Assembly: GCA_947175645.1 (NCBI GenBank)
Contig: CAMWNP010000003.1
Coordinates: forward strand, 93,629 to 157,628
DNA from: an uncultured Porphyromonadaceae bacterium
Lineage (GTDB): Bacteria; Bacteroidota; Bacteroidia; Bacteroidales; Muribaculaceae
DNA: 64,000 nt
Reading direction: 5' to 3'
The notes under the pieces were generated by a model. That model was not told the origin of the DNA, searched no databases, and saw only the letters and a list, made by a program, of their open reading frames with translations. A program made the position numbers and the translations under genes. Positions 1 through 64,000 of this stretch are shown piece after piece. Every line of letters starts with the position of its first letter. Positions within the stretch are counted from its first letter, which is position 1.

Positions 1-933
1 AAATACCATCAGGACCCCCGCGAATTCCGTAAGTCACTTGAAGAGATAGGATTTTTCGAACCGTTCAACCTCGGTATCGCGGGCGAACGTGTCCCCAGGG
101 TACCTGAAACCAAGAGCCGTGTGGCGCTCTCACGCATGTGCTACGGCTACAGCACCGAGATACCTCCCGTCTACACCCTGGCAATGTACAATGCCATAGC
201 CAATGACGGCGTTTTCGTCAAGCCCCGCCTGGTGTCACAGATGAGCAATAAGGACACCGTAATCGACATCCCCGTGTCAAACATCCGTGACAGAATCTGC
301 TCTGTGGAGAATGCAGTAAAACTGCGTACCATGCTGCGTGATGTTGTCCTTGAGGGTACCGCACGCAGGCTGCAAGACACACGTGTGGCCATCGCGGGTA
401 AAACCGGAACCTGCTACACCGTCAATCCTGATACACGCCAGTATGACAAGGCACGTAAACGCCTCGCTTTCTGCGGATTCTTCCCATACGAGAATCCCAA
501 GTACTCCTGCATGGTGCTCACCTACTATCCCACGCGCGAGCGTTTCGGCGCGGCGGCCACCAGCGGCGACGTCCTCAAAAACATAGCCCTGAAGATGTAT
601 GCACGCGGTATGCTGGACAACAACAGCGACTACTCCGTAGACTCCCGCAAGGGTGATAAAGCAAAAGTGCTTCTCACTTCGAAACCTGAAAATTACGACA
701 ACATATCATCAATAGCCGGCATCGACTGCGGCAGCATGAAAGTGATTGCTCCCTCAAAGCCTGACGGACACGTCCCGAATGTTGTGGGATTGAGCCTGCG
801 CGAGGCTATCGTCATGCTTGAAAGCCACGGATTCAATGTGGCTGTCAAAGGATCGGGCTACATCGCTTCACAAAACCCTGCAGCGGGAACACCGCTCCGC
901 CAGGGCGCCACAGTCACTCTTTCACCGGTATAA
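1..933 (+). CDS. ftsI: Penicillin-binding protein FtsI, C-terminal part (5' end outside window)
   Basis: The reading frame is open from base 1, so the gene begins upstream and only about 310 C-terminal residues are seen. This is the transpeptidase half of the division-specific class B penicillin-binding protein, which cross-links septal peptidoglycan in the periplasm. The KTGT active-site motif lies at 400-411. The last 55 residues form a PASTA domain, beginning around VPNVVGLSLREA, as is usual for Bacteroidetes FtsI. It ends 7 bases before murE and opens the wall and division cluster. The methionine-like codon at 121 is internal and not the start. The serine active-site motif would lie upstream of the window. 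Confidence 0.95.
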   Translation, partial: KYHQDPREFRKSLEEIGFFEPFNLGIAGERVPRVPETKSRVALSRMCYGYSTEIPPVYTLAMYNAIANDGVFVKPRLVSQMSNKDTVIDIPVSNIRDRICSVENAVKLRTMLRDVVLEGTARRLQDTRVAIAGKTGTCYTVNPDTRQYDKARKRLAFCGFFPYENPKYSCMVLTYYPTRERFGAAATSGDVLKNIALKMYARGMLDNNSDYSVDSRKGDKAKVLLTSKPENYDNISSIAGIDCGSMKVIAPSKPDGHVPNVVGLSLREAIVMLESHGFNVAVKGSGYIASQNPAAGTPLRQGATVTLSPV

Positions 934-940
934 GTCTATT

Positions 941-2404
941 ATGAAAAAACTCGCTCAACTAATCGCATCCATCGCCGTGACCCAGACCGTGGGTGACACG
1001 GCCATTGAGATTACATCAATCACGGCCGACTCACGTAAAGTAAGCCCCGGAGCATTGTTCGTGGCGGTAAAAGGGGTAAACGTCGACGGTCATTCCTTTA
1101 TTGACAAGGCTGTAGCCGCCGGTGCATCGGCCATCGTGGCTCAGAAACTCCCCGAAAAAACTGTCGAAGGAGTGACATACGTCCTCACACCTGACTCCGC
1201 TGTAGCACTCGGTTACCTCGCATCCGAATGGTGGGACAACCCTTCACGGAAATTGAAACTCGTGGGTGTTACCGGAACAAACGGCAAAACAACCATCGCC
1301 ACCCTCATCTATGAGATGGCCAGGCTCATGGGATACAAGGCAGGACTACTCTCAACAGTTGTCAACTATGTTGACACTGAGGCTGTTGCGGCAACTCATA
1401 CTACTCCCGACCCACTTGAACTGAACTCTCTGCTCCACAAAATGGTGGAGGCCGGATGTGACTACGCGGCTATGGAAGTGAGTTCACATGCCGCCCACCA
1501 GCACCGTATTTCCGGACTCACATTTGCGGGTGGAGTGTTCACCAACCTCACGCGTGACCACCTTGACTATCACAAGACTTTCGATGCTTATCTGGCTGCC
1601 AAAAAATCGTTCTTCGATTCACTTCCCGCAGATGCTTTCGCCCTTACCAACATCGATGACAAGAATGGTGAAGTGATGCTCCAGAACTGCAATGCACGGA
1701 AGAAAAGTTATTCGCTCCGACGCCCCGCTGATTTCGTGGGAAGAATAATAGAACAGCGTCTGGACGGCACACTGATGCAGTTCAACCGTCTGGAAGTGGA
1801 GACAATGTTCGTTGGACGCTTCAACGCCTATAACCTCACCGCACTTTTCGGGACATGCGTCCTGCTTGGCTGGAACACGGAAAAGATTCTGCTCAACATG
1901 AGCCGGCTTGTTCCCGTGGCCGGTCGTTTCCAGACAGTCCGTTCTCCCCGGATGGGCTATACCGCCATCGTCGACTATGCACATACACCTGACGCCGTGG
2001 TCAACGTGATCAACACCATCCGCGAGATTGTTGGTAACACGGCATCAATAATAACAGTGGTGGGTGCAGGTGGCAACCGCGACAAGGGTAAACGTCCCAT
2101 CATGGCACATGAGGCAGCCAAACTCTCTGACCGCGTGATTCTTACATCTGACAACCCCCGCGACGAGAATCCGCGCCAGATTATCCGAGACATGGAGGAG
2201 GGACTTGACACGCCACAGTTGCGCCGGCGTACGCTGACCGTCACTGACCGTGCCGAAGCCATCCGTGTGGCAACGGTGCTCGCCCATCGCGGCGACGTCA
2301 TTCTCATTGCCGGAAAGGGGCATGAGAACTATCAGGAAATCAACGGTGTACGTCATCATTTTAACGATAAAGAGGAACTTGAAAATATTTTCCGCGAAGA
2401 ATAA
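941..2404 (+). CDS. murE: UDP-MurNAc-tripeptide synthetase (meso-DAP adding)
   Basis: MurE, 487 residues, adds the third stem-peptide residue to UDP-MurNAc-L-Ala-D-Glu in the cytoplasm. The ATP-binding motif TGTNGKT lies at residues 111-117. The motif DNPR is at 404-407, the signature of enzymes that add meso-diaminopimelate rather than lysine, so m-DAP-type peptidoglycan is predicted. I start at ATG 941, 7 bases after ftsI, because MKKLAQLI matches the usual N-terminus. The frame stays open further upstream, but that would run into the PASTA domain of ftsI. It is separated from mraY by two bases, consistent with one operon. Confidence 0.96.
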   Translation: MKKLAQLIASIAVTQTVGDTAIEITSITADSRKVSPGALFVAVKGVNVDGHSFIDKAVAAGASAIVAQKLPEKTVEGVTYVLTPDSAVALGYLASEWWDNPSRKLKLVGVTGTNGKTTIATLIYEMARLMGYKAGLLSTVVNYVDTEAVAATHTTPDPLELNSLLHKMVEAGCDYAAMEVSSHAAHQHRISGLTFAGGVFTNLTRDHLDYHKTFDAYLAAKKSFFDSLPADAFALTNIDDKNGEVMLQNCNARKKSYSLRRPADFVGRIIEQRLDGTLMQFNRLEVETMFVGRFNAYNLTALFGTCVLLGWNTEKILLNMSRLVPVAGRFQTVRSPRMGYTAIVDYAHTPDAVVNVINTIREIVGNTASIITVVGAGGNRDKGKRPIMAHEAAKLSDRVILTSDNPRDENPRQIIRDMEEGLDTPQLRRRTLTVTDRAEAIRVATVLAHRGDVILIAGKGHENYQEINGVRHHFNDKEELENIFREE

Positions 2405-2406
2405 AC

Positions 2407-3672
2407 ATGCTTTACTATCTGTTCAACTTACTTGCACAACAGGATTTTCCGGGAGCCCGACTGATGGGCTACATCTCTGTCCGCTTCTCTGTGGCAATGG
2501 TCCTGTCGCTCTTCATAGCCATATTTATAGGTAAACGAATAATCCGTCAACTACAGAAACAGCAGGTAGGAGAAATTATCCGTGACCTTGGTCTGGAAGG
2601 GCAGATGAAGAAAACCGGCACACCCACAATGGGAGGTATCATCATCATCATCTCCATCCTCATACCTTGCCTCCTGGTGGGCGACCTCACAAGTGTCTAC
2701 ATGCTCCTGATGCTCTGCACCACAGTGTGGCTCGGTATTCTGGGATTCCTTGACGACTGGATCAAGGTTGTGAAAAAGAACAAGGAGGGTATGAGCGGGC
2801 GCTACAAAATCATCGGACAGGTTGGTCTTGGTCTGATCGTAGGTCTGACCATGTATCTCAGCCCTGACATCGTCATACGTGAGAACACCGAGGTTCAGAA
2901 CGTGGAGACTTCCGAGATTGTGGATGTCGTCTATGAATCTGACCCCGTCAAGACACCCGTGACCACCATCCCTTTCGTGAAGAACAATAACTTCGACTAC
3001 GGATGGCTCACTTCATGGGCCGGAAAATATGGTGAGACAGCGGCATGGATTCTTTTCATAATAGTGACGGTTTTCGTGGTAACCGCCACCTCCAACGGCG
3101 CTAACCTCACGGACGGACTCGACGGACTCGCCACAGGTTCCTCCGCCATCATAGGAGCCGCACTTGCCATTATGGCATATCTTGGAAGTAACGTCATCTA
3201 TTCCTCCTATCTTAATATAATGTATATACCGGGCAGCGAGGAACTGGTGGTCTACATGGCTGCATTCATTGGTGCGCTGATAGGTTTCCTCTGGTACAAC
3301 GCATATCCCGCGCAGGTGTTCATGGGTGACACCGGCTCGCTGACCCTCGGTGGAATAATCGCGGTCTTCGCGTTGCTGATCCATAAGGAACTGCTTCTTC
3401 CTCTCCTCTGTGCCATATTCTTTGTTGAGGATTTGTCAGTGATGATGCAGGTTGCCTACTTCAAGTACACGAAAAAGAAATTCGGTACAGGCAAACGAAT
3501 CTTCAAGATGACCCCTCTTCACCATCACTATCAGAAGCCGGGAAATAACGGAATAGATGCTATTATCCAAAAACCGCTGCAACCGGTTCCGGAATCAAAA
3601 ATCGTAACACGTTTCTGGATCATAGGGCTTATTTTTGCCGTTTTGACATTCGTTACTTTAAAAATTCGCTAA
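2407..3672 (+). CDS. mraY: Phospho-MurNAc-pentapeptide transferase MraY
   Basis: MraY, 421 residues, is a polytopic inner-membrane enzyme that transfers phospho-MurNAc-pentapeptide to undecaprenyl phosphate, giving lipid I. Visible motifs are the paired aspartates of FLDDWIK (116-117), NLTDGLDG (233-240) and a histidine-rich loop HHHYQKPG near residue 370. Compared with the roughly 360-residue proteobacterial enzyme there is an extra polar segment at about 152-198, rich in E, V and T, between membrane helices. Such an insertion is familiar in Bacteroidetes MraY. It lies two bases after murE and 23 before murD. Confidence 0.96.
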   Translation: MLYYLFNLLAQQDFPGARLMGYISVRFSVAMVLSLFIAIFIGKRIIRQLQKQQVGEIIRDLGLEGQMKKTGTPTMGGIIIIISILIPCLLVGDLTSVYMLLMLCTTVWLGILGFLDDWIKVVKKNKEGMSGRYKIIGQVGLGLIVGLTMYLSPDIVIRENTEVQNVETSEIVDVVYESDPVKTPVTTIPFVKNNNFDYGWLTSWAGKYGETAAWILFIIVTVFVVTATSNGANLTDGLDGLATGSSAIIGAALAIMAYLGSNVIYSSYLNIMYIPGSEELVVYMAAFIGALIGFLWYNAYPAQVFMGDTGSLTLGGIIAVFALLIHKELLLPLLCAIFFVEDLSVMMQVAYFKYTKKKFGTGKRIFKMTPLHHHYQKPGNNGIDAIIQKPLQPVPESKIVTRFWIIGLIFAVLTFVTLKIR

Positions 3673-3695
3673 TCCACACAGACAACTGCATACAA

Positions 3696-5051
3696 ATGAA
3701 CAACAAACGCATAGTAGTGTTAGGTGGAGGAGAAAGCGGTGTGGGTGCCGCAATCCTCGCCAAAGTCAAGGGATTTGATGTTTTCCTCAGTGACATGGGA
3801 ACTATCGCTACCCATTACAAGGAGGCTCTTGATCAGTATGAAATAGAGTGGGAGGAGGGACATCACACCGAACAACTTATCCTTAATGCCACCGAAGTGG
3901 TGAAAAGCCCGGGTATACCTCCCACGGCACCACTGATAAGAAAACTGGTGGAACTCGGAACCCCGGTGATATCCGAAATTGAATTCGCCGGACGTTACAC
4001 TGATGCCAAAATGGTATGTATAACAGGCAGTAACGGTAAAACCACAACTACTCTGCTGACGTATCACATTCTCAAGAACGCAGGTCTGAACGTGGGGCTT
4101 GCCGGAAATGTGGGCAAATCACTGGCTTGGCAGGTGGCTACCGTCAAACATGATGTTTATGTTATTGAACTGAGCAGTTTCCAGTTGGAGAACATGTATG
4201 ATTTCAAGGCCGACGTGGCTGTTATCATGAACATAACCCCTGACCACATGGACCGCTACGACTACCAGATGCAGAACTATGTCAAGGCCAAGTTCCGCAT
4301 TATCAATAACCTCACCTCGGAGGATGCGCTGATTTACTGGCAGGACGACCCCGTCATCACCGAGCAACTCAAGCATGTGACCACGCAGGCACGCCTTTTC
4401 CCGTTCTCCGAGGAGCATGAGGGGAGTGAGACCGCAGCGTGGGTGGATGATGATAACCTCCTGGTTTTCAATACTCCGACTGAGCATCTAAACATGCCAC
4501 GCGCTGATCTCGCGCTCTCAGGACTGCATAATCTTTTCAACTCCATGGCTGCCGGACTCTCGGCCTGCCTGATGAATGTGCGGAAAGAGGATATCCGCAG
4601 GTCTCTCTCTGATTTCGAGGGTGTGGAGCACCGTCTGGAATTCGTTGCCGAGATTGATTCCGTGCGCTACATCAACGATTCCAAGGCAACCAATGTCAAC
4701 TCTTGCTGGTATGCCCTGGAAAGTATGCCTGACACCAAATCCACAGTACTTATCCTGGGGGGAAAGGACAAGGGTAACGACTATTCCGAGATCGAGCCAC
4801 TGGTGAGTCAGCGAGTCAAGGCAATCGTGGCCATGGGAAAGGATAACTCCAAGATCATGGAGTTTTTCAATGGCAAAGTCCCGGTGTTGGTGTCTACCTC
4901 ATCGCTTGAAGAGGCAGTTGCAGAATGCCGTCGGGCAGCCGCTCCCGGCGACACCGTCCTGCTTTCACCATGCTGCGCAAGTTTTGATCTCTTCAAGAGT
5001 TACGAGGACCGCGGTACTCAGTTCAAGAATGTCGTCAAGGCTCTGAAATAA
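3696..5051 (+). CDS. murD: UDP-MurNAc-L-alanine:D-glutamate ligase
   Basis: MurD, 451 residues, is a cytoplasmic ligase adding D-glutamate to UDP-MurNAc-L-alanine. The N-terminal Rossmann-like segment begins IVVLGGGESGVG and the Mur-ligase P-loop GSNGKTTT is at residues 111-118. Downstream there are the central-domain motif MNITPDHMDRY and the C-terminal NDSKATN stretch. Length fits the family. It follows mraY by 23 bases and precedes ftsW by 35, in the usual dcw order. Confidence 0.96.
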   Translation: MNNKRIVVLGGGESGVGAAILAKVKGFDVFLSDMGTIATHYKEALDQYEIEWEEGHHTEQLILNATEVVKSPGIPPTAPLIRKLVELGTPVISEIEFAGRYTDAKMVCITGSNGKTTTTLLTYHILKNAGLNVGLAGNVGKSLAWQVATVKHDVYVIELSSFQLENMYDFKADVAVIMNITPDHMDRYDYQMQNYVKAKFRIINNLTSEDALIYWQDDPVITEQLKHVTTQARLFPFSEEHEGSETAAWVDDDNLLVFNTPTEHLNMPRADLALSGLHNLFNSMAAGLSACLMNVRKEDIRRSLSDFEGVEHRLEFVAEIDSVRYINDSKATNVNSCWYALESMPDTKSTVLILGGKDKGNDYSEIEPLVSQRVKAIVAMGKDNSKIMEFFNGKVPVLVSTSSLEEAVAECRRAAAPGDTVLLSPCCASFDLFKSYEDRGTQFKNVVKALK

Positions 5052-5086
5052 ACACTCTTCTCTCACCATTCCCACATTTCTCCACC

Positions 5087-6373
5087 ATGTCAGAAACTTC
5101 TGCCAAAGCAGTATCCACGGAACCTCAGGTACGCAAACCTGACAAATACATCTGGGCAATCTACATAGGGCTCTGCTTTATCTCGGTCATTGAACTTTAC
5201 AGTGCATCATCCTTTGAAGTGCGGGCCAACAACGTGTTCATGCCCCTTATCCGTCACACCATCCTGTTGGGGATTGGAGCGGCGATTGTCTATGCCGTGT
5301 CGCGCATCAACTACCGGTGGTGTATCCTTTTCACCCCGTTCTTCATCTTTCTCAGCGTGGGACTCGCGGCCTATGTGCTCCTTGCCGGTGAGGTGGTCAA
5401 CGGTGCCCGACGCTCACTGACCATACTCGGGTTTATGATTCAGCCGGCCGAGTTTCTCAAACTCTCATCCGTCCTGGCCATTTCGCTGTTTATGTCAAAG
5501 TTCAGCGGAAACGGCAGCAACCGGGGTGTGATATATTCCGGAATAGCGGTGTTGGTGTTCAGCGGCCTCCTTTTCTTTCAGGGACTTACAAACACCATCC
5601 TGCTGATGGGAATCTCCCTTTCCATGATGGTCATCGGTGGTATTCCGTGGAAGAAACTGGGTATTCTTCTGCTGGTCTACGGATGCTTCGGCGCAGGGGG
5701 TGTGTTTGTAAAAATGAACTCCGAGTCGAAACGTGCCGAGACAACCGAGGCGACAGCAAGCATGGAGGCGCGTGGTGAAGGACGTATGGCAACCTGGATG
5801 GCACGTCTGGAACGTTTTATGGGTTCCGGGGACACCGTTCCCAAGTATGACAGGCCTATCGACGGTAACAATGCCCAGGAGATGTATTCCTACATGGCTC
5901 AGGCCCACGGTGGGGTGGTTGGCGTGATGCCGGGCAACTCACGTGAAACTTCACGTCTGCCGCTGGCTTTTTCTGACTTCATCTTCTCCATTGTGGTCGA
6001 GGAGTTCGGCTTTATCGGCGGATTCCTGCTGTTGATGGTCTACCTCTCGCTGATGGCGCGTGCCGGAAACATTGCCAGCCGTTGCAAACGGTCCTATCCC
6101 GCCATGCTTGTAATCGGTATGGCTGTATTTATAGTCCTGCAGGCGCTTATCCACATGGCCATAGTGGTGGGAGTGTCGCCGGTGAGCGGTCAGCCTCTGC
6201 CGCTGATATCAAAAGGTGGAAGTTCAATTCTGATAACTTCGCTGGCTTTCGGAATCATGCTCAGCGTGAGCCGATTCGCCGCACGTAACGATCAATCAAA
6301 AGAAATCAAGGCTGAGGGTGAACTTCTCCCCGAAGAACTCCATGCCGAAAATCCTGCTCAACTTCATGACTAA
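5087..6373 (+). CDS. ftsW: Septal peptidoglycan polymerase FtsW (SEDS family)
   Basis: A 428-residue polytopic membrane protein of the SEDS (RodA/FtsW/SpoVE) family, the glycosyltransferase that works with FtsI at the septum. About ten hydrophobic segments are visible. A long polar loop lies around residues 205-275 in the extracytoplasmic position typical of FtsW. The motif GQPLPLISKGGSS near residue 370 is the family hallmark. Position between murD and murG supports FtsW over RodA. Its stop overlaps the start of murG by 8 bases, so the two are probably translationally coupled. Confidence 0.95.
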   Translation: MSETSAKAVSTEPQVRKPDKYIWAIYIGLCFISVIELYSASSFEVRANNVFMPLIRHTILLGIGAAIVYAVSRINYRWCILFTPFFIFLSVGLAAYVLLAGEVVNGARRSLTILGFMIQPAEFLKLSSVLAISLFMSKFSGNGSNRGVIYSGIAVLVFSGLLFFQGLTNTILLMGISLSMMVIGGIPWKKLGILLLVYGCFGAGGVFVKMNSESKRAETTEATASMEARGEGRMATWMARLERFMGSGDTVPKYDRPIDGNNAQEMYSYMAQAHGGVVGVMPGNSRETSRLPLAFSDFIFSIVVEEFGFIGGFLLLMVYLSLMARAGNIASRCKRSYPAMLVIGMAVFIVLQALIHMAIVVGVSPVSGQPLPLISKGGSSILITSLAFGIMLSVSRFAARNDQSKEIKAEGELLPEELHAENPAQLHD

Positions 6374-7457
6374 AGTATTGATTAGCGGGGGTGGTACCGG
6401 CGGTCACATTTTCCCCGCGCTTTCCATAGCAAACGCATTGCGCCGGCGTGATCCGGAAATTGAAATCCTGTTTGTGGGCGCTGACAACAGAATGGAAATG
6501 GAGCGTGTGCCCGCAGCCGGATACACCATTAAGGGACTGCCTGTGGCAGGTTTTTACCGCACGAAGATATGGCGTAACATACCTGTGCTGTTCAAATTGT
6601 GGAAGAGTATGAGGCTGGCGCGCTCGATAGTCCGTGAATTCAGACCTGACATTGCGGTAGGAGTTGGCGGGTATGCATCCGGGCCGGTACTCAAGCAGGC
6701 TCAGAAAAAAGGGATACCCACGCTGATTCAGGAACAGAACTCCTATGCCGGTGTGACAAACAAACTGTTGGCAAAGAAGGCCGATGCAATTTGTGTGGCT
6801 TACGGAAGTATGGACCGATTTTTCCCCTCAGAAAAAATAATTATGACGGGCAATCCGGTAAGAAAAGATATACTCTCATCAGAAATCACCCGTCAGGAAG
6901 CGAAACGCCAACTTGGGTTCGACCCTGAACTTCCTCTGGTGGTGGCTGTGGGTGGAAGTCTGGGCGCACGGACGGTCAACAATGCCATGAAGCGCGCTGT
7001 GGAGAGGTTCTCACGTGAAGGCGTTTCGGTGCTGTGGCAGACAGGCAAACTGTATGCCGAAGAATGTATCTCTGTGGGTGAGGGTGTGCCCAACCTTCAG
7101 GTTACACCCTTCGTAGGCCGGATGGATCTGGTTTACCGCGCCGCCGACCTTTTGGTGTCACGTGCCGGAGCAAGCACCATTTCGGAAATTCAACTCGTTG
7201 GCATACCCTCCGTACTGATTCCTTCCCCTAACGTTGCCGAGGATCACCAGAGGAAAAATGCTCTGGCACTTGTAGCACGTGATGCTGCAGTGATGATTGA
7301 GGATTCCGAGGCCGAGGACAAGTTGGGTGACGTGGTTATGGAACTGCTCGGTGATCCGGCCAGACTGAAAACCATTGGCGGCAATGCTGCTGAAATGGCA
7401 CTCCCTGATGCCGATGAGAAAATTGTGGATAAGATTTTCGAGATAATAGGAAAATGA
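6366..7457 (+). CDS. murG: UDP-GlcNAc:lipid I GlcNAc transferase MurG
   Basis: MurG, 363 residues, is a peripheral membrane GT-B glycosyltransferase that converts lipid I to lipid II. The glycine-rich donor-loop motif GGGTGGH is at residues 8-14. A second signature, SRAGASTISEIQ, sits in the C-terminal UDP-GlcNAc domain. I choose ATG 6366 because it places MTKVLISGGG at the family N-terminus; ATG 6342 would add 8 residues and overlap ftsW more. It overlaps the murC start by 4 bases (ATGA). Confidence 0.95.
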   Translation: MTKVLISGGGTGGHIFPALSIANALRRRDPEIEILFVGADNRMEMERVPAAGYTIKGLPVAGFYRTKIWRNIPVLFKLWKSMRLARSIVREFRPDIAVGVGGYASGPVLKQAQKKGIPTLIQEQNSYAGVTNKLLAKKADAICVAYGSMDRFFPSEKIIMTGNPVRKDILSSEITRQEAKRQLGFDPELPLVVAVGGSLGARTVNNAMKRAVERFSREGVSVLWQTGKLYAEECISVGEGVPNLQVTPFVGRMDLVYRAADLLVSRAGASTISEIQLVGIPSVLIPSPNVAEDHQRKNALALVARDAAVMIEDSEAEDKLGDVVMELLGDPARLKTIGGNAAEMALPDADEKIVDKIFEIIGK

Positions 7458-8821
7458 AAAACAACTTGTATTTTGTGGGAGCAGGAGGCATAGGCATGGC
7501 TGCTCTTGAACGATATTTCAAAGCCCGCGGCTGCAACGTGGCGGGATACGACCGTACTCCGTCCGATCTCACCCGACAACTCGGTGAGGAGGGTATAGAT
7601 ATAGTTTTTGATGATGATCCTGAACTTATACCGGCGCAATTCCGTGACCCTGCTACCACCATGGTTGTATATACTCCCGCTGTTCCGGACTCACACCGCG
7701 GACTGTCGTGGTTCCGCAGCAACGGGTTCGAAGTTGTGAAGCGTGCGGCCGTACTCGGTGCCGTCACACGCAGCAGCAAGAGCCTATGTTTTGCGGGGAC
7801 TCATGGGAAAACCACAACGTCATCCATGGCGGCCCACATCCTGAACTCTACTCCGGCTGCCGGCTGCAATGCCTTTCTGGGAGGGATACTCCGCAACTAC
7901 AACAGTAACTTCATCCTCAATGAACAGTCGGCATACTCTGTCATCGAGGCGGATGAGTTTGACCGCTCATTCCATCATCTTACACCCTATGTTGCCGTGA
8001 TTACAGCAACGGATCCCGATCATCTGGATATCTACGGAACCGAGGAGGCCTATCTTGAATCATTCGCCCGTTTCACCGAACTTATCAGTCCTGACGGGTT
8101 TCTTATCCTTCACACCGGACTGAAACTCCACCCACGTGTGAAAGAGAGCGTTAAAACATACTTCTACTCAAAGGATGACGGCGATTTCCATGCTGCCGAT
8201 ATCCGACATGAGGAGGGGAGGATAATCTTTGACTTTATCTATCCCGGGGGGATCATCCGTGACATAGAACTTGGTGTGCCTGTGGAAATAAACATTGAGA
8301 ATGCGGTTGCCGCCCTGGCCGCCTGTTCGCTTCTGCCTGAGTTTGATGCCGAGGCAGCACGTGAAGCAATCGCCACATACTCGGGTGCCAAGCGCCGTTT
8401 CGAGTTTTATCTGAAGGAGCCCGGAGGAAGGGTGATAATCGATGATTATGCCCATCATCCTGACGAACTCAAGGCTTCCATCAGGTCAGTGAAGGCACTT
8501 TATCCCAACCGTGAACTCACGGTGGCCTTCCAGCCTCACCTCTACACCCGTACCCGCGACTTCGCACCGGAGTTCGCGGAGGCTCTTTCTATGGCAGACT
8601 CAGTTGTGCTTCTCGACATTTATCCGGCACGTGAACTCCCCATAGAGGGTGTGACCTCAAAAATCATCTTTGATGATATAAAATGTGAAAAAAAACAACT
8701 CATTTGCAAAGATGATTTGATAAAGACAATAAAAAATAGTAACTTTGAAGTTCTTTTAACAGCGGGCGCCGGCGACATGGTTGAACTGATGCCCGAATTG
8801 GTCAATCAAGTGACGAAGTGA
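7454..8821 (+). CDS. murC: UDP-N-acetylmuramate:L-alanine ligase
   Basis: MurC, 455 residues, adds L-alanine to UDP-MurNAc, the first stem-peptide step. The N-terminal Rossmann motif FVGAGGIGM is at residues 7-15 and the ligase P-loop GTHGKTTT at 115-122, where the histidine is typical of MurC rather than MurD or MurE. The C-terminal motif DDYAHHPDE is also characteristic of MurC and Mpl. Mpl is the alternative family, but the dcw position favours MurC. The start overlaps the murG stop and the stop overlaps the GTG of ftsQ, giving 4-base overlaps at both ends. Confidence 0.94.
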   Translation: MKNNLYFVGAGGIGMAALERYFKARGCNVAGYDRTPSDLTRQLGEEGIDIVFDDDPELIPAQFRDPATTMVVYTPAVPDSHRGLSWFRSNGFEVVKRAAVLGAVTRSSKSLCFAGTHGKTTTSSMAAHILNSTPAAGCNAFLGGILRNYNSNFILNEQSAYSVIEADEFDRSFHHLTPYVAVITATDPDHLDIYGTEEAYLESFARFTELISPDGFLILHTGLKLHPRVKESVKTYFYSKDDGDFHAADIRHEEGRIIFDFIYPGGIIRDIELGVPVEINIENAVAALAACSLLPEFDAEAAREAIATYSGAKRRFEFYLKEPGGRVIIDDYAHHPDELKASIRSVKALYPNRELTVAFQPHLYTRTRDFAPEFAEALSMADSVVLLDIYPARELPIEGVTSKIIFDDIKCEKKQLICKDDLIKTIKNSNFEVLLTAGAGDMVELMPELVNQVTK

Positions 8822-9663
8822 GTAGAAAAGCGTTGACATACATGTTTCTTTCCATCATCCTGACTGGATATGCGGTGGCGGCTCTTGTTGTCACCCAGAT
8901 GATGTCGGCCCAGGAGAAACCTCACTCACTTCAGGTTTTTCTCTCCGATTCATCAAATCCCTTCGTGACAGAACAGGAGGTGAGAATGAACGCACTCGGC
9001 GCACTCCCCGAAAACTTCAGGAGTCTGCCGGCTGACAGCATCAACCTGCAGAAAGTGGAGGATGCTCTCAACGCCATTGACAATATAGAGGAGGCTAACG
9101 TCACACGCACCTATAAGGGTGACAAGACATCGATACGCGTTGATGTGTCGGCCATGATTCCGGTGGCACGCGTGTTTGACCGTGACCAGTCGTACTACAT
9201 AAACCGGCAGGGTAAACGCCTCACAGCCAATTATCGGTACAAGGTTGACGTACCCGTGGTGGTGGCTCATTTCACACGTAACGTTCCTCCTACTTATATT
9301 ATCCCGTTTGTGGACTATCTCCATTCGGACAGCCGATTCAACTCGTTGGTGTCGGCCGTAGGAGTTGAACCTGACGGCGACATAATCATCTATCCGATGG
9401 TGACTAATGCCAGGATAAATTTCGGCGACACCACTCTGATCAAAGATAAGGTACAACGCATAATGATTGCCTACAACAAGATAATGCGTAAACGCGGCTG
9501 GGATTACTATGACACTATCTCTGTTAAATTTGACAACCAGATAGTGGCTCATCGCCGCTATGGTCCGCCTGTCTACCATTCTCAGTTCCAGGATGCTGAT
9601 GATGACCACGGTCAGGTTGACTTCAACTACATGGACACAATCCAGATTGAACCGACTCCTTGA
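8818..9663 (+). CDS. ftsQ: Cell division protein FtsQ
   Basis: A 281-residue bitopic protein with a short cytoplasmic N-terminus, one hydrophobic segment (about residues 8-29) and a periplasmic part with a POTRA-like stretch at about 35-110, followed by a beta-domain. FtsQ is the scaffold of the FtsQBL divisome complex. Sequence conservation is low in this family, so the call leans on position between murC and ftsA and on topology. The start is GTG at 8818, overlapping the murC stop. An 81-base gap separates it from ftsA. Confidence 0.88.
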   Translation: MSRKALTYMFLSIILTGYAVAALVVTQMMSAQEKPHSLQVFLSDSSNPFVTEQEVRMNALGALPENFRSLPADSINLQKVEDALNAIDNIEEANVTRTYKGDKTSIRVDVSAMIPVARVFDRDQSYYINRQGKRLTANYRYKVDVPVVVAHFTRNVPPTYIIPFVDYLHSDSRFNSLVSAVGVEPDGDIIIYPMVTNARINFGDTTLIKDKVQRIMIAYNKIMRKRGWDYYDTISVKFDNQIVAHRRYGPPVYHSQFQDADDDHGQVDFNYMDTIQIEPTP

Positions 9664-9744
9664 TCCCGGAAAACAAATGACTCTAACACAAAACACAAAA
9701 ATATACAAGGTACGGAAGTACTGATAACAAGAAAAATAAGATAT

Positions 9745-11169
9745 ATGCCCGACCGTAATCTCATAGTAGCGTTTGAAATAGGCAGTTCCAGAATCAAAGG
9801 GGCTGTGGCAAGTGTCGATCCCAACGGCGCCCTTACGGTTCTCGCCATTGAGGAAGAACCGCTCATTGACGCCGTTCGCTACGGCGTTGTAAGAAAGGTG
9901 GAGGAAGTGAGCAAACGAATCCAGAGCATTAAACTCAAACTTGAAAACTATGCCGCTGTGTCCCCGGGCAAGATAAAGCGCGTGTTCGTTTCTATAGGCG
10001 GACGTTCACTGCGCTCCACAACCATATCCGTTGAAAAGAAGTTCCCGGAAGAAACGGAAATCACCGATCTGGTGATACGGCAGTTGAAGGAGCAGGCACT
10101 TGCTCTTGGCGCCGACAACGCCGAGCGTGAGGTGCTGGCCGTTATTCCTCGTGACTTCGTGGTTGACAATATCCCTCAGAAAAATCCACGCGAGATTTAT
10201 GCCCACTCCATACAGGCTGACATCTGCCTCGTCACCGGACGTGCTACAAACACCCTCAATATCAAACGAGCCATTACGGAGCGTCTGGATATAGAAATAC
10301 AGTCACCTATCGTGCGCCAGATTGCCATAGGCGGCATAGTGCTGACTGACGAGGAGAAGAGTCGCGGATGCATGCTGGTGGATTTCGGGGCGGAGACTAC
10401 CACGGTTTCAATCTACCGCAACAACGGACTGATTTATCTGGCAGCCATTCCAATAGGTTCGAGGACCATCACTCGCGACCTCACCAACATCTCAGGGGTG
10501 GAGAGCCGTGCGGAGGAAATCAAGAAAACCGTTGGCAACATAAGCCCTGACGATAGTGCCCAGCCGATGGGCTCCGACGGTATGGACACCACGGAAATCA
10601 ACAACTATATCAGGGCCCGTGCAGGTGAGATTATCACCAACATCATGGAACAGCCTATTTATGCCGGAATGAAACTTTCTGACCTGAAGGGTGGAATAGT
10701 TGTAGTGGGAGGAGGAACCCGTCTGCGCGGATTTAATGCAATGTTGCGTAGCCAGAGCGGACTGTCCGTGCGTCAGGGTATGCCGTCGAACACCATCCGT
10801 ATAGCGGACCACCGTATCGATCCGTCAGCCGCGGTGGACATCATAGCCGTCCTGGCGGTGGCCGCGCGAGTGTCAAAGGAGAATCCATGTGTGGTTTATC
10901 CTGAAAAGGCACCGCAGACAGAGGCCGACAACACTCGGGGGGGGGGCCGGACTGAAGGCGAGGATGAAACCATTTCCAGGATTGGAAGCGACATGGATGG
11001 AGATCTTTCAGACCTTGAGGATGAGGATGAACGTCCGGCCAAGAAAAAAGATAAGAAAAAAACCGTTGACCAGAAGGGAACGAAAAACCTCCTTTCATTT
11101 TTCGGTGACAAACTAATGAGAATCCTCAGCGAGGAGTCGAACGACTCGGATCAGGATGATAATGATTAA
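9745..11169 (+). CDS. ftsA: Cell division protein FtsA (actin-like)
   Basis: FtsA, 474 residues, is the actin-family ATPase that tethers FtsZ to the membrane. The actin/HSP70 phosphate-1 signature lies at the N-terminus (VAFEIGSSRIKGA) and a second nucleotide motif is MLVDFGAETTTVSIY near residue 215. The C-terminal part is an acidic, lysine-rich linker (about 380-450), followed by NLLSFFGDKLMRILSEE, an amphipathic helix suited to membrane binding. The linker contains an unbroken run of ten G bases at 10937-10946 encoding Gly residues. ftsZ follows after 23 bases. Confidence 0.95.
   Translation: MPDRNLIVAFEIGSSRIKGAVASVDPNGALTVLAIEEEPLIDAVRYGVVRKVEEVSKRIQSIKLKLENYAAVSPGKIKRVFVSIGGRSLRSTTISVEKKFPEETEITDLVIRQLKEQALALGADNAEREVLAVIPRDFVVDNIPQKNPREIYAHSIQADICLVTGRATNTLNIKRAITERLDIEIQSPIVRQIAIGGIVLTDEEKSRGCMLVDFGAETTTVSIYRNNGLIYLAAIPIGSRTITRDLTNISGVESRAEEIKKTVGNISPDDSAQPMGSDGMDTTEINNYIRARAGEIITNIMEQPIYAGMKLSDLKGGIVVVGGGTRLRGFNAMLRSQSGLSVRQGMPSNTIRIADHRIDPSAAVDIIAVLAVAARVSKENPCVVYPEKAPQTEADNTRGGGRTEGEDETISRIGSDMDGDLSDLEDEDERPAKKKDKKKTVDQKGTKNLLSFFGDKLMRILSEESNDSDQDDND
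10937..10946 (+). repeat. Homopolymer of ten G bases inside ftsA
   Basis: Ten consecutive G bases encode part of Arg-Gly-Gly-Gly-Arg at FtsA residues 398-402, in the disordered linker ahead of the membrane-targeting helix. A gain or loss of one base would shift the frame before that helix. Long G runs are slippage-prone in replication and also a common place for sequencing error. Confidence 0.9.
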
Positions 11170-11192
11170 CCCTCTCTAAATCAATTTTACTT

Positions 11193-12545
11193 ATGTTCGA
11201 GATTGACCAAACTCCTTTCGTAGATAATAAGGATTCTGAATCCATCATAAAAGTCATTGGTGTGGGCGGTGGCGGCAATAACGCCATCAACCACATGTAC
11301 AAGCAGGGTGTCAGCGGTGTTTCTTTCGTTGTATGTAACACTGACAAGCAGGCGTTGAATCATTCCGCAGTGCCTACCCGTGTGCTTATCGGGCCCAATA
11401 CCACTTTCGGTCGTGGAGCGGGTAATAAACCGGAACTGGCCCGTGATGCCGCCGAGGAGAGTGCCGATGAAATCAACCGTCTTTTCGATGATGAGACAAA
11501 GATGGTATTCATCACGGCCGGCATGGGTGGCGGTACCGGAACCGGAGCCGCGCCGGTAGTGGCCCGCATAGCACGTGACCGTGGACTTCTCACCATAGGA
11601 ATCGTGACCATTCCCTTCCTGTTTGAAGGTGAGAGCAAGATACGCAAAGCGTTCAAGGGTGCTGATGAAATGGCCAAGTTCGTTGATGCGCTGCTTGTTA
11701 TCAACAATGAGCGCCTGACTGAAATATACCGTGACCTCAACTTCATCAACGCCTTCGCTAAGGCTGACGACACTTTGACCACGGCGGCCCGCTCCATATC
11801 GGAACTGATTTCGATAAACGGTCACATCAACCTTGACTTCAATGATGTAGACACAACTTTGCGCAACGGAGGTCTGGCAATCATTTCAACTGGTTATGCC
11901 GAAGGAGAGAACCGTGTGACCAACGCCATTAAGGATGCCCTGAATTCACCGCTTCTCAAGGATAGCGACATAAAGACTTCCAAGCACCTGCTTTTCAATA
12001 TCTATATCGATCCAAATGCCGAACAGGAGTTCAAGATGGATGAGGCTAATGAACTGACTGCGTTCACCAGCAATATCTATCCGGGAGTTGATGTGATCTG
12101 GGGTATAGCCTTTGATGAAACCTTGGGCAACAAGGTTAAGATTTCCGTGCTTGCATCAGGGTTCGGAACCACAGTGAAGGTTAACAACGCCGGCGGTAAC
12201 TTTGTCTATACACCTGATAAACAGGGTCAGACAGCGGATGAAACAGCCACTGCCGCAGCCGAACCTGACAACGAGCGTCTGGTAAAGGAATACGGTAAGG
12301 ACAAGATCGCCGAGCGCCAGCGTGCCGCTGACCGTATGCGTTACATTGTTCTCACTCCTGAACAGATGGATGATGACCGGGTGCTTATTGCTCTTGAAAA
12401 CTCACCGGCATATAACCGTGATCCGAAAATAGCCGAGCAGATACGTAAGTCAAATGCAGAGTCAGCCGCACAGAAGGTGGCTGTTGACAATGCCCGGAAC
12501 ACCAACCATAACAGCAGCGGAAGCGGCGACCTGATTGTGTTCTGA
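11193..12545 (+). CDS. ftsZ: Cell division protein FtsZ (tubulin-like GTPase)
   Basis: FtsZ, 450 residues, polymerises into the Z-ring. The GTP-binding G-box GGGTGTG is at residues 112-118 and the N-terminal motif IKVIGVGGGGNNA at 19-31. The GTPase and C-terminal subdomains extend to about residue 330. A variable linker follows, with a conserved-looking helix near 375-425 (MRYIVLTPEQMDDD onward), and the protein ends SSGSGDLIVF. I do not see the IPxFLR-type C-terminal peptide known from other phyla. It closes the dcw operon; a 74-base gap follows. Confidence 0.96.
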   Translation: MFEIDQTPFVDNKDSESIIKVIGVGGGGNNAINHMYKQGVSGVSFVVCNTDKQALNHSAVPTRVLIGPNTTFGRGAGNKPELARDAAEESADEINRLFDDETKMVFITAGMGGGTGTGAAPVVARIARDRGLLTIGIVTIPFLFEGESKIRKAFKGADEMAKFVDALLVINNERLTEIYRDLNFINAFAKADDTLTTAARSISELISINGHINLDFNDVDTTLRNGGLAIISTGYAEGENRVTNAIKDALNSPLLKDSDIKTSKHLLFNIYIDPNAEQEFKMDEANELTAFTSNIYPGVDVIWGIAFDETLGNKVKISVLASGFGTTVKVNNAGGNFVYTPDKQGQTADETATAAAEPDNERLVKEYGKDKIAERQRAADRMRYIVLTPEQMDDDRVLIALENSPAYNRDPKIAEQIRKSNAESAAQKVAVDNARNTNHNSSGSGDLIVF

Positions 12546-12619
12546 CGCCTGTCGCAACTATTTCATAATCAGGCCAACGAGTTAACTGATATAATTAATC
12601 CGGGAAGAACAGTCATTCA

Positions 12620-13432
12620 TTGAAGAGTTACCTGACAGACACCGGGGTTCAACTGTGCCGCCCCACCGATGTGCCCATGACAGAGGTGGAGCAGAAGGCT
12701 TTTACTGCCGTAGCCACAGATTACACCTGTGGCGAATTACCGGTGGAACGTAATCTCTCACCTGCGGGCGACTCGCCGCTGATAGCCATACTGCTTCTGC
12801 TGGCGGCTCTTGTGATGTTCAATGCCGGACATGCCCGCCGACTTTTCCGCAACCTTGGTCAGGACCTGTGGGGTCTGCGTCAGCGGCAGAACGCCTTTGA
12901 CGAGCATACGGCCAATGAAACCCAGACTTTCATTCTGCTCATATTCCTGCTATGTGTTGGTCAGGCACTGCTGTTGTATTCCTGGTTTGTGGGAGATGTC
13001 TCGGTCACATCGTTCCACACCATCAATATATGTCTGATAAGTCTGTTTGCGCTGACCGCGGGCTTCTTCATTTTCAAACTTCTGGCTATTATGGTTATAG
13101 GAAACGTGTTCACTGATTCCAATTCGGCGGCTATCTGGACACGAGGATTCAACACCACCTCCGCTTTTCTGGGTGTGCTGACAATTTTCCCGGCATTGAT
13201 AGTTATTTTCTATCCAACGATAGCATTTCCTATGATTATTCTGGCACTTTGCACGTTCATAGGGGCTGAAATATCATTTGTCATCAAGGGATTTAAAATT
13301 TTTTATGACAACTTTGCTGATTTGCTTTATTTTATTTTGTACCTTTGCAGTCTGGAAATCATCCCTATAGTTATTGTATATCTGATGGCGCGCGCCATCT
13401 GCATGTTTTTCTTATCTGAAATTAATATCTAA
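12620..13432 (+). CDS. DUF4271 family membrane protein
   Basis: A 270-residue integral membrane protein with about six hydrophobic segments after a polar N-terminus of roughly 50 residues. I recognise it as the DUF4271 family, commonly found directly upstream of uroporphyrinogen-III synthase in Bacteroidales; its function is unknown. The start is uncertain: TTG at 12620 gives the full frame, while ATG 12677 would remove 19 residues without touching a membrane segment. The stop lies four bases before the hemD start, so the two are probably co-transcribed. Confidence 0.8.
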   Translation: MKSYLTDTGVQLCRPTDVPMTEVEQKAFTAVATDYTCGELPVERNLSPAGDSPLIAILLLLAALVMFNAGHARRLFRNLGQDLWGLRQRQNAFDEHTANETQTFILLIFLLCVGQALLLYSWFVGDVSVTSFHTINICLISLFALTAGFFIFKLLAIMVIGNVFTDSNSAAIWTRGFNTTSAFLGVLTIFPALIVIFYPTIAFPMIILALCTFIGAEISFVIKGFKIFYDNFADLLYFILYLCSLEIIPIVIVYLMARAICMFFLSEINI

Positions 13433-13436
13433 GAGC

Positions 13437-14183
13437 GTGAGTATCAAAAAAATACTGGTTTCTCAACCCAAGCCTGCAAACGACAAATCACCATACTACG
13501 ACATAGCCAAACGTCATAATGTAGAAATAGTTTTCCGTCCCTTCATCAAAGTTGAGGGTCTCTCATCAAAGGATTTCCGTCAGCAGAAAGTGTCAATTCC
13601 TGAATATACCGCAATAATTTTTACGGCTAAGGCAGCCATTGATTCATTTTTCAAGATATGTGAGGAACTGCGTATTTCAATCCCTGATACGATGAAGTAT
13701 TTCTGCACCACAGAACAGATTGCGCTCTATCTCCAGAAATATATCGTTTACCGCAAGCGTAAGATTTTCCATGGCGTTACCGGCAAACTTGACGATCCCA
13801 CTCTCCAGCAGTATCTGGCAAAACACGGCAAGGAAAAATTCCTGTTTGCTGTCAGTGACATTCATCGTGATGAGCCTAATCCGTTGGATAAACTGAATAT
13901 CAACTACACCAAGGCTGTGATGTACCGTACGGTCAGCAACGATTTCGAAGAGGGTGAACCGAGAGACTTTGACATGATGCTCTTTTTCTCTCCCGCGGGA
14001 ATAGAGTCACTGCTTAAGAATTTCCCTGACATTGCTGATCGTGACGTCAAGATAGGATGTTTCGGTAACTACACCTGTCAGGCTGTTCGAGATGCCGGTC
14101 TGACCGTGGACTTCTCTGCTCCTACACCCAAGACCCCTTCGATGACGGCAGCGCTTGATCTGTATCTATCTGAGCACAAATGA
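13437..14183 (+). CDS. hemD: Uroporphyrinogen-III synthase
   Basis: A 248-residue protein fitting HemD, which cyclises hydroxymethylbilane to uroporphyrinogen III in tetrapyrrole synthesis. The family is poorly conserved. The call rests on the two-domain pattern, the strand KILVSQP at the start, the mid-protein segment YRTVSND, and FFSPAGIESLLK near residue 183, which matches the typical F-SPxGV motif. The start is GTG 13437. The stop overlaps the rnpA start by 4 bases. The DUF4271-hemD-rnpA-yidD order supports the call. Confidence 0.88.
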   Translation: MSIKKILVSQPKPANDKSPYYDIAKRHNVEIVFRPFIKVEGLSSKDFRQQKVSIPEYTAIIFTAKAAIDSFFKICEELRISIPDTMKYFCTTEQIALYLQKYIVYRKRKIFHGVTGKLDDPTLQQYLAKHGKEKFLFAVSDIHRDEPNPLDKLNINYTKAVMYRTVSNDFEEGEPRDFDMMLFFSPAGIESLLKNFPDIADRDVKIGCFGNYTCQAVRDAGLTVDFSAPTPKTPSMTAALDLYLSEHK

Positions 14184-14578
14184 AGCAGTTCGGGCTCAGG
14201 AAGTCGCAGAAGTTATGCTCTGAGATAGCAATAGATTCACTGTTCCGGCGGTCGGAAGACTCTCATGCAGCCCTCTGTTACCCGATAAGGGTGGTTTGGA
14301 GGTGCAACGGTTCAAGAAAGGCTGACCCGGAGACTCCTAAGTTCCTGATTTCAGTGCCGAAACGCAAACTGCGTCATGCTGTTGACCGTGTTCTCATGCG
14401 TCGCCGTATCCGTGAGGCTTACCGTCTGAATCATGCCGAACTGACCGGTGGATTGAGATTGCCGCTTGACATGGCGTTCATTTATGTTGCCGATACCAAC
14501 CTTCCATACGCAAACGTAGAAAGAGCCGTCCGCAGATGCTTACAGAAAATATCAGAAAAATATTCTCCTTCCTGCTGA
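14180..14578 (+). CDS. rnpA: Ribonuclease P protein component
   Basis: RnpA, 132 residues, basic, is the protein subunit that helps the RNase P RNA bind and cleave tRNA precursors. The conserved basic helix [20 protein letters not shown] occupies residues 61-80 and corresponds to the family RNR motif. The start ATG 14180 overlaps the hemD stop, and the 3' end overlaps the yidD start by 43 bases in another frame. The rnpA-yidD overlap is a widely conserved arrangement. Confidence 0.95.
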
Positions 14579-14772
14579 TCCTGCCCATCCGTTTCTACAG
14601 GTTCTGCATATCACCTCTTTTTCCGCCTGCCTGCCGCTACACACCCACCTGCAGCCAATATGCGATAGAGGCTATCACTCGTCATGGACCTCTGAAAGGT
14701 TCGTGGCTGGCGGTTAAACGGATATGCCGCTGTCACCCGTGGGGAGGGTCAGGTTATGATCCTGTTCCATGA
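14536..14772 (+). CDS. yidD: Membrane protein insertion efficiency factor YidD
   Basis: YidD, 78 residues, is a small membrane-associated protein that assists YidC-dependent insertion. An N-terminal amphipathic or hydrophobic segment is followed by the family signature [15 protein letters not shown] and the end motif [13 protein letters not shown]. It overlaps the end of rnpA by 43 bases and the tatD start by 4 bases, so the three genes are tightly coupled. Confidence 0.96.
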
Positions 14773-15410
14773 AGAGCGTAATATTTGACATTCACCACCA
14801 TGGCCTGACCGCTCCGGATGATGCCGTGACATCCTTTTCACCCGGTGAGAGTGTGCCCGAGGGATCAGGACTGCTGTCCGTAGGGCTGCATCCGTGGCTT
14901 ACTGCCGGAATCGGGAGTGCGGTCATGGGGTTTCTCAAAGAACTGATAGTTACAACGCCACGCATTGTTGCGGTTGGAGAAACCGGAATAGACAGGTTAC
15001 GTGGTGCATCCGTTGAGGTTCAGTGTAAACTGTTCCGAGTGCATGTGGAGTTGAGCGAGAGTCTCGGTCTGCCCCTTGTTATTCATTGTGTGCGTGCCAC
15101 AGACCTGATTCTGCATCAGCATAAACTTATCAATCCGCGGCAGCACTGGGCTATACATGGTTTCCGCGGCAAGCCCGGTGAAGTAAAACTATTGACATCG
15201 CGCGGTATTTTTCTCTCATACGGTGAGAAGTTCAATGTGGAATCACTGTCAGAGACTCCACGGGATTTTATTCTCGCCGAAACGGATGAGGCAGATATGA
15301 CTGCAGCGGAGATTATCAGCCGTCTGGAACCGTTTGCTAATCCCTGCTTGATTGCTGAGAATTCAGAACGGTTCCTGTCATCGCCACTGAATAAAACTCG
15401 GCTTTCTTAG
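14769..15410 (+). CDS. TatD-family metal-dependent hydrolase
   Basis: A 213-residue member of the TatD family, amidohydrolase-fold nucleases or DNases with two metals. Metal-ligand positions can be followed: DIHHHG at residues 7-12 (HxH), GETGIDR near 75, IHCVRA near 110, HGFRG near 132 and AETDE near 170. It is shorter than the usual 255-265 residues and looks like the compact Bacteroidetes form, which often sits after yidD. The last 74 bases overlap, in the opposite direction, the end of the DNA glycosylase gene. Substrate is not known. Confidence 0.85.
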
Positions 15411-15933
15411 CCAGAGGAAGAGGATAAGCGCGTGAGGTTGACGGGCATCGCCATAGGGTAATGTCCCCGACAGAAGTGACTGAATGTCCCATGGCCGGAG
15501 GTTGCACTCCTAATTGTTCGGCGGCTATCACGGTGGCTTTGTCACCTGTTGTTATCACCGTGTGGCAAAGCGGCATACGTTTAAGCAGGGCGTGGAGATC
15601 GACCGGCTCTATGACTTCCAGAAACTTGTCGGAAGCATTGTTCTTGAGACGTCGTGCCACCTTCACGGTGTCGTTCATCGCTATTCCTTTATCATTCAGA
15701 AGAGCCTTGATTTTCGCAAGATCAAAGTTTTTGGTGCCGGGAGTCAGCAATGCTTCACGGTTACCGAAAAAGATCAGCCCCATCATGTACCAGAAGTCGT
15801 TTGTGCGGTTGGGGTAGTAGAAATCCATGCTCCAGCGATGGGGGCCGGGTGGGAACGTCCCCATTATCAGAATCCGGGCATTTTGGGGTATGTATGGTTC
15901 CCAGGGATGCTGCTCATAATCAGTCATGGTCAA
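15337..15933 (-). CDS. MUG-type uracil/hypoxanthine-DNA glycosylase family protein
   Basis: A 198-residue protein of the uracil-DNA glycosylase superfamily, most like the DNA-deoxyinosine (MUG-like) glycosylases that remove deaminated bases. The N-terminal segment ILIMGTFPPGP corresponds to the active-site loop in which a GxxPS-type motif binds the base. FYYPNRTNDFW then follows, as in this family. CPSTSRAY near residue 160 fits the second, leucine-loop region. It is transcribed toward tatD and their 3' ends overlap by 74 bases. Exact base specificity cannot be read from the sequence. Confidence 0.82.
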   Translation of the reverse strand: MTMTDYEQHPWEPYIPQNARILIMGTFPPGPHRWSMDFYYPNRTNDFWYMMGLIFFGNREALLTPGTKNFDLAKIKALLNDKGIAMNDTVKVARRLKNNASDKFLEVIEPVDLHALLKRMPLCHTVITTGDKATVIAAEQLGVQPPAMGHSVTSVGDITLWRCPSTSRAYPLPLAKKAEFYSVAMTGTVLNSQQSSRD

Positions 15934-15984
15934 TAAAGGCGTGTAATATAAGATGTTGATCAGGCATGTTCTGACAAACCTTAA

Positions 15985-16025
15985 GAGAGGCTATGTCAAA
16001 ATGGATGTTTTTGACATAGCCTCTC
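15985..16025 (-). terminator. 17-bp perfect stem-loop terminator after ridA
   Basis: GAGAGGCTATGTCAAAA at 15985-16001 pairs perfectly with 16009-16025 across a 7-base loop. It begins 13 bases beyond the ridA stop on the minus strand and probably ends the lepA-yihY-ridA transcript. On the minus strand it is followed by TTAAGGTTTGTCAGAA, a tail shared with the hairpin at 33885. Confidence 0.75.
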
Positions 16026-16038
16026 CTGAAGGAAACTA

Positions 16039-16413
16039 TTATCGGGTTGCGATAACTTCAATTTCCACGAGCACCTGCTTGGGAAGTTCGCGTACAGCCA
16101 CGGCTGAACGGGCAGGGAAGGGAGCGGTGAAGTGCTCGGCATAAACGGCATTCATGTCAGCGAAGTCATTCATGTCGCGCAGGAACACGGTGGTTTTCAC
16201 AACGTTGTCGATTGTCAGACCGGCTTCAGCGAGAATCGCCTTTATGTTCAAGATGGACTGATTGGTCTGTGGTGCGATTCCTTCAGGAATCTCACCTGTT
16301 GCGGGGTTTACGGGAATCTGTCCGGAGATAAATACGAATGGACCTGCATCGATGGCCTGGCTGTAGGGGCCGATGGCACCCGGAGCATTTGTGGTTGCTA
16401 TCTGTTTCTTCAT
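16039..16413 (-). CDS. ridA: RidA family enamine/imine deaminase
   Basis: A 124-residue RidA/YER057c/UK114 protein, a cytosolic trimer that hydrolyses reactive 2-aminoacrylate and related imines made by PLP enzymes. Family features are the N-terminal [11 protein letters not shown], the central [10 protein letters not shown], and [18 protein letters not shown], containing the arginine that binds the substrate carboxylate. The start overlaps the yihY stop by 4 bases (ATGA). Confidence 0.95.
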
Positions 16414-17753
16414 TTTTTGTTTATGGTTAAGTTTGTCAATAAAAGGCTGTCAATATCGGAGTATGTTTTGTCAGTGAAATTATCCACTACATTAATAATG
16501 TCAGCGAACTCATGGTTAAATCCCGGGAGGAAATCAGAGTTTCCGAGGTCCTCCAGACTTTTTATCACGAATCCCACTGAAATGTTGTCGGCATCTATGG
16601 CCGGAACATAGCCTGTTTTGCCATTATTCGTGTTTATGATGGCTTTATAAATTAGTCCGGCCTGCATCAGTTTTTCTGTAATTTCAGTTACCAGAGCAAT
16701 GGGGAATCCGAAATCCATTGCAATGTCGTTGTCGTTTCGTGGGGTTCGTTTCGCTGCATAGTCCTGTACGATAACCGCAGTTACAGCCAACATCACTTTC
16801 TTCCTGTAATCGGGTGAGATTCCTGAAATCTGGCTGGCGAAGGAGTATCTGAATATATTCTGTGAAGAGAAGCATATTACTGCTCCGGCCAGAGTGATCA
16901 TCCAGACAAGTTGGAGCCATATCATGAGCAGCGGCAGGAATGCCACCGAGCCGTAAATGGCATTGTATTTGGAAACGTACATCTGTCCGCTTACAAAGAG
17001 CCATTGCAGTATTTCATAGGCTGTACCGGCCAGAATACCTGCTATCAGTGCGTTCGGGAATTTCACCTTCGTGTTGGGGACCAGCATGTAGGCAGCGGTA
17101 AACATAAGCCATGTCAGAACAACGGCCGATGCATCAAGCAGAAATCCTGTAAGTGGAGTTACGAAGTCATAAGGGAAGAACTGCTGGAGTGTGGATGACA
17201 TCATGACGCTGATTCCGGTGGATGAGATGAGCAGCACCGGGAGAATGAGAAACATTGCGGTGTAGTCAGTGATCTGACGCCACAGTGTACGTCCGTGGCG
17301 GACTCCCCAGATTTTGTTGAAAGCACCCTCCACACTTGCCACCAGAGATACGAGAGTCCACAACAGAACAAGAATCCCCACTCCCACGAACACTCCTTCC
17401 GACGATTGATTCAGGTAAGAGTCCACGAACACGAAACTTTCCTGAATGGCGGTTCGCTGTGCGGGGAAAGCATCCAGCAACGCTTTCTGGATAACCGACA
17501 CAAATCCGAAACCCTTTCCAATGGCAAAAATCAGCGCCAGGGCGGGGATGGTGGCCAGCAGTGTGCGGAAAGCCATGCCACATGCGGCAGTCTGAACATC
17601 CTTGCTAAGGAATGAGCGGACAGAGAGGTTCAATGTTTTGATAACGGAAACTTTCCATCCCTTGCGAGTGTCAGACCATACGCCAGCCGAGCAGTAGTCC
17701 CACCATTTGGTGAGTCTGTTGACGATTACGGTTGTTAATTCCTTGATGTTCAT
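16410..17753 (-). CDS. YihY/BrkB-family inner membrane protein
   Basis: A 447-residue membrane protein with the YihY/BrkB fold, six hydrophobic segments between about residues 50 and 310, and a cytoplasmic C-terminal domain of about 120 residues that resembles a winged-helix-like extension. Diagnostic stretches are [13 protein letters not shown] and [17 protein letters not shown]. The family was once misnamed ribonuclease BN; its function is unclear. I start at ATG 17753 (MNIKELTT); an upstream in-frame start would add 20 poorly convincing residues. It lies 56 bases after lepA on the same strand. Confidence 0.88.
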
Positions 17754-17809
17754 GCTATAAAAAAACAGATGGTCAGGCGACAGAATAAGAATAGTGGTGA
17801 TACCTGATG

Positions 17810-19597
17810 TCAATCAAGTTTGAGCACGGCGAGGAATGCTTTCTGGGGAACCTCCACCGAGCCTATCTGTTTCATTCGTTTTTTACCTTTCTTCTGCTTT
17901 TCAAGGAGTTTCCTTTTACGGGATATGTCGCCGCCGTAGCATTTTGCGGTTACATCCTTGCGCACTGCCTTAATGGTTTCACGTGCGATGATTTTGGCTC
18001 CTATGGCAGCCTGAATGGCAATGTCGAACTGCTGGCGGGGAATCAGTTCTTTCAGTTTCTCGCACATTCTTCTGCCGAAATTGACTGCGTTGTCCACGTG
18101 AGTGAGAGTTGATAGTGCGTCGACGCTCTCTCCGTTCAGCAGTATGTCAAGTTTGATCAGTTTGCTTTCACGGAAGTCGTGGAGATGGTAGTCAAATGAG
18201 GCGTAACCTTTGGAGATGGATTTCAGTTTGTCGTAGAAGTCGATGACTATTTCGCCCAACGGCATGTCAAAGATCATTTCCATGCGATTGCCTGAAATGT
18301 ATTCCTGCTTGACCAGTTCGCCGCGCTTGCTGAGACAGAGAGTCATTATTGGCCCGATGAATTCCGCAGCAGTTATGACCGATGCACGAATATACGGTTC
18401 CTCGATGTGGTCGATAAGAGTTATGTCAGGCAGTCCTGAAGGGTTATGAACCTCGGTCATGTTCCCTTTTTTGTCAAATACGCGGTATGAAACGTTCGGA
18501 ACGGTGGTTATCACCTCCATGTCGAACTCACGGCTCAGTCGTTCCTGAATGATTTCCATGTGGAGCAGCCCGAGGAAACCGCAGCGGAAACCGAATCCGA
18601 GAGCGGCAGATGATTCAGGGGTGAATGTCAGCGATGCGTCGTTGAGTTGGAGTTTCTCAAGAGACGCGCGCAGATTCTCGAAGTCTTCCGTCTCAATGGG
18701 GTATACACCTGCGAAGACCATCGGTTTTACTTCCTCAAAGCCGTCGATGGCCTCCTTGCACGGGTTCTCGACGTGAGTGATTGTGTCGCCTACTTTCACC
18801 TCCTTGCTGGTTTTTATTCCGGATATGATGTATCCTACATTACCGGCCGAGAGTTCCTCGCGTGGCGACATTTCCAGTTTCAGAACTCCTATTTCATCGG
18901 CATGGTACTCCTTTCCGGTAGCGACGAATTTGACGAAATCGTTCTTGCGGATGGTTCCGTTAACAATCTTGAAGTAGGCGATGATACCACGGAATGGGTT
19001 GAACACAGAATCGAAAATGAGTGCCTGGAGGGGTGCTTCAGGATCACCTTTCGGGGCCGGTATCCGGTCAACGATGGCTTTGATAATTTCAGGTATACCT
19101 ACGCCGGTTTTACCACTGGCACGAATAATATCGGCCCGGTCACAACCGAGCAGGTCAACAATCTGATCCTCCACCTCATCGGGTTTTGCGCTGTCAAGGT
19201 CAACCTTATTTATTACCGGAATAATCTCAAGATCGTTGTCGATTGCCATGTAGAGGTTGGAGATGGTCTGAGCCTGGATTCCCTGGGATGCGTCAACAAT
19301 GAGCAGTGCACCCTCGCATGCGGCAATGGAACGAGACACCTCGTAACTGAAATCAACGTGTCCCGGGGTGTCGATGAGGTTCAGGATATATTTCTCACCG
19401 TCAACCGTTGTTTCCATCTGAATGGCATGGCTTTTGATGGTGATGCCACGTTCGCGTTCCAGATCCATGTCGTCAAGCACCTGAGCCTCCATATCCTTTT
19501 GAGCGATGGTGTCAGTGTACTCCAGCAGACGGTCGGCAAGGGTTGATTTGCCGTGGTCAATGTGGGCTATTATGCAGAAATTTCTGATATTTTTCAT
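17810..19597 (-). CDS. lepA: Elongation factor 4 (LepA)
   Basis: LepA, 595 residues, is a translational GTPase associated with the ribosome and membrane. The G1 motif AHIDHGKST starts at residue 11, G3 DTPGHVDF lies near 80 and NKVDLDSA near 130. The C-terminal domain unique to LepA is complete. I start at ATG 19597 (MKNIRNFC), matching the family N-terminus; the frame is open 30 codons further upstream but that part is not LepA-like and contains the leader hairpin. It is probably the first gene of lepA-yihY-ridA. Confidence 0.96.
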
Positions 19598-19616
19598 CAT
19601 AAATTTGAAAAAGTTA

Positions 19617-19658
19617 GGTGACTCTGCCATAGTTAAGACAGAATCACCCACAAAGTTA
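19617..19658 (-). promoter_or_regulatory. lepA promoter -7 box and leader hairpin
   Basis: On the minus strand TAACTTTG (19658-19651) matches the Bacteroidetes -7 consensus TAnnTTTG. About 3 bases downstream, an inverted repeat of ten bases (GGTGATTCTG at 19648-19639 with 19626-19617, one G-T pair) would form a hairpin in the first part of the lepA leader, about 20 bases before the start codon. A clear -33 TTTG was not found. Confidence 0.5.
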
Positions 19659-19758
19659 CGAAAAAATGAATAAAATCCATAATGCAAGATTCACAAATTT
19701 TCGTACAGACGAGGCATCAACACGCGTCAGCGACATGATATGGTCTTTGACATGAACC

Positions 19759-20202
19759 TCAGTAGCCGTTCCATGGGATTGATGAGGATGCTGAGACCCC
19801 GGATTCGCGGATCACCATCAGCAGTCGTGTGGTTGTGGCGGTTGCCATGGATGCGAAATTTTCAGAGGTTTTCTCGGAAAGGGGAGCGTAGAGAATCTGC
19901 AACATGCGTTCAACTATGGCTGATTCCATTATGCTGTCTGTGCCGGAAGGTAGTTTTACCACATTGACCTCCACTTCAACAAGGTCGTCAATGGAATTGG
20001 GGGGTGTTTTGACTTCCATGTGAGGGAAAATGTCAACGGCCAGATGGCTCAGCGCATCCTGGAGGACGGGTATAAGCCCGGCACGGTTGTCCTCTGTAAG
20101 ATAAGGAGCCACTGCGGAAGGGGTGGCGGTGAGGTGGCTTCGTAATGCGGATAACGCATAGAGTTTTTTGAGGATGGATTCAATGGATAAGGAAATTTGC
20201 AT
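19759..20202 (-). CDS. Unknown protein, last gene of phage-like module
   Basis: A 147-residue protein I do not recognise. It is soluble, without signal peptide or membrane segment. Its start at ATG 20202 lies inside the end of the preceding gene, so the two overlap by 23 bases in different frames, which suggests coupling. An in-frame upstream start would extend it by 16 residues. The helix-rich N-terminal half and the acidic middle (SIDDLVEVEVNVVKLP) give no family. It is the last gene of the minus-strand cluster with capsid and portal genes. Confidence 0.6.
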   Translation of the reverse strand: MQISLSIESILKKLYALSALRSHLTATPSAVAPYLTEDNRAGLIPVLQDALSHLAVDIFPHMEVKTPPNSIDDLVEVEVNVVKLPSGTDSIMESAIVERMLQILYAPLSEKTSENFASMATATTTRLLMVIRESGVSASSSIPWNGY

Positions 20203-20614
20203 GACGTTTTCTGTGTGATGAATTGATTGAATAGTAAAGGCGGAGTGCATAGTCCTTTGAGATGAAGAAGGAGGAAGGGCGCGAGCGGTAGAGAACTTGA
20301 GTCAGAATCCTTGTACTGATAATGCCGTCGGGCGATATTCCGTTGCGTTCCCTGACTTTACCGAGAATCTCAAACCACATCCGTTTGCGCGCGGTGATCC
20401 GTTCGGACGATGAGACACCCCGGTTTATGATTTCCCTTAATTTTCTCATTGCGTTGTCCATTGTGACGAAGTAGGAAGGGGCGGGTTTCCTGATGCTTGC
20501 GCTGACAATCACCTCAGCCGAAGGGGTGAACCGGCCGGAGGAAAGTTCCAGCGCGGTTCTCATGCATGTTTTCATAAAGGCGGTGTCTCGTTTGATTGTT
20601 TCTGATCTTTTCAT
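20180..20614 (-). CDS. Unknown basic protein next to portal gene
   Basis: A 144-residue, strongly basic protein (many Arg and Lys, ending SSHRKRHANFLIH). I do not recognise its family. It has its own candidate promoter, TATCTTTG at 20657-20650, about 36 bases before the ATG, so it may be expressed separately from the portal gene 187 bases upstream. The basic composition would allow nucleic-acid binding, but that is only inference. It overlaps the following gene by 23 bases. Confidence 0.6.
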   Translation of the reverse strand: MKRSETIKRDTAFMKTCMRTALELSSGRFTPSAEVIVSASIRKPAPSYFVTMDNAMRKLREIINRGVSSSERITARKRMWFEILGKVRERNGISPDGIISTRILTQVLYRSRPSSFFISKDYALRLYYSINSSHRKRHANFLIH

Positions 20615-20649
20615 TGTGTGTTATCATAGTTAAATTACCATTTGCGTTG

Positions 20650-20657
20650 CAAAGATA
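20650..20657 (-). promoter_or_regulatory. Candidate promoter -7 box for the basic-protein gene
   Basis: Minus strand TATCTTTG matches TAnnTTTG and lies 36 bases before the start at 20614, inside the 187-base AT-rich gap after the portal gene. No good -33 TTTG is visible at the expected spacing. Confidence 0.4.
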
Positions 20658-20801
20658 CTATGTCACCTATGCATGTTTTTTGCATACGCCGGCTTAAATA
20701 TGTTAATCTGTTGTGTTAAAAGTGTTAATGAAAATCTAAGACCCGATTCCCCAATATTTGTTAATGCTGAGGAAGCATATCGCCGAGAGATGGAGCCGGA
20801 T

Positions 20802-22187
20802 CTAAGCCAACAGAATTTTCCGGTCACGCAGATTGAGGAGAGACTTGAATGTTTCCATGAGGTCGAGCAGTGCTACGGTGGCGTTCTGAACCTGTTGCTG
20901 ATATCTGTCCGCTCCTACACCGGAGGCGATGTTTTTCCCGCTGATTGCATCGTTTACACCGGATACCTCCTGAATCAGTTTCATCTGCAGTTCCACGAGT
21001 TTTGATGCTCCTGCGTCAAGTCCGCCTGAAGTTATCTGAGTAGGTTGTTTGGAGGAACCCAGGGAACGATATGGGATTATGCCTCCGCAGGTGCTCCACT
21101 GATGACTGATGTCTCCCCATGAGAGTTGATCGATTTTTGCCTCGGTGGGAAAGAGCAGGACTCCTTTTGCCGACACACCCATTATGTGGTCAATCATGGT
21201 TATCAGTCGGTTGATGTGTCGCTGCTGGTCAATGACATCCTCCACAAACGGATGTATTTCACCGTCAGTGAGGGGATAGAGTTTTACCACATAAGGGTGC
21301 TCGCCGTGAGGAGCGAAGGAGGGGTGTTCATTGATAAGCGTTCCGTCCGGAGCATAAACTCTGCAAATCCACGTGGGTTTATTAGCCATTCTTGTGCGGA
21401 TTGGTGATTTACCATTAGTCAGACGTTTTTTATTCTCGGCATCGACACGTTCCGATTGTGATGCCGGGAGTTCGAAACAGCGGTGCAGATGAGTGTCGTG
21501 ACACCTGATCCGCTCATCCATTTCCAGACTCCATACCTCTATTACCCTGCATCGTCCGGTGGGCGATTCAAAGAAACGGTGGCCTGAGGGGTTTCCGAGA
21601 ATCGAGCCGTTGAGTGAGGAATTTGACGGGTCGGAATAGATGTGTCTCAGCCGGTCGATGGAGTCACGGTCACCTTTGCCGTAACGCATCAGCAGTTCGC
21701 CGATTGACATGTCGCGGAGTTCACCGATAATTTCCACGTCCCAACCGCGGGGGTCACGGATCGCATTGATGAAGAAATCGGCAGGATTGACATTGTCGAC
21801 GAAAGTTTCCATAATCCCCGGCCGGCGACATTCACGGGTTATACGCTGCACGGCCACACCGGAAATGAGAAACTCTTCAAGCAGCCTGGAGTCCAGTTCC
21901 GGCAGGAGATTCCGCCGGTAGACCTCAAGCAGCCTCTCATCTTCAGGCGAAACGGAGTCATTGCGGAATTTACCAACGATGGTTTTCACCAACTGGCGAA
22001 TGACGTTGTTGGTAATAGGGCTTCGACCGGTGTTCTCAACTATTTCATGTTCCGGTCGGTTCCGGCATGAGACGGGGTCATACACTATGTCGTCCCATTG
22101 CCGGCCGTAGGTGTACTTTTTGAATCGTTCTCTGCGGGATCTCATCTGTTGGCAGTCAAGCCAGGTTTTGTAAGCAGTGTTGAACAT
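20802..22187 (-). CDS. Phage portal-like protein
   Basis: A 461-residue protein with the look of a podovirus/P22-type portal, the dodecameric ring through which DNA enters a capsid. Evidence is the N-terminal NNVIRQLVKTIVGKFRN segment and a central wing-like region. Near the C-terminus a long helix (ASKLVELQMKLIQEVSGVNDA) is followed by VGADRYQQQVQNATVALLDL, as in portal stem and crown regions. It ends abruptly at an amber codon after LNLRDRKILLA, shorter than the usual 500-700 residues, so the C-terminus may be trimmed. It starts 3 bases after the upstream connector-like gene. Confidence 0.7.
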   Translation of the reverse strand: MFNTAYKTWLDCQQMRSRRERFKKYTYGRQWDDIVYDPVSCRNRPEHEIVENTGRSPITNNVIRQLVKTIVGKFRNDSVSPEDERLLEVYRRNLLPELDSRLLEEFLISGVAVQRITRECRRPGIMETFVDNVNPADFFINAIRDPRGWDVEIIGELRDMSIGELLMRYGKGDRDSIDRLRHIYSDPSNSSLNGSILGNPSGHRFFESPTGRCRVIEVWSLEMDERIRCHDTHLHRCFELPASQSERVDAENKKRLTNGKSPIRTRMANKPTWICRVYAPDGTLINEHPSFAPHGEHPYVVKLYPLTDGEIHPFVEDVIDQQRHINRLITMIDHIMGVSAKGVLLFPTEAKIDQLSWGDISHQWSTCGGIIPYRSLGSSKQPTQITSGGLDAGASKLVELQMKLIQEVSGVNDAISGKNIASGVGADRYQQQVQNATVALLDLMETFKSLLNLRDRKILLA

Positions 22188-22190
22188 AAT

Positions 22191-22736
22191 TTAAATTTTT
22201 ATCTGAGGCACGGTTTCCCATGCGCGGTTGTCAAACTTGAATATGTCAGGCTCAAGACGCACGGCAGTAAGCGAAGTAAGCACGGGGGGAGTGCCGGAAC
22301 GGTCATGCGCGAAGAGGGTTATGAAACGTGGCGAATTCAGGAATGCCACGGGATTCATGCGCCCGGCCCTGGTGAACGGGTTTGTCTGAAGTTTCATCAG
22401 CGGGCTCTCAGGATCGGTTATCAGTGCTACCGGCAATGGATTGCCTTCAATGGTAATACTTATGACGCGCCTTACATCCTCGGGCAGACTGAGGGTAACT
22501 GCACCGGTGCCGGGGATTATTTCCATTATGGTGTCAGCCGAGACATCCTCCGTGTGAAGCCAATCCGGAGGGGCGGTGTCAATGAGGCGCGCATACCACT
22601 GGAGTATATCCTCCTTGAGTTGGGTGTCTATATCCGGACCGTCCATGCGCTCAACCACACAGTCATCGCGCAACGGTTCCAGGAAGCGACGTCGTCTGAA
22701 CTCTTCGAGCAGTTGTTTTAAAGTGTAATTGTTCAT
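22191..22736 (-). CDS. Connector-like hypothetical protein of phage module
   Basis: A 181-residue protein without a family I can name. It has a helical N-terminal half (LKQLLEEFRRRRFLEPL, DILQWYARLIDTAP) and a beta-rich C-terminal half (DTIMEIIPGTGAVTLSLP onward). That layout, its size and its position between capsid and portal genes suggest a head-tail connector or ring protein. This is inference from context. The large inverted repeat at 22754-22865 lies just before its start codon. Confidence 0.5.
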   Translation of the reverse strand: MNNYTLKQLLEEFRRRRFLEPLRDDCVVERMDGPDIDTQLKEDILQWYARLIDTAPPDWLHTEDVSADTIMEIIPGTGAVTLSLPEDVRRVISITIEGNPLPVALITDPESPLMKLQTNPFTRAGRMNPVAFLNSPRFITLFAHDRSGTPPVLTSLTAVRLEPDIFKFDNRAWETVPQIKI

Positions 22737-22753
22737 GGTAAATTATAAGAAAA

Positions 22754-22865
22754 CGGTGTGTCATAATAATCCATCAGTGTGGTTGCGTCTGGAATCCGGC
22801 TTTACGGTATGCATCCCTTCAACCTCATCCGCTGCGCCTTGCTTCTGACTTATTATGACACACCG
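22754..22865 (-). repeat. 16-bp perfect inverted repeat with 80-base centre, between capsid and connector genes
   Basis: CGGTGTGTCATAATAA at 22754-22769 is exactly complementary to 22850-22865. The 80-base centre is GC-richer and on the minus strand begins GTCAGAAGCAAGGCGCAG. On the transcribed strand the second arm is followed by a T-rich stretch (GTTTTCTTATAATT), so it could act as an attenuator between capsid and portal genes, or be a small interspersed repeat. Confidence 0.75.
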
Positions 22866-22881
22866 CCCCAATTGGAAAGAA

Positions 22882-24093
22882 TTATTTACATACTATTCGG
22901 AGATGGGCACCGGGATGACGCAGCACGATGCATGATGCCTCTGTGACAACAACAGCCTCGGTGTTTCGGACGCCTGAGGTTCGGAGGTCAAGGCGGTCGA
23001 TGTGGAGGGGAGTGTGGACATATTTGGTGATGAATTCAGGGTCGATGACCATGCCGTCGTTGCTGTGTCCGCACTGATCAAACAGTTCGCTCATGATTAT
23101 GTAGAGGGTTCCGAACTTTGTGACATACTCCGTGAAGTCGATACCCCAACGGGTTACAACCTGAGTGGCGGTGACCACTTTAGTGAATTCCAGATTGTGG
23201 ATCATGCGTATCAAACCGCTGCCGGCAATAAGGATTTTCTTGGATGAACCGCAACTTTCGGTGAAAGCGGTGCGACAGAGGTCGATCATTTCCGCTTCCT
23301 GGAAGGTGTCAGCGCCAATCTGTATTTCTCGTCCGGCCTGCCACCAGATGCCGCCGGTGAGCATGATTTCCTCATTCTTGTCAGGAGCCATGAATCGTGT
23401 GCGGTGACCGAAGAGGAAAGATTTCTCCATTGACAGGCGCATGTCAGTGATTGCCACCTCTTCCTGGTCGTTGAATGTCCAGTTCACCTCCTTGTCGGCC
23501 ATGCGCTGGATTGTGCTCTGTTCAATCTGAGTCTTGAAAATCTGGCAGAGGTTACTCTCTTTCTGGGGGAGAGCCTCGAACTGAGGAGTCTGCACGTCAA
23601 GTTCAGTGGCTGCGCGTCCCATGCGTATGATGCTCTTCTTGCTGAGTTCCGAGGCCTGGGGGAAAGTGCCGATTCCGTCCACTGAGTTGTTGATGGCGAT
23701 TACCTTAATGGTGTCCATGTCAACGCTGAGCACATACACAATGAGGTTTACTTTCCGTCCGCCGTTCTGAATGGTGACTGCCGGGAAAATGGCGGTGTCG
23801 GTGGGCTGGAAAACGCCGGTTTTGTTGAGCGTGAGGTCGGCCACATAGAACCCATTCACCGGTTCGGCAGAGATTGAAGCGCTTTTGACTGCTGCCGAAG
23901 TAGGTTTTGTGTCGACTGTATAGTATTCGACCTGCATGTTGTTGACCGGACGTGACTGAGCCAGACGTGTGATCTGATCAATGGGCGTTGACATAGGTCT
24001 GATTTTGACCACACGCTGATCAATTTCATTGCGGAGAAGTTCCGGAGAGAGTTCGCGGGTGTCTGTGGTGGTGAGTGGTTTGTTGTTAAGCAT
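22882..24093 (-). CDS. SU10-like (DUF5309) major capsid protein
   Basis: A 403-residue protein that I read as an HK97-fold major capsid protein of the SU10/DUF5309 type. Features are the N-terminal TPIDQITRLA segment, a beta-strand region with VNLIVYVLSVD, a long spine-like helix region around residues 185-235 (QIFKTQIEQSTIQRMADKEV, then MRLSMEKSFLFGHR), and a C-terminal region ending in strands after HSNDGMVIDPEFIT. The reading frame is intact and normal in length. It follows a small acidic protein and precedes the inverted repeat. No maturation protease gene is visible nearby. Confidence 0.7.
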   Translation of the reverse strand: MLNNKPLTTTDTRELSPELLRNEIDQRVVKIRPMSTPIDQITRLAQSRPVNNMQVEYYTVDTKPTSAAVKSASISAEPVNGFYVADLTLNKTGVFQPTDTAIFPAVTIQNGGRKVNLIVYVLSVDMDTIKVIAINNSVDGIGTFPQASELSKKSIIRMGRAATELDVQTPQFEALPQKESNLCQIFKTQIEQSTIQRMADKEVNWTFNDQEEVAITDMRLSMEKSFLFGHRTRFMAPDKNEEIMLTGGIWWQAGREIQIGADTFQEAEMIDLCRTAFTESCGSSKKILIAGSGLIRMIHNLEFTKVVTATQVVTRWGIDFTEYVTKFGTLYIIMSELFDQCGHSNDGMVIDPEFITKYVHTPLHIDRLDLRTSGVRNTEAVVVTEASCIVLRHPGAHLRIVCK

Positions 24094-24139
24094 AGTGATT
24101 AAGAGATTTGAAATGTTTGAAAAATAGAGTTACTTGCGG

Positions 24140-24409
24140 TTAATCCCATACGGAGCGACGTCGGTTTGCCAGAAACGGCTCCGTTACAACCTCTTCAGGT
24201 TTAGGTTCGGGTTGCTCCCCTAAAACGGGTGAATCCATGGCTGCAGTGGCTATTTCAGAACGGGCGCGGTCATAACCGCGTTGTTCCGCTTCTGCAAGCA
24301 TGCTCTCCAGAGCCGCCAGATCAAGAGAGGTGGGAGTGGGGAAGTCCGAGGGTTGCGATTCAGGGATTGGCTGTGTGGACTCGTTTAAAGTGAGTTCTTC
24401 GTTTTCCAT
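24140..24409 (-). CDS. Small acidic protein upstream of capsid gene
   Basis: An 89-residue acidic, proline- and glutamate-rich protein (TQPIPESQPSDFPTPTS near the start) with one likely helix (LAALESMLAEAEQRGYDRAR). Small acidic helical proteins directly upstream of a capsid gene are often scaffolds, so that role is possible, but I cannot assign it by sequence. It is the first gene of the module and follows a good promoter at 24454-24487. The gap to the capsid gene is 46 bases. Confidence 0.5.
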   Translation of the reverse strand: MENEELTLNESTQPIPESQPSDFPTPTSLDLAALESMLAEAEQRGYDRARSEIATAAMDSPVLGEQPEPKPEEVVTEPFLANRRRSVWD

Positions 24410-24453
24410 AATTGATTAAGAGTTTTGATTACAGTTGCTGTCAATTGACACTG

Positions 24454-24487
24454 CAAAGTTACAACCGGATTATCCCTTTCCGACAAA
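24454..24487 (-). promoter_or_regulatory. Promoter of the phage-like module
   Basis: Minus strand TTTG (24487-24484), 22 bases, then TAACTTTG (24461-24454) fit the Bacteroidetes -33/-7 pattern. It lies 45 bases before the first gene of the module. The rest of 24410-24696 holds only this promoter and the terminator of the DUF4919 gene. Confidence 0.6.
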
Positions 24488-24636
24488 AAATTATCACAGG
24501 GTCAGCCTTTGGATATCAGACAATTAACATTTCCGGCTATCCGATATTGTGCTGATATATAGAGGTGTGGACAGTTGAGGGTCTTTGGATTTAACGACCG
24601 TTAATTATACGGAAAAAATCGTTTCGGGCAATAAAA

Positions 24637-24663
24637 AACCGAAGTTTTTTTGAAACCTCGGTT
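24637..24663 (-). terminator. Rho-independent terminator of DUF4919 gene
   Basis: AACCGAAGTTT pairs with AAACCTCGGTT (one mismatch). Read on the minus strand the hairpin is followed by a run of T. It sits 34 bases after the stop of the gene at 24697. Confidence 0.85.
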
Positions 24664-24696
24664 GGAAAATGTCAGTGAATGAAATGGGAAACGGGC

Positions 24697-25413
24697 TTAC
24701 TGCTGTTCCGGGAACTTGCGATAGTATTCCTCAAGCAGGTTCTTGATGTTGAAGAAGTATCCTTCAGGCGATTTGGCGTTCTGCGACGAAATCGAGATAT
24801 AGTCAAAATAGGGTTCCACATACTGCTGGCCGGTTGCCACATTACCCAGGAAGTTGATGATGTTATACTCGTGGCGCGGATTGATGACGAACCATGCGTT
24901 ATCTGTGTCCACCCCTGTGCCGGTGCTGACTATAGCCTCCAGCAGGTGGTTCAGACGGTATTGCCATATGGCGGCTTTGTTTACCTTTCCGCGCTTATCC
25001 AGTGCATAAATCAGATAACTCATCTGGTTAAGGTCGAAGGGGTCATCGGCCAAAGCCGTCTCGGCATGGGTGATGATGGTGTCAAGTTGGGCGCGGGTGT
25101 GGCTGTGCTGCTGATAAAGATCCTGTAGTTTGGCGTCAGTTTCAGTATGGCGGTATGGGTTGTAATCTTCCTGGAAAACCGTGCCGAGATACAGATAGCG
25201 GAACTGCGGGAGCGTCATGACGGTGTCGTTCCTCTGATACATCTCCATCAGACGCGGGTAGTAATATTGCGAACGTGGGTCATTGACTTCCCGCTTTATC
25301 TGTTCCATGTCGGGGCGCTCTATCGTTATCTTGTTTTCGCCACGTCGCACGGGGGCGGCGCAGACAGATAGTGACGTCAAAGTCACGGCTATGATCAGCA
25401 ATATCTTTTTCAT
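24697..25413 (-). CDS. DUF4919 family secreted protein
   Basis: A 238-residue protein with a signal peptide (hydrophobic residues about 4-20, ending CAAP) and a body matching DUF4919 as I recall it: a helical repeat-like protein with PDMEQIKREVNDPRSQYYYP near residue 34 and FRYLYLGTVFQEDYNPYR near 77. Its function is unknown. It is probably periplasmic or outer-membrane associated. Its start overlaps the stop of the preceding membrane protein by 4 bases (ATGA), so the two are likely co-translated. Confidence 0.78.
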   Translation of the reverse strand: MKKILLIIAVTLTSLSVCAAPVRRGENKITIERPDMEQIKREVNDPRSQYYYPRLMEMYQRNDTVMTLPQFRYLYLGTVFQEDYNPYRHTETDAKLQDLYQQHSHTRAQLDTIITHAETALADDPFDLNQMSYLIYALDKRGKVNKAAIWQYRLNHLLEAIVSTGTGVDTDNAWFVINPRHEYNIINFLGNVATGQQYVEPYFDYISISSQNAKSPEGYFFNIKNLLEEYYRKFPEQQ

Positions 25414-25883
25414 TGTAATATTCCAATTAATGTTATACCCATGAGGGTGTAAGTCACTACCATGGGGAGCAAGGCGGGGGCCACAGCCTGGAAGGTACCG
25501 CGGTCAATGGCTACACGCCGGCTGCGGAAGAAAAACAGAGCCCCGGCAGCAGAGCCCGCCAACGGACCGAGTGCAACCGTATTAACCGTTGCACCTACCG
25601 CCACGGCTACAACTGTTCCGGCAATACCACCGATAGCCATAAAGCGTCGCATATTTGCGGTAAGAATAGCCTTGTCGCCACGTATACGGCTAATTACCAG
25701 CAGGATGATGGTGAATGTCAGCCAGAACATCAGTTGCGATGAACTGACGTGCAGATAGCCGCTGCGGTTCATTGCCCACACTCCGAAGAGAGCGAAAATC
25801 ATTGACGATGTCAGCGGCATGAATGTAAGGACTAAAGCCGCTGACAACATGAGAACTCCTATGACCAGTAAAGTTGTTGCCAT
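25410..25883 (-). CDS. Small membrane protein, DUF456-like
   Basis: A 157-residue protein made almost entirely of membrane segments, with about four helices and a Gly/Ala/Val-rich middle (GTVVAVAVGATVNTVALGPL). Layout resembles DUF456-type proteins, whose members have duplicated glycine-rich membrane halves, but I am not certain. It heads a two-gene unit with the DUF4919 protein. A candidate -7 box lies about 80 bases upstream. Confidence 0.6.
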   Translation of the reverse strand: MATTLLVIGVLMLSAALVLTFMPLTSSMIFALFGVWAMNRSGYLHVSSSQLMFWLTFTIILLVISRIRGDKAILTANMRRFMAIGGIAGTVVAVAVGATVNTVALGPLAGSAAGALFFFRSRRVAIDRGTFQAVAPALLPMVVTYTLMGITLIGILQ

Positions 25884-25963
25884 ATTATTATGACCACCGA
25901 GGGTAAAAATAGTTTAGAGCCGAATTTGAAAAATTTGTTAAAAAATCGGTTTGTTATGGTTAG

Positions 25964-25971
25964 CAAATTTA
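25964..25971 (-). promoter_or_regulatory. Candidate -7 box for DUF456-like/DUF4919 unit
   Basis: Minus strand TAAATTTG fits TAnnTTTG, 80 bases before the ATG at 25883. The region 25884-26182 is an AT-rich divergent promoter zone with no gene. Confidence 0.4.
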
Positions 25972-26102
25972 CTGCTTTTTTGCGAAATAAGATTCCACAT
26001 CCACACATCTAATTATATTAAAATTCTATAAATACGACAAAAAGGAGAGTACTTTAGCAGAAATCTCCAATCTTTACCTCTCTGATTTTGTAAAATTGTT
26101 TG

Positions 26103-26110
26103 TAACTTTG
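26103..26110 (+). promoter_or_regulatory. Promoter -7 box of RND efflux operon
   Basis: TAACTTTG matches the -7 consensus and is followed by a leader of about 70 bases before the ATG at 26183. TTTG at 26087-26090 is closer than the usual -33 spacing, so that element is uncertain. Confidence 0.55.
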
Positions 26111-26182
26111 CACCAAATATCTAAAAATACGCTCACGTTAAAAATTAATTTATCACGACAATCAGTAAACAGACATAAAAAT

Positions 26183-27349
26183 ATGAAAGCAACTTTCCAA
26201 TCTGTAGCAATTTTGGTTGCCTCGGCCTCAGCGGCACTATTCGCTGCTTGCGGCGGCTCAAACGGCAACGGTCAGCAAATGCAGCAGACGGCACCTCAGA
26301 TTGCCGTCATCACAGTGGAGCAGGGCAGTTCCGACCTTATTTCGGCTTACCCTGCCACAATAAAAGGTAAAACAGATATCGATATCCGTCCGCAGGTTTC
26401 CGGATTCATCACAAAAGTACACGTGGACGAAGGTCAGCACGTAAGAAAAGGCCAGACCCTGTTCACGCTTGACCAGGTTCAGTTCCAGGCTGCTGTTGAT
26501 CAGGCGAAGGCTGCAGTGGCTCTGGCTCAGACAGGTGTCAACACAGCATCGCTCACCGCAAAGACAAAGCAGGATCTTTTTGATAAAAACATTATCAGCG
26601 AATATGAGAATCAACTGGCTCAGAATTCACTGGCTCAGGCAAAGGCTCAACTCGCTCAGGCGCAGGCCGGACTGGTGACCGCGCAGAAAAACCTCGCTTA
26701 CACCGTTGTTACCGCTCCCAGTGACGGCGTTGTGGGAAAAATCCCCAACCGTGAAGGTTCGCTTGCTTCACCCTCAATGGCACAGCCTCTTACAACAGTC
26801 AGCGACACAGGTGATGTCTATGCCTACTTCTCACTGACAGAAAAGGATCTTCTGAACATGACTTCCAATGGTGAGGCTACTCTTGAGGCACGCATTCAGG
26901 CTATGCCTGACGTACAACTCCGTCTTGCCGACGGTTCAATCTACCCCATCACCGGTAAGGTAGCGACTGTTTCAGGTGTGATTGACAATGCCACCGGCTC
27001 ATCAACGGTTCGCGCACTGTTCAAGAATTCAAACGGTATGCTTCGCAGTGGCTCTACAGGTCAGGTGCTTATTCCCAATCACCTTGATAACATCATCAGC
27101 ATACCACAGAAGGCGACTTCCGAAATCCAGGGTAAGAAATTCGTTTACGTTGTCAACGACAGCAATAAGGTTGCGTCAGTTCCGGTGGAGATCTCGCCCG
27201 TTGATGATGGCAAGAACTATATTGTCCTCTCAGGTCTGGAACCCGGACAGAGAATTGCAGTGGAAGGTGTGGGCACAATCGTACGTGACGGCATAACCAT
27301 CACTCCCACCGACCCCGCCCAGAAGCAACAGCAGCAACAACAGCAGTAA
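26183..27349 (+). CDS. RND efflux periplasmic adaptor (membrane fusion protein)
   Basis: A 388-residue lipoprotein of the AcrA/MexA family. The signal peptide ends in the lipobox LFAAC. It has a split lipoyl domain, with IDIRPQVSGFITKVHVDEGQ before and TVVTAPSDGVVGKIPNREG after. Between them lies an alpha-hairpin rich in A, Q and K (about 115-170), then a beta-barrel and membrane-proximal domain. The C-terminus is a run of glutamines. ATG 26183 is chosen because it places the lipobox correctly; the open frame upstream contains the promoter. It bridges the pump at 27387 to the outer-membrane factor at 30760. Confidence 0.93.
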   Translation: MKATFQSVAILVASASAALFAACGGSNGNGQQMQQTAPQIAVITVEQGSSDLISAYPATIKGKTDIDIRPQVSGFITKVHVDEGQHVRKGQTLFTLDQVQFQAAVDQAKAAVALAQTGVNTASLTAKTKQDLFDKNIISEYENQLAQNSLAQAKAQLAQAQAGLVTAQKNLAYTVVTAPSDGVVGKIPNREGSLASPSMAQPLTTVSDTGDVYAYFSLTEKDLLNMTSNGEATLEARIQAMPDVQLRLADGSIYPITGKVATVSGVIDNATGSSTVRALFKNSNGMLRSGSTGQVLIPNHLDNIISIPQKATSEIQGKKFVYVVNDSNKVASVPVEISPVDDGKNYIVLSGLEPGQRIAVEGVGTIVRDGITITPTDPAQKQQQQQQQ

Positions 27350-27386
27350 TCTTTTCTGCACTATTTAAACATTTCAACTTGCAAAA

Positions 27387-30300
27387 ATGAAATTAGATAC
27401 CTTTATAAACCGACCGGTGCTATCCACGGTGATCTCAATTTTCATCGTACTGCTGGGTATCATCGGACTTGTTTCACTCCCCGTCACACAGTTCCCTGAC
27501 ATTGCGCCACCAACAATCTCGGTTTCTACGACTTACACCGGTGCGAACGCTCAGTCAGTGCTTAACTCCGTCATAGCCCCTCTGGAGGAGGCCATCAACG
27601 GTGCGGAGGGTATGACCTACATGGAATCCACAGCCACCAACACCGGTTCGGCACGTATCACCGTATACTTCAAACAGGGATTTGACCCTGACATGGCGGC
27701 GGTCGACGTCCAGAACCGTGTGGCAAAGGCACAGAACCTCCTTCCCGCCGAGGTAACTCAGGTGGGTGTGCTGACTCAGAAACGTCAGTCATCAATGCTT
27801 CTGTCCGTGGGTCTGTACTGCGATAACGGTCAGTACGACATGGCATTCATTGACAACTACATGAAAATCAACATCATCCCGCTTCTGCAGCGTGTAAATG
27901 GCGTGGGTGACGTAATGTCGTTCGGTGCGGACTACTCCATGCGTATATGGCTGAAGCCCAATGTGATGGCTCAATATAACCTGATGCCTACGGACATTTC
28001 TGCCGCTCTTGCCGAACAGAACGTCGAGGCTGCTCCGGGTGCGTTCGGTGAACAGGGTAACCAGTCGTTCCAATACACCATTAAATATAAGGGACGTCTT
28101 TCAACACCGGAGGAATTCGGTGATATAGTTGTCCGCGCCACCCCTGACGGTGAAGTCCTCTATCTGAAGGATGTCGCCGATATAGAACTCGGCCGTGTGA
28201 CATACGGATTCAAGAACACTCTTAACGGCTATCCCGCTACCACCGCCATCGTGTTCCAGACCGCAGGTTCTAACGCCACCCAGATTATCAATGACTGTTT
28301 GAAAACAGTCAAAGAGGCTGACAAGAATCTTCCCAACGGTTTGAAAACCGCCATTGTCATGAATAATAATGACTTCCTGGATGCATCAATCCATGAGGTT
28401 GTGAAAACTCTTATCGAGGCATTCATTCTTGTGTTCTTCGTGGTGTATGTGTTCCTTCAGGACTTCCGCTCGACCATCATCCCAGCCATAGCAATTCCTG
28501 TGGCGTTGGTGGGTACGTTCTTCTTCATGAACCTTATCGGATTCTCCGTGAACCTCATCACCCTTTCCGCGCTTGTGCTTGCAATCGCCATTGTGGTCGA
28601 TGACGCCATTGTGGTGGTCGAGGCTGTCCACGCCAAACTTGATGCCGGGTACAAGAGTGCACGCAAAGCGTCAATCGATGCCATGAGCGAGATTGGAGGT
28701 GCAATCCTTTCAATCACCCTGGTAATGATGCTCGTGTTCATTCCTGTGTCATTCATGACCGGAACATCCGGTGTGTTCTACCGTCAGTTCGGTCTGACAA
28801 TGGCAATAGCAATCGGTCTGTCGGCTCTGAACGCGCTTACCCTTTCACCGGCTCTCTGTGCAGTATTCCTCAAGGGTCATGACAATAACGATTCTCTCAA
28901 GGACCGTGTGGCACAGTCTATGGGTACCGCGGCGGAAACCATGAAGAAACGTTACGTTTTTGCAGTAAACATGCATCCGCTCATCACAACCGTTGCTCTG
29001 GTTGGTACCATCACCTGCATGATCATGGGCTGGTTCTCAACCACTTTCGACTGGAAGGCAATCGTGGCCATCGTATGTGCGGTGATAACCATCGTGGGAA
29101 TCTTCTCTCCCCGCTTCCACAAGGCGTTTGAAAAAACCTTCGGAGCACTGTTGAGAAAATATTCCGGAGCCACAGGATTCTTCAACCGTCACAAAGTGTC
29201 GGTATTCGTGATGGTAGGTCTTTCCATCGCCGCTCTGGTGGTGCTGATGCGCAATACTCCCCAGGCTCTTGTTCCTGATGAAGATACAGGTATGATTTTC
29301 GTTATGGTGGATATGCCTCCGGGCACATCACAGGAACGCACGTTTGAAGTGCTTGACCAGACCGACGAGATTATCCGCTCCGTTCCGGGAGTGCTTTACT
29401 CCATGAAAATCGCCGGTTATAGTTTCATCGCCGGTGAAGGTGCCACCTACGGTACATTCCTTGTGAAACTCAAGCCATGGGATGAACGTACATCCGCTTC
29501 TGAATCTTCGCAGGCCATTCTCGGACAGATCTACGGCCGCGCGAGCCAGATGGTCAAGGACGGACGTGTCATAGCATTCGCTCCTCCCATGATTTCCGGT
29601 TACTCGATCACCAATGGTTTTGAACTTAAGATGCAGGACCGTACGGGTGGCGACATCAATGAATTCTTCGCAATCGTCCAGGGATTCCTCGCTCAACTCA
29701 ACCAGCAGCCGGAAATTCAGGTGGCTTACACCACGTTCAACCCCACCTTCCCCCAATATATGGTGGATATCGATGCCGCCAAGGCTAAAGCGGCAGGTAT
29801 TTCTCCGCAGACAATCCTGCAGACTCTCCAGGGCTACTACGGTGGTATGTATGTCTCCAACTTCAACAGATTCGGTAAAATCTACCGCGTCATGATGCAG
29901 GCTAATCCGGAATCCCGTGTATCTCCTGAAACCCTCTCCGCAATAAAAATTCGCAATGGCTCGGAAATGGCTTCGCTGGAGAACTACGTGACCCTTACCC
30001 GTGTTTACGGTCCTGACCTCCTTAACCGTTTCAACATGTTCCAGTCAATATCAGTGACCGGTAATCCCGCTCCCGGCTATTCTTCAGGAGAGGCGCTTGC
30101 TGCCATTGAACGTGTTGCATCACAGACTCTTCCCCAGGGCTACGGTTATGAATACTCAGGTATGACACGTGAACAGGCGCAGACTTCAGGCAGTTCAACA
30201 GCCATCATCTTCGGTCTGTGCTTCCTGTTCGTATACCTCCTTCTCTCAGCCCAGTATGAAAGTTATATCCTTCCCTGGGCAGTGCTCCTTTCAATTCCGT

Positions 30301-30755
30301 TCGGTTTGATGGGTACGTTTATCTTCGCTGACCTCAAGGGTATAACCAACAACGTTTACCTCCAGATTGCGCTCATCATGCTCATCGGTCTGTTGGCCAA
30401 GAATGCCATCCTTATCGTTGAGTTCGCGCTTGACCGCCGCAAGACAGGTATGTCTATCGTCAACGCCGCGCTATCCGGTGCTACAGCACGTCTGCGACCC
30501 ATTCTTATGACCTCTCTGGCCCTCATCATCGGTTTGTTGCCCATGATGTTCGCCCACGGTGCGGGTGCTAACGGTAACCAGGCGCTCGGTACGGGAGCCA
30601 TTGGCGGTATGTTGATCGGTATGATCTTCCAGGTGCTCTTCGTGCCCGCTCTCTTCATCACCTTCCAGATTATACAGGAAAAGATATCACCAATCAAGTG
30701 GAAGGACACCGACAACTCCGGAATTGAATCTGAATTGGAACAACTTTCAAGATAA
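27387..30755 (+). CDS. RND efflux pump, HAE1/AcrB family inner membrane transporter
   Basis: A 1122-residue AcrB-type proton-driven exporter. The N-terminal FINRPVLSTVISIFIVL and VNLITLSALVLAIAIVVDDA, with the aspartate pair of TM4, are diagnostic. Two periplasmic porter regions and a second membrane half (LLAKNAILIVEFA) are complete. It is about 70 residues longer than usual: residues about 519-595 add two hydrophobic segments (LITTVALVGTITCMIMGWF and AIVAIVCAVITIVGIF) between the first and second membrane halves. It lies 37 bases after the adaptor gene and 4 before the outer-membrane factor. Confidence 0.95.
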   Translation: MKLDTFINRPVLSTVISIFIVLLGIIGLVSLPVTQFPDIAPPTISVSTTYTGANAQSVLNSVIAPLEEAINGAEGMTYMESTATNTGSARITVYFKQGFDPDMAAVDVQNRVAKAQNLLPAEVTQVGVLTQKRQSSMLLSVGLYCDNGQYDMAFIDNYMKINIIPLLQRVNGVGDVMSFGADYSMRIWLKPNVMAQYNLMPTDISAALAEQNVEAAPGAFGEQGNQSFQYTIKYKGRLSTPEEFGDIVVRATPDGEVLYLKDVADIELGRVTYGFKNTLNGYPATTAIVFQTAGSNATQIINDCLKTVKEADKNLPNGLKTAIVMNNNDFLDASIHEVVKTLIEAFILVFFVVYVFLQDFRSTIIPAIAIPVALVGTFFFMNLIGFSVNLITLSALVLAIAIVVDDAIVVVEAVHAKLDAGYKSARKASIDAMSEIGGAILSITLVMMLVFIPVSFMTGTSGVFYRQFGLTMAIAIGLSALNALTLSPALCAVFLKGHDNNDSLKDRVAQSMGTAAETMKKRYVFAVNMHPLITTVALVGTITCMIMGWFSTTFDWKAIVAIVCAVITIVGIFSPRFHKAFEKTFGALLRKYSGATGFFNRHKVSVFVMVGLSIAALVVLMRNTPQALVPDEDTGMIFVMVDMPPGTSQERTFEVLDQTDEIIRSVPGVLYSMKIAGYSFIAGEGATYGTFLVKLKPWDERTSASESSQAILGQIYGRASQMVKDGRVIAFAPPMISGYSITNGFELKMQDRTGGDINEFFAIVQGFLAQLNQQPEIQVAYTTFNPTFPQYMVDIDAAKAKAAGISPQTILQTLQGYYGGMYVSNFNRFGKIYRVMMQANPESRVSPETLSAIKIRNGSEMASLENYVTLTRVYGPDLLNRFNMFQSISVTGNPAPGYSSGEALAAIERVASQTLPQGYGYEYSGMTREQAQTSGSSTAIIFGLCFLFVYLLLSAQYESYILPWAVLLSIPFGLMGTFIFADLKGITNNVYLQIALIMLIGLLAKNAILIVEFALDRRKTGMSIVNAALSGATARLRPILMTSLALIIGLLPMMFAHGAGANGNQALGTGAIGGMLIGMIFQVLFVPALFITFQIIQEKISPIKWKDTDNSGIESELEQLSR

Positions 30756-30759
30756 GAAC

Positions 30760-32142
30760 ATGAAACTGATCAAAACAACATACATCGCCGTGGCGCTTGT
30801 GGGGACAACTGCCCTCACCGGCTGCCACATGAAAAAATTCGACATAAGCCGGCAGGAGAGCACTCTTGCCAAGGAGTATGCCAAAGCAGCACAGGCTCCC
30901 GTCGACTCCGCCGCTTTCGGTAACGTCCGTTGGGAACAGGTATTCACTGACCCCCTTCTTGCTGATCTTATCCGTGAGGCACTGGCTGCCAACGTTGATC
31001 TTGACAACGCACGTCTGAATGTGGAGATAGCCCGTGCCAACATGCGCGGAGCCCGTCTTGCCTATCTCCCTTCACTTGCACTCGCACCCCAGGGTGGCGC
31101 TTCGTCAGTCTCAAACGGAAAACTAACCAACTGGAACTATACCATACCCCTGACAGCAAGTTGGGAGGTTGACATCTTCGGCAAGACTCTTAACAATAAA
31201 CGTGCTGCCGAAGCATCCTATCGCATGTCGCAGGACTATGCGCAGGCCGTCCGTTCACAGATCATCGGCGGAGTGGCTAACTGCTACTACGCTATCGCTG
31301 CGCTTCAGGCCACTCTTGACATGATGCAGGAAACAGCCGCCATCTGGAAAGAAAATGTGGCCACCATGCGTGACTACAAGGCTATTGCGCGCACCAACGA
31401 AGCCGCTGTGATGCAGTCTGAAGCAAACTACTACAGCATCCTTGCCTCAATTCAGGATATACGCACACAACTCCATGAAACAAACAACTCCCTGGCTCTG
31501 CTGCTCCGTCGTCAGCCACAGATTTTCGCTATTCCGGCACTTGAGTCATTCGCTCCACCGGTGATGGCTCTCGAGGGGGTAGACATGGCGATGCTTGCCT
31601 CACGTCCGGATGTGCGTGCCGCTGAAGAATCACTCGCAGCCGCTTATTATCAGACCAACTACGCTCGTGCAGCGTTCTATCCGGGGCTGACAATCACCGC
31701 CAACTACGGGTTCACCAACTCTTTCGGCTCGATAATCAAGAATCCGGGTGACTGGATTGCTTCTCTCGCCGGCTCTCTGGTGGCACCAATCTTCATGCGC
31801 GGACAGAACATCGCGCGTCTGGAAGCCGCTAAGGCTCAGCAGAAGCAGGCTCTCAATAATTTTGAAAAGAGTGTCCTTTCAGCAGCAAGCGAGGTGTCAA
31901 ATGCCCTCACTCTTTATGAGAACAACCGCCAGAAAGCAGTTTACCTTGACAGTCAGGTGGAGGATCTCAAGAAAGCCCAGGAATACACCGGTGACCTCTT
32001 CGCAGCCGGTAGCGCCACATATCTTGAGGTGCTGACCGCCCAGACCTCGCTCCTCTCTGCCCGCACCGGCAGAATCAACTGCGAACTCGCACAGGCTCAG
32101 GCTGTCATTAACCTCTACCAGTCGCTCGGCGGCGGACGCTGA
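30760..32142 (+). CDS. RND efflux outer membrane lipoprotein (NodT/OprM family)
   Basis: A 460-residue TolC-like channel of the NodT family, anchored by a lipobox (LTGC at residues about 18-21). Two repeats of long helices and strands are visible, including the paired segments AAEASYRMSQDYAQAVRSQI and AAKAQQKQALNNFEKSVLSA. SRPDVRAAEESLAAAYY is a family hallmark. I choose ATG 30760, four bases after the pump stop. With the two preceding genes it forms one tripartite pump; substrates cannot be inferred. Confidence 0.93.
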   Translation: MKLIKTTYIAVALVGTTALTGCHMKKFDISRQESTLAKEYAKAAQAPVDSAAFGNVRWEQVFTDPLLADLIREALAANVDLDNARLNVEIARANMRGARLAYLPSLALAPQGGASSVSNGKLTNWNYTIPLTASWEVDIFGKTLNNKRAAEASYRMSQDYAQAVRSQIIGGVANCYYAIAALQATLDMMQETAAIWKENVATMRDYKAIARTNEAAVMQSEANYYSILASIQDIRTQLHETNNSLALLLRRQPQIFAIPALESFAPPVMALEGVDMAMLASRPDVRAAEESLAAAYYQTNYARAAFYPGLTITANYGFTNSFGSIIKNPGDWIASLAGSLVAPIFMRGQNIARLEAAKAQQKQALNNFEKSVLSAASEVSNALTLYENNRQKAVYLDSQVEDLKKAQEYTGDLFAAGSATYLEVLTAQTSLLSARTGRINCELAQAQAVINLYQSLGGGR

Positions 32143-32183
32143 TTGATCATTTAGCGAATCATAATCAAAGACATCAAAACACC

Positions 32184-32213
32184 GGAGTGCGTTCCGCGCA
32201 CGGAACGCACTCC
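32184..32213 (+). terminator. Terminator of RND operon
   Basis: Perfect 13-bp stem GGAGTGCGTTCCG with loop CGCA, followed by ATTTTAAT. It lies 41 bases after the outer-membrane factor and ends 18 bases before the lpxA-family start. Confidence 0.9.
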
Positions 32214-32231
32214 ATTTTAATCTATAAAACC

Positions 32232-33029
32232 ATGATAAGCGAAAAAGCATTTGTCGATCCTTCAGCAGTTATCGGCAAAAACGTAAAGATTTATCCTTTC
32301 GCCTACATCGATGCTAATGTAGAGATAGGCGACAACACCGTAGTGATGCCCTACGCCAGCATAATCAACGGAACGAGAATAGGCAAGAACTGTAAGATCT
32401 ATCAGGGTGCCATCGTAGGAGCCGACCCCCAGGACTTCCGTTGGAAAGGTGAACAAACCTATTGCTACATCGGTGACAACGTGGTCATACGCGAACACGT
32501 CATCATTAACCGTGGCATAACACCTAACGGAGGCACACGTATCGGCAACGACACATTCATCATGGCAGACTCGCACATAGGTCATGACTGCCATCTCGCA
32601 GGCGAATCCGTCATAGGCAATGGTGTAACCTTCGCAGGCGGTGTCGAAGTTGGCAAATGCGTGATTCTTTCGTCAAATGTAATCCTTTACGAAGCATCAA
32701 AGATAGGTGACTGGGTGTTTGTCAAAGGAGGTTGCCGCATAGCGGGCAATGTGCCCCCATACATTATCGTGGCACACAACCCCGTGGCATATTACGGTAT
32801 CAATGCGTCTGTGATGCGCAAGAACAAATCAGGCTACAACTTCACCGATGAGCAGATCGATGATATCGCAAAAGCCTACCGCCACATCTATCAGAGCGGA
32901 ACGTCGGTATTCAACGCCCTTCAGCGCATTGAAGAGGATCTTGAGCCGTCGGAAGTACGTGACAACATCATGAACTTCATCCGCAACGCAAAAATGCGTA
33001 TCGTGGCAATGCCTATAGAACTGGAATAA
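32232..33029 (+). CDS. lpxA: LpxA-family UDP-GlcNAc O-acyltransferase
   Basis: A 265-residue left-handed beta-helix protein of the LpxA family, which moves a 3-hydroxyacyl chain from ACP to UDP-GlcNAc in the first step of lipid A synthesis. Hexapeptide repeats run from about residue 8 to 190. The catalytic-histidine segment is conserved as ADSHIGHDC, and the helical C-terminal domain follows. It stands alone, without the lpxD, lpxC-fabZ or lpxB neighbours often seen, so it might be a second LpxA paralogue with a different acceptor or chain length. ATG 32232 gives the family N-terminus. Confidence 0.85.
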   Translation: MISEKAFVDPSAVIGKNVKIYPFAYIDANVEIGDNTVVMPYASIINGTRIGKNCKIYQGAIVGADPQDFRWKGEQTYCYIGDNVVIREHVIINRGITPNGGTRIGNDTFIMADSHIGHDCHLAGESVIGNGVTFAGGVEVGKCVILSSNVILYEASKIGDWVFVKGGCRIAGNVPPYIIVAHNPVAYYGINASVMRKNKSGYNFTDEQIDDIAKAYRHIYQSGTSVFNALQRIEEDLEPSEVRDNIMNFIRNAKMRIVAMPIELE

Positions 33030-33078
33030 TCCGGTTACGGACAAACTCCGTGAACAATTTTTGAACCTTATTTGTTAT

Positions 33079-33115
33079 GATGGTGTATGAGGTTTTGCTG
33101 ACCTCATACATCATC
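33079..33115 (+). terminator. Hairpin between lpxA and aquaporin genes
   Basis: GATGGTGTATGAGGT (33079-33093) pairs with 33101-33115 with one mismatch around a 7-base loop. It lies 49 bases after lpxA and 23 before the aquaporin start. There is no clear T run, so it may be a terminator or a leader structure of the aquaporin gene. Confidence 0.5.
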
Positions 33116-33138
33116 AACTATTTATTAATCATTCACTT

Positions 33139-33852
33139 ATGAAAAAGTATTATGCAGAGATGATCGGCACGTTCGTGCTGACTCTCATGGGCTGCGGTTC
33201 AGCAGTCTTCGCCGGAATCGGTCTCGGAACCACCGGCTACGGTGTTTCAACCCTTGGAGTTGCCATGGCATTCGGTCTGGCAGTAGTGGCCATGGCCTAC
33301 ACTATAGGCAACATTTCAGGCTGTCACATTAATCCTGCTATCACCGTAGGTGTCTGGGCAAGCGGCAGAATGAAAGGTAAAGAAGCCGTAGGCTACATGG
33401 TATTCCAGGTGATAGGCGCAATCATCGCATCCGCTGTTATTTACATGCTTGTCCACACAGGTAATGCCGCCGGAGAAACCTCAGTATTCAACAGCACCAC
33501 TACCACCGGTGCAAACTCTTACCTCGACGGAAACATCTATCCCGCTTTCTTCGCAGAACTCATCTTCACCTTCATCTTCGTTCTTGTGGTTTTAGGAACC
33601 ACCGACTCAAAGAAGGGTGCGGGAGCCTTCGCAGGCCTGGCAATCGGTCTGACACTCGTGCTCGTCCATATAGCATGTATCCCCATCACCGGCACATCTG
33701 TTAACCCGGCACGTTCAGTAGGTCCGGCCATCTTCTCATGCATCGAAGGCAACTGTGTTCCTCTTCAGCAACTCTGGCTCTTCATTGTTGCTCCCGTCCT
33801 CGGCGCACTTCTCAGCGCAGGCGTTTGGAAAGCCCTCGGCTCCGACAAATAA
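33139..33852 (+). CDS. aqpZ: Aquaporin Z-type water channel
   Basis: A 237-residue MIP-family channel with six membrane segments. Both NPA motifs are present (residues 65-67 in GCHINPAITVG, and 189-191 in SVNPARSVGP) with the selectivity-filter arginine after the second. A histidine in LVHIACIPI matches the water-specific AqpZ filter rather than glycerol facilitators. An extra loop rich in S, T and N lies around 113-132. It is monocistronic, followed by a terminator. Confidence 0.93.
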   Translation: MKKYYAEMIGTFVLTLMGCGSAVFAGIGLGTTGYGVSTLGVAMAFGLAVVAMAYTIGNISGCHINPAITVGVWASGRMKGKEAVGYMVFQVIGAIIASAVIYMLVHTGNAAGETSVFNSTTTTGANSYLDGNIYPAFFAELIFTFIFVLVVLGTTDSKKGAGAFAGLAIGLTLVLVHIACIPITGTSVNPARSVGPAIFSCIEGNCVPLQQLWLFIVAPVLGALLSAGVWKALGSDK

Positions 33853-33884
33853 TCCCGATTAACATTCAACCAACCTGATAAGGA

Positions 33885-33935
33885 GGGTGTGTCGAAATTC
33901 AATTTTGACACACCCTTTTAAGGTTTGTCAGAATA
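33885..33935 (+). terminator. Terminator of aqpZ with repeated tail sequence
   Basis: GGGTGTGTC (33885-33893) pairs with GACACACCC (33907-33915), followed by TTTT. The adjoining TTAAGGTTTGTCAGAA is the same as the sequence that follows the ridA terminator on the minus strand. Confidence 0.75.
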
Positions 33936-34029
33936 TTCCGGATGCAAGACGCTGAGAGTGAGACTAAAGGTGTATTATCGTCTAATTCTCTTGAATGATA
34001 AATAATAAGTCCCATTATTAGTTTCTCTC

Positions 34030-34060
34030 TTGGTAGAATCGATGAATTCTGTTACCTTTG
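34030..34060 (+). promoter_or_regulatory. Promoter of AAA/DUF4143 gene
   Basis: TACCTTTG at 34053-34060 fits the -7 consensus, with TTGG at 34030-34033 as a weak -33 at about the right spacing. The ATG at 34107 is 46 bases further on. Confidence 0.5.
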
Positions 34061-34106
34061 CACTGTCAATCAATGTGACAAGGCACAATATTTGACAATA
34101 GGTATT

Positions 34107-35360
34107 ATGATAATACAAAGACCTCTATACCTGCAGAAACTCATTTCTCGCAGACGCAACGGAATGATAAAGATTGTCACAGGTGTAAGACGCTGTGGCA
34201 AATCTTTCCTGTTGTCTAACCTATACGCTGGGTGGCTCAGGGAACAAGGTGTGGAAAACGACCACATCATCACGATCAATCTTGAAGACAGACGAAACAA
34301 GAATTTGCGCGATCCGGATGCGCTGCTTGATTACATTGACTCAAAACTGACCGATGAAGCCGTCCATTACATAATGATTGACGAGATACAGCATGTCAGC
34401 GAATTCGAGGACGTGCTCAACAGTTATCTGAATATGCCTAATGCCGACGTGTATGTAACAGGCAGCAACGCGCGGTTTCTTTCCAAGGATGTAATCACTA
34501 CTTTCAGAGGACGAGGCGACGAGATAAAACTTTACCCTCTCAGTTTCGGTGAGGTTTTCCCTTATATGGACATGCAGAAAGACCGTGCTTTAACTACCTT
34601 TATGCTTTTCGGAGGTCTACCACAGGTTGTTCAGAAATCATCCGAGGATGAAAAGAACGAGTATCTGAAAGGTCTTTTTACCCATACTTATATCAAGGAT
34701 ATAAAGGAGCGGTACGGCATCAAGAACACTGAGATGCTTGATGAATTGCTCAACATCCTGGCATCAGACATCGGCGCTTTGACGAATCCCACCAAACTGA
34801 CCAACACATTCGAGAGCGTGAAGCATACAAAAGTCAACCGCATGACGTTGACGTCGTATCTGGAGTATATCTGTGATTCATTCCTTGTTGAGAAAGCAAG
34901 CCGCTATGATGTTAAAGGGAAAAGGTATATCGATAGTCCGTACAAGTATTACTTCACTGACTGCGGTCTGCGTAATGCCCTGCTTAATTTCAGGCAGACA
35001 GAGCCTTCTCATCTGATGGAGAATGTGATCTACAACGAATTGCGGGTGCGTGGCTTTAATGTTGATGTTGGTGTCGTGCCGATACAACTTAGAAAGGACG
35101 ATGGTAGCCGGGAAAGGAAACAGTTTGAGGTGGATTTTGTCTGCAATATGGGTAGCCGACGCTACTATATCCAATCCGCCTACCGGATGCCCGATGAAGA
35201 TAAGATGAAACAGGAAGAAGCCTCATTGCGCAATATTGATGATTCCTTCAAGAAAATCATTATTGTTGGTGAGGACACACCCATTTTGAGAAACGAGGCC
35301 GGAATTACCGTTATAGGCATATATGATTTCCTGTTAAATGAAAATTCATTGGATCTGTAA
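34107..35360 (+). CDS. AAA ATPase with DUF4143 C-terminal domain
   Basis: A 417-residue protein of the AAA_14/DUF4143 family, common and often multicopy in Bacteroidales, of unknown function. Walker A GVRRCGKS is at residues 26-33 and Walker B IMIDEIQH at 89-96, followed by the sensor-like YVTGSNARFL. The DUF4143 half contains YFTDCGLRNALLNF and a C-terminal nuclease-like fold region (FEVDFVCNMGSRRYYIQSA) resembling a PD-(D/E)xK core. ATG 34107 is preferred to TTG 34092. It is flanked by its own promoter and a bidirectional-looking hairpin. Confidence 0.88.
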   Translation: MIIQRPLYLQKLISRRRNGMIKIVTGVRRCGKSFLLSNLYAGWLREQGVENDHIITINLEDRRNKNLRDPDALLDYIDSKLTDEAVHYIMIDEIQHVSEFEDVLNSYLNMPNADVYVTGSNARFLSKDVITTFRGRGDEIKLYPLSFGEVFPYMDMQKDRALTTFMLFGGLPQVVQKSSEDEKNEYLKGLFTHTYIKDIKERYGIKNTEMLDELLNILASDIGALTNPTKLTNTFESVKHTKVNRMTLTSYLEYICDSFLVEKASRYDVKGKRYIDSPYKYYFTDCGLRNALLNFRQTEPSHLMENVIYNELRVRGFNVDVGVVPIQLRKDDGSRERKQFEVDFVCNMGSRRYYIQSAYRMPDEDKMKQEEASLRNIDDSFKKIIIVGEDTPILRNEAGITVIGIYDFLLNENSLDL

Positions 35361-35435
35361 TATGAAGCAATAACTATTTTTTGATCGGACAGCAATAGTT
35401 TAGTATATGTTTTGGCGAACACAAACTAAACAAAA

Positions 35436-35466
35436 AGGGCTGACTCCTGCAAATGGTTCCAGCCCT
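35436..35466 (+). terminator. Terminator after AAA/DUF4143 gene
   Basis: AGGGCTG pairs with CAGCCCT across a 17-base loop and is followed by AATTTTATA. On the other strand it is followed by TTTTTG, but no minus-strand gene is near. Confidence 0.6.
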
Positions 35467-35517
35467 AATTTTATACTCTCTTAAAAAATTTTGGTCTAAA
35501 TGTCGTGGACATATTTA

Positions 35518-35549
35518 TTTGTTTTCTAAAGTTGAATTCGTTACTTTTG
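35518..35549 (+). promoter_or_regulatory. Promoter of glycerate operon, almost at the start codon
   Basis: TTTG (35518-35521), 20 bases, TACTTTTG (35542-35549) is a full match to the Bacteroidetes -33/-7 pattern. Transcription would start within a few bases of the ATG at 35554, giving a leaderless or nearly leaderless message. Confidence 0.65.
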
Positions 35550-35553
35550 TGAT

Positions 35554-36708
35554 ATGGAAAAAGAACATGAAAAGATTGTGCTTGCTTTCGACTCCTTCAA
35601 GGGGTCGCTGTCAAGTATCGGTGTTGGTGAGGCTGCCGCACGAGGGGTGAGAAAAGCACTGCCTGGAGCCGAGACCGTTGTTGTGCCTGTTGCCGACGGG
35701 GGCGAGGGCACCGTTGAAGCGGTGGTGGATGCCATGGGTGGCGAGATTGTCTCTGCACAGGTTTCTGATCCTCTCGGTAACAAAATCAACGCCGGGTATG
35801 GCATATCAGGTGACACCGCCATCATTGAAATGGCGGCTGCGAGCGGACTTCCGCTGGTTCCTGCTGACAAACGAAACCCGTGGGTGACAACCTCATTCGG
35901 CACGGGAGAACTGATTCGTGACGCACTTCTGCGCGGATGTCGCAGGTTTCTCATCGGCATTGGTGGAAGCGCCACCAACGATGCCGGCACGGGAATGTTG
36001 CGGGCACTCGGTTTCCGCTTCCTCGACTGCAATGGCGTTGAAATAATCGGTGGCGGAGGCGCTGTGGGCGATATAGTCAGCGTGGACTGCACCAATGTGA
36101 TCCCTCAGTTATCCGGTGCAACATTCACTGTGGCATGCGATGTCACCAATCCACTGACTGGTCCGGACGGTGCCAGCCACGTCTACGGTCCGCAGAAAGG
36201 TGCCGACCCCGGAATGGTGGAGGCTCTTGACCGTTCTCTCGCATCATTCGCAAAAGTGGTAGCCGATACCAGGGGAGGTGTCGACCTGTCAGCACAACCC
36301 GGTGCCGGAGCCGCCGGAGGACTCGGATTCGCCTTCCTGACATTCCTTGGTGCAACTCTTGAACCCGGTGTGGAGATGGTTCTTGATGCCATAGGTTTTG
36401 ACAGTTATCTCCACGGTGCCACTCTGGTGCTGACGGGGGAGGGGAGACTTGACTCGCAGACTCCCATGGGAAAGACTCCTGCGGGTGTACTTCGCCATGC
36501 CACGCGTGCCGGTATAAATGTAATTGCCGTAGGCGGAAGTCTGCAGCCTTCTGCTGTCCCCGTTCTGATAAAAACGGGTTTCAAAGCTGTATTCCCCGTG
36601 ATTCCCTCACCCATGCCTCTTGAAGAAGCGCTTCTCCCGGTCGTTGCCGCCGAAAATGTTGAACGCACCGTTGAACAGATTATCCGAACATTAAACCTAC
36701 GTAAATGA
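35554..36708 (+). CDS. glxK: Glycerate kinase
   Basis: A 384-residue member of the GckA/GlxK glycerate kinase family, phosphorylating D-glycerate (to 2- or 3-phosphoglycerate depending on subtype). Typical features are the N-terminal IVLAFDSFKGSLSS, the VPVADGGEGTVEA motif, GIGGSATNDAGTGMLRALG near residue 130 and TGEGRLDSQTPMGKTP near 290. The start ATG 35554 adds only a short lead before the usual N-terminus. It overlaps the permease gene by 4 bases, so uptake and phosphorylation are coupled. Confidence 0.93.
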   Translation: MEKEHEKIVLAFDSFKGSLSSIGVGEAAARGVRKALPGAETVVVPVADGGEGTVEAVVDAMGGEIVSAQVSDPLGNKINAGYGISGDTAIIEMAAASGLPLVPADKRNPWVTTSFGTGELIRDALLRGCRRFLIGIGGSATNDAGTGMLRALGFRFLDCNGVEIIGGGGAVGDIVSVDCTNVIPQLSGATFTVACDVTNPLTGPDGASHVYGPQKGADPGMVEALDRSLASFAKVVADTRGGVDLSAQPGAGAAGGLGFAFLTFLGATLEPGVEMVLDAIGFDSYLHGATLVLTGEGRLDSQTPMGKTPAGVLRHATRAGINVIAVGGSLQPSAVPVLIKTGFKAVFPVIPSPMPLEEALLPVVAAENVERTVEQIIRTLNLRK

Positions 36709-37958
36709 GCGCTATAGGAGCATTGATTGGCTTGGCTTTGGCCATATTTATGATTTTCAGGAAAGTATCACCGGTTTACAGTCTGATGGCCGGGGCACTG
36801 ATAGGCGGACTGGCAGGCGGTGCCGACCTTATGTCAACCGTCAGCATGATGACCTCCGGTGTAAACGATGTGGTTCCGGCCGTAGTGCGCATCCTCGCCG
36901 CCGGAGTCCTCTCGGGGGTTCTGATAGAGACGGGAGCGGCTGAAACAATCTCCTACACCATCGTCAACCGTCTGGGCACACGACATGTTTTTCTCTCTAT
37001 TGCCCTCGCCACCATGCTCCTTACAGCCACGGGGGTTTTTATTGATGTGGCCGTGATTACGGTGGCACCCATAGCACTTGTGCTCTCACGCCGACTGGGA
37101 ATCCCTGTCCCTGCCATGCTTGTCATGATGGTGGGAGGGGGTAAATGCGGGAACATCATATCACCTAACCCCAACACCATCATCGCTGCAGAAAATTTCG
37201 GCGCCGACCTTTACTCCGTGATGATGTGCAACATAGGGGCTGCCATACTGGGTCTGCTCTTCACGGTCTATGTGATAGGACGGTTGTTCCGCAAACGCAG
37301 CACCGGGACTGCCGTGGCAGGAGAGCACGAGAAAAAAGATATACCCGGTTTCCTTGCAGCCGTCACCGGTCCCGTAGTAACGGTCATTCTCCTCGCCTTA
37401 CGCCCCATAGCAGGAATAACGGTTGATCCTCTGGTGGCACTTCCTGCCGGTGGGCTCGTTGGACTGATTGCCATGGGAAAAATGAAAAACACCCTGTCAT
37501 CAATCTCCTCCGGACTTGGTAAAATGACCCCCGTTGCAGTTCTTTTAGTGGCGACAGGAACCATAGCCGGGGTTATTAAATCCTCTGAACTCTCGGCATA
37601 TATCCTCCAGGGGCTAAACGGCATGCATGTCTCGGAAATACTGCTCGCTCCCCTGGCCGGCATACTCATGTCAGCGGCCACTGCATCTACCACGGCCGGA
37701 GCGGCGGTGGCGTCATCATCATTCGCTCCGGCAATACTCTCGTCAGGAGTGACACCCACCTGGGGCGCGGCTATGGTCAATGCCGGTTCAACAGTCGTTG
37801 ACCATCTTCCCCACGGATCATTTTTCCACGCTACCGGCGGGGCTGCCGAACTCAACATCAAGGACCGTATCAGGCTCATCCCATACGAAAGCGCCATCGG
37901 CTTTATCCTCGCACTCCTGTCAACTCTCAGTTACATCATTCTCTCACACCTGTTGTGA
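36705..37958 (+). CDS. GntP-family permease, probably for glycerate
   Basis: A 417-residue polytopic permease of the gluconate:H+ symporter (GntP) family, with about 12 hydrophobic segments. Family stretches include PVYSLMAGALIGGLAGGADL near the start and GGGKCGNIISPNPNTIIAAENF around residue 150. The C-terminal half has LAGILMSAATASTTAGAAVA and VDHLPHGSFFH. Family members carry gluconate or other sugar acids. Translational coupling to glycerate kinase points to glycerate here, which is inference. No clear terminator was found in 37959-38130. Confidence 0.88.
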   Translation: MSAIGALIGLALAIFMIFRKVSPVYSLMAGALIGGLAGGADLMSTVSMMTSGVNDVVPAVVRILAAGVLSGVLIETGAAETISYTIVNRLGTRHVFLSIALATMLLTATGVFIDVAVITVAPIALVLSRRLGIPVPAMLVMMVGGGKCGNIISPNPNTIIAAENFGADLYSVMMCNIGAAILGLLFTVYVIGRLFRKRSTGTAVAGEHEKKDIPGFLAAVTGPVVTVILLALRPIAGITVDPLVALPAGGLVGLIAMGKMKNTLSSISSGLGKMTPVAVLLVATGTIAGVIKSSELSAYILQGLNGMHVSEILLAPLAGILMSAATASTTAGAAVASSSFAPAILSSGVTPTWGAAMVNAGSTVVDHLPHGSFFHATGGAAELNIKDRIRLIPYESAIGFILALLSTLSYIILSHLL

Positions 37959-38136
37959 TTATCTGCTCCACACGCCTCACAACGAATACCTTAACGGCAG
38001 TTCCGCTTATAAGTTATCCGGCCGTCAAAAGTTGTGATATGTCACAAAAATAGGCCTGATTGTTTGGAACTGTTATTTTGGCGCATGATTTTTTATGCTT
38101 TTCAGCATGAAAATTGCACGATTCACCAAATATCAT

Positions 38137-38144
38137 TATATTTG
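38137..38144 (+). promoter_or_regulatory. -7 box six bases before the RHS-partner start codon
   Basis: TATATTTG matches TAnnTTTG and ends at 38144; the ATG is at 38151. ATTG at 38113-38116 is a weak -33. A start site about 7 bases after the box would fall on the start codon, so the RHS operon may also be leaderless. Confidence 0.5.
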
Positions 38145-38150
38145 TGAATC

Positions 38151-39089
38151 ATGAAACCAAAAGTCGTCACATTTCTGCTTTTTCTTGCCTGCGTGCTGTG
38201 CAGCGGCTTCACTGACAACCGTCTGAGAGTAAGGACGGTTGCGGTTGACGGGGCTTCGCGCATGTGGGATTTTTCCGCAGGTGAGGCGGTTGATGACTGC
38301 CCGGTTTACCGCAGTTACGGCGACACCCTGCTGACAGAGTATTTCAACGGTCACCGCCAGTGGTACGGATTCCGGGGCGACACTACAGTGTATTTGGGCG
38401 AGGAGTCGCGGCTGATACGCCTTATTCCGCAGGACACCATCCTGACGGCTGCTTTCGGCAACGGCGGATTGTTCGGAGTCAAGGCGGAGAGCGATTCGGG
38501 CAGGTTCTGCCGCCGCTATCCGCTGGGCACATCCGGGGTTTACCGTTCGGAACCACCCGTGGAAGGATTGCTGGTGCTTGCCGAGGGTGATACCATGCCA
38601 GCGGTAGCAGTCAGAGAGATCCGCAATTACCGTCGCTGGCTCGTCTCCGACACGTTGCCCGGACTTAGCCGTGAGGTGACGCGCACCCGATGGTTCCTGG
38701 AGGGTATGCGTCTGCCGGTGGTTCTGCAAATCACAGACATCACATCCGATTCCACCGGAGTGATACGTTCCTACACTGAAGCATACAGAATTGACAGCAA
38801 TGACCTGGAGGATATCCTCACACCCGCGGACAGGCTGCAACAGGCCCTGCGTGACGCCGACATAACGGTTGAGAGTGGCATGGTCACCGTTAGCGGAGCC
38901 TTTCCTGAGGGTACGGTTCTGATGCTGAGCATATCCGGACTGATGGGTAACGGTCTCATGCAGCGGGAACTGACGTGCGACGGAGAGGGCTTATGCCGGA
39001 TGAGTCTGCCGTCATTGAATCCGGGTCAATATATACTGACGGTGTCGGCAGGTACACCGGTGAACCGTAAAGTCATAATTAACGAATGA
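38151..39089 (+). CDS. Secreted protein co-transcribed with RHS, sorting-domain-like C-terminus
   Basis: A 312-residue exported protein I cannot assign. It has a signal peptide (about residues 1-20; cysteines in it leave open a lipoprotein). The middle is beta-rich with repeated acidic/Gly turns such as LTEYFNGHRQWYGFRGD and GVIRSYTEAYRIDSND. The last 75 residues (ITVESGMVTVSGAFPEGT through LNPGQYILTVSAG) resemble the beta-sandwich of type IX secretion sorting domains. That resemblance is by eye only. Its stop overlaps the RHS start by 4 bases, so the two are made together and it may help export or present the RHS protein. Confidence 0.65.
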   Translation: MKPKVVTFLLFLACVLCSGFTDNRLRVRTVAVDGASRMWDFSAGEAVDDCPVYRSYGDTLLTEYFNGHRQWYGFRGDTTVYLGEESRLIRLIPQDTILTAAFGNGGLFGVKAESDSGRFCRRYPLGTSGVYRSEPPVEGLLVLAEGDTMPAVAVREIRNYRRWLVSDTLPGLSREVTRTRWFLEGMRLPVVLQITDITSDSTGVIRSYTEAYRIDSNDLEDILTPADRLQQALRDADITVESGMVTVSGAFPEGTVLMLSISGLMGNGLMQRELTCDGEGLCRMSLPSLNPGQYILTVSAGTPVNRKVIINE

Positions 39090-42000
39090 CCGCCATGACC
39101 CGTCCGCTCCTTACATTCATGCTGCTGATGCTTGCCATGGTCACGACACGGGCCGAGGCTCCTGACATGCGCCCCGATGACAAGGTATGGCCCGAGTCAC
39201 CGCAGGCACGTGCTTTCAGCGAGGTGATGATGCCGGTGCCGTCACTAATGACCGGTGCGTGTGAGTTCACAGTACCGCTCTACACCATTGATGTCGAAGG
39301 GTTCAGGATACCTCTGGCTTTAAGTTACCACAGCAACGGCATAAAGATGAGCGACGATCCCCGTCCGCTGGGCTACGGGTGGAGCCTGACACCACCGCTG
39401 CGCATCAGCCGTACCATCATGGGGCGTCCCGACGGCATAGTCACGAATGTGGCGGCACGGGGAAAAGAGTTCGCCGCTTCTGATGTTAAGAAAGCCCACG
39501 GTTGTATTGCCAAACGACTGGGCACCATCGTTTCCGATGATTTTTATGACAGCGAATATGACATATTCACTATCTATCTGATTGACGCCACGCTGACTGT
39601 AATTTACAAAAACGGAGCCTTCGTGGGGGTAAACACCAGCGAGTACCGCATAACAGCCGACAGCAAACTGAAAGTCATCAAGGTAACGGACACGCAGGGT
39701 AACATCTATGAGTTTTCCGTCAGCGCCAACTACTGCAGCGGTTCCACGGGACAATATGAATGGATGCTCTCCTCCGTGACCCTTCAGAGCGGAACAAGAA
39801 TAACACTGGGATGGCATGACATGGCCCCCTTCTCCCACGCCCGTATCGCACCCCCGCGAAGCATAATATATAATAATGAGGGTGGATTCCTCTATGACAC
39901 CTATCGTTTCAGCGATGAATATACCGAGACGAGTTCCGGCAGCAGCGAAAATATCAAGTCCTTGTCATGGATATCATTCCCCGGAGGAAAACTCACCTGC
40001 AGTTACACCGGCGAGAGACTTGCCAAAGTCAACGTAAGCAACTATTCCACTGACATTTTCACCGCCTCACTGAGCAATGATGGCAAGCGGCTAAACAGTG
40101 TGACGATCGGAGGGGTGGGGAAATATACATTCGGGTACAACTCCGCTCCTGCCGTTGAAGATGAAACAGCGTGCGACTGGTGGGGCTACCCTAACGGAAA
40201 AGATAACCGCCGCGACGGACGCCGTATGCTCTCGCCTCACTTAAAGATAAAGGGATTGCCCGACACCCTGCGTGACTTCGGCGTAGACCGCTCGGTCAAC
40301 GCGCAGCAATCCATGTCCTACATGCTCCGAGAAGTGACCTATCCCACCGGCGGATCCACCACTTGGGATTACGAACTCCACCGGTTTAACGCTCCCTTAC
40401 CACCTGTCCATACCGATTTAAAGATAGATAACGAGATCACCCCTACCCAGGGAGGCGGTGTACGAGTAAAGAGCATCTCCCACAGTTCCGGCTCCGGAAT
40501 CTCACGGCGTACTTATTACTACGGCGAGAACCGTAGCGGACTGGCGCGTGTGGAAGCGGTTCCATTCCTTTCCACCTTCATTGACTACAATAATCTGCTC
40601 ATCCGGCGCACCACAACCGAGCATAATAGCCAGGCGGCTCTGTGGCAGGACTCAAGGGTGATCGTCAACCACCAGTCAAACTACCTTGAGCAGCATCCCG
40701 GACTGACCCCCATCTGGTATGACCATGTGGAGGAAGTCTCCGATGAAGGAAAAACCGAGTACACCTTCACGAAACTGTCACCCGGCAATCTGGTCTATGA
40801 GCCTTACGGCCGTGTGACCGTCGACGGCGCCTATCATCTCTACACCCCCTTCTCCAAAGGGCCCGTGATGACAAAAAAGTCAGTCTACGAGGTAAACTCC
40901 TTCGGTACATATAAAAAATTGGAGGAGGAAGAATATGACTACCGCACGGTGCGGGCGCTCACGGACAGTGTTGTCCCCTTCTTCCGCGTCTACCGCAACC
41001 ATATAGTAATTGACGGCGATGACGCACCCGACTGGAACTTACGCACCGAGGGCTTCTCCACCCATTATTTCGTCAGAGGACGCCACTCCGTCACGAGTCC
41101 GGAAGGGACTGTCTTCAGTATCGCTGACACTCCCGCCGCTGCATCCTCATCCGGCAGTGTACTGACTCCGGAGACCCCGGCGGAACAGTCTGCATTCTGG
41201 TATTCTCCACAGACCTACCACCTGCATCTGCAAACCGAGCAACTACAGAGGAAAATCACCCGCCGCTTCTATGGCAGCCACACGATGACCACCACCGAAC
41301 GCTACTCCTACAAGCCCGGGACATCCCTGATGCAGTCAACAGTGGTAAGCAACGGCACCGACTCCGTCCGCACCGAGTACTGCTACGTTGACTCCCTCTC
41401 CGCCACAATGCGCGGTGTCATGGCCTCCCGCAACATCACCGGCATCCCTGTCTCAGTCAGGGAATTCCACAAAGGAGCCATGGCCGGCTACGCCCTCGAG
41501 ATGTGCCAGAGCGGCAACTCCCTACGCCCGCGACGCGTGTGGCGTCTGCGCAACGCTGAGCGGTGGAGTGCCGACACCTATGAATACAACAGCAAGGGAC
41601 AACTGATCACGCGCACAACTCCCACAGGACTCAAAACCGTGTGGACACGCGACTCCCTGGGAAACCCGCTGAAAATGAACGTTGGAGATGGCGCGTTGGT
41701 CAGCAATGCCACATGGACGGCGCTCATTGGCGTCACATCGCTGACCACTCCGGCAGGAATTAAAGAAACTTTCACCTACGACTCATTCGGCCGACTTGCA
41801 TCACGCTCACTGAATTCCCGTCTGCTTGAAGAATACATCTACAGCACCGCTCCCGGCGATTATCATCTGCAGACCAGAAACCACTATAGTGCCGACGGCT
41901 ATCTGAGCAACTATGCCCGTTACGACGGTCTGGGCAGGAACTACATGAGTCAGCAGGAACAGCCCGACGGTACCTTCCTGACCGTACTGACGGACTACGA

Positions 42001-45000
42001 TCCCATGAGCCGACCTGAGAAACAATGGCTCCCCGTACCCGCCACTCCCGGCATCACACCATACAACTTCCGTGTCGCCGCACGTGAGTACTACAACGAT
42101 GACAACCCCTATCAGACAATGGTCTACGAACACTCCCCCCGCGGTATTCTCACCAAGAGCATCCGCCCCGGTGAGGCCTGGCACAACGGAGAAATAAACA
42201 GTTTTCCGCAGGAAACCTTAGGGGGAGGAATAGCCCACAGCCAGAGGATAGCCCTCGCCACCAACACAGCAGGTTCATCAGCCGGTGTAGACCGATATGA
42301 GATCACATCCACAGGAGTGCGCCTTAACGGCAAACACCCCGACGGGACCCTGATGATGCAGACCACCACCGATGAAGATGACCACATTGAAGTGGTCACC
42401 ACGGACTTCCGAGGAAACACCCTATTACTTCAGAATCCCGGTGGTACCAACTACATCTACAACGACTTCGGTGAACTCGCCTACATCCTTCCCCCCGGAT
42501 TGACCGGAACACATAGTCGCACAGACCAAATCATGCAGCAACTCGCCTACTGGTATGATTACGACAGCCGCGGACGTCTCGTCACCAAGAAACTCCCCGG
42601 TGTGCGCGAAACCTACTACATCTACGACAGCGCTGACCGCCTGGTGGCGGAGCAGAACGCCGACCTCGCCTCCGGACAGTGGCGTCTCTACGGCTACGAC
42701 CGCCTGGGGCGCAGTGTCCTCACCCTTGACTGCCGCATCACCCGCGCACAGGCCGAGCAATACGCCTCGGCACTCCGTACTGCCGTACTTGACGGCGGAC
42801 CGCTCCAAGGCTACACCCTGGCAGGAGTGCCCGTCAGCAAACCAACAGTCGTCACAGCCTCCTACTATGACAACTACAACTTCATAACCCTGCTGTCGCT
42901 TCCTGACGCGTTCAACTCCACGGCGCCGAAAACCTACTCATCCATAGCCCATTCATTCCCCGCCTTCTTCACCACCTGCGCCGGATTGCTCACGGGCGTC
43001 TACACCGGCAGCGGCTACGAAGCCTATTACTACGACAATGCCGGACGCGTCATGCAGCGCTACGCCACAGGCTTCAACACCGGGCGTACCACCAACTACT
43101 ACACCTACGCCGGACAGACCGCCGTCACCGTACATGAGTCCGATTCCGACGAATCGGCTGGGAGCACCGTTGTGGAATACACCTACGACACCGCCGGTCG
43201 CCCCACGCAGACCAAGGTGACCAAAAGTTTCCCGAAATCCCCCATATTGATCCCGATCTCCACGGCAGAACAGCCCGACCAATCCGGCACGCTTATCCCC
43301 ATACAGCCGCAGCCGGGACCCAGGGATTATTACACCTCCACCCTCACCACCACCTACAACTCGCTGGGTCAGCCCGTTACCACCCGTCACGGTAACGGAA
43401 TCACCCGCAACTATACCTACAACCTCCACGGATGGCTCAAAAACACGCAGACCACCCTGATGTTGAAAACATTGAATGAGACCCTTCACTATGAGACAGG
43501 AAAATATCCCTGCTACAACGGCAACATCTCCGCCAAGGAATGGACAAACGGACGCTACGACTATCAGTATGACAACTACAACCGCCTGACCAATGCCTGG
43601 TTCGACACAGAAAACTATCCCGGCGACTACACGGTGTCTTACACCTATGATTCCCGCGGTAACCCGGAGTTTGTCAAGCGAAAGGGTGTGATAGATAAAT
43701 CATCTTCCTCCAAAATCACCACCGGTGTCCTTGACCAGATGTCAATGAGTTACGCGGGCAACCGACTGATCAGCATAGATTGTATGAGCGAGGCACTCCC
43801 GTATGAGGGGATGACCGGTATAGGGAAGAACGACATTTTCAATCTCGGATACGACTCGGCAGGACGCCTCACCTCAGATTTCACCCGCGACATCCTCACC
43901 GTCATATATGACAACAATGGCAATGCCATCTGGACTGAATTCGTGAACGGCTCCTCCGTGACAGATTATTACGACGGTATGGGGAACCATCTCGCTACCG
44001 ATATATGCGAGATAGATTATGCCCTTTCAAAAAGTCATGACCGCGAATATACAGGGTCAGGACTGATAATCGAAAACGGCGAGCCACAGATAGAGCGTGT
44101 TCCCGGCGGATACTTCGATTACGCCACCAAAACCTTCCGATACTACATAACGGACTATCAGGGAAATAACATTGCGGTAGCAGGTGAACTCGGACAAATC
44201 CTGGAGCAGACCGATTATTACCCCTACGGAGAGCCGTGGCAAGAGCCGGACCATCCGTTCACCTACTCCGACAACGAGCGCCTCCACACCTTCGGTCAGA
44301 ACCAGTATGACTTCCACGCCCGCCGTCTGATCTCATCCCTCCTCCGCTTCGACAAGCCCGATCCGCTGATGGAGAAATACCCCTGGCTCAGCCCCTACAC
44401 TTTCTGTGGAGGCAACCCGATAATGTATACGGATCATGATGGCTTGAAATTCACTAAGGACGCAGAAAAAGTAGTTAAGGAATTCAAAAATGAAGTTAAA
44501 AAAATGGCTCAAAATTCTGAAATAGAGATTCAAATGCGTAGAAATCTTAAGTCAGTGTTAGTTGGTAGTATGGCAGAATATAATCAGCAGTCATTGAACG
44601 CTGTACAAGAGACATTTGATGAAATGAACGAAGTTCTTTCAGAAATTGAAGTACTTAACAAATCAGACCAGGAATATGATATAAAACTAACGCAGCCTGA
44701 TCCGAATTCAGATATCAGTATAGGAAGTACCGACATGACAGACGATGGCAAAATACTGATGGAAATTCCAAGGGGTAATATAACTTTGACTGCTCATGAA
44801 TTAAAACATGCCTATCAGTTTGAAGAAGGAGAAATAAGTTTTGGAAAGGCCAAACATGGATTTTATGATTTAACAGATGAAGAAGCGGCTTACAAACGGG
44901 CTACGCATTTCGGAGGAAGCATGAACGATTTTAATCCCGATAACTATAGCCGGTATCCAACAGATAACAGGAGTTTAAGCAAGCATTTTTTTGGAAATAA

Positions 45001-45100
45001 AAATGTAGCGCCAAGCATACTTCAAGGCATGGCAGATCAACATCAAATAAAAATGAGATGGGGTGGCAAAACATATATAGGTAAGAAAAAATCAAAATAA
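39086..45100 (+). CDS. RHS-repeat polymorphic toxin with zincin-like C-terminal domain
   Basis: A 2004-residue secreted RHS protein. It has a signal peptide (about 1-25), an N-terminal Bacteroidetes-type beta domain (LSYHSNGIKMSDDPRPLGYG), and YD/RHS repeats from about 860 on. The RHS core ends in DYYPYGEPWQ and then RFDKPDPLMEKYPW, equivalent to the usual DPxGL region. After DHDGLKF (about 1783-1789) the sequence switches to an AT-rich tip of about 215 residues holding HELKH (1904-1908) and a downstream TDEEAA that could supply the third metal ligand, as in zinc metallopeptidases. An immunity-like gene starts 7 bases after the stop. ATG 39095 is an alternative start. Confidence 0.9.
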   Translation: MTAMTRPLLTFMLLMLAMVTTRAEAPDMRPDDKVWPESPQARAFSEVMMPVPSLMTGACEFTVPLYTIDVEGFRIPLALSYHSNGIKMSDDPRPLGYGWSLTPPLRISRTIMGRPDGIVTNVAARGKEFAASDVKKAHGCIAKRLGTIVSDDFYDSEYDIFTIYLIDATLTVIYKNGAFVGVNTSEYRITADSKLKVIKVTDTQGNIYEFSVSANYCSGSTGQYEWMLSSVTLQSGTRITLGWHDMAPFSHARIAPPRSIIYNNEGGFLYDTYRFSDEYTETSSGSSENIKSLSWISFPGGKLTCSYTGERLAKVNVSNYSTDIFTASLSNDGKRLNSVTIGGVGKYTFGYNSAPAVEDETACDWWGYPNGKDNRRDGRRMLSPHLKIKGLPDTLRDFGVDRSVNAQQSMSYMLREVTYPTGGSTTWDYELHRFNAPLPPVHTDLKIDNEITPTQGGGVRVKSISHSSGSGISRRTYYYGENRSGLARVEAVPFLSTFIDYNNLLIRRTTTEHNSQAALWQDSRVIVNHQSNYLEQHPGLTPIWYDHVEEVSDEGKTEYTFTKLSPGNLVYEPYGRVTVDGAYHLYTPFSKGPVMTKKSVYEVNSFGTYKKLEEEEYDYRTVRALTDSVVPFFRVYRNHIVIDGDDAPDWNLRTEGFSTHYFVRGRHSVTSPEGTVFSIADTPAAASSSGSVLTPETPAEQSAFWYSPQTYHLHLQTEQLQRKITRRFYGSHTMTTTERYSYKPGTSLMQSTVVSNGTDSVRTEYCYVDSLSATMRGVMASRNITGIPVSVREFHKGAMAGYALEMCQSGNSLRPRRVWRLRNAERWSADTYEYNSKGQLITRTTPTGLKTVWTRDSLGNPLKMNVGDGALVSNATWTALIGVTSLTTPAGIKETFTYDSFGRLASRSLNSRLLEEYIYSTAPGDYHLQTRNHYSADGYLSNYARYDGLGRNYMSQQEQPDGTFLTVLTDYDPMSRPEKQWLPVPATPGITPYNFRVAAREYYNDDNPYQTMVYEHSPRGILTKSIRPGEAWHNGEINSFPQETLGGGIAHSQRIALATNTAGSSAGVDRYEITSTGVRLNGKHPDGTLMMQTTTDEDDHIEVVTTDFRGNTLLLQNPGGTNYIYNDFGELAYILPPGLTGTHSRTDQIMQQLAYWYDYDSRGRLVTKKLPGVRETYYIYDSADRLVAEQNADLASGQWRLYGYDRLGRSVLTLDCRITRAQAEQYASALRTAVLDGGPLQGYTLAGVPVSKPTVVTASYYDNYNFITLLSLPDAFNSTAPKTYSSIAHSFPAFFTTCAGLLTGVYTGSGYEAYYYDNAGRVMQRYATGFNTGRTTNYYTYAGQTAVTVHESDSDESAGSTVVEYTYDTAGRPTQTKVTKSFPKSPILIPISTAEQPDQSGTLIPIQPQPGPRDYYTSTLTTTYNSLGQPVTTRHGNGITRNYTYNLHGWLKNTQTTLMLKTLNETLHYETGKYPCYNGNISAKEWTNGRYDYQYDNYNRLTNAWFDTENYPGDYTVSYTYDSRGNPEFVKRKGVIDKSSSSKITTGVLDQMSMSYAGNRLISIDCMSEALPYEGMTGIGKNDIFNLGYDSAGRLTSDFTRDILTVIYDNNGNAIWTEFVNGSSVTDYYDGMGNHLATDICEIDYALSKSHDREYTGSGLIIENGEPQIERVPGGYFDYATKTFRYYITDYQGNNIAVAGELGQILEQTDYYPYGEPWQEPDHPFTYSDNERLHTFGQNQYDFHARRLISSLLRFDKPDPLMEKYPWLSPYTFCGGNPIMYTDHDGLKFTKDAEKVVKEFKNEVKKMAQNSEIEIQMRRNLKSVLVGSMAEYNQQSLNAVQETFDEMNEVLSEIEVLNKSDQEYDIKLTQPDPNSDISIGSTDMTDDGKILMEIPRGNITLTAHELKHAYQFEEGEISFGKAKHGFYDLTDEEAAYKRATHFGGSMNDFNPDNYSRYPTDNRSLSKHFFGNKNVAPSILQGMADQHQIKMRWGGKTYIGKKKSK
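44201..44455 (+). repeat. RHS seam repeat, copy in full-length gene
   Basis: This 255-base stretch encoding the end of the RHS core is almost identical to 46455-46709 in the second tip (only a few silent differences). It ends exactly where the toxin-specific AT-rich sequence begins. Shorter versions recur at 50290, 51740 and 52709. Confidence 0.9.
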
Positions 45101-45107
45101 GAAGATT

Positions 45108-45680
45108 ATGAAAAGATTATTATTTGTAATTATCAGTATGGTTGTAATTATGACCGCAGTTACCGGCAAAAGGCAGAAAGTGCCGATGTGTAGATATTGC
45201 AAAAATATAGATGTATATTTCAATGGAGACCGTAAGTTCCAGGAGTACCTTGTGTTGGATTATATTGATTCTATGTATTATCAACATCATATATCATTTA
45301 GAAGTCATTGCGATATGGGGTATTTCAAAATATTTAATGATACGTTAACCCTGGTGCATACCGCTACTGTGTATCGGACAAAAGATGAAATAAGTGTTGT
45401 CCAGAATGAAAAAACAAAGTTAGATAAATATTACACTTACAACTATCGTATAGAGGGTGGAGGAGATAGTATTTACATGAAACAACTGCTATTTTACCAA
45501 GATGAACTTGCGGGATTAGAACCAATACTATGCATTGAAAGATGGTATAAATGTAATGGATCTCTGGAATACTTGCCAATTGGAGAGATGTTGTATAAAG
45601 ATGAGGCATATCAAAGAGATTCATTGCTAAAAATATATGAGAGCCGGAATCATCCTGATAGCCTGGAAACCATGAAATAA
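45108..45680 (+). CDS. Putative immunity protein to the HELKH tip (CRYC family, copy 1)
   Basis: A 190-residue exported protein starting 7 bases after the toxin stop, the usual place for an immunity gene. It has an N-terminal hydrophobic segment but no lipobox cysteine. A CRYC motif follows at about residues 29-32, then a mostly beta-looking body with YNYRIEGGGDSIYMKQLLF. It is not a family I can name. It shares its body with the protein at 48665 (near identical) and is more distantly related to that at 47350 (CAYC), which follows the second HELKH tip. Pairing of related toxins with related neighbours supports the immunity call. Confidence 0.65.
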   Translation: MKRLLFVIISMVVIMTAVTGKRQKVPMCRYCKNIDVYFNGDRKFQEYLVLDYIDSMYYQHHISFRSHCDMGYFKIFNDTLTLVHTATVYRTKDEISVVQNEKTKLDKYYTYNYRIEGGGDSIYMKQLLFYQDELAGLEPILCIERWYKCNGSLEYLPIGEMLYKDEAYQRDSLLKIYESRNHPDSLETMK

Positions 45681-45736
45681 TAATGAAGGATTATATCCAA
45701 TGACTTATTGACAGATTGCAAATCAAATATACAATT
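45177..45736 (+). repeat. 560-base direct repeat, copy 1 (immunity gene body)
   Basis: 45177-45736 matches 48737-49296 at a constant offset of 3560 bases. Substitutions lie mostly in the first 190 bases; 45370-45713 is identical to its partner. The repeat covers the immunity body, stop and about 55 bases beyond. Confidence 0.92.
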
Positions 45737-45785
45737 CCGCCAGTGTCAAGTTTGCAAAGTCCATGGATTTTCACTAACTTGCAGC

Positions 45786-47345
45786 ATGAAAATTAACGAG
45801 GTCATAACCAGTGGAATCATCTATGACAACTACAACCGCCTGAAAGCCGCCGAGTTCGACACCGCCAACTACGATGGCGATTACTCCACCACATACTTCT
45901 ATAATGATCGTGGTAATCCAACCCGGATCAAACGATATGGAATCGTGGACAAATCGGGTATTAACGACCTTGTGTTCGGAAAGTTTGATGAGGCCGCTAT
46001 GTCGTATGATGGTAATCAACTGATAAAGGTAAACTCACGTAGTGACGCAATGGAGTATGAAGGACAGACCGGAATAGGTCACCGAGGAATATCATATCTG
46101 ACATATGACGCAGCCGGACGCCTGACCTCCGATGGCACGCGTGACATAGTGAATATAGAGTACGATAATAACGGCTATCCTGTAAGCACCGAATTTGAAG
46201 ATGGCTCGTCAGTATATGATTATTACGACGGCATGGGGAACCATCTCGCTACCGATATTTACGAGGCAGAATCGGTGCATGCAACCTGGCATGACCGCGA
46301 ATATACAGGGTCAGGACTTATAATAGAAAACAACAAGCCACAGATAGAGCGTGTTCCCGGCGGATACTTCGATTTCGCCACCAAAACCTTCCGCTACTAC
46401 ATAACAGACTATCAAGGAAACAACGTAGCCGTAACAGACAGTCAGGGAAAACTGCTGGAGCAGACCGATTATTACCCCTACGGAGAGCCGTGGCAAGAGC
46501 CGGACCATCCGTTCACCTACTCCGACAACGAGCGCCTCCACACCTTCGGTCAGAACCAGTATGACTTCCACGCCCGCCGTCTGATCTCATCCCTCCTCCG
46601 CTTCGACAAGCCCGATCCGCTGATGGAGAAATACCCCTGGCTCAGCCCCTACACTTTCTGTGGTGGCAACCCGATAATGTATACGGATCATGATGGTTTG
46701 AAATTCACTGAACGGGCTGAAGAAGTAGTTACGGAATATGAGAATCTTGTCAATTCAAAAATAGAATCTGCAGAGAAAGATTTAGCAAAACAACAAAGCA
46801 GATTGGAAAACGCAAAGAATGAAAAGCAAAAGAGAAAGATTGAGAAAAAGATCGCAAAAATCAATGATGTAAAGAACGAAATGAAGGCTATCCTTAATGA
46901 GTTATCAGTTCTACGAGAGTCTGACCAATCCTATGATATAGCACAATATGTTCCTGTTGTCAATGAATATGTACCGACAGATATAACTGGTAAAACGGAA
47001 TTCGAAAATGGGGTTGTCGTAATGACTATTCCAAATAACGAAATATCCTTGCTCGCACACGAATTAAAACATGCTTATCAGTTTGAAACCGGTAAGATGA
47101 ATTTTGGAGTTCGCTTAGACTTTACTGATATAACAGATGAAATAGAAGCCCATGAGAGAGGTTCTTATTTTGGTCAAAATAAAAATGGGTATCGCGATAA
47201 AAAGTATGAAAAATACAGCAAAACAGAGAATAGTTTAGATACTTATTATCACGGGATTGATGTCAAACCTGAAGTATTGGAACACTTATCAATCAATAGA
47301 AAGATAATATTTAGATGGAGAGGAAAGACATATAGTTATAAATGA
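45786..47345 (+). CDS. Displaced RHS tip 2 with second HELKH toxin domain
   Basis: A tip fragment with about 300 residues of RHS core fused to its own toxin domain. Core homology to the full-length gene begins near 45825 (YDNYNRL) and runs through the shared seam to 46709. The tip has a lysine/glutamate-rich coiled coil (IESAEKDLAKQQSRLENAK onward) and then AHELKHAYQFETG and TDEIEAHER, homologous to the tip of the full-length protein. Both end in RWxGKTY. There is an ATG at 45786 (and TTG 45708) but no signal peptide and no N-terminal cage, so it is unlikely to be exported as it stands. The neighbour at 47350 starts 4 bases after it. Confidence 0.8.
   Translation: MKINEVITSGIIYDNYNRLKAAEFDTANYDGDYSTTYFYNDRGNPTRIKRYGIVDKSGINDLVFGKFDEAAMSYDGNQLIKVNSRSDAMEYEGQTGIGHRGISYLTYDAAGRLTSDGTRDIVNIEYDNNGYPVSTEFEDGSSVYDYYDGMGNHLATDIYEAESVHATWHDREYTGSGLIIENNKPQIERVPGGYFDFATKTFRYYITDYQGNNVAVTDSQGKLLEQTDYYPYGEPWQEPDHPFTYSDNERLHTFGQNQYDFHARRLISSLLRFDKPDPLMEKYPWLSPYTFCGGNPIMYTDHDGLKFTERAEEVVTEYENLVNSKIESAEKDLAKQQSRLENAKNEKQKRKIEKKIAKINDVKNEMKAILNELSVLRESDQSYDIAQYVPVVNEYVPTDITGKTEFENGVVVMTIPNNEISLLAHELKHAYQFETGKMNFGVRLDFTDITDEIEAHERGSYFGQNKNGYRDKKYEKYSKTENSLDTYYHGIDVKPEVLEHLSINRKIIFRWRGKTYSYK
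46455..46709 (+). repeat. RHS seam repeat, copy in tip 2
   Basis: Near-identical partner of 44201-44455 at offset 2254. It supplies 255 bases of homology for recombination between the full-length gene and this tip. Confidence 0.9.
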
Positions 47346-47349
47346 TGAT

Positions 47350-47898
47350 ATGAAAAAAATGCCTTACATACTGCTATGCCTGATTATGGCTTTGTATATG
47401 GGATCATGTAAAAGTGACCGTATAAGTTTATGCGCTTATTGCAACCAGGTAGAAGTCTATTTTGAACTCATGCCATTTAATCAAAGAAAATACTTAATCC
47501 TTTTTTATGAAGATTCAATTTTTTTTGAGCATGTATCTGGGTTACCTTTTGATTTTGGAAAATTTCGCATTCATAATGACACTCTAACTTGCATGCCATA
47601 TTATTATTTGGAATACAATGAGAGAGCAATACCATTTACGGCAACATTAGATAAGGATGAGTATTCAACCGCACACATTTGGAACTATCGTATAGAAAGA
47701 GGCGGAGAAAGTCTATATTATATTGAATTATTTCATTCAGAAGGGACGCCACGCACATTGTTAGATATCCATAGATACTATAGATGTCATGGATCATTCA
47801 AATATCTCCCTACCGGTGACTATTGGCAAAAGGGTTTAGATGCCATAACAGATTCTTTGATAAGGGAACATGAAAAGAGTTGGAATATTATAGAATAA
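47350..47898 (+). CDS. Putative lipoprotein immunity protein to tip 2 (CAYC family)
   Basis: A 182-residue lipoprotein: the signal peptide ends in the lipobox MGSC, followed by CAYC at about residues 29-32. It is a divergent relative of the proteins at 45108 and 48665, sharing the CxYC motif, the FHNDTLT-like segment and the WNYRIERGGESLYYIELF stretch. It starts 4 bases after the tip 2 stop, so it is the natural immunity partner of that toxin. As a lipoprotein it would act in the periplasm or at the outer membrane, which would suit protection against an incoming peptidase. Confidence 0.65.
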   Translation: MKKMPYILLCLIMALYMGSCKSDRISLCAYCNQVEVYFELMPFNQRKYLILFYEDSIFFEHVSGLPFDFGKFRIHNDTLTCMPYYYLEYNERAIPFTATLDKDEYSTAHIWNYRIERGGESLYYIELFHSEGTPRTLLDIHRYYRCHGSFKYLPTGDYWQKGLDAITDSLIREHEKSWNIIE

Positions 47899-47978
47899 AC
47901 AGAAGAATCTTAAAGGCTTTTCAGTAATTATTTAAATATATAGATCACTAATGATAATAAATAAATGGCCAAGACTCA

Positions 47979-48632
47979 ATGATGCAATATTTGATAAAAA
48001 TGAGAAAGAAGGAGCAAGGCGTAAAAAGAAGTCTACAGAATATTATTCTGTTCAGTAGTATTATTAGTGTTATCATGTTTCTTAGTGTAAATTTTGCCAT
48101 GGGGTCTGAGAATATTGCATGCGATTTTTTAGAGGATGCCCATCGTGAAGAAATGTCAAACTATTTCGACTCCATAATTGTGGACTACCATTTTGGTGGC
48201 ACGATTAAATTAAACCCGGAAACGTTTGTAATAACAAAAACCGGTCTTCCGGTGGAATATCGAAAGGATCTATTAGAAGGCGAAGTAACAAAGGATATGA
48301 TTGATTCTATCATTAACCCTATTGAATCATTGTTTATAACAAAGAATAAGCCTATAGAACAGGGACTTAAACCGGATATATATGAAATAGAAACTGATGG
48401 CTACTTTTGGGACATTACCATCTATGCTAAAGATGGAGTGATTATCAACGAAAAATATTATGAGAATCAATATAGAAACGGCAAGATCGTCATCTATTCT
48501 ACTGATTTTGAAAGATTAAGGAAATTTATAAGAGGTTTTTTCGACAAAATATATATTGAAAATAGACATGCTTATTATAGACTATGGAGAAAACAGTTAA
48601 GAGAAAAGTACCGTAAAAACGAAGAACAATAA
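47979..48632 (+). CDS. Orphan immunity-like membrane-anchored protein (family B, copy 1)
   Basis: A 217-residue protein with one hydrophobic N-terminal segment (about residues 22-42) and a soluble body. I do not recognise the family, but it is a paralogue of the protein at 49340: both share a SII/SIE start, a short G-rich strand, and SIINPIESLFITKNKPI versus SVVCPIDSLFIRRCVPI. No toxin tip precedes it directly, so it looks like an orphan immunity gene kept for a toxin met from neighbours or lost. ATGs at 47979, 47982 and 48000 are all possible starts. Confidence 0.5.
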   Translation: MMQYLIKMRKKEQGVKRSLQNIILFSSIISVIMFLSVNFAMGSENIACDFLEDAHREEMSNYFDSIIVDYHFGGTIKLNPETFVITKTGLPVEYRKDLLEGEVTKDMIDSIINPIESLFITKNKPIEQGLKPDIYEIETDGYFWDITIYAKDGVIINEKYYENQYRNGKIVIYSTDFERLRKFIRGFFDKIYIENRHAYYRLWRKQLREKYRKNEEQ

Positions 48633-48664
48633 AGACGTAATCAAAGAATTCGTTGATAATAGAC

Positions 48665-49240
48665 ATGAAAAAACTGATTTATTTTTTTATCTTTATTTCC
48701 ACATTCTTCATCTTTGTCATGTGCCGTTCACCCAAAAAAGTGCCGATGTGTAGATATTGCAAAAATATAGATGTATATTTCAGGGGAGACCGTAAGTTCA
48801 AGGAGTACCTTGTGTTGGATTATATGGATTCAATGTATTATCGACATCATACATCATTTAGAGGTCAATGCGATATGGGGTATTTCAAAATATATAATGA
48901 TACGTTAACCCTGGTGCATACCGCTACTATGTATCGGACAAAAGATGAAATAAGTGTTGTCCAGAATGAAAAAACAAAGTTAGATAAATATTACACTTAC
49001 AACTATCGTATAGAGGGTGGAGGAGATAGTATTTACATGAAACAACTGCTATTTTACCAAGATGAACTTGCGGGATTAGAACCAATACTATGCATTGAAA
49101 GATGGTATAAATGTAATGGATCTCTGGAATACTTGCCAATTGGAGAGATGTTGTATAAAGATGAGGCATATCAAAGAGATTCATTGCTAAAAATATATGA
49201 GAGCCGGAATCATCCTGATAGCCTGGAAACCATGAAATAA
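48665..49240 (+). CDS. Duplicate CRYC immunity-like lipoprotein (copy 2)
   Basis: A 191-residue protein whose body is a near copy of that at 45108, but whose N-terminus is different and ends in a lipobox-like FVMC, making it a likely lipoprotein. The last half is identical to copy 1 in DNA. It is an orphan, with no adjacent toxin. ATG 48665 is chosen since it gives the signal peptide; a TTG at 48653 is upstream. The switch in N-terminus at a sharp boundary suggests a recombination between immunity genes. Confidence 0.65.
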   Translation: MKKLIYFFIFISTFFIFVMCRSPKKVPMCRYCKNIDVYFRGDRKFKEYLVLDYMDSMYYRHHTSFRGQCDMGYFKIYNDTLTLVHTATMYRTKDEISVVQNEKTKLDKYYTYNYRIEGGGDSIYMKQLLFYQDELAGLEPILCIERWYKCNGSLEYLPIGEMLYKDEAYQRDSLLKIYESRNHPDSLETMK

Positions 49241-49296
49241 TAATGAAGGATTATATCCAATGACTTATTGACATATTGCAAATTAAATATACAATT
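48737..49296 (+). repeat. 560-base direct repeat, copy 2
   Basis: Partner of 45177-45736 at offset 3560; see that entry for the distribution of differences. Confidence 0.92.
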
Positions 49297-49339
49297 TATA
49301 GAATTATATAATAAGTATGTTGTAAATAAAAAGTAATGT

Positions 49340-49915
49340 ATGGGAAAGAGCCTTGCAATTTTGCTTTTGATGAATATTATATTCAAATTTGTAGCACATG
49401 CTGATATCAATGAAATTTCAACTGATTCAGTGCTTCTTGATAATGTCAGCACGAATTATGATAGAAATACCTTAAAAAAGTTAGATATTGACTCAATTGA
49501 GATAGAATTGATTGGTGGTTATTTTGGTGAAGTAAAAATCTATCAGGATTTTTTTACTATACCTTCTTACGGATTACGTAAAATGCCTTATAATAAATAT
49601 AAAATTACAAGAGCGATAGTTGATTCTGTTGTTTGTCCTATAGATTCATTATTCATAAGACGTTGCGTACCGATAAGGGTTGGATACGAAGACCTTGGAC
49701 TACCTAAAGGGGCAATGATATCAGGTGATGGCCTATTCATAAAATATAGAATTTTTTATCATAATGGGAGAACAGTAGAAGACATGGAGCATCTTCCGCC
49801 TTATACATTGCGAAAGAAAATTATTTATTCAAAGGAAGTAGAGAAACTTACAGACTTTTTTAATAAATTAAATCAGTATATAATGGAGAATCTAAATTCA
49901 GGAGAAAATGTTTAA
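49340..49915 (+). CDS. Orphan immunity-like exported protein (family B, copy 2)
   Basis: A 191-residue protein with a probable signal peptide (about residues 1-21) and a soluble body. It is a paralogue of the protein at 47979, sharing the segment around SVVCPIDSLFIRRCVPI and the closing region with FFNKLNQYI versus FFDKIYIEN. Nothing similar is known to me. AT-rich like the other tip-associated genes. No toxin lies directly before it. Confidence 0.5.
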   Translation: MGKSLAILLLMNIIFKFVAHADINEISTDSVLLDNVSTNYDRNTLKKLDIDSIEIELIGGYFGEVKIYQDFFTIPSYGLRKMPYNKYKITRAIVDSVVCPIDSLFIRRCVPIRVGYEDLGLPKGAMISGDGLFIKYRIFYHNGRTVEDMEHLPPYTLRKKIIYSKEVEKLTDFFNKLNQYIMENLNSGENV

Positions 49916-49974
49916 TGTAAATCCCACGGATTAGCCTATAATGCAGTTATTAAATCCGATTTATGGGAAAAGTT

Positions 49975-50372
49975 TTATTTTAAGAACAGATTCCAATCAT
50001 CAAAAAATATAAACAACAATGACAGAACAGGTATTTTTAATTATTTTCTTTGCGGGCTTAGCGCTTTATGGTATAGCGATAGTCAATTTGATACGAATGT
50101 ATCGGAAACTGAGCGGTGAAAACGGAGAACAGAATGGGAGTAATCAACTGCGGATTTTACGATACATTAAGGAGTATCCGCAGTTTCGCTTGATGTACAT
50201 GGTAGTTATGCTGATTGGTATAGCCCTGCTGATTTTCACCCTCTGGTGGTTCGTCCTTTGAAATTCACAGAATTTGAATAAAGGATCCGCACACCTTCGG
50301 TCAGAACCAGTATGACTTCCACGCACGCCGTCTGATCTCCTCCCTCCTCCGCTTCGACAAACCCGATCCGCT
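49975..50372 (+). repeat. About 400-base cassette repeat, copy 1 (80-residue gene plus RHS seam)
   Basis: 49975-50372 matches 51418-51822 apart from a few bases and a short insertion (about 7 bases). It holds an upstream AT-rich leader, the 80-residue membrane-protein gene and about 80 bases of RHS core ending CCGATCCGCT. The two cassettes diverge right after that point into different tips. Confidence 0.9.
50019..50261 (+). CDS. 80-residue two-helix membrane protein, copy 1
   Basis: A small membrane protein with two hydrophobic segments (about residues 4-26 and 58-79) around a polar loop (YRKLSGENGEQNGSNQLRIL). It differs from the protein at 51461 by one residue (V for I at position 5). It is the gene that directly precedes RHS tip 3 and tip 4 in two cassettes. 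It may be an immunity protein against a membrane-acting toxin that is no longer adjacent; that is inference. Confidence 0.6.
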   Translation: MTEQVFLIIFFAGLALYGIAIVNLIRMYRKLSGENGEQNGSNQLRILRYIKEYPQFRLMYMVVMLIGIALLIFTLWWFVL

Positions 50373-51132
50373 TGCTGAGGATACTCCATGGGTTTCACCA
50401 TATAGTTTATGTTTGGGTAATCCGATAAGATTAACAGATAAAACCGGTCTATCTCCGGTATTAGATTCGGAGAAAAAAGACCAGTTCAAGTTATGTCAGG
50501 TCATTGAGAATTTTGATAATAATTCCAGTGCGACAAATAATAATCAACAGACTGAAACAAACACTGATAACAGTAGTGGCAATACAAGTGCGAATGCCAC
50601 TGAATCAACAAATTCTGTAACATCTACCGTAGAAGGAATTTGGAACTCCACTCTTGCTCGTATTGGAATTGGAGATATAGTTGCAGTTACTGGTACATTT
50701 AATTCTTGTGTGGGTATAGGTAGTTCTCAAAGAATTGAACTCGGTATCGTAACAAGAGGGACGGATGCTGGGAATATATATGTTGCTGTTAGTCCGGGAA
50801 TTATAGGAGGTATCGGGGCAGATGCAAGTGTTGGAATAGTTAATTATAATGTAATTGGTAGTGTTGATTGTGTATCAACAGGGGTTATAGAATCTTCATT
50901 ACGTAGTGATGGCGAGGCTTATAATAAGGCATCCGTAAGTGCGAGTTATGGAGCCTCATTTAACTATTTTAGGATAGGAGGTGAAGTTGGCGCATCTTGC
51001 GCTATAGTGGATAACCCGGCAAGCAGTCAATATGGAAAGAATGTACTTGTTGTTAGTCATGGTGGATCCATTGGATTTGGTACGGGGGGTGTTTCAATAG
51101 GCATATCAAATACATTTTTACTTCTTAAATAA
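50278..51132 (+). pseudogene. Displaced RHS tip 3, no start codon, glycine-rich toxin-like end
   Basis: The frame opens after TGA at 50275-50277 and has no ATG before the RHS seam (HTFGQNQYDFHARR then RFDKPDPLAEDTPW). It continues into a new tip: a Ser/Asn/Thr-rich linker (about 50515-50630), then a Gly/Val/Ser-rich domain (GIGADASVGIVNYNVIGSVD and later GGVSIGISNTFLLLK). Such glycine-rich ends recall membrane-active or pore-forming tips, but no family is clear. TTG 50413 is the only near start. Without an upstream signal it should be silent unless fused to the full-length gene. A two-helix membrane protein follows. Confidence 0.7.
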
Positions 51133-51168
51133 ACAATTTATAACCATAATAATTTTAATAAAATAATT

Positions 51169-51426
51169 ATGATGAATAAAAATGAGTTATTGGTAATAAT
51201 TATATGGGTTGTATTTAATGTAATATACATACCGATATTCTCTTTCTTATTATACAAAAAACTTAAGAAGATTCTCATAGGAGATAAAAACAATCCTAAG
51301 ATTCCGGAACTTGACAAAAAGACTAAAGCGAAAACAATTTTTTGGCTTCGTTTTGCTACCATCATTTCATTTCTTTTTTATGAATTGTTTTGTACGTACG
51401 TAGTGTGGAAAAACATCTTATTTTAA
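51169..51426 (+). CDS. Putative membrane immunity protein to tip 3
   Basis: An 85-residue protein with two hydrophobic segments (about residues 6-27 and 59-79) around a lysine-rich loop (YKKLKKILIGDKNNPKIPEL). It starts 36 bases after the tip 3 stop. A membrane immunity protein would suit a membrane-acting tip. Not a family I know; sequence differs from the 80-residue proteins, though topology is alike. Confidence 0.5.
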   Translation: MMNKNELLVIIIWVVFNVIYIPIFSFLLYKKLKKILIGDKNNPKIPELDKKTKAKTIFWLRFATIISFLFYELFCTYVVWKNILF

Positions 51427-51822
51427 GAACAGATTCCAATCATAAAAAATATAAACAACAATGACAGAACAGATTTTTTTAATTATTTTCTTTGCGGGCT
51501 TAGCGCTTTATGGTATAGCGATAGTCAATTTGATACGAATGTATCGGAAACTGAGCGGTGAAAACGGAGAACAGAATGGGAGTAATCAACTGCGGATTTT
51601 ACGATACATTAAGGAGTATCCGCAGTTTCGCTTGATGTACATGGTAGTTATGCTGATTGGTATAGCCCTGCTGATTTTCACCCTCTGGTGGTTCGTCCTT
51701 TGAAATTCACAGAATCATATAGTTTGAATACAGGATCCGCACACCTTCGGACAGAACCGGTATGACTTCCACGCCCGCCGTCTGATCTCCTCCTTCCTCC
51801 GCTTCGACAAACCCGATCCGCT
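51418..51822 (+). repeat. About 400-base cassette repeat, copy 2
   Basis: Partner of 49975-50372. It starts inside the last codons of the preceding membrane-protein gene and ends in the RHS core of tip 4. Confidence 0.9.
51461..51703 (+). CDS. 80-residue two-helix membrane protein, copy 2
   Basis: Almost identical to the protein at 50019 in sequence, leader and downstream spacing; one residue differs. The copying includes non-coding flanks, which points to a recent duplication of the whole cassette junction rather than selection on the protein alone. It precedes tip 4. Confidence 0.6.
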   Translation: MTEQIFLIIFFAGLALYGIAIVNLIRMYRKLSGENGEQNGSNQLRILRYIKEYPQFRLMYMVVMLIGIALLIFTLWWFVL

Positions 51823-52143
51823 GATGGAGAAATACCCCTGGCTCAGTCCCGGTAATTTCAGTGGAGGGATTAAACAGGACTCTTCCCAAGATAGAGATGG
51901 AGTACAAAATTCAGTAAATGAGAAAATTAATATTGTGATAAATGAAAAATGACTGAGGCAGGAGCCGCCGAGGTTTACAGTCACGAGGCTAATGGACACG
52001 CGCTCTTGTATATTCGTAATGGAGGAGATCACCTCGGAGCAAGCCACAATAGGCCTATTGGTCAACCTGATTTAAATAAAGAACTGGTTGAGATGATTGC
52101 AAAATCCAGATATAACACAGTCCAGAACATGAAAAATCCATGA
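51728..52143 (+). pseudogene. Displaced RHS tip 4, split by a one-base shift
   Basis: The frame opens after TGA at 51725-51727 with no start codon, reads the RHS seam (HTFGQNRYDFHARR, RFDKPDPLMEKYPW) and a new linker (GGIKQDSSQDRDGVQN), and stops at 51950-51952. In the next frame, from ATG 51949, 64 more residues follow, including VYSHEANGHALLYIRNGGDH, a histidine/glutamate motif that recalls a metal-binding active site. One extra A in the A5 run at 51945-51949 would join the two parts. An exported immunity-like protein follows at 52148. Confidence 0.7.
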
Positions 52144-52147
52144 AACT

Positions 52148-52699
52148 ATGAATAGATTACTAATATTGTTAATATGTACGTTTATCAATACAAATTTATT
52201 TTCTCAACAACTTCCGGTTCAGGAAGTTGGTGCTTGTGGCGAAAATATTGATTACGTTGTATTGAACAATACGGACTCTCCATACATATTTTGGATCAAC
52301 AGAGACATTATCGATCAGACGAATCCCATTGATGACTCTGAAATCCTTGGGAGATTCAGGCAATATACGCATTATAAACCGGATCCGGTCCCCTCTAATT
52401 GGTTGACATTGGGTACTTGGTTAACTGACGGCAATGTTGTGCACCATTCAGATTATGCTTATCAGTATCAATTAGGAATTGATTACATTCATCGCCTGAT
52501 GCCTGGGGAATATTTGATAGTCAAAATAGACGGTGACGAGGAACGTAGAGAGTTCTATAGAAACCGATTTGCCTCAATGAAAGAATCCCTTTACTACGTA
52601 AGGATTGAAGACCCATTCATTAATCCGGATTCAATCTTGATTATAGACAATTCTCCTAAAACAGAACTTATGGAGCGAATCCGGGGTTCGGGCCATTAA
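52148..52699 (+). CDS. Putative exported immunity protein to tip 4
   Basis: A 183-residue protein with a signal peptide (hydrophobic residues about 3-17, then LFSQQ). The body has aromatic- and Asp-rich stretches such as SPYIFWINRDIIDQT and YAYQYQLGIDYIHRLMPGEY. It is not a family I can name. It starts 4 bases after the tip 4 stop, the same short spacing as the other toxin/immunity pairs. Its stop overlaps the ATG of tip 5. Confidence 0.55.
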   Translation: MNRLLILLICTFINTNLFSQQLPVQEVGACGENIDYVVLNNTDSPYIFWINRDIIDQTNPIDDSEILGRFRQYTHYKPDPVPSNWLTLGTWLTDGNVVHHSDYAYQYQLGIDYIHRLMPGEYLIVKIDGDEERREFYRNRFASMKESLYYVRIEDPFINPDSILIIDNSPKTELMERIRGSGH

Positions 52700-52962
52700 T
52701 GTTTTTGGTCTCCTCCCTCCTCCGCTTCGACAAGCCCGATCCGCTGATGGAGAAATACCCCTGGCTCAGCCCCTACACATATTGCGGTGGGAATCCAATT
52801 GTATGTATTGGCCCGAATGGTCTTAATCCTGTTTACACCACAAGGGATGTGCGTTTCAGTGCACATTGGAATCAGAAATTATTTTTATTTTCCCATCCTG
52901 CGAAAATCTCAGGAAAATTGCTTAAATTTGCAGTTGATTACAAAACAAGACTAATAACTTAG
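52699..52962 (+). pseudogene. RHS tip 5 remnant, toxin part lost
   Basis: An 87-residue frame that begins in RHS core (SSLLRFDKPDPLMEKYPWLS) and reads through YTYCGGNPIVCIGPNGLN, after which the sequence no longer looks like a toxin and ends in about 30 residues. It is the shortest seam of the array. The lysS promoter lies inside its last 40 bases, so the array has been cut back to the edge of an essential gene. Confidence 0.65.
52923..52930 (+). promoter_or_regulatory. Candidate lysS promoter -7 box inside tip 5 remnant
   Basis: TAAATTTG fits TAnnTTTG and lies 62 bases before the lysS ATG at 52993. The upstream -33 is not clear in the AT-rich sequence. Confidence 0.5.
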
Positions 52963-52992
52963 GCGGACTCTGTCCGTATAGAAAATATAAGT

Positions 52993-54738
52993 ATGAATCC
53001 ACTGGAACTGAGTGAACAGGAAATAGTGCGTCGCGGCTCAATGGAGCAGTTGCGCGCAATGGGTATCGAACCCTATCCCGCAGCCGAGTATGTAGTTACC
53101 GGCTATACTGATGAAATATGTGAGAATTTCAAGGACGACGTTCCTGAAAAACGTGAGGTTGCCATTGCCGGACGTATCATGAGCCGCCGCATTATGGGTA
53201 AGGCCTCATTCATGGAGATTCAGGATTCTCACGGACGTATCCAGGTCTATGTCAACCGCGACGAAATATGCCCCGGCGAGAACAAAGACCTCTACAATGT
53301 GGTGTTCAAGAAACTCCTTGACATCGGTGATATAGTGGGCGTGAAAGGCTATGTGTTCCGCACTCAGACCGGTGAGATTTCCGTTCACGCACAGGAAATT
53401 ACCGTGCTGAGCAAATCGCTCCGTCCGCTCCCCATCGTAAAGGTTAAGGACGGTGTCACCTACGATGCTTTTGATGACCCGGAACTGCGCTACCGTCGCC
53501 GCTATGTTGATCTTATCGTAAACGATGGCGTGAAGGATATCTTTATCAAGCGCACCAAAATCTACAACACCATGCGTGAGTTTTTCAACTCACACGGCTA
53601 CATGGAGGTTGAGACTCCCGTACTCCAGTCAATTCCCGGTGGAGCGTCGGCACGTCCGTTCATAACACACCATAATGCACTTGACATTCCGCTGTATCTC
53701 AGAATCGCCAACGAACTCTATCTCAAGCGCCTTATAGTAGGCGGTTTTGAGGGCGTCTATGAATTCTCGCGCAATTTCCGAAACGAGGGTATGGACCGCA
53801 CTCACAATCCCGAGTTCACCTGCATGGAAATATACGTGGCCTACAAGGACTACAACTGGATGATGGAGTTCACCGAACGCATGCTTGAGAAAATCTGCAT
53901 TGAGGTCAACGGCAGCACGGAAGTGAAAGTGGGAGACAACATCATCAGTTTCAAGGCTCCTTTCCGCCGTGTCACAATGATTGACGCCATCAAGGAACAC
54001 ACTGGCATAGACATCACCGGAATGGATGAGCAGCAACTTCGCGATGTGTGCAAGAAACTCGATATCGAGGTTGACGAGACTATGGGTAAAGGAAAACTCA
54101 TTGATGAAATTTTCGGAGAAAAGTGTGAAGGCAATTACATTCAGCCTACATTCATAACCGATTATCCCATTGAGATGTCGCCCCTGACCAAACGCCATCG
54201 CACCAATCCCGAACTTACAGAGCGTTTCGAACTTATGGTCAACGGTAAGGAACTCGCCAACGCGTACTCTGAATTAAATGACCCCATAGACCAGTACGGA
54301 CGTTTCGTAGAACAGATGAAACTGAGCGAAAAGGGTGATGACGAGGCAATGATTATCGACAAGGACTTTATCCGTGCCCTTGAATACGGCATGCCCCCCA
54401 CCTCAGGTATGGGTATAGGCATGGACCGTCTGGTTATGATGATGACCGGTCAGACCACCATCCAGGAGGTGCTTTTCTTCCCCCAGATGCGTCCGGAAAA
54501 GGTTCAGAAACGCGACAAAGAGGACGCCTACACCGCAATCGGTGTGCCTGCCGAGTGGGTGGCTCCGCTCCAGAAAGCCGGTATACTCACCGTTGAGGCA
54601 CTGGCTCAGGTAACGGGACCTCAGAAACTCCACCAGGATATCTGCGGATTGAATAAAAAGCATAAACTGGGTCTGACCAATCCGTCAGTGGATCAGGTCA
54701 CCGCTTGGATTGAAACCGCTAAAAACAGCCAGTCATGA
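52993..54738 (+). CDS. lysS: Lysyl-tRNA synthetase (class II)
   Basis: LysS, 581 residues, charges tRNA-Lys. It has an N-terminal OB-fold anticodon-binding domain (about 55-150) and a class II catalytic core with motif 2 [20 protein letters not shown] and motif 3 [11 protein letters not shown]. It is about 70 residues longer than the E. coli enzyme: after residue 505 comes a C-terminal domain ([17 protein letters not shown] onward) of the kind seen in Bacteroidetes LysS. Its stop overlaps the gpsA start by 4 bases. Confidence 0.96.
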
Positions 54739-55730
54739 GTTTCCCCGGAAAAATAGCAGTGATGGGCGGTGGCTCGTGGGCGACCGCTCTGGCCAAACTG
54801 CTCATGCATAACTGCGAGGAGATAACATGGTATATGCGCCGCGATGACCGCATAGAGGAGTTCAAGCACCTGCGTCATAACCCCGCCTATCTCACTGACG
54901 TGACCTTCGATATTGAGAGAATCAATTTCTCAAGTGACATCAACAAGGTATGCGAGGAATGTGACACTCTGCTGCTGGTGATGCCGTCGCCCTACTTCAA
55001 AGATCACATGAACAAACTCAAGGTGGATCTCTCAGGAAAGTATATCATCAACGCCGTGAAAGGAATCGTACCCGATGACAACCTGCTTATTTCGGACTAT
55101 ATGATGGAGCGGTACAATGTAAAGCGAGGCAACATACTGGTGATCAGCGGACCCTGTCATGCCGAGGAAGTAGCCCTGGACCGTCCGTCATATCTGACCG
55201 TGGGATGCGACGACGTTGATCGTGCCGAGGTGTTCACGAACTATCTGCGCAGCAAAAGCACACATGCGATCACTTCAAGCGATGTGGACGGCATCGAATA
55301 TGCCGGTGTGCTGAAAAATATATATGCCATAGCAGCGGGAATCATCCATGGAATGAAAAAAGGTGACAATTTCGTTGCCATGCTCGTTTCAAATGCCATC
55401 CGTGAGATGGAGCGTTTCATTGATGCCGCCAATCCCCGTCCGCGATGCATCACTGACTCGGTATACTTAGGCGACCTGCTGGTGACTTCCTACTCACGTT
55501 TCTCACGCAACCACAACTTCGGCAGCATGATAGGCAAAGGATACTCCGTTAAAGCGGCGAAGATGGAGATGGAGCAGACCGCCGAAGGCTATTACGGAAC
55601 CAAATGTATCCATGAAATAAATCAGCGCTACGAGGTGGATATGCCCATCCTCAACGCCGTCTACGACATCCTTTACCGCAGGGTACGCGCAGAGTACGCC
55701 ATAAACCGCATGGCGCAGACTTTCGTGTGA
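54735..55730 (+). CDS. gpsA: NAD(P)-dependent glycerol-3-phosphate dehydrogenase
   Basis: GpsA, 331 residues, reduces dihydroxyacetone phosphate to sn-glycerol 3-phosphate for phospholipid synthesis. The N-terminal nucleotide-binding motif is [18 protein letters not shown]. Further family stretches are [23 protein letters not shown] and [16 protein letters not shown], the last with the catalytic lysine. The start overlaps the lysS stop, so lysS-gpsA is one unit. The gene that follows, an alpha-glucosidase, is a less expected neighbour. Confidence 0.95.
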
Positions 55731-55816
55731 CCTCTTTCTTAACGGCATGGACCGGCCTATGTACCGGTCTGAGCCGTTCCATATCCATGAATTACTTACA
55801 TTTTCATAATCATAAT

Positions 55817-58231
55817 ATGCGACGCATTACTCTTTTATGCTTCATGGGACTGGCAACTCTGATTGCCGGCGCCTCTCTCCCCGTCAGGAAACCGGTCTAT
55901 CATAATACCAACGGCATATCAACCGGAGTGGGAGATATGGAGTGTGTGGTTGAGGCCATCACGGATAACGTAATCCGTGTCACCTATCTTCCCAAGGGAG
56001 AATCCGTTCCCGAATCAAAACTTCTGCTTCTCCCTTCCGAAAAACCGGAATGTGAGATTACTCGGAACGACTGGAACATCACTCTGGCAACCTCAGTTTC
56101 CTCCAATCCTCTGACAGCCACCATAAACCGTCTGTCAGGACGAGTAACCATCACCGATGCCGGCGGTCTGAGCATCAATGACTTCAGCGCTCCGGTGCTT
56201 GAGGATGGGAAAATGAAACTCCGTTTGGAAATGGCTGATAAGGTAACGGCGGTTTACGGGACAGGTGAACGCGGACATTCCTTCAACCTTATAGGAGATA
56301 CACTGACTGTATACAACCGCCAGAATTACGGATATACCGGTTCTGACAGCCGTATAAACCAGATGAACATAGCCATGCCTATGTTCCTGACAAATGCCGG
56401 ATATGCAGTGATTTTCGATGATTATGCAGCGGCACAGATAATTCTCGGTAACCCCGTGACATACATTTCCGAAAACATCAAGTCTCCAATCAGTTACTAC
56501 TTTGTCAGGGGGGCTGAGGGTGACAGGTCGCTCAGTGCGCTTACCCACACGCTTACCTCGCTGACAGGACGTCAGAAAATTGCACCCCTTTGGTCACTTG
56601 GATACATAACTTCAAAATATGGCTACAAGACTCAGGCTGAAACAGAAGGGGTCATTGACACACTGAAGCGTGAGGACTATCCTGTTGACGGAATAGTGCT
56701 GGACCTTTACTGGTATGGCAAGGAGGAAGATATGGGTTCGCTGGAATGGGAACCCTCGCAGTGGCCTGATCACAAAAAGATGCTTGCCGATCTTAAAAAG
56801 AAAGGTGTTAACCTGGTTACCATATCACAGCCCTACGTATTGAAGAACGGTCGCGGAATAAAGAATTATGACGAACTTTCACCAAAGGGTATGTTCGGAC
56901 GTGATTCTCTGGGAAACACCCATGATGTTACCATCTGGGTTGGCGAAGGGGGAATGTTCGATGTTTCGAACCCTGACACAAGGAAATGGCTCTCTGACCG
57001 TTATCATCAACTTACAGAAGATGGTGTGACCGGCTGGTGGGGCGACCTCGGAGAACCTGAGGTGCATCCTGAAACCATGATTCATGCCAACGGGCTTACC
57101 GCACGTGAATATCATAATTACTATGGTAACGAATGGAGCAAGATTATCTCCGACCTGTTCGATACCACCTATCCTGACCGTCGACTCATGACAATGATGC
57201 GTGGAGGAACAATAGGTCTGCAGCGCTACAGCGTTTTCCCGTGGTCAACCGACGTGTCACGCTCATGGGGCGGAATGCAGCCCCAGGTGAAGATTATGCT
57301 TAACTCCGGACTGAGCGGATTAGGTTATATGAGCCATGATGTGGGCGGCTTTGCTGTTGACCCTGCAAACCCTGTCGATCCGGAACTGTATGTGCGCTGG
57401 CTTCAGTTGGGAACCTTCTCGCCCATCCTCCGCACTCACTCCACGGTCAAGGCCGAACCATATCACTATCCTGAATATGAACATATTATCAAGCCTCTGA
57501 TCAAGGAACGTTACCGCTGGTTGCCCTATAACTACGCCATGGCTTACCGGAACGCTGCGACCGGAGATCCTCTGGTGCGCCCCCTGAACTATTATTCAAC
57601 TGTTGCCGATGACCTGCTTGACAATGTCACGGACCAATATCTCTGGGGTAAGAATGTTATGGTGGCTCCCGTGCTTCAGCAGGGTGCTGTCAGCCGTGAC
57701 ATCATCTTCCCGGAAGGTGAGTGGATTGATCTGAATAATCCCTCGGAAGTTTACACTTCATCAGTAAAGGATTATCCGGCACCCATTGGGTTGCTCCCAA
57801 TGTTTGTGCGCGCCGGATCTGTCATTCCTACGGCCGACTACAAGATGGAGAACACCGGTGACTACCGTCTGACGGACTACACGCTCAACTACTATCCCGC
57901 CCGGACACCGGGATCCGCTGTCGAGTCAATTATCTATGAAGATAATCTCACCTCTCCTGTGGATATGTCAGATTCCACACAATACAACGTCATCACCATT
58001 ACAACCGATTCGTCAGCAGCAGGTGACACCATTACGATTGACTCATCCAATCCCGCGTTCAACACATATGACCGAATGATGACATTGAAAGTATATGGTA
58101 CTCCCAAACCTGCCCGCGTGACAGTCAATGGCAAAAAAGTTGCTGTGAAGTATGATGCGAAAACAAAGGAATATTCCTTGAAATTCCGTTATAATCCTGC
58201 CACCACTACACGTCTTGTCATAGAAAAATAA
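55817..58231 (+). CDS. Secreted GH31 family glycoside hydrolase (alpha-glucosidase-like)
   Basis: An 804-residue GH31 enzyme with a signal peptide if started at ATG 55817 (MRRITLLCFMGLATL), followed by an N-terminal beta-sandwich, a TIM barrel and C-terminal beta domains. The catalytic nucleophile is predicted as Asp 410 in WWGDLGEPE and the acid/base as Asp 479 in PWSTDVSRSW. GH31 members cleave alpha-glucosides, alpha-xylosides or related linkages; the substrate is not readable from the sequence. ATG 55787 is an alternative start, and a GTG further up overlaps gpsA. It is probably periplasmic or surface-located. Confidence 0.9.
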   Translation: MRRITLLCFMGLATLIAGASLPVRKPVYHNTNGISTGVGDMECVVEAITDNVIRVTYLPKGESVPESKLLLLPSEKPECEITRNDWNITLATSVSSNPLTATINRLSGRVTITDAGGLSINDFSAPVLEDGKMKLRLEMADKVTAVYGTGERGHSFNLIGDTLTVYNRQNYGYTGSDSRINQMNIAMPMFLTNAGYAVIFDDYAAAQIILGNPVTYISENIKSPISYYFVRGAEGDRSLSALTHTLTSLTGRQKIAPLWSLGYITSKYGYKTQAETEGVIDTLKREDYPVDGIVLDLYWYGKEEDMGSLEWEPSQWPDHKKMLADLKKKGVNLVTISQPYVLKNGRGIKNYDELSPKGMFGRDSLGNTHDVTIWVGEGGMFDVSNPDTRKWLSDRYHQLTEDGVTGWWGDLGEPEVHPETMIHANGLTAREYHNYYGNEWSKIISDLFDTTYPDRRLMTMMRGGTIGLQRYSVFPWSTDVSRSWGGMQPQVKIMLNSGLSGLGYMSHDVGGFAVDPANPVDPELYVRWLQLGTFSPILRTHSTVKAEPYHYPEYEHIIKPLIKERYRWLPYNYAMAYRNAATGDPLVRPLNYYSTVADDLLDNVTDQYLWGKNVMVAPVLQQGAVSRDIIFPEGEWIDLNNPSEVYTSSVKDYPAPIGLLPMFVRAGSVIPTADYKMENTGDYRLTDYTLNYYPARTPGSAVESIIYEDNLTSPVDMSDSTQYNVITITTDSSAAGDTITIDSSNPAFNTYDRMMTLKVYGTPKPARVTVNGKKVAVKYDAKTKEYSLKFRYNPATTTRLVIEK

Positions 58232-58252
58232 GAATAAAGGATTAACATCATT

Positions 58253-58301
58253 GAGGCTGTATCGTAATGGGGAAAGATTTACGTTACAGCCTCATTTTTT
58301 G
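58253..58301 (+). terminator. Terminator of GH31 gene
   Basis: GAGGCTGTATCGTAA (58253-58267) pairs with 58279-58293 with one mismatch, followed by ATTTTTTG. It lies 21 bases after the GH31 stop. Confidence 0.9.
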
Positions 58302-58369
58302 AAACGATACTCCGTACTGACATTCCCGGAAAAGCGCCTCCGCACGGAAAAATATTCAAGTTTTGATTA

Positions 58370-58610
58370 TTAAAAAGGGTGCGCCTATTTTGACACCCTC
58401 TGAGTTAGCGATTAACTCGCCTACGCTCGTTGAACTAAAGGTTGACCGCGAAGCAGGGCGAGGCTTGACTGAGCCAACCCTTTTGGTCGAGACCTTAGGC
58501 TCGATTCTTCGCCAAGCGAAGCGCCAGAGGCGATGACACGAAAGCGCTGCGGCGGTGCCGCAACTCCATAAGAAAACTCCGACAATCACTGCCGAGGTTT
58601 CCATCCTTGC
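58370..58610 (-). repeat. Structured non-coding stretch, probable interspersed repeat
   Basis: 58302-58645 holds no convincing gene. Between about 58370 and 58610 it is GC-richer and full of short palindromes (GAGTTA-TAACTC; GCGAAGCG, CGCCAAGCG and similar) and on the minus strand ends in a hairpin GGGTG/CACCC (58377-58398) followed by TTTTTAAT. An 82-codon minus-strand frame through it has the low-complexity look of translated repeat DNA; I recall very similar phrases in small hypotheticals of other Bacteroidales. Confidence 0.5.
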
Positions 58611-58645
58611 ATGAATATATTTGTTTTCAATTATCTTTCGTTATA

Positions 58646-58972
58646 TCACTGACAAACCTTGAACGAAGTTTTCTTTCCATTGATTTTTAATTCAACCTTT
58701 GGATTTGAAAACTGAGTGAGGTGGTCGAATGTCAATGTTACCGTAGCTACACCCTTATTTATTGAGACATCAACGGAAGTCGCTTTGTATTGCTGCCCTT
58801 TCCAAGAAGGAATGAGCTTTACTTCTGTAACAGCATATTGTCCTCCGGCTTTGTCGTCTATGAAAACGATTGTCACTTTTCCATCGTAATTGTTGAACCC
58901 TTGACAAAGGGGTTTGGCATAGACAGACAAACTAAGTGCCATGCTTAAAAATAGGATTATAAGAGATTTCAT
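58646..58972 (-). CDS. Small secreted beta-rich protein
   Basis: A 108-residue protein with a signal peptide (MKSLIILFLSMALSLSVYA, cleavage likely before KPLCQ). The mature part has alternating beta strands, as in TVIFVDD-like turns and ATVTLTFDHLTQF, and two cysteines, one near each end, that could bridge. I cannot name the family. It starts 10 bases after the stop of the barrel gene and is on the same strand, so it is probably its operon partner. An upstream in-frame start inside the barrel gene is less likely. Confidence 0.6.
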   Translation of the reverse strand: MKSLIILFLSMALSLSVYAKPLCQGFNNYDGKVTIVFIDDKAGGQYAVTEVKLIPSWKGQQYKATSVDVSINKGVATVTLTFDHLTQFSNPKVELKINGKKTSFKVCQ

Positions 58973-58982
58973 AACGGTAGTA

Positions 58983-61292
58983 TTAGAAACGAGATTTCTC
59001 AGTATTTCCTGCACCTGTACCACGATAACGGTCGCGGGTTGTATTGAAGCGATACTGCAGTGTGAGCATCACAGAGAGCCCGGGCGAGAAGTTTTTCTGC
59101 TGTATCTGAACGGCGTCGCTACATAGATAGAAGTTACTCTTGGCAGAGTCGAACAAATCCTTAGCCTCAAGAGTCACACTGAAGGAATCCTTGAAAAATC
59201 CCTTGTAAATCTTGGCGTTGACATACCACGGTGTATTTGTCAGGCGTGTGTTATTGTCCCAACCGCGTGTCATCAGTTGTGCGTCCACGTTAAGCCAGAT
59301 GTCAAAAGGAAGGTGAATTGAGTTCTGCCACTGGAGCATGTAGATAGGAGTGTTCATATTCACTTGCTCGCCATTTACAGGCAGAGTAAGCCACTGCTTC
59401 ATCATCCCGACATTCACTTTCGGTTGCCATATTCCAACTTGAAAATTACCACCTACGAAAGTTTGCAGATAGTGCCGATGGTCGAGATTAGAGGTACGAA
59501 TGATTGTAGCCTCGCCCTCCGGACCATAAGGCTCCGTGATATGATACACGCCGTCTTTGAAATAGGTGTATGAGAGTTGAGCAAAAAAGCGTCGCCACTG
59601 CGCCATATACTCTACGGTCTGCATCTTCGTTGGTTTCAGATAGGGATTACCCGTCTCGTATGTCAGACGATTTATATAACTGATTGCACCGTCAAGTTGC
59701 CCATATCCGGGTCGAATTGTCTTGCCGGTATAGTTCAGTCCCATTCTGACTTTCCCTACTTGCGTGGCGATGTTGAGTGAAGGGAAAATATTATTGTAGG
59801 TTTTACTCTGTCCGTCTTGAAGCAGTCCCATTTCATAATAGTTGAACTTAACATACTCATAACGCAAACCTGCGCCAATCATAAAGCGTCCGAATTGTTG
59901 CCCCAATTCTGCAAACACAGCGATATTATTCTCGTCCACACGATTATCGGCATCTGGAGTTTCAGGTATATTGGCTGAGAAAAGATTGGTGGTCCGGGTA
60001 TTGGAGTATTCCTCACCGATTTCAATCTGACCTTTCCATAAGGGATAAGTCATCACCAGTTTTTCGGCAAACATTCGGTTGCGGTTGGTTGATGAAGTGT
60101 TTACCTCTCGGTCATTACCCATTTCGCTGAGTTCATTGTTGAATGTCAGTTCACGGCTCTTGTACCAAATGTAATCCGCGTTAAAATCAATGTTGAGCTT
60201 GCCAACGATTCCATTATAGTAGATATTGGCATAGTGACGAGGAACAGCGGTAGATTGATTGTGTACATCCGAGTTATAGAGGTCGAGTAATATGCCGTTC
60301 TGCCATATTTCACTTGGGATTGTGCCGTCGGTATGGTGTCTGTTCCAACTGTTCTGATAGTAGGCACCTATACTGTGGCGGTCGTTTATCATATATGAAA
60401 ATCCCAGTTTACCGGTCATGTCATTATACGATTCTTTGCCTATGGTACTTACAAACTGGTGATAGGTTCCTTTTGATGTTGTAGTGTTCATGTCATTAAG
60501 GCGATCAGAACGGGTGTTTCCTCTCCACCATCCATAGTTGGCGAAGATTTCAAGTCCTCCTGTGCGGTATTTGAGATCAAGTGAGTTGCCGGTGCGGAAG
60601 TAATGCTGAAATCCATTATCGGAACGAAGTGTTCCGCTGAAACCATCTCCTTTAGGCGGTTTCGTGCGAATACGTATAACCGACTTCAAATCTGCTGCAT
60701 AAGCAGCACCGGGATTGGTTATGACTTCCACATTTTTGATGTCTCCGGAGTTGAGTTGAGAGAGCTCCTGAAGGTCATTGACTTTGCGTCCATTGATGTA
60801 GATTGCCGGTGAGCCTTTACCGAATACTTCAAGTGCGCCTCCATTATCAACAACCATCGGCACACGCACGAGAACATCATTAGCAGTACCGGCTATAGCG
60901 AGGGAACTGCCCTCTACATTAGTCACCAATGCGTTACCTTTCATCGTGGTGGTCGGGCGAGTAGCTTTTACAACAACCTCACCAAGTTCCACTGCAGAAG
61001 GATTTAGGATTATATCACCCATCTCGCCCGATTGGGGAACACTTGTGGTAATGGTCTCATAGCCTACGAATGACACTTTAGCGGTCAGGTTGCAGTCTGC
61101 ATCCGTAGGGATTGAGAATAGACCCTCTGAATCAGCTATGCCTCCGGCAACAAATGTTGAGTCGCAGTAAAGAACGATATTTACAAAGTCAAGCGGCGCA
61201 TTGTTTTCGTCAAGTATACGACCTTTTACGTCACGGCTAAAAGCCGGGAGGACTGCCAAAAGTGCAGTCAGAAAGAGAATAGTCTTTTTCAT
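58983..61292 (-). CDS. Outer membrane beta-barrel protein, TonB-receptor-like
   Basis: A 769-residue outer-membrane protein. It has a signal peptide (about 1-19), then a carboxypeptidase-regulatory-like domain (VKGRILDENNAPLDFVNIVL onward, about 21-100), a plug domain (about 115-225, containing VRVPMVVDNGG and VEVITNPGAAYAADLKSVI) and a long beta-barrel of the OMP_b-brl_3 type. There is no SusD-like partner next to it, so it may not be a glycan importer. The stop/start overlap with the lipoprotein gene upstream (4 bases) and the secreted protein downstream suggest one operon. Confidence 0.88.
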   Translation of the reverse strand: MKKTILFLTALLAVLPAFSRDVKGRILDENNAPLDFVNIVLYCDSTFVAGGIADSEGLFSIPTDADCNLTAKVSFVGYETITTSVPQSGEMGDIILNPSAVELGEVVVKATRPTTTMKGNALVTNVEGSSLAIAGTANDVLVRVPMVVDNGGALEVFGKGSPAIYINGRKVNDLQELSQLNSGDIKNVEVITNPGAAYAADLKSVIRIRTKPPKGDGFSGTLRSDNGFQHYFRTGNSLDLKYRTGGLEIFANYGWWRGNTRSDRLNDMNTTTSKGTYHQFVSTIGKESYNDMTGKLGFSYMINDRHSIGAYYQNSWNRHHTDGTIPSEIWQNGILLDLYNSDVHNQSTAVPRHYANIYYNGIVGKLNIDFNADYIWYKSRELTFNNELSEMGNDREVNTSSTNRNRMFAEKLVMTYPLWKGQIEIGEEYSNTRTTNLFSANIPETPDADNRVDENNIAVFAELGQQFGRFMIGAGLRYEYVKFNYYEMGLLQDGQSKTYNNIFPSLNIATQVGKVRMGLNYTGKTIRPGYGQLDGAISYINRLTYETGNPYLKPTKMQTVEYMAQWRRFFAQLSYTYFKDGVYHITEPYGPEGEATIIRTSNLDHRHYLQTFVGGNFQVGIWQPKVNVGMMKQWLTLPVNGEQVNMNTPIYMLQWQNSIHLPFDIWLNVDAQLMTRGWDNNTRLTNTPWYVNAKIYKGFFKDSFSVTLEAKDLFDSAKSNFYLCSDAVQIQQKNFSPGLSVMLTLQYRFNTTRDRYRGTGAGNTEKSRF

Positions 61293-61717
61293 CGTGTTTG
61301 TTTTTTGAGTTCAATTAATGCATCGATAAGGCTTCCATCGAGGTTAATGCCTTTTTCTTCCATCTTGTCGGTGATTTTCTGCTTGGTGTCACTAAGTACA
61401 CTGCTGTCGAGGTCTTCCCATGATAGGATTTCCGAGCCATCGCCGTTGGCAGTAACACGAGCATTATGCTCGGTTTTGTTTCCGGCAGCGTCGGTTACAT
61501 TAAAGATGACTACTGCCTGGAATTTGCCATCTTCAAGGTCGTGCGTATCTGCCAGACCAATGTATTCGACATCAGGGATTGAGTCAAGATAATTGAGAGT
61601 CGCTATGCCGATATTGCGGTCGCGCACGTCGCCCTGTCCGTTATTCCACCCACATGATGTCAGTATGGCTTGAACCATTATTACAGCAATGGCGAGCATT
61701 AAGATTTTACCTTTCAT
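61289..61717 (-). CDS. Unknown lipoprotein, first gene of the barrel operon
   Basis: A 142-residue lipoprotein with lipobox LTSC (about residues 18-21). The mature part is small, with strands such as KFQAVVIFNVTDAAGNKTEH and a helical C-terminus. No family is recognised. ATG 61717 is chosen over an in-frame ATG three codons upstream. A strong promoter match lies 29 bases before the start. It is followed at once by the barrel gene with a 4-base overlap. Confidence 0.65.
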   Translation of the reverse strand: MKGKILMLAIAVIMVQAILTSCGWNNGQGDVRDRNIGIATLNYLDSIPDVEYIGLADTHDLEDGKFQAVVIFNVTDAAGNKTEHNARVTANGDGSEILSWEDLDSSVLSDTKQKITDKMEEKGINLDGSLIDALIELKKQTR

Positions 61718-61745
61718 TTGTATCATTTTTTTAAATTTCCTGATG

Positions 61746-61778
61746 CAAAATTATATCTTAAATCATCTTAACACCAAA
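61746..61778 (-). promoter_or_regulatory. Promoter of the lipoprotein-barrel operon
   Basis: Minus strand TTTG (61778-61775), 21 bases, TAATTTTG (61753-61746) is a full match to the Bacteroidetes pattern, 29 bases before the ATG at 61717. Four copies of GTCTTAAT lie within 100 bases (61786, 61840, 61861, 61871 on the plus strand), on the upstream side. Confidence 0.65.
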
Positions 61779-61795
61779 TATAAAAGTCTTAATAC

Positions 61796-61835
61796 AAGAA
61801 ATGCAACCTGCTGAAAATCAGCGGTTGCATTTCTT
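61796..61835 (-). terminator. Terminator of the TPR/LuxR regulator gene
   Basis: AAGAAATGCAACC with TGCTGA pairs with TCAGC and GGTTGCATTTCTT, one bulged base, loop AAAA. It lies 38 bases after the regulator stop at 61874. Confidence 0.75.
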
Positions 61836-61873
61836 AAAAGTCTTAATTTGGGATTGCCGGGTCTTAATCGGTC

Positions 61874-63556
61874 TTAATCGGAAGTCTTCTCTCGGAGAAA
61901 TGTTACAATATCCTCCTTTTCCGGCACTCCGAGTTTCTTGCGGATAGAAGATTTTCGCACATATATTGTGGATGTGGTTTGCCCGGTTATGACACTGATT
62001 TCTTTGGTAGAGAAACCGGCAACCATCAGCACAATTATCTGCTTCTCCTTTGGTGAGAGCAGTTCGCCGTATGAAGCTTGAAGTTTGTCGTAGAATCCGG
62101 CATAAAGAGTGTTGATAAGTTCAAATACATTATTCCAATTGACCAGTTCACCATCCGTATCACTTTCAATGGATGAGATTTTGCGAAGCATCTCACGGTT
62201 CTGCTCTGTCGGAGTCTCGGCTACCATCTTGATTATACCGAGTTGTTGAAGCATGGCGCGACGTAAAGCTTCAGGGGTATGGACTTCTGCTTGCATCGGA
62301 GCAGGGGCCGATTTCAGTTCGTAAACCATTTTCTGCAAAACTTCGGCGCGTTCCTCATTTTCCCGTTCACGCAGTCTGCGTTGTCTGATAATCCAGACAG
62401 CGGACGCAGTAATAATAAGAGCAAACAGGACAATAACAAGAATAACGACTGTCTTGTGTTGACTCTCGGCTTTGAGAGCCAAAGCCCGGCTCTGTTGCTG
62501 CAAGGCACTGCGCTCACTCTCCCATTGTGAAGCCTTAGCCCGGTTGTAACGCTCCTGCTGACGATTGGTGAAACCATTGACATGCCCAACTTTCATCTTG
62601 CCATTCTGCTTAAAGTCAATCATCGCTCGCAAAAGATTGCTGTAACTTCGATAGTAGTAGGTGTCATCCTCTTTTCTTAATTTTACTGCAAAACTGTCTG
62701 CAATTGCAAGTTCTTTACCGGCGAGGCTTAAATTCCCAGAGTTCAGAGCGTTCATGGCAAGCTGCATATGCAGTAAGTCGGCTGCTCCGTTATCCGGCGA
62801 AGATGTCTCGAAAATTCCTTCCACAACTTTATTGCTCTCATCAGTGCGCCCAATTTCACCTAAAATCTGAGCTTCCTCCAATTCAAACATAAAATGTTTT
62901 TCACCCCACTTGTGAGAACGGGCATAATCAATCAGTTCTTCGGAGAGCACTAATGCTGAGTCAAGTTTTCCAGTATTTTCGTAAGCACTCAAAAGCATGT
63001 ATTTTGCTTCTATTTGTCGGAGGGTATCGGATTCAATAGCCACAAGCCTTTTAGCAACCGGAATCATAGTTTCACCCTGATACTCCGATGCTCCGAGAAG
63101 CACTCGAACGCGGAGCGTAGGTGCGACTAAAGAATCAGGCAGATTCGATAGGCTTACGATAGAATCAAGCATAGCAATTGCTCCCGGAGTATCTCCCACC
63201 CAAAATTTATACCATGCGTAAGCGGTGCCGGAACGTACGTCTCTGACAACATCTTTTCCACTATAATATTTGTGAGCGAAAGATACAAGCGAGTCGCCAA
63301 TCATTGAACGGTTCTGCCGCATGTGTCCGAAAGCAAGCAGATAATGATATTTGGCCCGCAGCGAGTCTATTTTAAGATTTGACGGGTCAATATTATCTAA
63401 AATCGTCATTGCGCTGTCGCAATTAATCTGCATAAGCCTCTCAGCGTCATTTAACTCTTTGTTATACCGTGAAGCTGAATCGGTGCATGATACCACGCAT
63501 AATGCTATGATAGCGAACATTACATATAATATATGTCTCAATAATATATGTCTCAT
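61874..63556 (-). CDS. Membrane-spanning TPR protein with LuxR-type DNA-binding domain
   Basis: A 560-residue regulator. The signal-like N-terminus ends in a lipobox-like VVSC. A periplasmic part of about 330 residues is built of TPR-like helices, then one membrane segment (TVVILVIVLFALIITASAVW) and a cytoplasmic part. The LuxR/FixJ-type helix-turn-helix at the end (LSPKEKQIIVLMVAGFSTKEISVITG) is followed by RKSSIRKKLGVPEKEDIV. Such one-protein regulators are frequent in Bacteroidetes and are thought to pass an outside signal to DNA. The barrel operon next to it is a likely target. Start ATG 63556; 63571 is possible. Confidence 0.82.
   Translation of the reverse strand: MRHILLRHILYVMFAIIALCVVSCTDSASRYNKELNDAERLMQINCDSAMTILDNIDPSNLKIDSLRAKYHYLLAFGHMRQNRSMIGDSLVSFAHKYYSGKDVVRDVRSGTAYAWYKFWVGDTPGAIAMLDSIVSLSNLPDSLVAPTLRVRVLLGASEYQGETMIPVAKRLVAIESDTLRQIEAKYMLLSAYENTGKLDSALVLSEELIDYARSHKWGEKHFMFELEEAQILGEIGRTDESNKVVEGIFETSSPDNGAADLLHMQLAMNALNSGNLSLAGKELAIADSFAVKLRKEDDTYYYRSYSNLLRAMIDFKQNGKMKVGHVNGFTNRQQERYNRAKASQWESERSALQQQSRALALKAESQHKTVVILVIVLFALIITASAVWIIRQRRLRERENEERAEVLQKMVYELKSAPAPMQAEVHTPEALRRAMLQQLGIIKMVAETPTEQNREMLRKISSIESDTDGELVNWNNVFELINTLYAGFYDKLQASYGELLSPKEKQIIVLMVAGFSTKEISVITGQTTSTIYVRKSSIRKKLGVPEKEDIVTFLREKTSD
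63526..63555 (-). repeat. 15-base tandem duplication at the regulator start
   Basis: ATAATATATGTCTCA occurs twice in a row (63526-63540, 63541-63555). It doubles the first five residues, reading RHILLRHIL after the start methionine. A third unit or a loss would keep frame. Confidence 0.9.
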
Positions 63557-63561
63557 ATTCC

Positions 63562-64000
63562 TTACCTCCATAACGGTTCTTTCTCCCATCTTACAGGAAA
63601 ACCATACTTTGCAAGCGGAATATCCGGAAATACCGTACATAGATGTTTGACAGCATTTGGAAAGCCATGTTGGAAATTTACTGCCTTGCATAGGTAGGCA
63701 ATGGCACAGATTACCGCGTATGGCTTCTTCTTTTGTATCTCCGTAAGTTCTCCATTTAGCCAAGCATTTCGTCTTCCCTTTGGGTCAATAATCTTTTTGC
63801 CAAGGCTTCTATTCCATAATCTCGAATGGTGAGCAACAATATTTCTCATAAGAGATATTACCTCAATCCAGTTTGAAAAGTCTTTTGAGGAATATAGACC
63901 GAAGTCATTGGCAATCGCAGAGCGTTGGGGCAACTGACTCTTAAGATTCTTATACATTTTTGAAAGGGTTCCGAAAGTTGCCACTTCAATAATCAGCCAT
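63562..64000 (-). CDS. Abi family protein, C-terminal part (5' end outside window)
   Basis: The frame is open to the window edge (WLIIEVATFGTLSKMYKNLK), so the gene begins beyond 64000 and only about 145 residues are seen. It fits the Abi_2 family (AbiD/AbiF-like), abortive-infection proteins against phages. Features are the E-x-x-TFGTLSKMY motif and LMRNIVAHHSRLWN, which carries the RxxxxH-type HEPN residues. Members are proposed to act as RNases. It stops 5 bases before the regulator start on the same strand. The GTG at 63984 is internal, not the start. Confidence 0.85.
   Translation of the reverse strand, partial: WLIIEVATFGTLSKMYKNLKSQLPQRSAIANDFGLYSSKDFSNWIEVISLMRNIVAHHSRLWNRSLGKKIIDPKGRRNAWLNGELTEIQKKKPYAVICAIAYLCKAVNFQHGFPNAVKHLCTVFPDIPLAKYGFPVRWEKEPLWR

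What the first reader, a model, noticed from the sequence alone, without database searches (positions are those of the whole stretch)
38151..52962. RHS polymorphic-toxin locus with a store of displaced tips and immunity genes
One full-length RHS protein (39086-45100) is followed by four partial RHS tips (45786, 50278, 51728, 52699). Each begins in the same core segment around RFDKPDP and diverges afterwards, and immunity-like genes lie between them. Tips 3 and 4 have no start codon and none of the four has a signal peptide, so they look like silent cassettes waiting for recombination onto the full-length gene. The amount of shared core falls along the array: about 300 codons, about 30, about 30, then about 20. 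Displaced tips are known for RHS and CDI systems. A five-tip array with duplicated orphan immunity genes in a Bacteroidales secreted RHS is what makes this one stand out.
Basis: partly seen in the sequence, partly recalled or inferred. Interest (0 to 1): 0.85.

Follow-up and report, generated by a model that had tools for sequence, protein, structure and literature searches.

The report
Toxin gene with archived immunity genes
A gut-type bacterium carries one large contact-toxin gene followed by worn-down copies of other toxin ends and a set of antidote-like genes, and its relatives suggest that the antidotes, more than the toxin ends, are what is being saved.

Summary
The array is real. One full-length RHS gene (39086-45100) is followed by four fragments that share its core end. 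Tips 2 and 3 are open frames, tip 4 is frame-broken and tip 5 keeps 46 residues. Orphan toxin/immunity arrays are already described for CDI and Rhs loci, with both rival readings in print: silent toxin store or retained immunity.

Relatives favour retained immunity. A same-genus species (G001) has orthologues of three window orphan genes and no core-bearing tip; one lies behind a copy of its operon promoter joined to the last 20 codons of tip 4. Operon-leader matches occur in 5 of 13 downstream arrays (one covers only the preceding gene's end), against 0 of 247 body tiles. G240 has an immunity-gene island without RHS core.

The store idea is not dead. Core and tip 2 share a sharp 242-nt tract with one mismatch. 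In G213 the active tip plus antidote is duplicated, 1,223 bases identical. 11 of 14 orphan tips stay open.

Verdict: new variant of a known kind; leader recapture by orphan immunity genes is the new point. The window itself shows no leader copy, and no function was tested.

The parts
38151..39089 (+). Partner gene, first of the operon, 312 aa with signal-peptide-like start and a 7-strand C-terminal beta domain
   Evidence: Found by tblastn in 14 of the 20 fetched loci; alignment. T9SS type A sorting domain TIGR04183 hit in 3 of 12 homologues, best E 0.00099, not in the window copy. Model pLDDT 81; PDB matches weak, none at E 0.001, DUF3244 sandwiches among them
38038..38150 (+). Operon leader with TAnnTTTG box at 38137
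   Evidence: No copy of it found in the window's own array (score 27, shuffled maximum 36)
39086..45100 (+). Full-length RHS toxin gene, 2004 aa; core ends near 44446
   Evidence: PF05593 E 4.6e-20, DUF6443 E 1.2e-12; TIGR03696 E 1e-8
44447..45100 (+). Active tip 1, HELKH motif, putative metallopeptidase
   Evidence: HExKH invariant in 4 of 4 aligned tips. Of the four only tip 2 hits Peptidase_M91, below cut-off, E 0.0069, behind unrelated coiled-coil-type hits. Model pLDDT 80, no PDB match at E 0.001
44201..44442 (+). Recombination tract, 1 mismatch in 242 nt to tip 2 (46455-46696)
45108..45680 (+). Imm1, presumed cognate immunity to tip 1
   Evidence: Position; 31% identical to imm2
45687..47345 (+). 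Orphan tip 2 with 294 profile columns of core; ATG at 45786
   Evidence: tip 34.6% identical to tip 1
47350..47898 (+). Imm2, presumed immunity to tip 2
   Evidence: Homologue of imm1
47979..48632 (+). OrphA, orphan immunity-like gene
   Evidence: Homologous to the gene directly behind G001's active tip, E 2e-6, 1e-7
48653..49240 (+). Imm1', second copy of imm1 with a different N-terminus
   Evidence: 560 nt at 97.7%; 11 non-synonymous to 2 synonymous differences
49340..49915 (+). OrphB, orphan immunity-like gene
   Evidence: Orthologue in G001 at 58%; homologous to the gene behind G001's active tip
50019..50261 (+). sm80, 80-aa small membrane-type protein, copy 1
   Evidence: 98.8% identical to copy 2; G001 orthologue at 72%
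50278..51132 (+). Orphan tip 3, open frame without a start before the core
   Evidence: No relative in 397 other family genomes at E 1e-4
51169..51426 (+). Imm3, 85-aa small membrane-type protein
   Evidence: Position after tip 3; no convincing Pfam hit
51461..51703 (+). sm80, copy 2
51728..52143 (+). Orphan tip 4, frame-broken (51728-51952 and 51949-52143 in different frames)
   Evidence: Its last 20 codons survive in G001 at 80%
52148..52699 (+). Imm4
   Evidence: Orthologue in G001 at 61-64% as an orphan; dN 0.27, dS 1.77
52660..52962 (+). Orphan tip 5, 46 residues after the core; ATG at 52699

Best explanation
The locus is a two-gene operon (partner plus RHS toxin) with a cognate immunity gene, followed by an archive of immunity genes left over from replaced toxins. 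Most likely, new tip-immunity pairs or whole operons arrive at the promoter-proximal end and the older ones are pushed downstream. Deletions then remove the old toxin body and later the tip, while the immunity genes stay under selection because neighbouring kin still fire those toxins. In several relatives the deletion has joined the operon's own leader (in one case also the signal-peptide start) close to the orphan immunity gene, which would keep it expressed. Tips that are still intact (window tips 2 and 3) are passengers that can still exchange sequence with the full-length gene through the shared core end. Shown: the anatomy, the recombination tract, the leader copies in relatives, the conserved orphan genes, the absence of tips in a relative. 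Inferred: expression, protection, order of events and export by the type IX system.
For: G001 (same genus, core 67% identical) has orthologues of orphB, sm80 and imm4 and no core-bearing tip fragment in the 11 kb held behind its toxin gene. Before its imm4 lie a copy of its operon promoter region (score 59, shuffled maximum 34) and the last 20 codons of tip 4. The gene directly behind G001's active tip is homologous to window orphA and orphB: the window holds immunity of the kind that matches a relative's active toxin. Ten of at most 17 such first-downstream genes have an orphan homologue in this set: six in another genome, six in their own array, two of them in both. 14 leaders against 21 arrays, 294 comparisons: six reach score 42, five of them own leader to own array, the sixth from G220 to same-genus G240. 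One of the five (G246) covers only the preceding gene's end, not the promoter. Leader tiles 5 of 13, body tiles 0 of 247 (Fisher 1.4e-7, tiles not independent). G240 has five immunity-type genes and no core match in its 18 kb by tblastn or by profile at E 10 in six frames, with the window and G001 as working controls; it is not among the 23 positive genomes, but is only 79% complete. dN/dS between window and G001: orphB 0.27/0.87, sm80 0.17/0.79, imm4 0.27/1.77, against 0.31/2.6 for the partner gene.
Against: No leader copy in the window's own array, so the model there rests on relatives; 8 of the 13 arrays tested show none either, the window among them. 11 of 14 orphan tips in the set are still open over 178 residues or more, which pure decay would not predict. 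Imm1' differs from imm1 mainly by non-synonymous changes (11 to 2), no sign of constraint. G001 lacks counterparts of imm1', imm2 and imm3 at E 1e-3. Relatives are draft assemblies, some titled as metagenome bins, so duplicated stretches could be misassembled. One genome per species is held, so no strain comparison was possible. Expression of an orphan immunity gene is already reported for E. coli EC93 (PMC3150448), so expression as such would not be new.
Confidence: 0.62

Rival explanations
1. Silent toxin store: the tips are kept as donors, and recombination through the shared core end loads one of them onto the full-length gene.
For: 209-nt identical run between full-length core and tip 2 within a region that has 84 mismatches in 594 nt. 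In G213 the active tip and its immunity gene recur downstream: 1,374 nt at 99.4% with 1,223 identical bases in a row, whereas the neighbouring 135 nt of core has seven mismatches. 7 of 11 long orphan tips are homologous to an active tip in the set (an eighth has only a 40-residue match at E 0.004, set aside). Orphan loading is known in Salmonella (PMC3967940, passages read).
Against: Tips 4 and 5 broken. G001 has orphan genes without core-bearing tips. Tip 3 seen in no other of 398 family genomes. In G213 the tip frame differs from the frame of the captured start codon, and the direction of copying is open. No genome with a window orphan tip on the full-length gene was seen.
Confidence: 0.25
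2. Neutral debris: tandem duplications and decay at a repeat-rich gene, with no function for the array.
For: Broken tips 4 and 5; relaxed pattern between imm1 and imm1'; duplicated end of the preceding gene in G246.
Against: Orphan orthologues conserved between window and G001 with dN well under dS. Leader copies against no body copies.
Confidence: 0.09
3. Each orphan tip with its immunity gene acts as a toxin-antitoxin pair inside the cell, as proposed for Salmonella RHS elements (PMC7043789, only the start of its abstract seen in a search listing).
For: Tip 2 has an ATG; one orphan tip in G011 begins with a signal-peptide-like stretch.
Against: Tip 3 lacks a start before the core. Several immunity genes start like exported or membrane proteins by eye, which fits an attack from outside.
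Confidence: 0.04

Closest known systems
Orphan cdiA-CT/cdiI and rhs-CT/rhsI modules (Poole 2011 PMC3150448; Ruhe 2016 PMC4927057; passages read)
   Same: Fragmented toxin ends with immunity genes, same strand, downstream of a full-length gene, short shared core, often no start codon; both the fossil/immunity and the silent-store model are stated there, and EC93 is reported to express its orphan immunity protein.
   Different: Bacteroidales RHS/DUF6443 protein with a partner gene; copies of the operon leader in front of orphan immunity genes, which I did not meet in the passages read or in the listings.
Salmonella LT2 rhs main/orphan (Koskiniemi 2014 PMC3967940; passages read)
   Same: Shared region of near identity between main and orphan gene allows recombination.
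   Different: There the orphan immunity gene was reported not normally expressed in the ancestor under laboratory conditions; here orphan genes of several relatives lie behind a leader copy, expression untested.
Serratia Rhs1 locus with working orphan immunity (PMC10539506, passages read)
   Same: Orphan immunity gene downstream of rhsI protects against another strain's tip on the same core.
   Different: Delivered by a type VI system; no leader copies in the passages read.
rAID orphan immunity arrays of gut Bacteroidales (PMC12247911, abstract and outline seen)
   Same: Arrays of orphan immunity genes in Bacteroidales.
   Different: rAID is recombinase-associated and protects against T6SS effectors; this array lies directly behind its own RHS toxin.
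TANFOR polymorphic toxins of Bacteroidetes (PMC7073777, passages read)
   Same: Large Bacteroidetes toxins with variable ends near T9SS-type proteins.
   Different: No TANFOR hit in the NCBIfam scan of the full-length protein at E 0.1.

Membership tests
Rhs polymorphic toxin | RHS/YD repeats and RHS-associated core | tested here: met
   PF05593 E 4.6e-20, TIGR03696 E 1e-8
Rhs polymorphic toxin | Variable end after a conserved core | tested here: met
   19 active tips, about 17 groups
Rhs polymorphic toxin | Immunity gene directly downstream that neutralises the tip | not testable with these tools
   Position and homology only
Orphan rhs/cdi module array | Downstream fragments with core end, tip and immunity gene on the same strand | tested here: met
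Silent cassette store | Sequence exchange between stored copy and expressed gene | tested here: inconclusive
   Tract in the window and duplicated cassette in G213; direction unknown, no strain data
rAID | Recombinase gene with the immunity array | tested here: not met
   No recombinase hit among the array genes scanned with Pfam; genes flanking the array were not scanned
TANFOR toxin | N-terminal TANFOR domain (TIGR02542) | tested here: not met
   Not among NCBIfam hits at E 0.1
T6SS-delivered Rhs | T6SS sheath gene in the genome | tested here: inconclusive
   PF05943 none, control rang in E. coli; PF17541 none but no control rang
T9SS-linked toxin | T9SS present and a sorting domain on the cargo | tested here: inconclusive
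   GldM 550 bits; sorting-domain hits only in 3 of 12 partner homologues, weak, none in the window copy

The most novel reading that the evidence does not exclude
The array is a layered immune memory made by repeated collapse of whole toxin operons. Each replaced operon loses its toxin body by a deletion that joins the shared leader to its own immunity gene, so that past toxins are remembered as expressed antidotes in order of arrival, with intact tips as a transient stage.
Probability: 0.3. Interest if true: 0.68.

Novelty: new variant of a known kind. Interest (0 to 1): 0.5.

Why it matters
Why bacteria keep orphan toxin/immunity arrays was left open in 2011: Poole et al. noted that, if immunity genes are what is collected, it is unclear why toxin fragments stay (PMC3150448, passage read). 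This family offers natural intermediates (tip intact, tip broken, 20 codons left with a leader copy, island without a toxin gene), so the order of loss and the role of expression become testable.

Tried and rejected
Rejected: a copy of the operon leader in the window's own array (score below the shuffled maximum). Not supported: a conserved chromosomal address; none of five genes flanking the window's locus was found in the stretches held of the 20 relatives' loci or G240, which reach only 1-2 kb upstream in most cases. Not supported: phage or plasmid carriage of this core as the evident source; viral contigs none, plasmids five records all under 40% identity.

Led nowhere: Pfam and NCBIfam names for the immunity genes and tip 3; PDB sequence search with the tip alignment; Foldseek for tip 1. 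The G213 genus search gave 4 of 111 genomes and no closer strain. The strict promoter pattern TTTG-N17-23-TAnnTTTG matched nowhere in 37801-53000. The link between window imm4 and the G240 gene is weak: seen (E 2e-6) but not by tblastn of imm4 against G240 at E 1e-2; that gene's closer relative is in G201 (55%).

Rows left out: of 26 places, two lie in the window, 20 were fetched, four were not (G204, G141, G219, G327). Five of 19 loci with a toxin gene have about 1 kb or less downstream before the contig ends. Core fragments cut by a contig end in G270 and G239 are not among the 14 orphan tips. Two loci (G314, G338) were left out of the leader test because the script found no partner frame, and G093 from the 13 arrays because 40 nt were held. 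The absence of core in G240 was first read, whose output was blank; it was redone with controls.
Full report
Setting. The window is the end of contig C3 of a 3.17-Mb genome in 139 contigs, 99.94% complete. That it is a Muribaculaceae-type gut bacterium is my guess.

Anatomy. The operon is a partner gene (38151-39089) and the RHS gene (39086-45100), then imm1 (45108-45680). Downstream come tip 2, imm2, orphA, imm1', orphB, sm80, tip 3, imm3, sm80', tip 4, imm4 and tip 5, all on the + strand and ending before a gene at 52993 that reads like lysyl-tRNA synthetase (that name is mine from the sequence). Tip 4 is frame-broken and tip 5 truncated. I did not read tip 4 through.

Recombination in the window. 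Full-length core and tip 2 can be laid side by side without gaps. From 43849 to 44200, 25 codons differ synonymously and 32 change the residue, of 117. From 44201 to 44442 one codon of 80 differs, synonymously. The boundary is sharp: 17 of 30 bases agree at 44170-44199, then all but one of 44201-44442. The longest identical run, 209 nt, exceeds the longest of 100,000 random placements, 96. This is a recent exchange or conversion through the core end. It does not say which copy was the donor.

Relatives. The core was found at E 1e-40 in 23 of 398 family genomes, the window's own included. I fetched 20 of the 24 places outside the window. A frame of more than 880 codons with the core is present in 18 of the 20 loci, so 19 with the window; three of these are clearly shorter than the usual 1930-2130 codons (1430, 1025, 885). 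Five of the 14 loci with at least 1.6 kb held downstream carry core-bearing orphan tips: the window, G213, G314 and two loci of G011. Two further loci, G270 and G201, have orphan tips without a full-length gene in the stretch held. Orphan tips total 14, of which 11 keep 178 or more residues open; 7 of these 11 resemble an active tip in the set, three in the same locus and four in another genome. Active tips are very diverse: 19 in about 17 groups.

The same-genus case, G001. Its active tip carries an HExxGH-like motif (motif reading mine) and shows no match to the window's tip 1. The gene behind it resembles window orphA and orphB. Further on lie orthologues of orphB, imm4 and sm80, but no core-bearing tip. 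Directly before imm4 stand a copy of G001's own operon promoter region and the last 20 codons of tip 4, 80% identical to the window's. The simplest reading is a deletion from the promoter into the end of toxin 4 that spared the antidote.

Leader copies. In 14 loci I aligned the operon leader with the downstream array. G001, G213, G220, G246 and G288 exceed the shuffled maximum; nine do not, the window among them. In G288 the leader with its ATG is fused at the ATG of an orphan copy of the first immunity gene. In G213 the leader with about five codons is fused to a piece of core, at two places. In G220 the end of the preceding gene and part of the promoter recur. In G246 only the end of the preceding gene and its terminator recur, so it is evidence of duplication, not of promoter capture. 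Across 294 leader-array pairs six reach score 42: these five and G220's leader against the G240 island. There an imm4-family gene begins like G220's partner gene (score 60, shuffled maximum 36). Tiles from the partner and the first RHS part gave 0 of 247 hits against 5 of 13 for leaders. G240 shows five immunity-type genes and no core in 18 kb, with working controls.

Exchange in a relative. G213's active tip and immunity gene recur downstream with 1,223 identical bases in a row, while the 135 nt of core just before has seven mismatches and the leader-bearing shell around the stored copy is more diverged (86% to the leader, 94% between the two shells). So a tip-immunity cassette was probably copied between the full-length gene and an existing shell, in unknown direction. 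A long exact repeat in a draft assembly calls for caution.

Selection. Orphan genes shared by window and G001 show dN well under dS, although dS is high and rough. Imm1 and imm1' do not (11 to 2).

Function. Tips 1 and 2 share an invariant HExKH motif with two homologues; tip 2 alone has a weak Peptidase_M91 match. The model of tip 1 is fair (pLDDT 80) but has no PDB match at E 0.001, so 'metallopeptidase' rests on the motif. Export may be by the type IX system: GldM is present and some partner homologues hit its sorting domain weakly. No type VI sheath gene was found, with one of the two tests lacking a control.

Known or new. Both models for orphan arrays are in print (PMC4927057, passages; PMC3150448, passages, which also reports an expressed orphan immunity protein in E. 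coli EC93). Orphan toxin loading is shown in Salmonella (PMC3967940, passages) and orphan immunity protection in Serratia (PMC10539506, passages) and gut Bacteroidales (PMC12247911, abstract). Searches for orphan immunity with promoter terms listed 5 and 2 papers, and for DUF6443 with Rhs and immunity none. Of those seven I read passages of two (PMC3150448, PMC10539506), so 'not in print' is tentative. The array as such is a new member of a known kind; the leader recapture makes it a variant.

Noticed in passing
L044 oriented 3569-7861 (own genome C9:33000-52000): A second RHS locus in the same genome, core 63% identical, whose open frame is only 1430 codons with the first ATG far inside; it may have lost its front part. 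It is followed by two immunity-like paralogues.
   Followed up: partly
L057 oriented 8781-9767 (G011 C16): An orphan tip whose frame begins with a signal-peptide-like stretch before a short core piece, as if it could be exported without the RHS body.
   Followed up: no
L054 oriented 448-649 and 8797-8998 (G246): The end of the gene before the operon, with its terminator, is repeated behind the immunity genes at 97%, possibly a footprint of a whole-operon tandem duplication.
   Followed up: partly
L058 oriented 12039-13541 (G011 C5): Open frames with a repeated peptide (EARRSQGRMSVREAI) beside the RHS array.
   Followed up: no
G000:C5:14859-15239 and G000:C3:20120-20500: Two RHS-core-like stretches in the same genome, both 34% identical to the query over the same residues, possibly copies of one element.
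   Followed up: no
window 45108-49240: Imm1 and imm1' are 97.7% identical at the DNA level from about codon 24 on but have different N-terminal signal stretches.
   Followed up: partly
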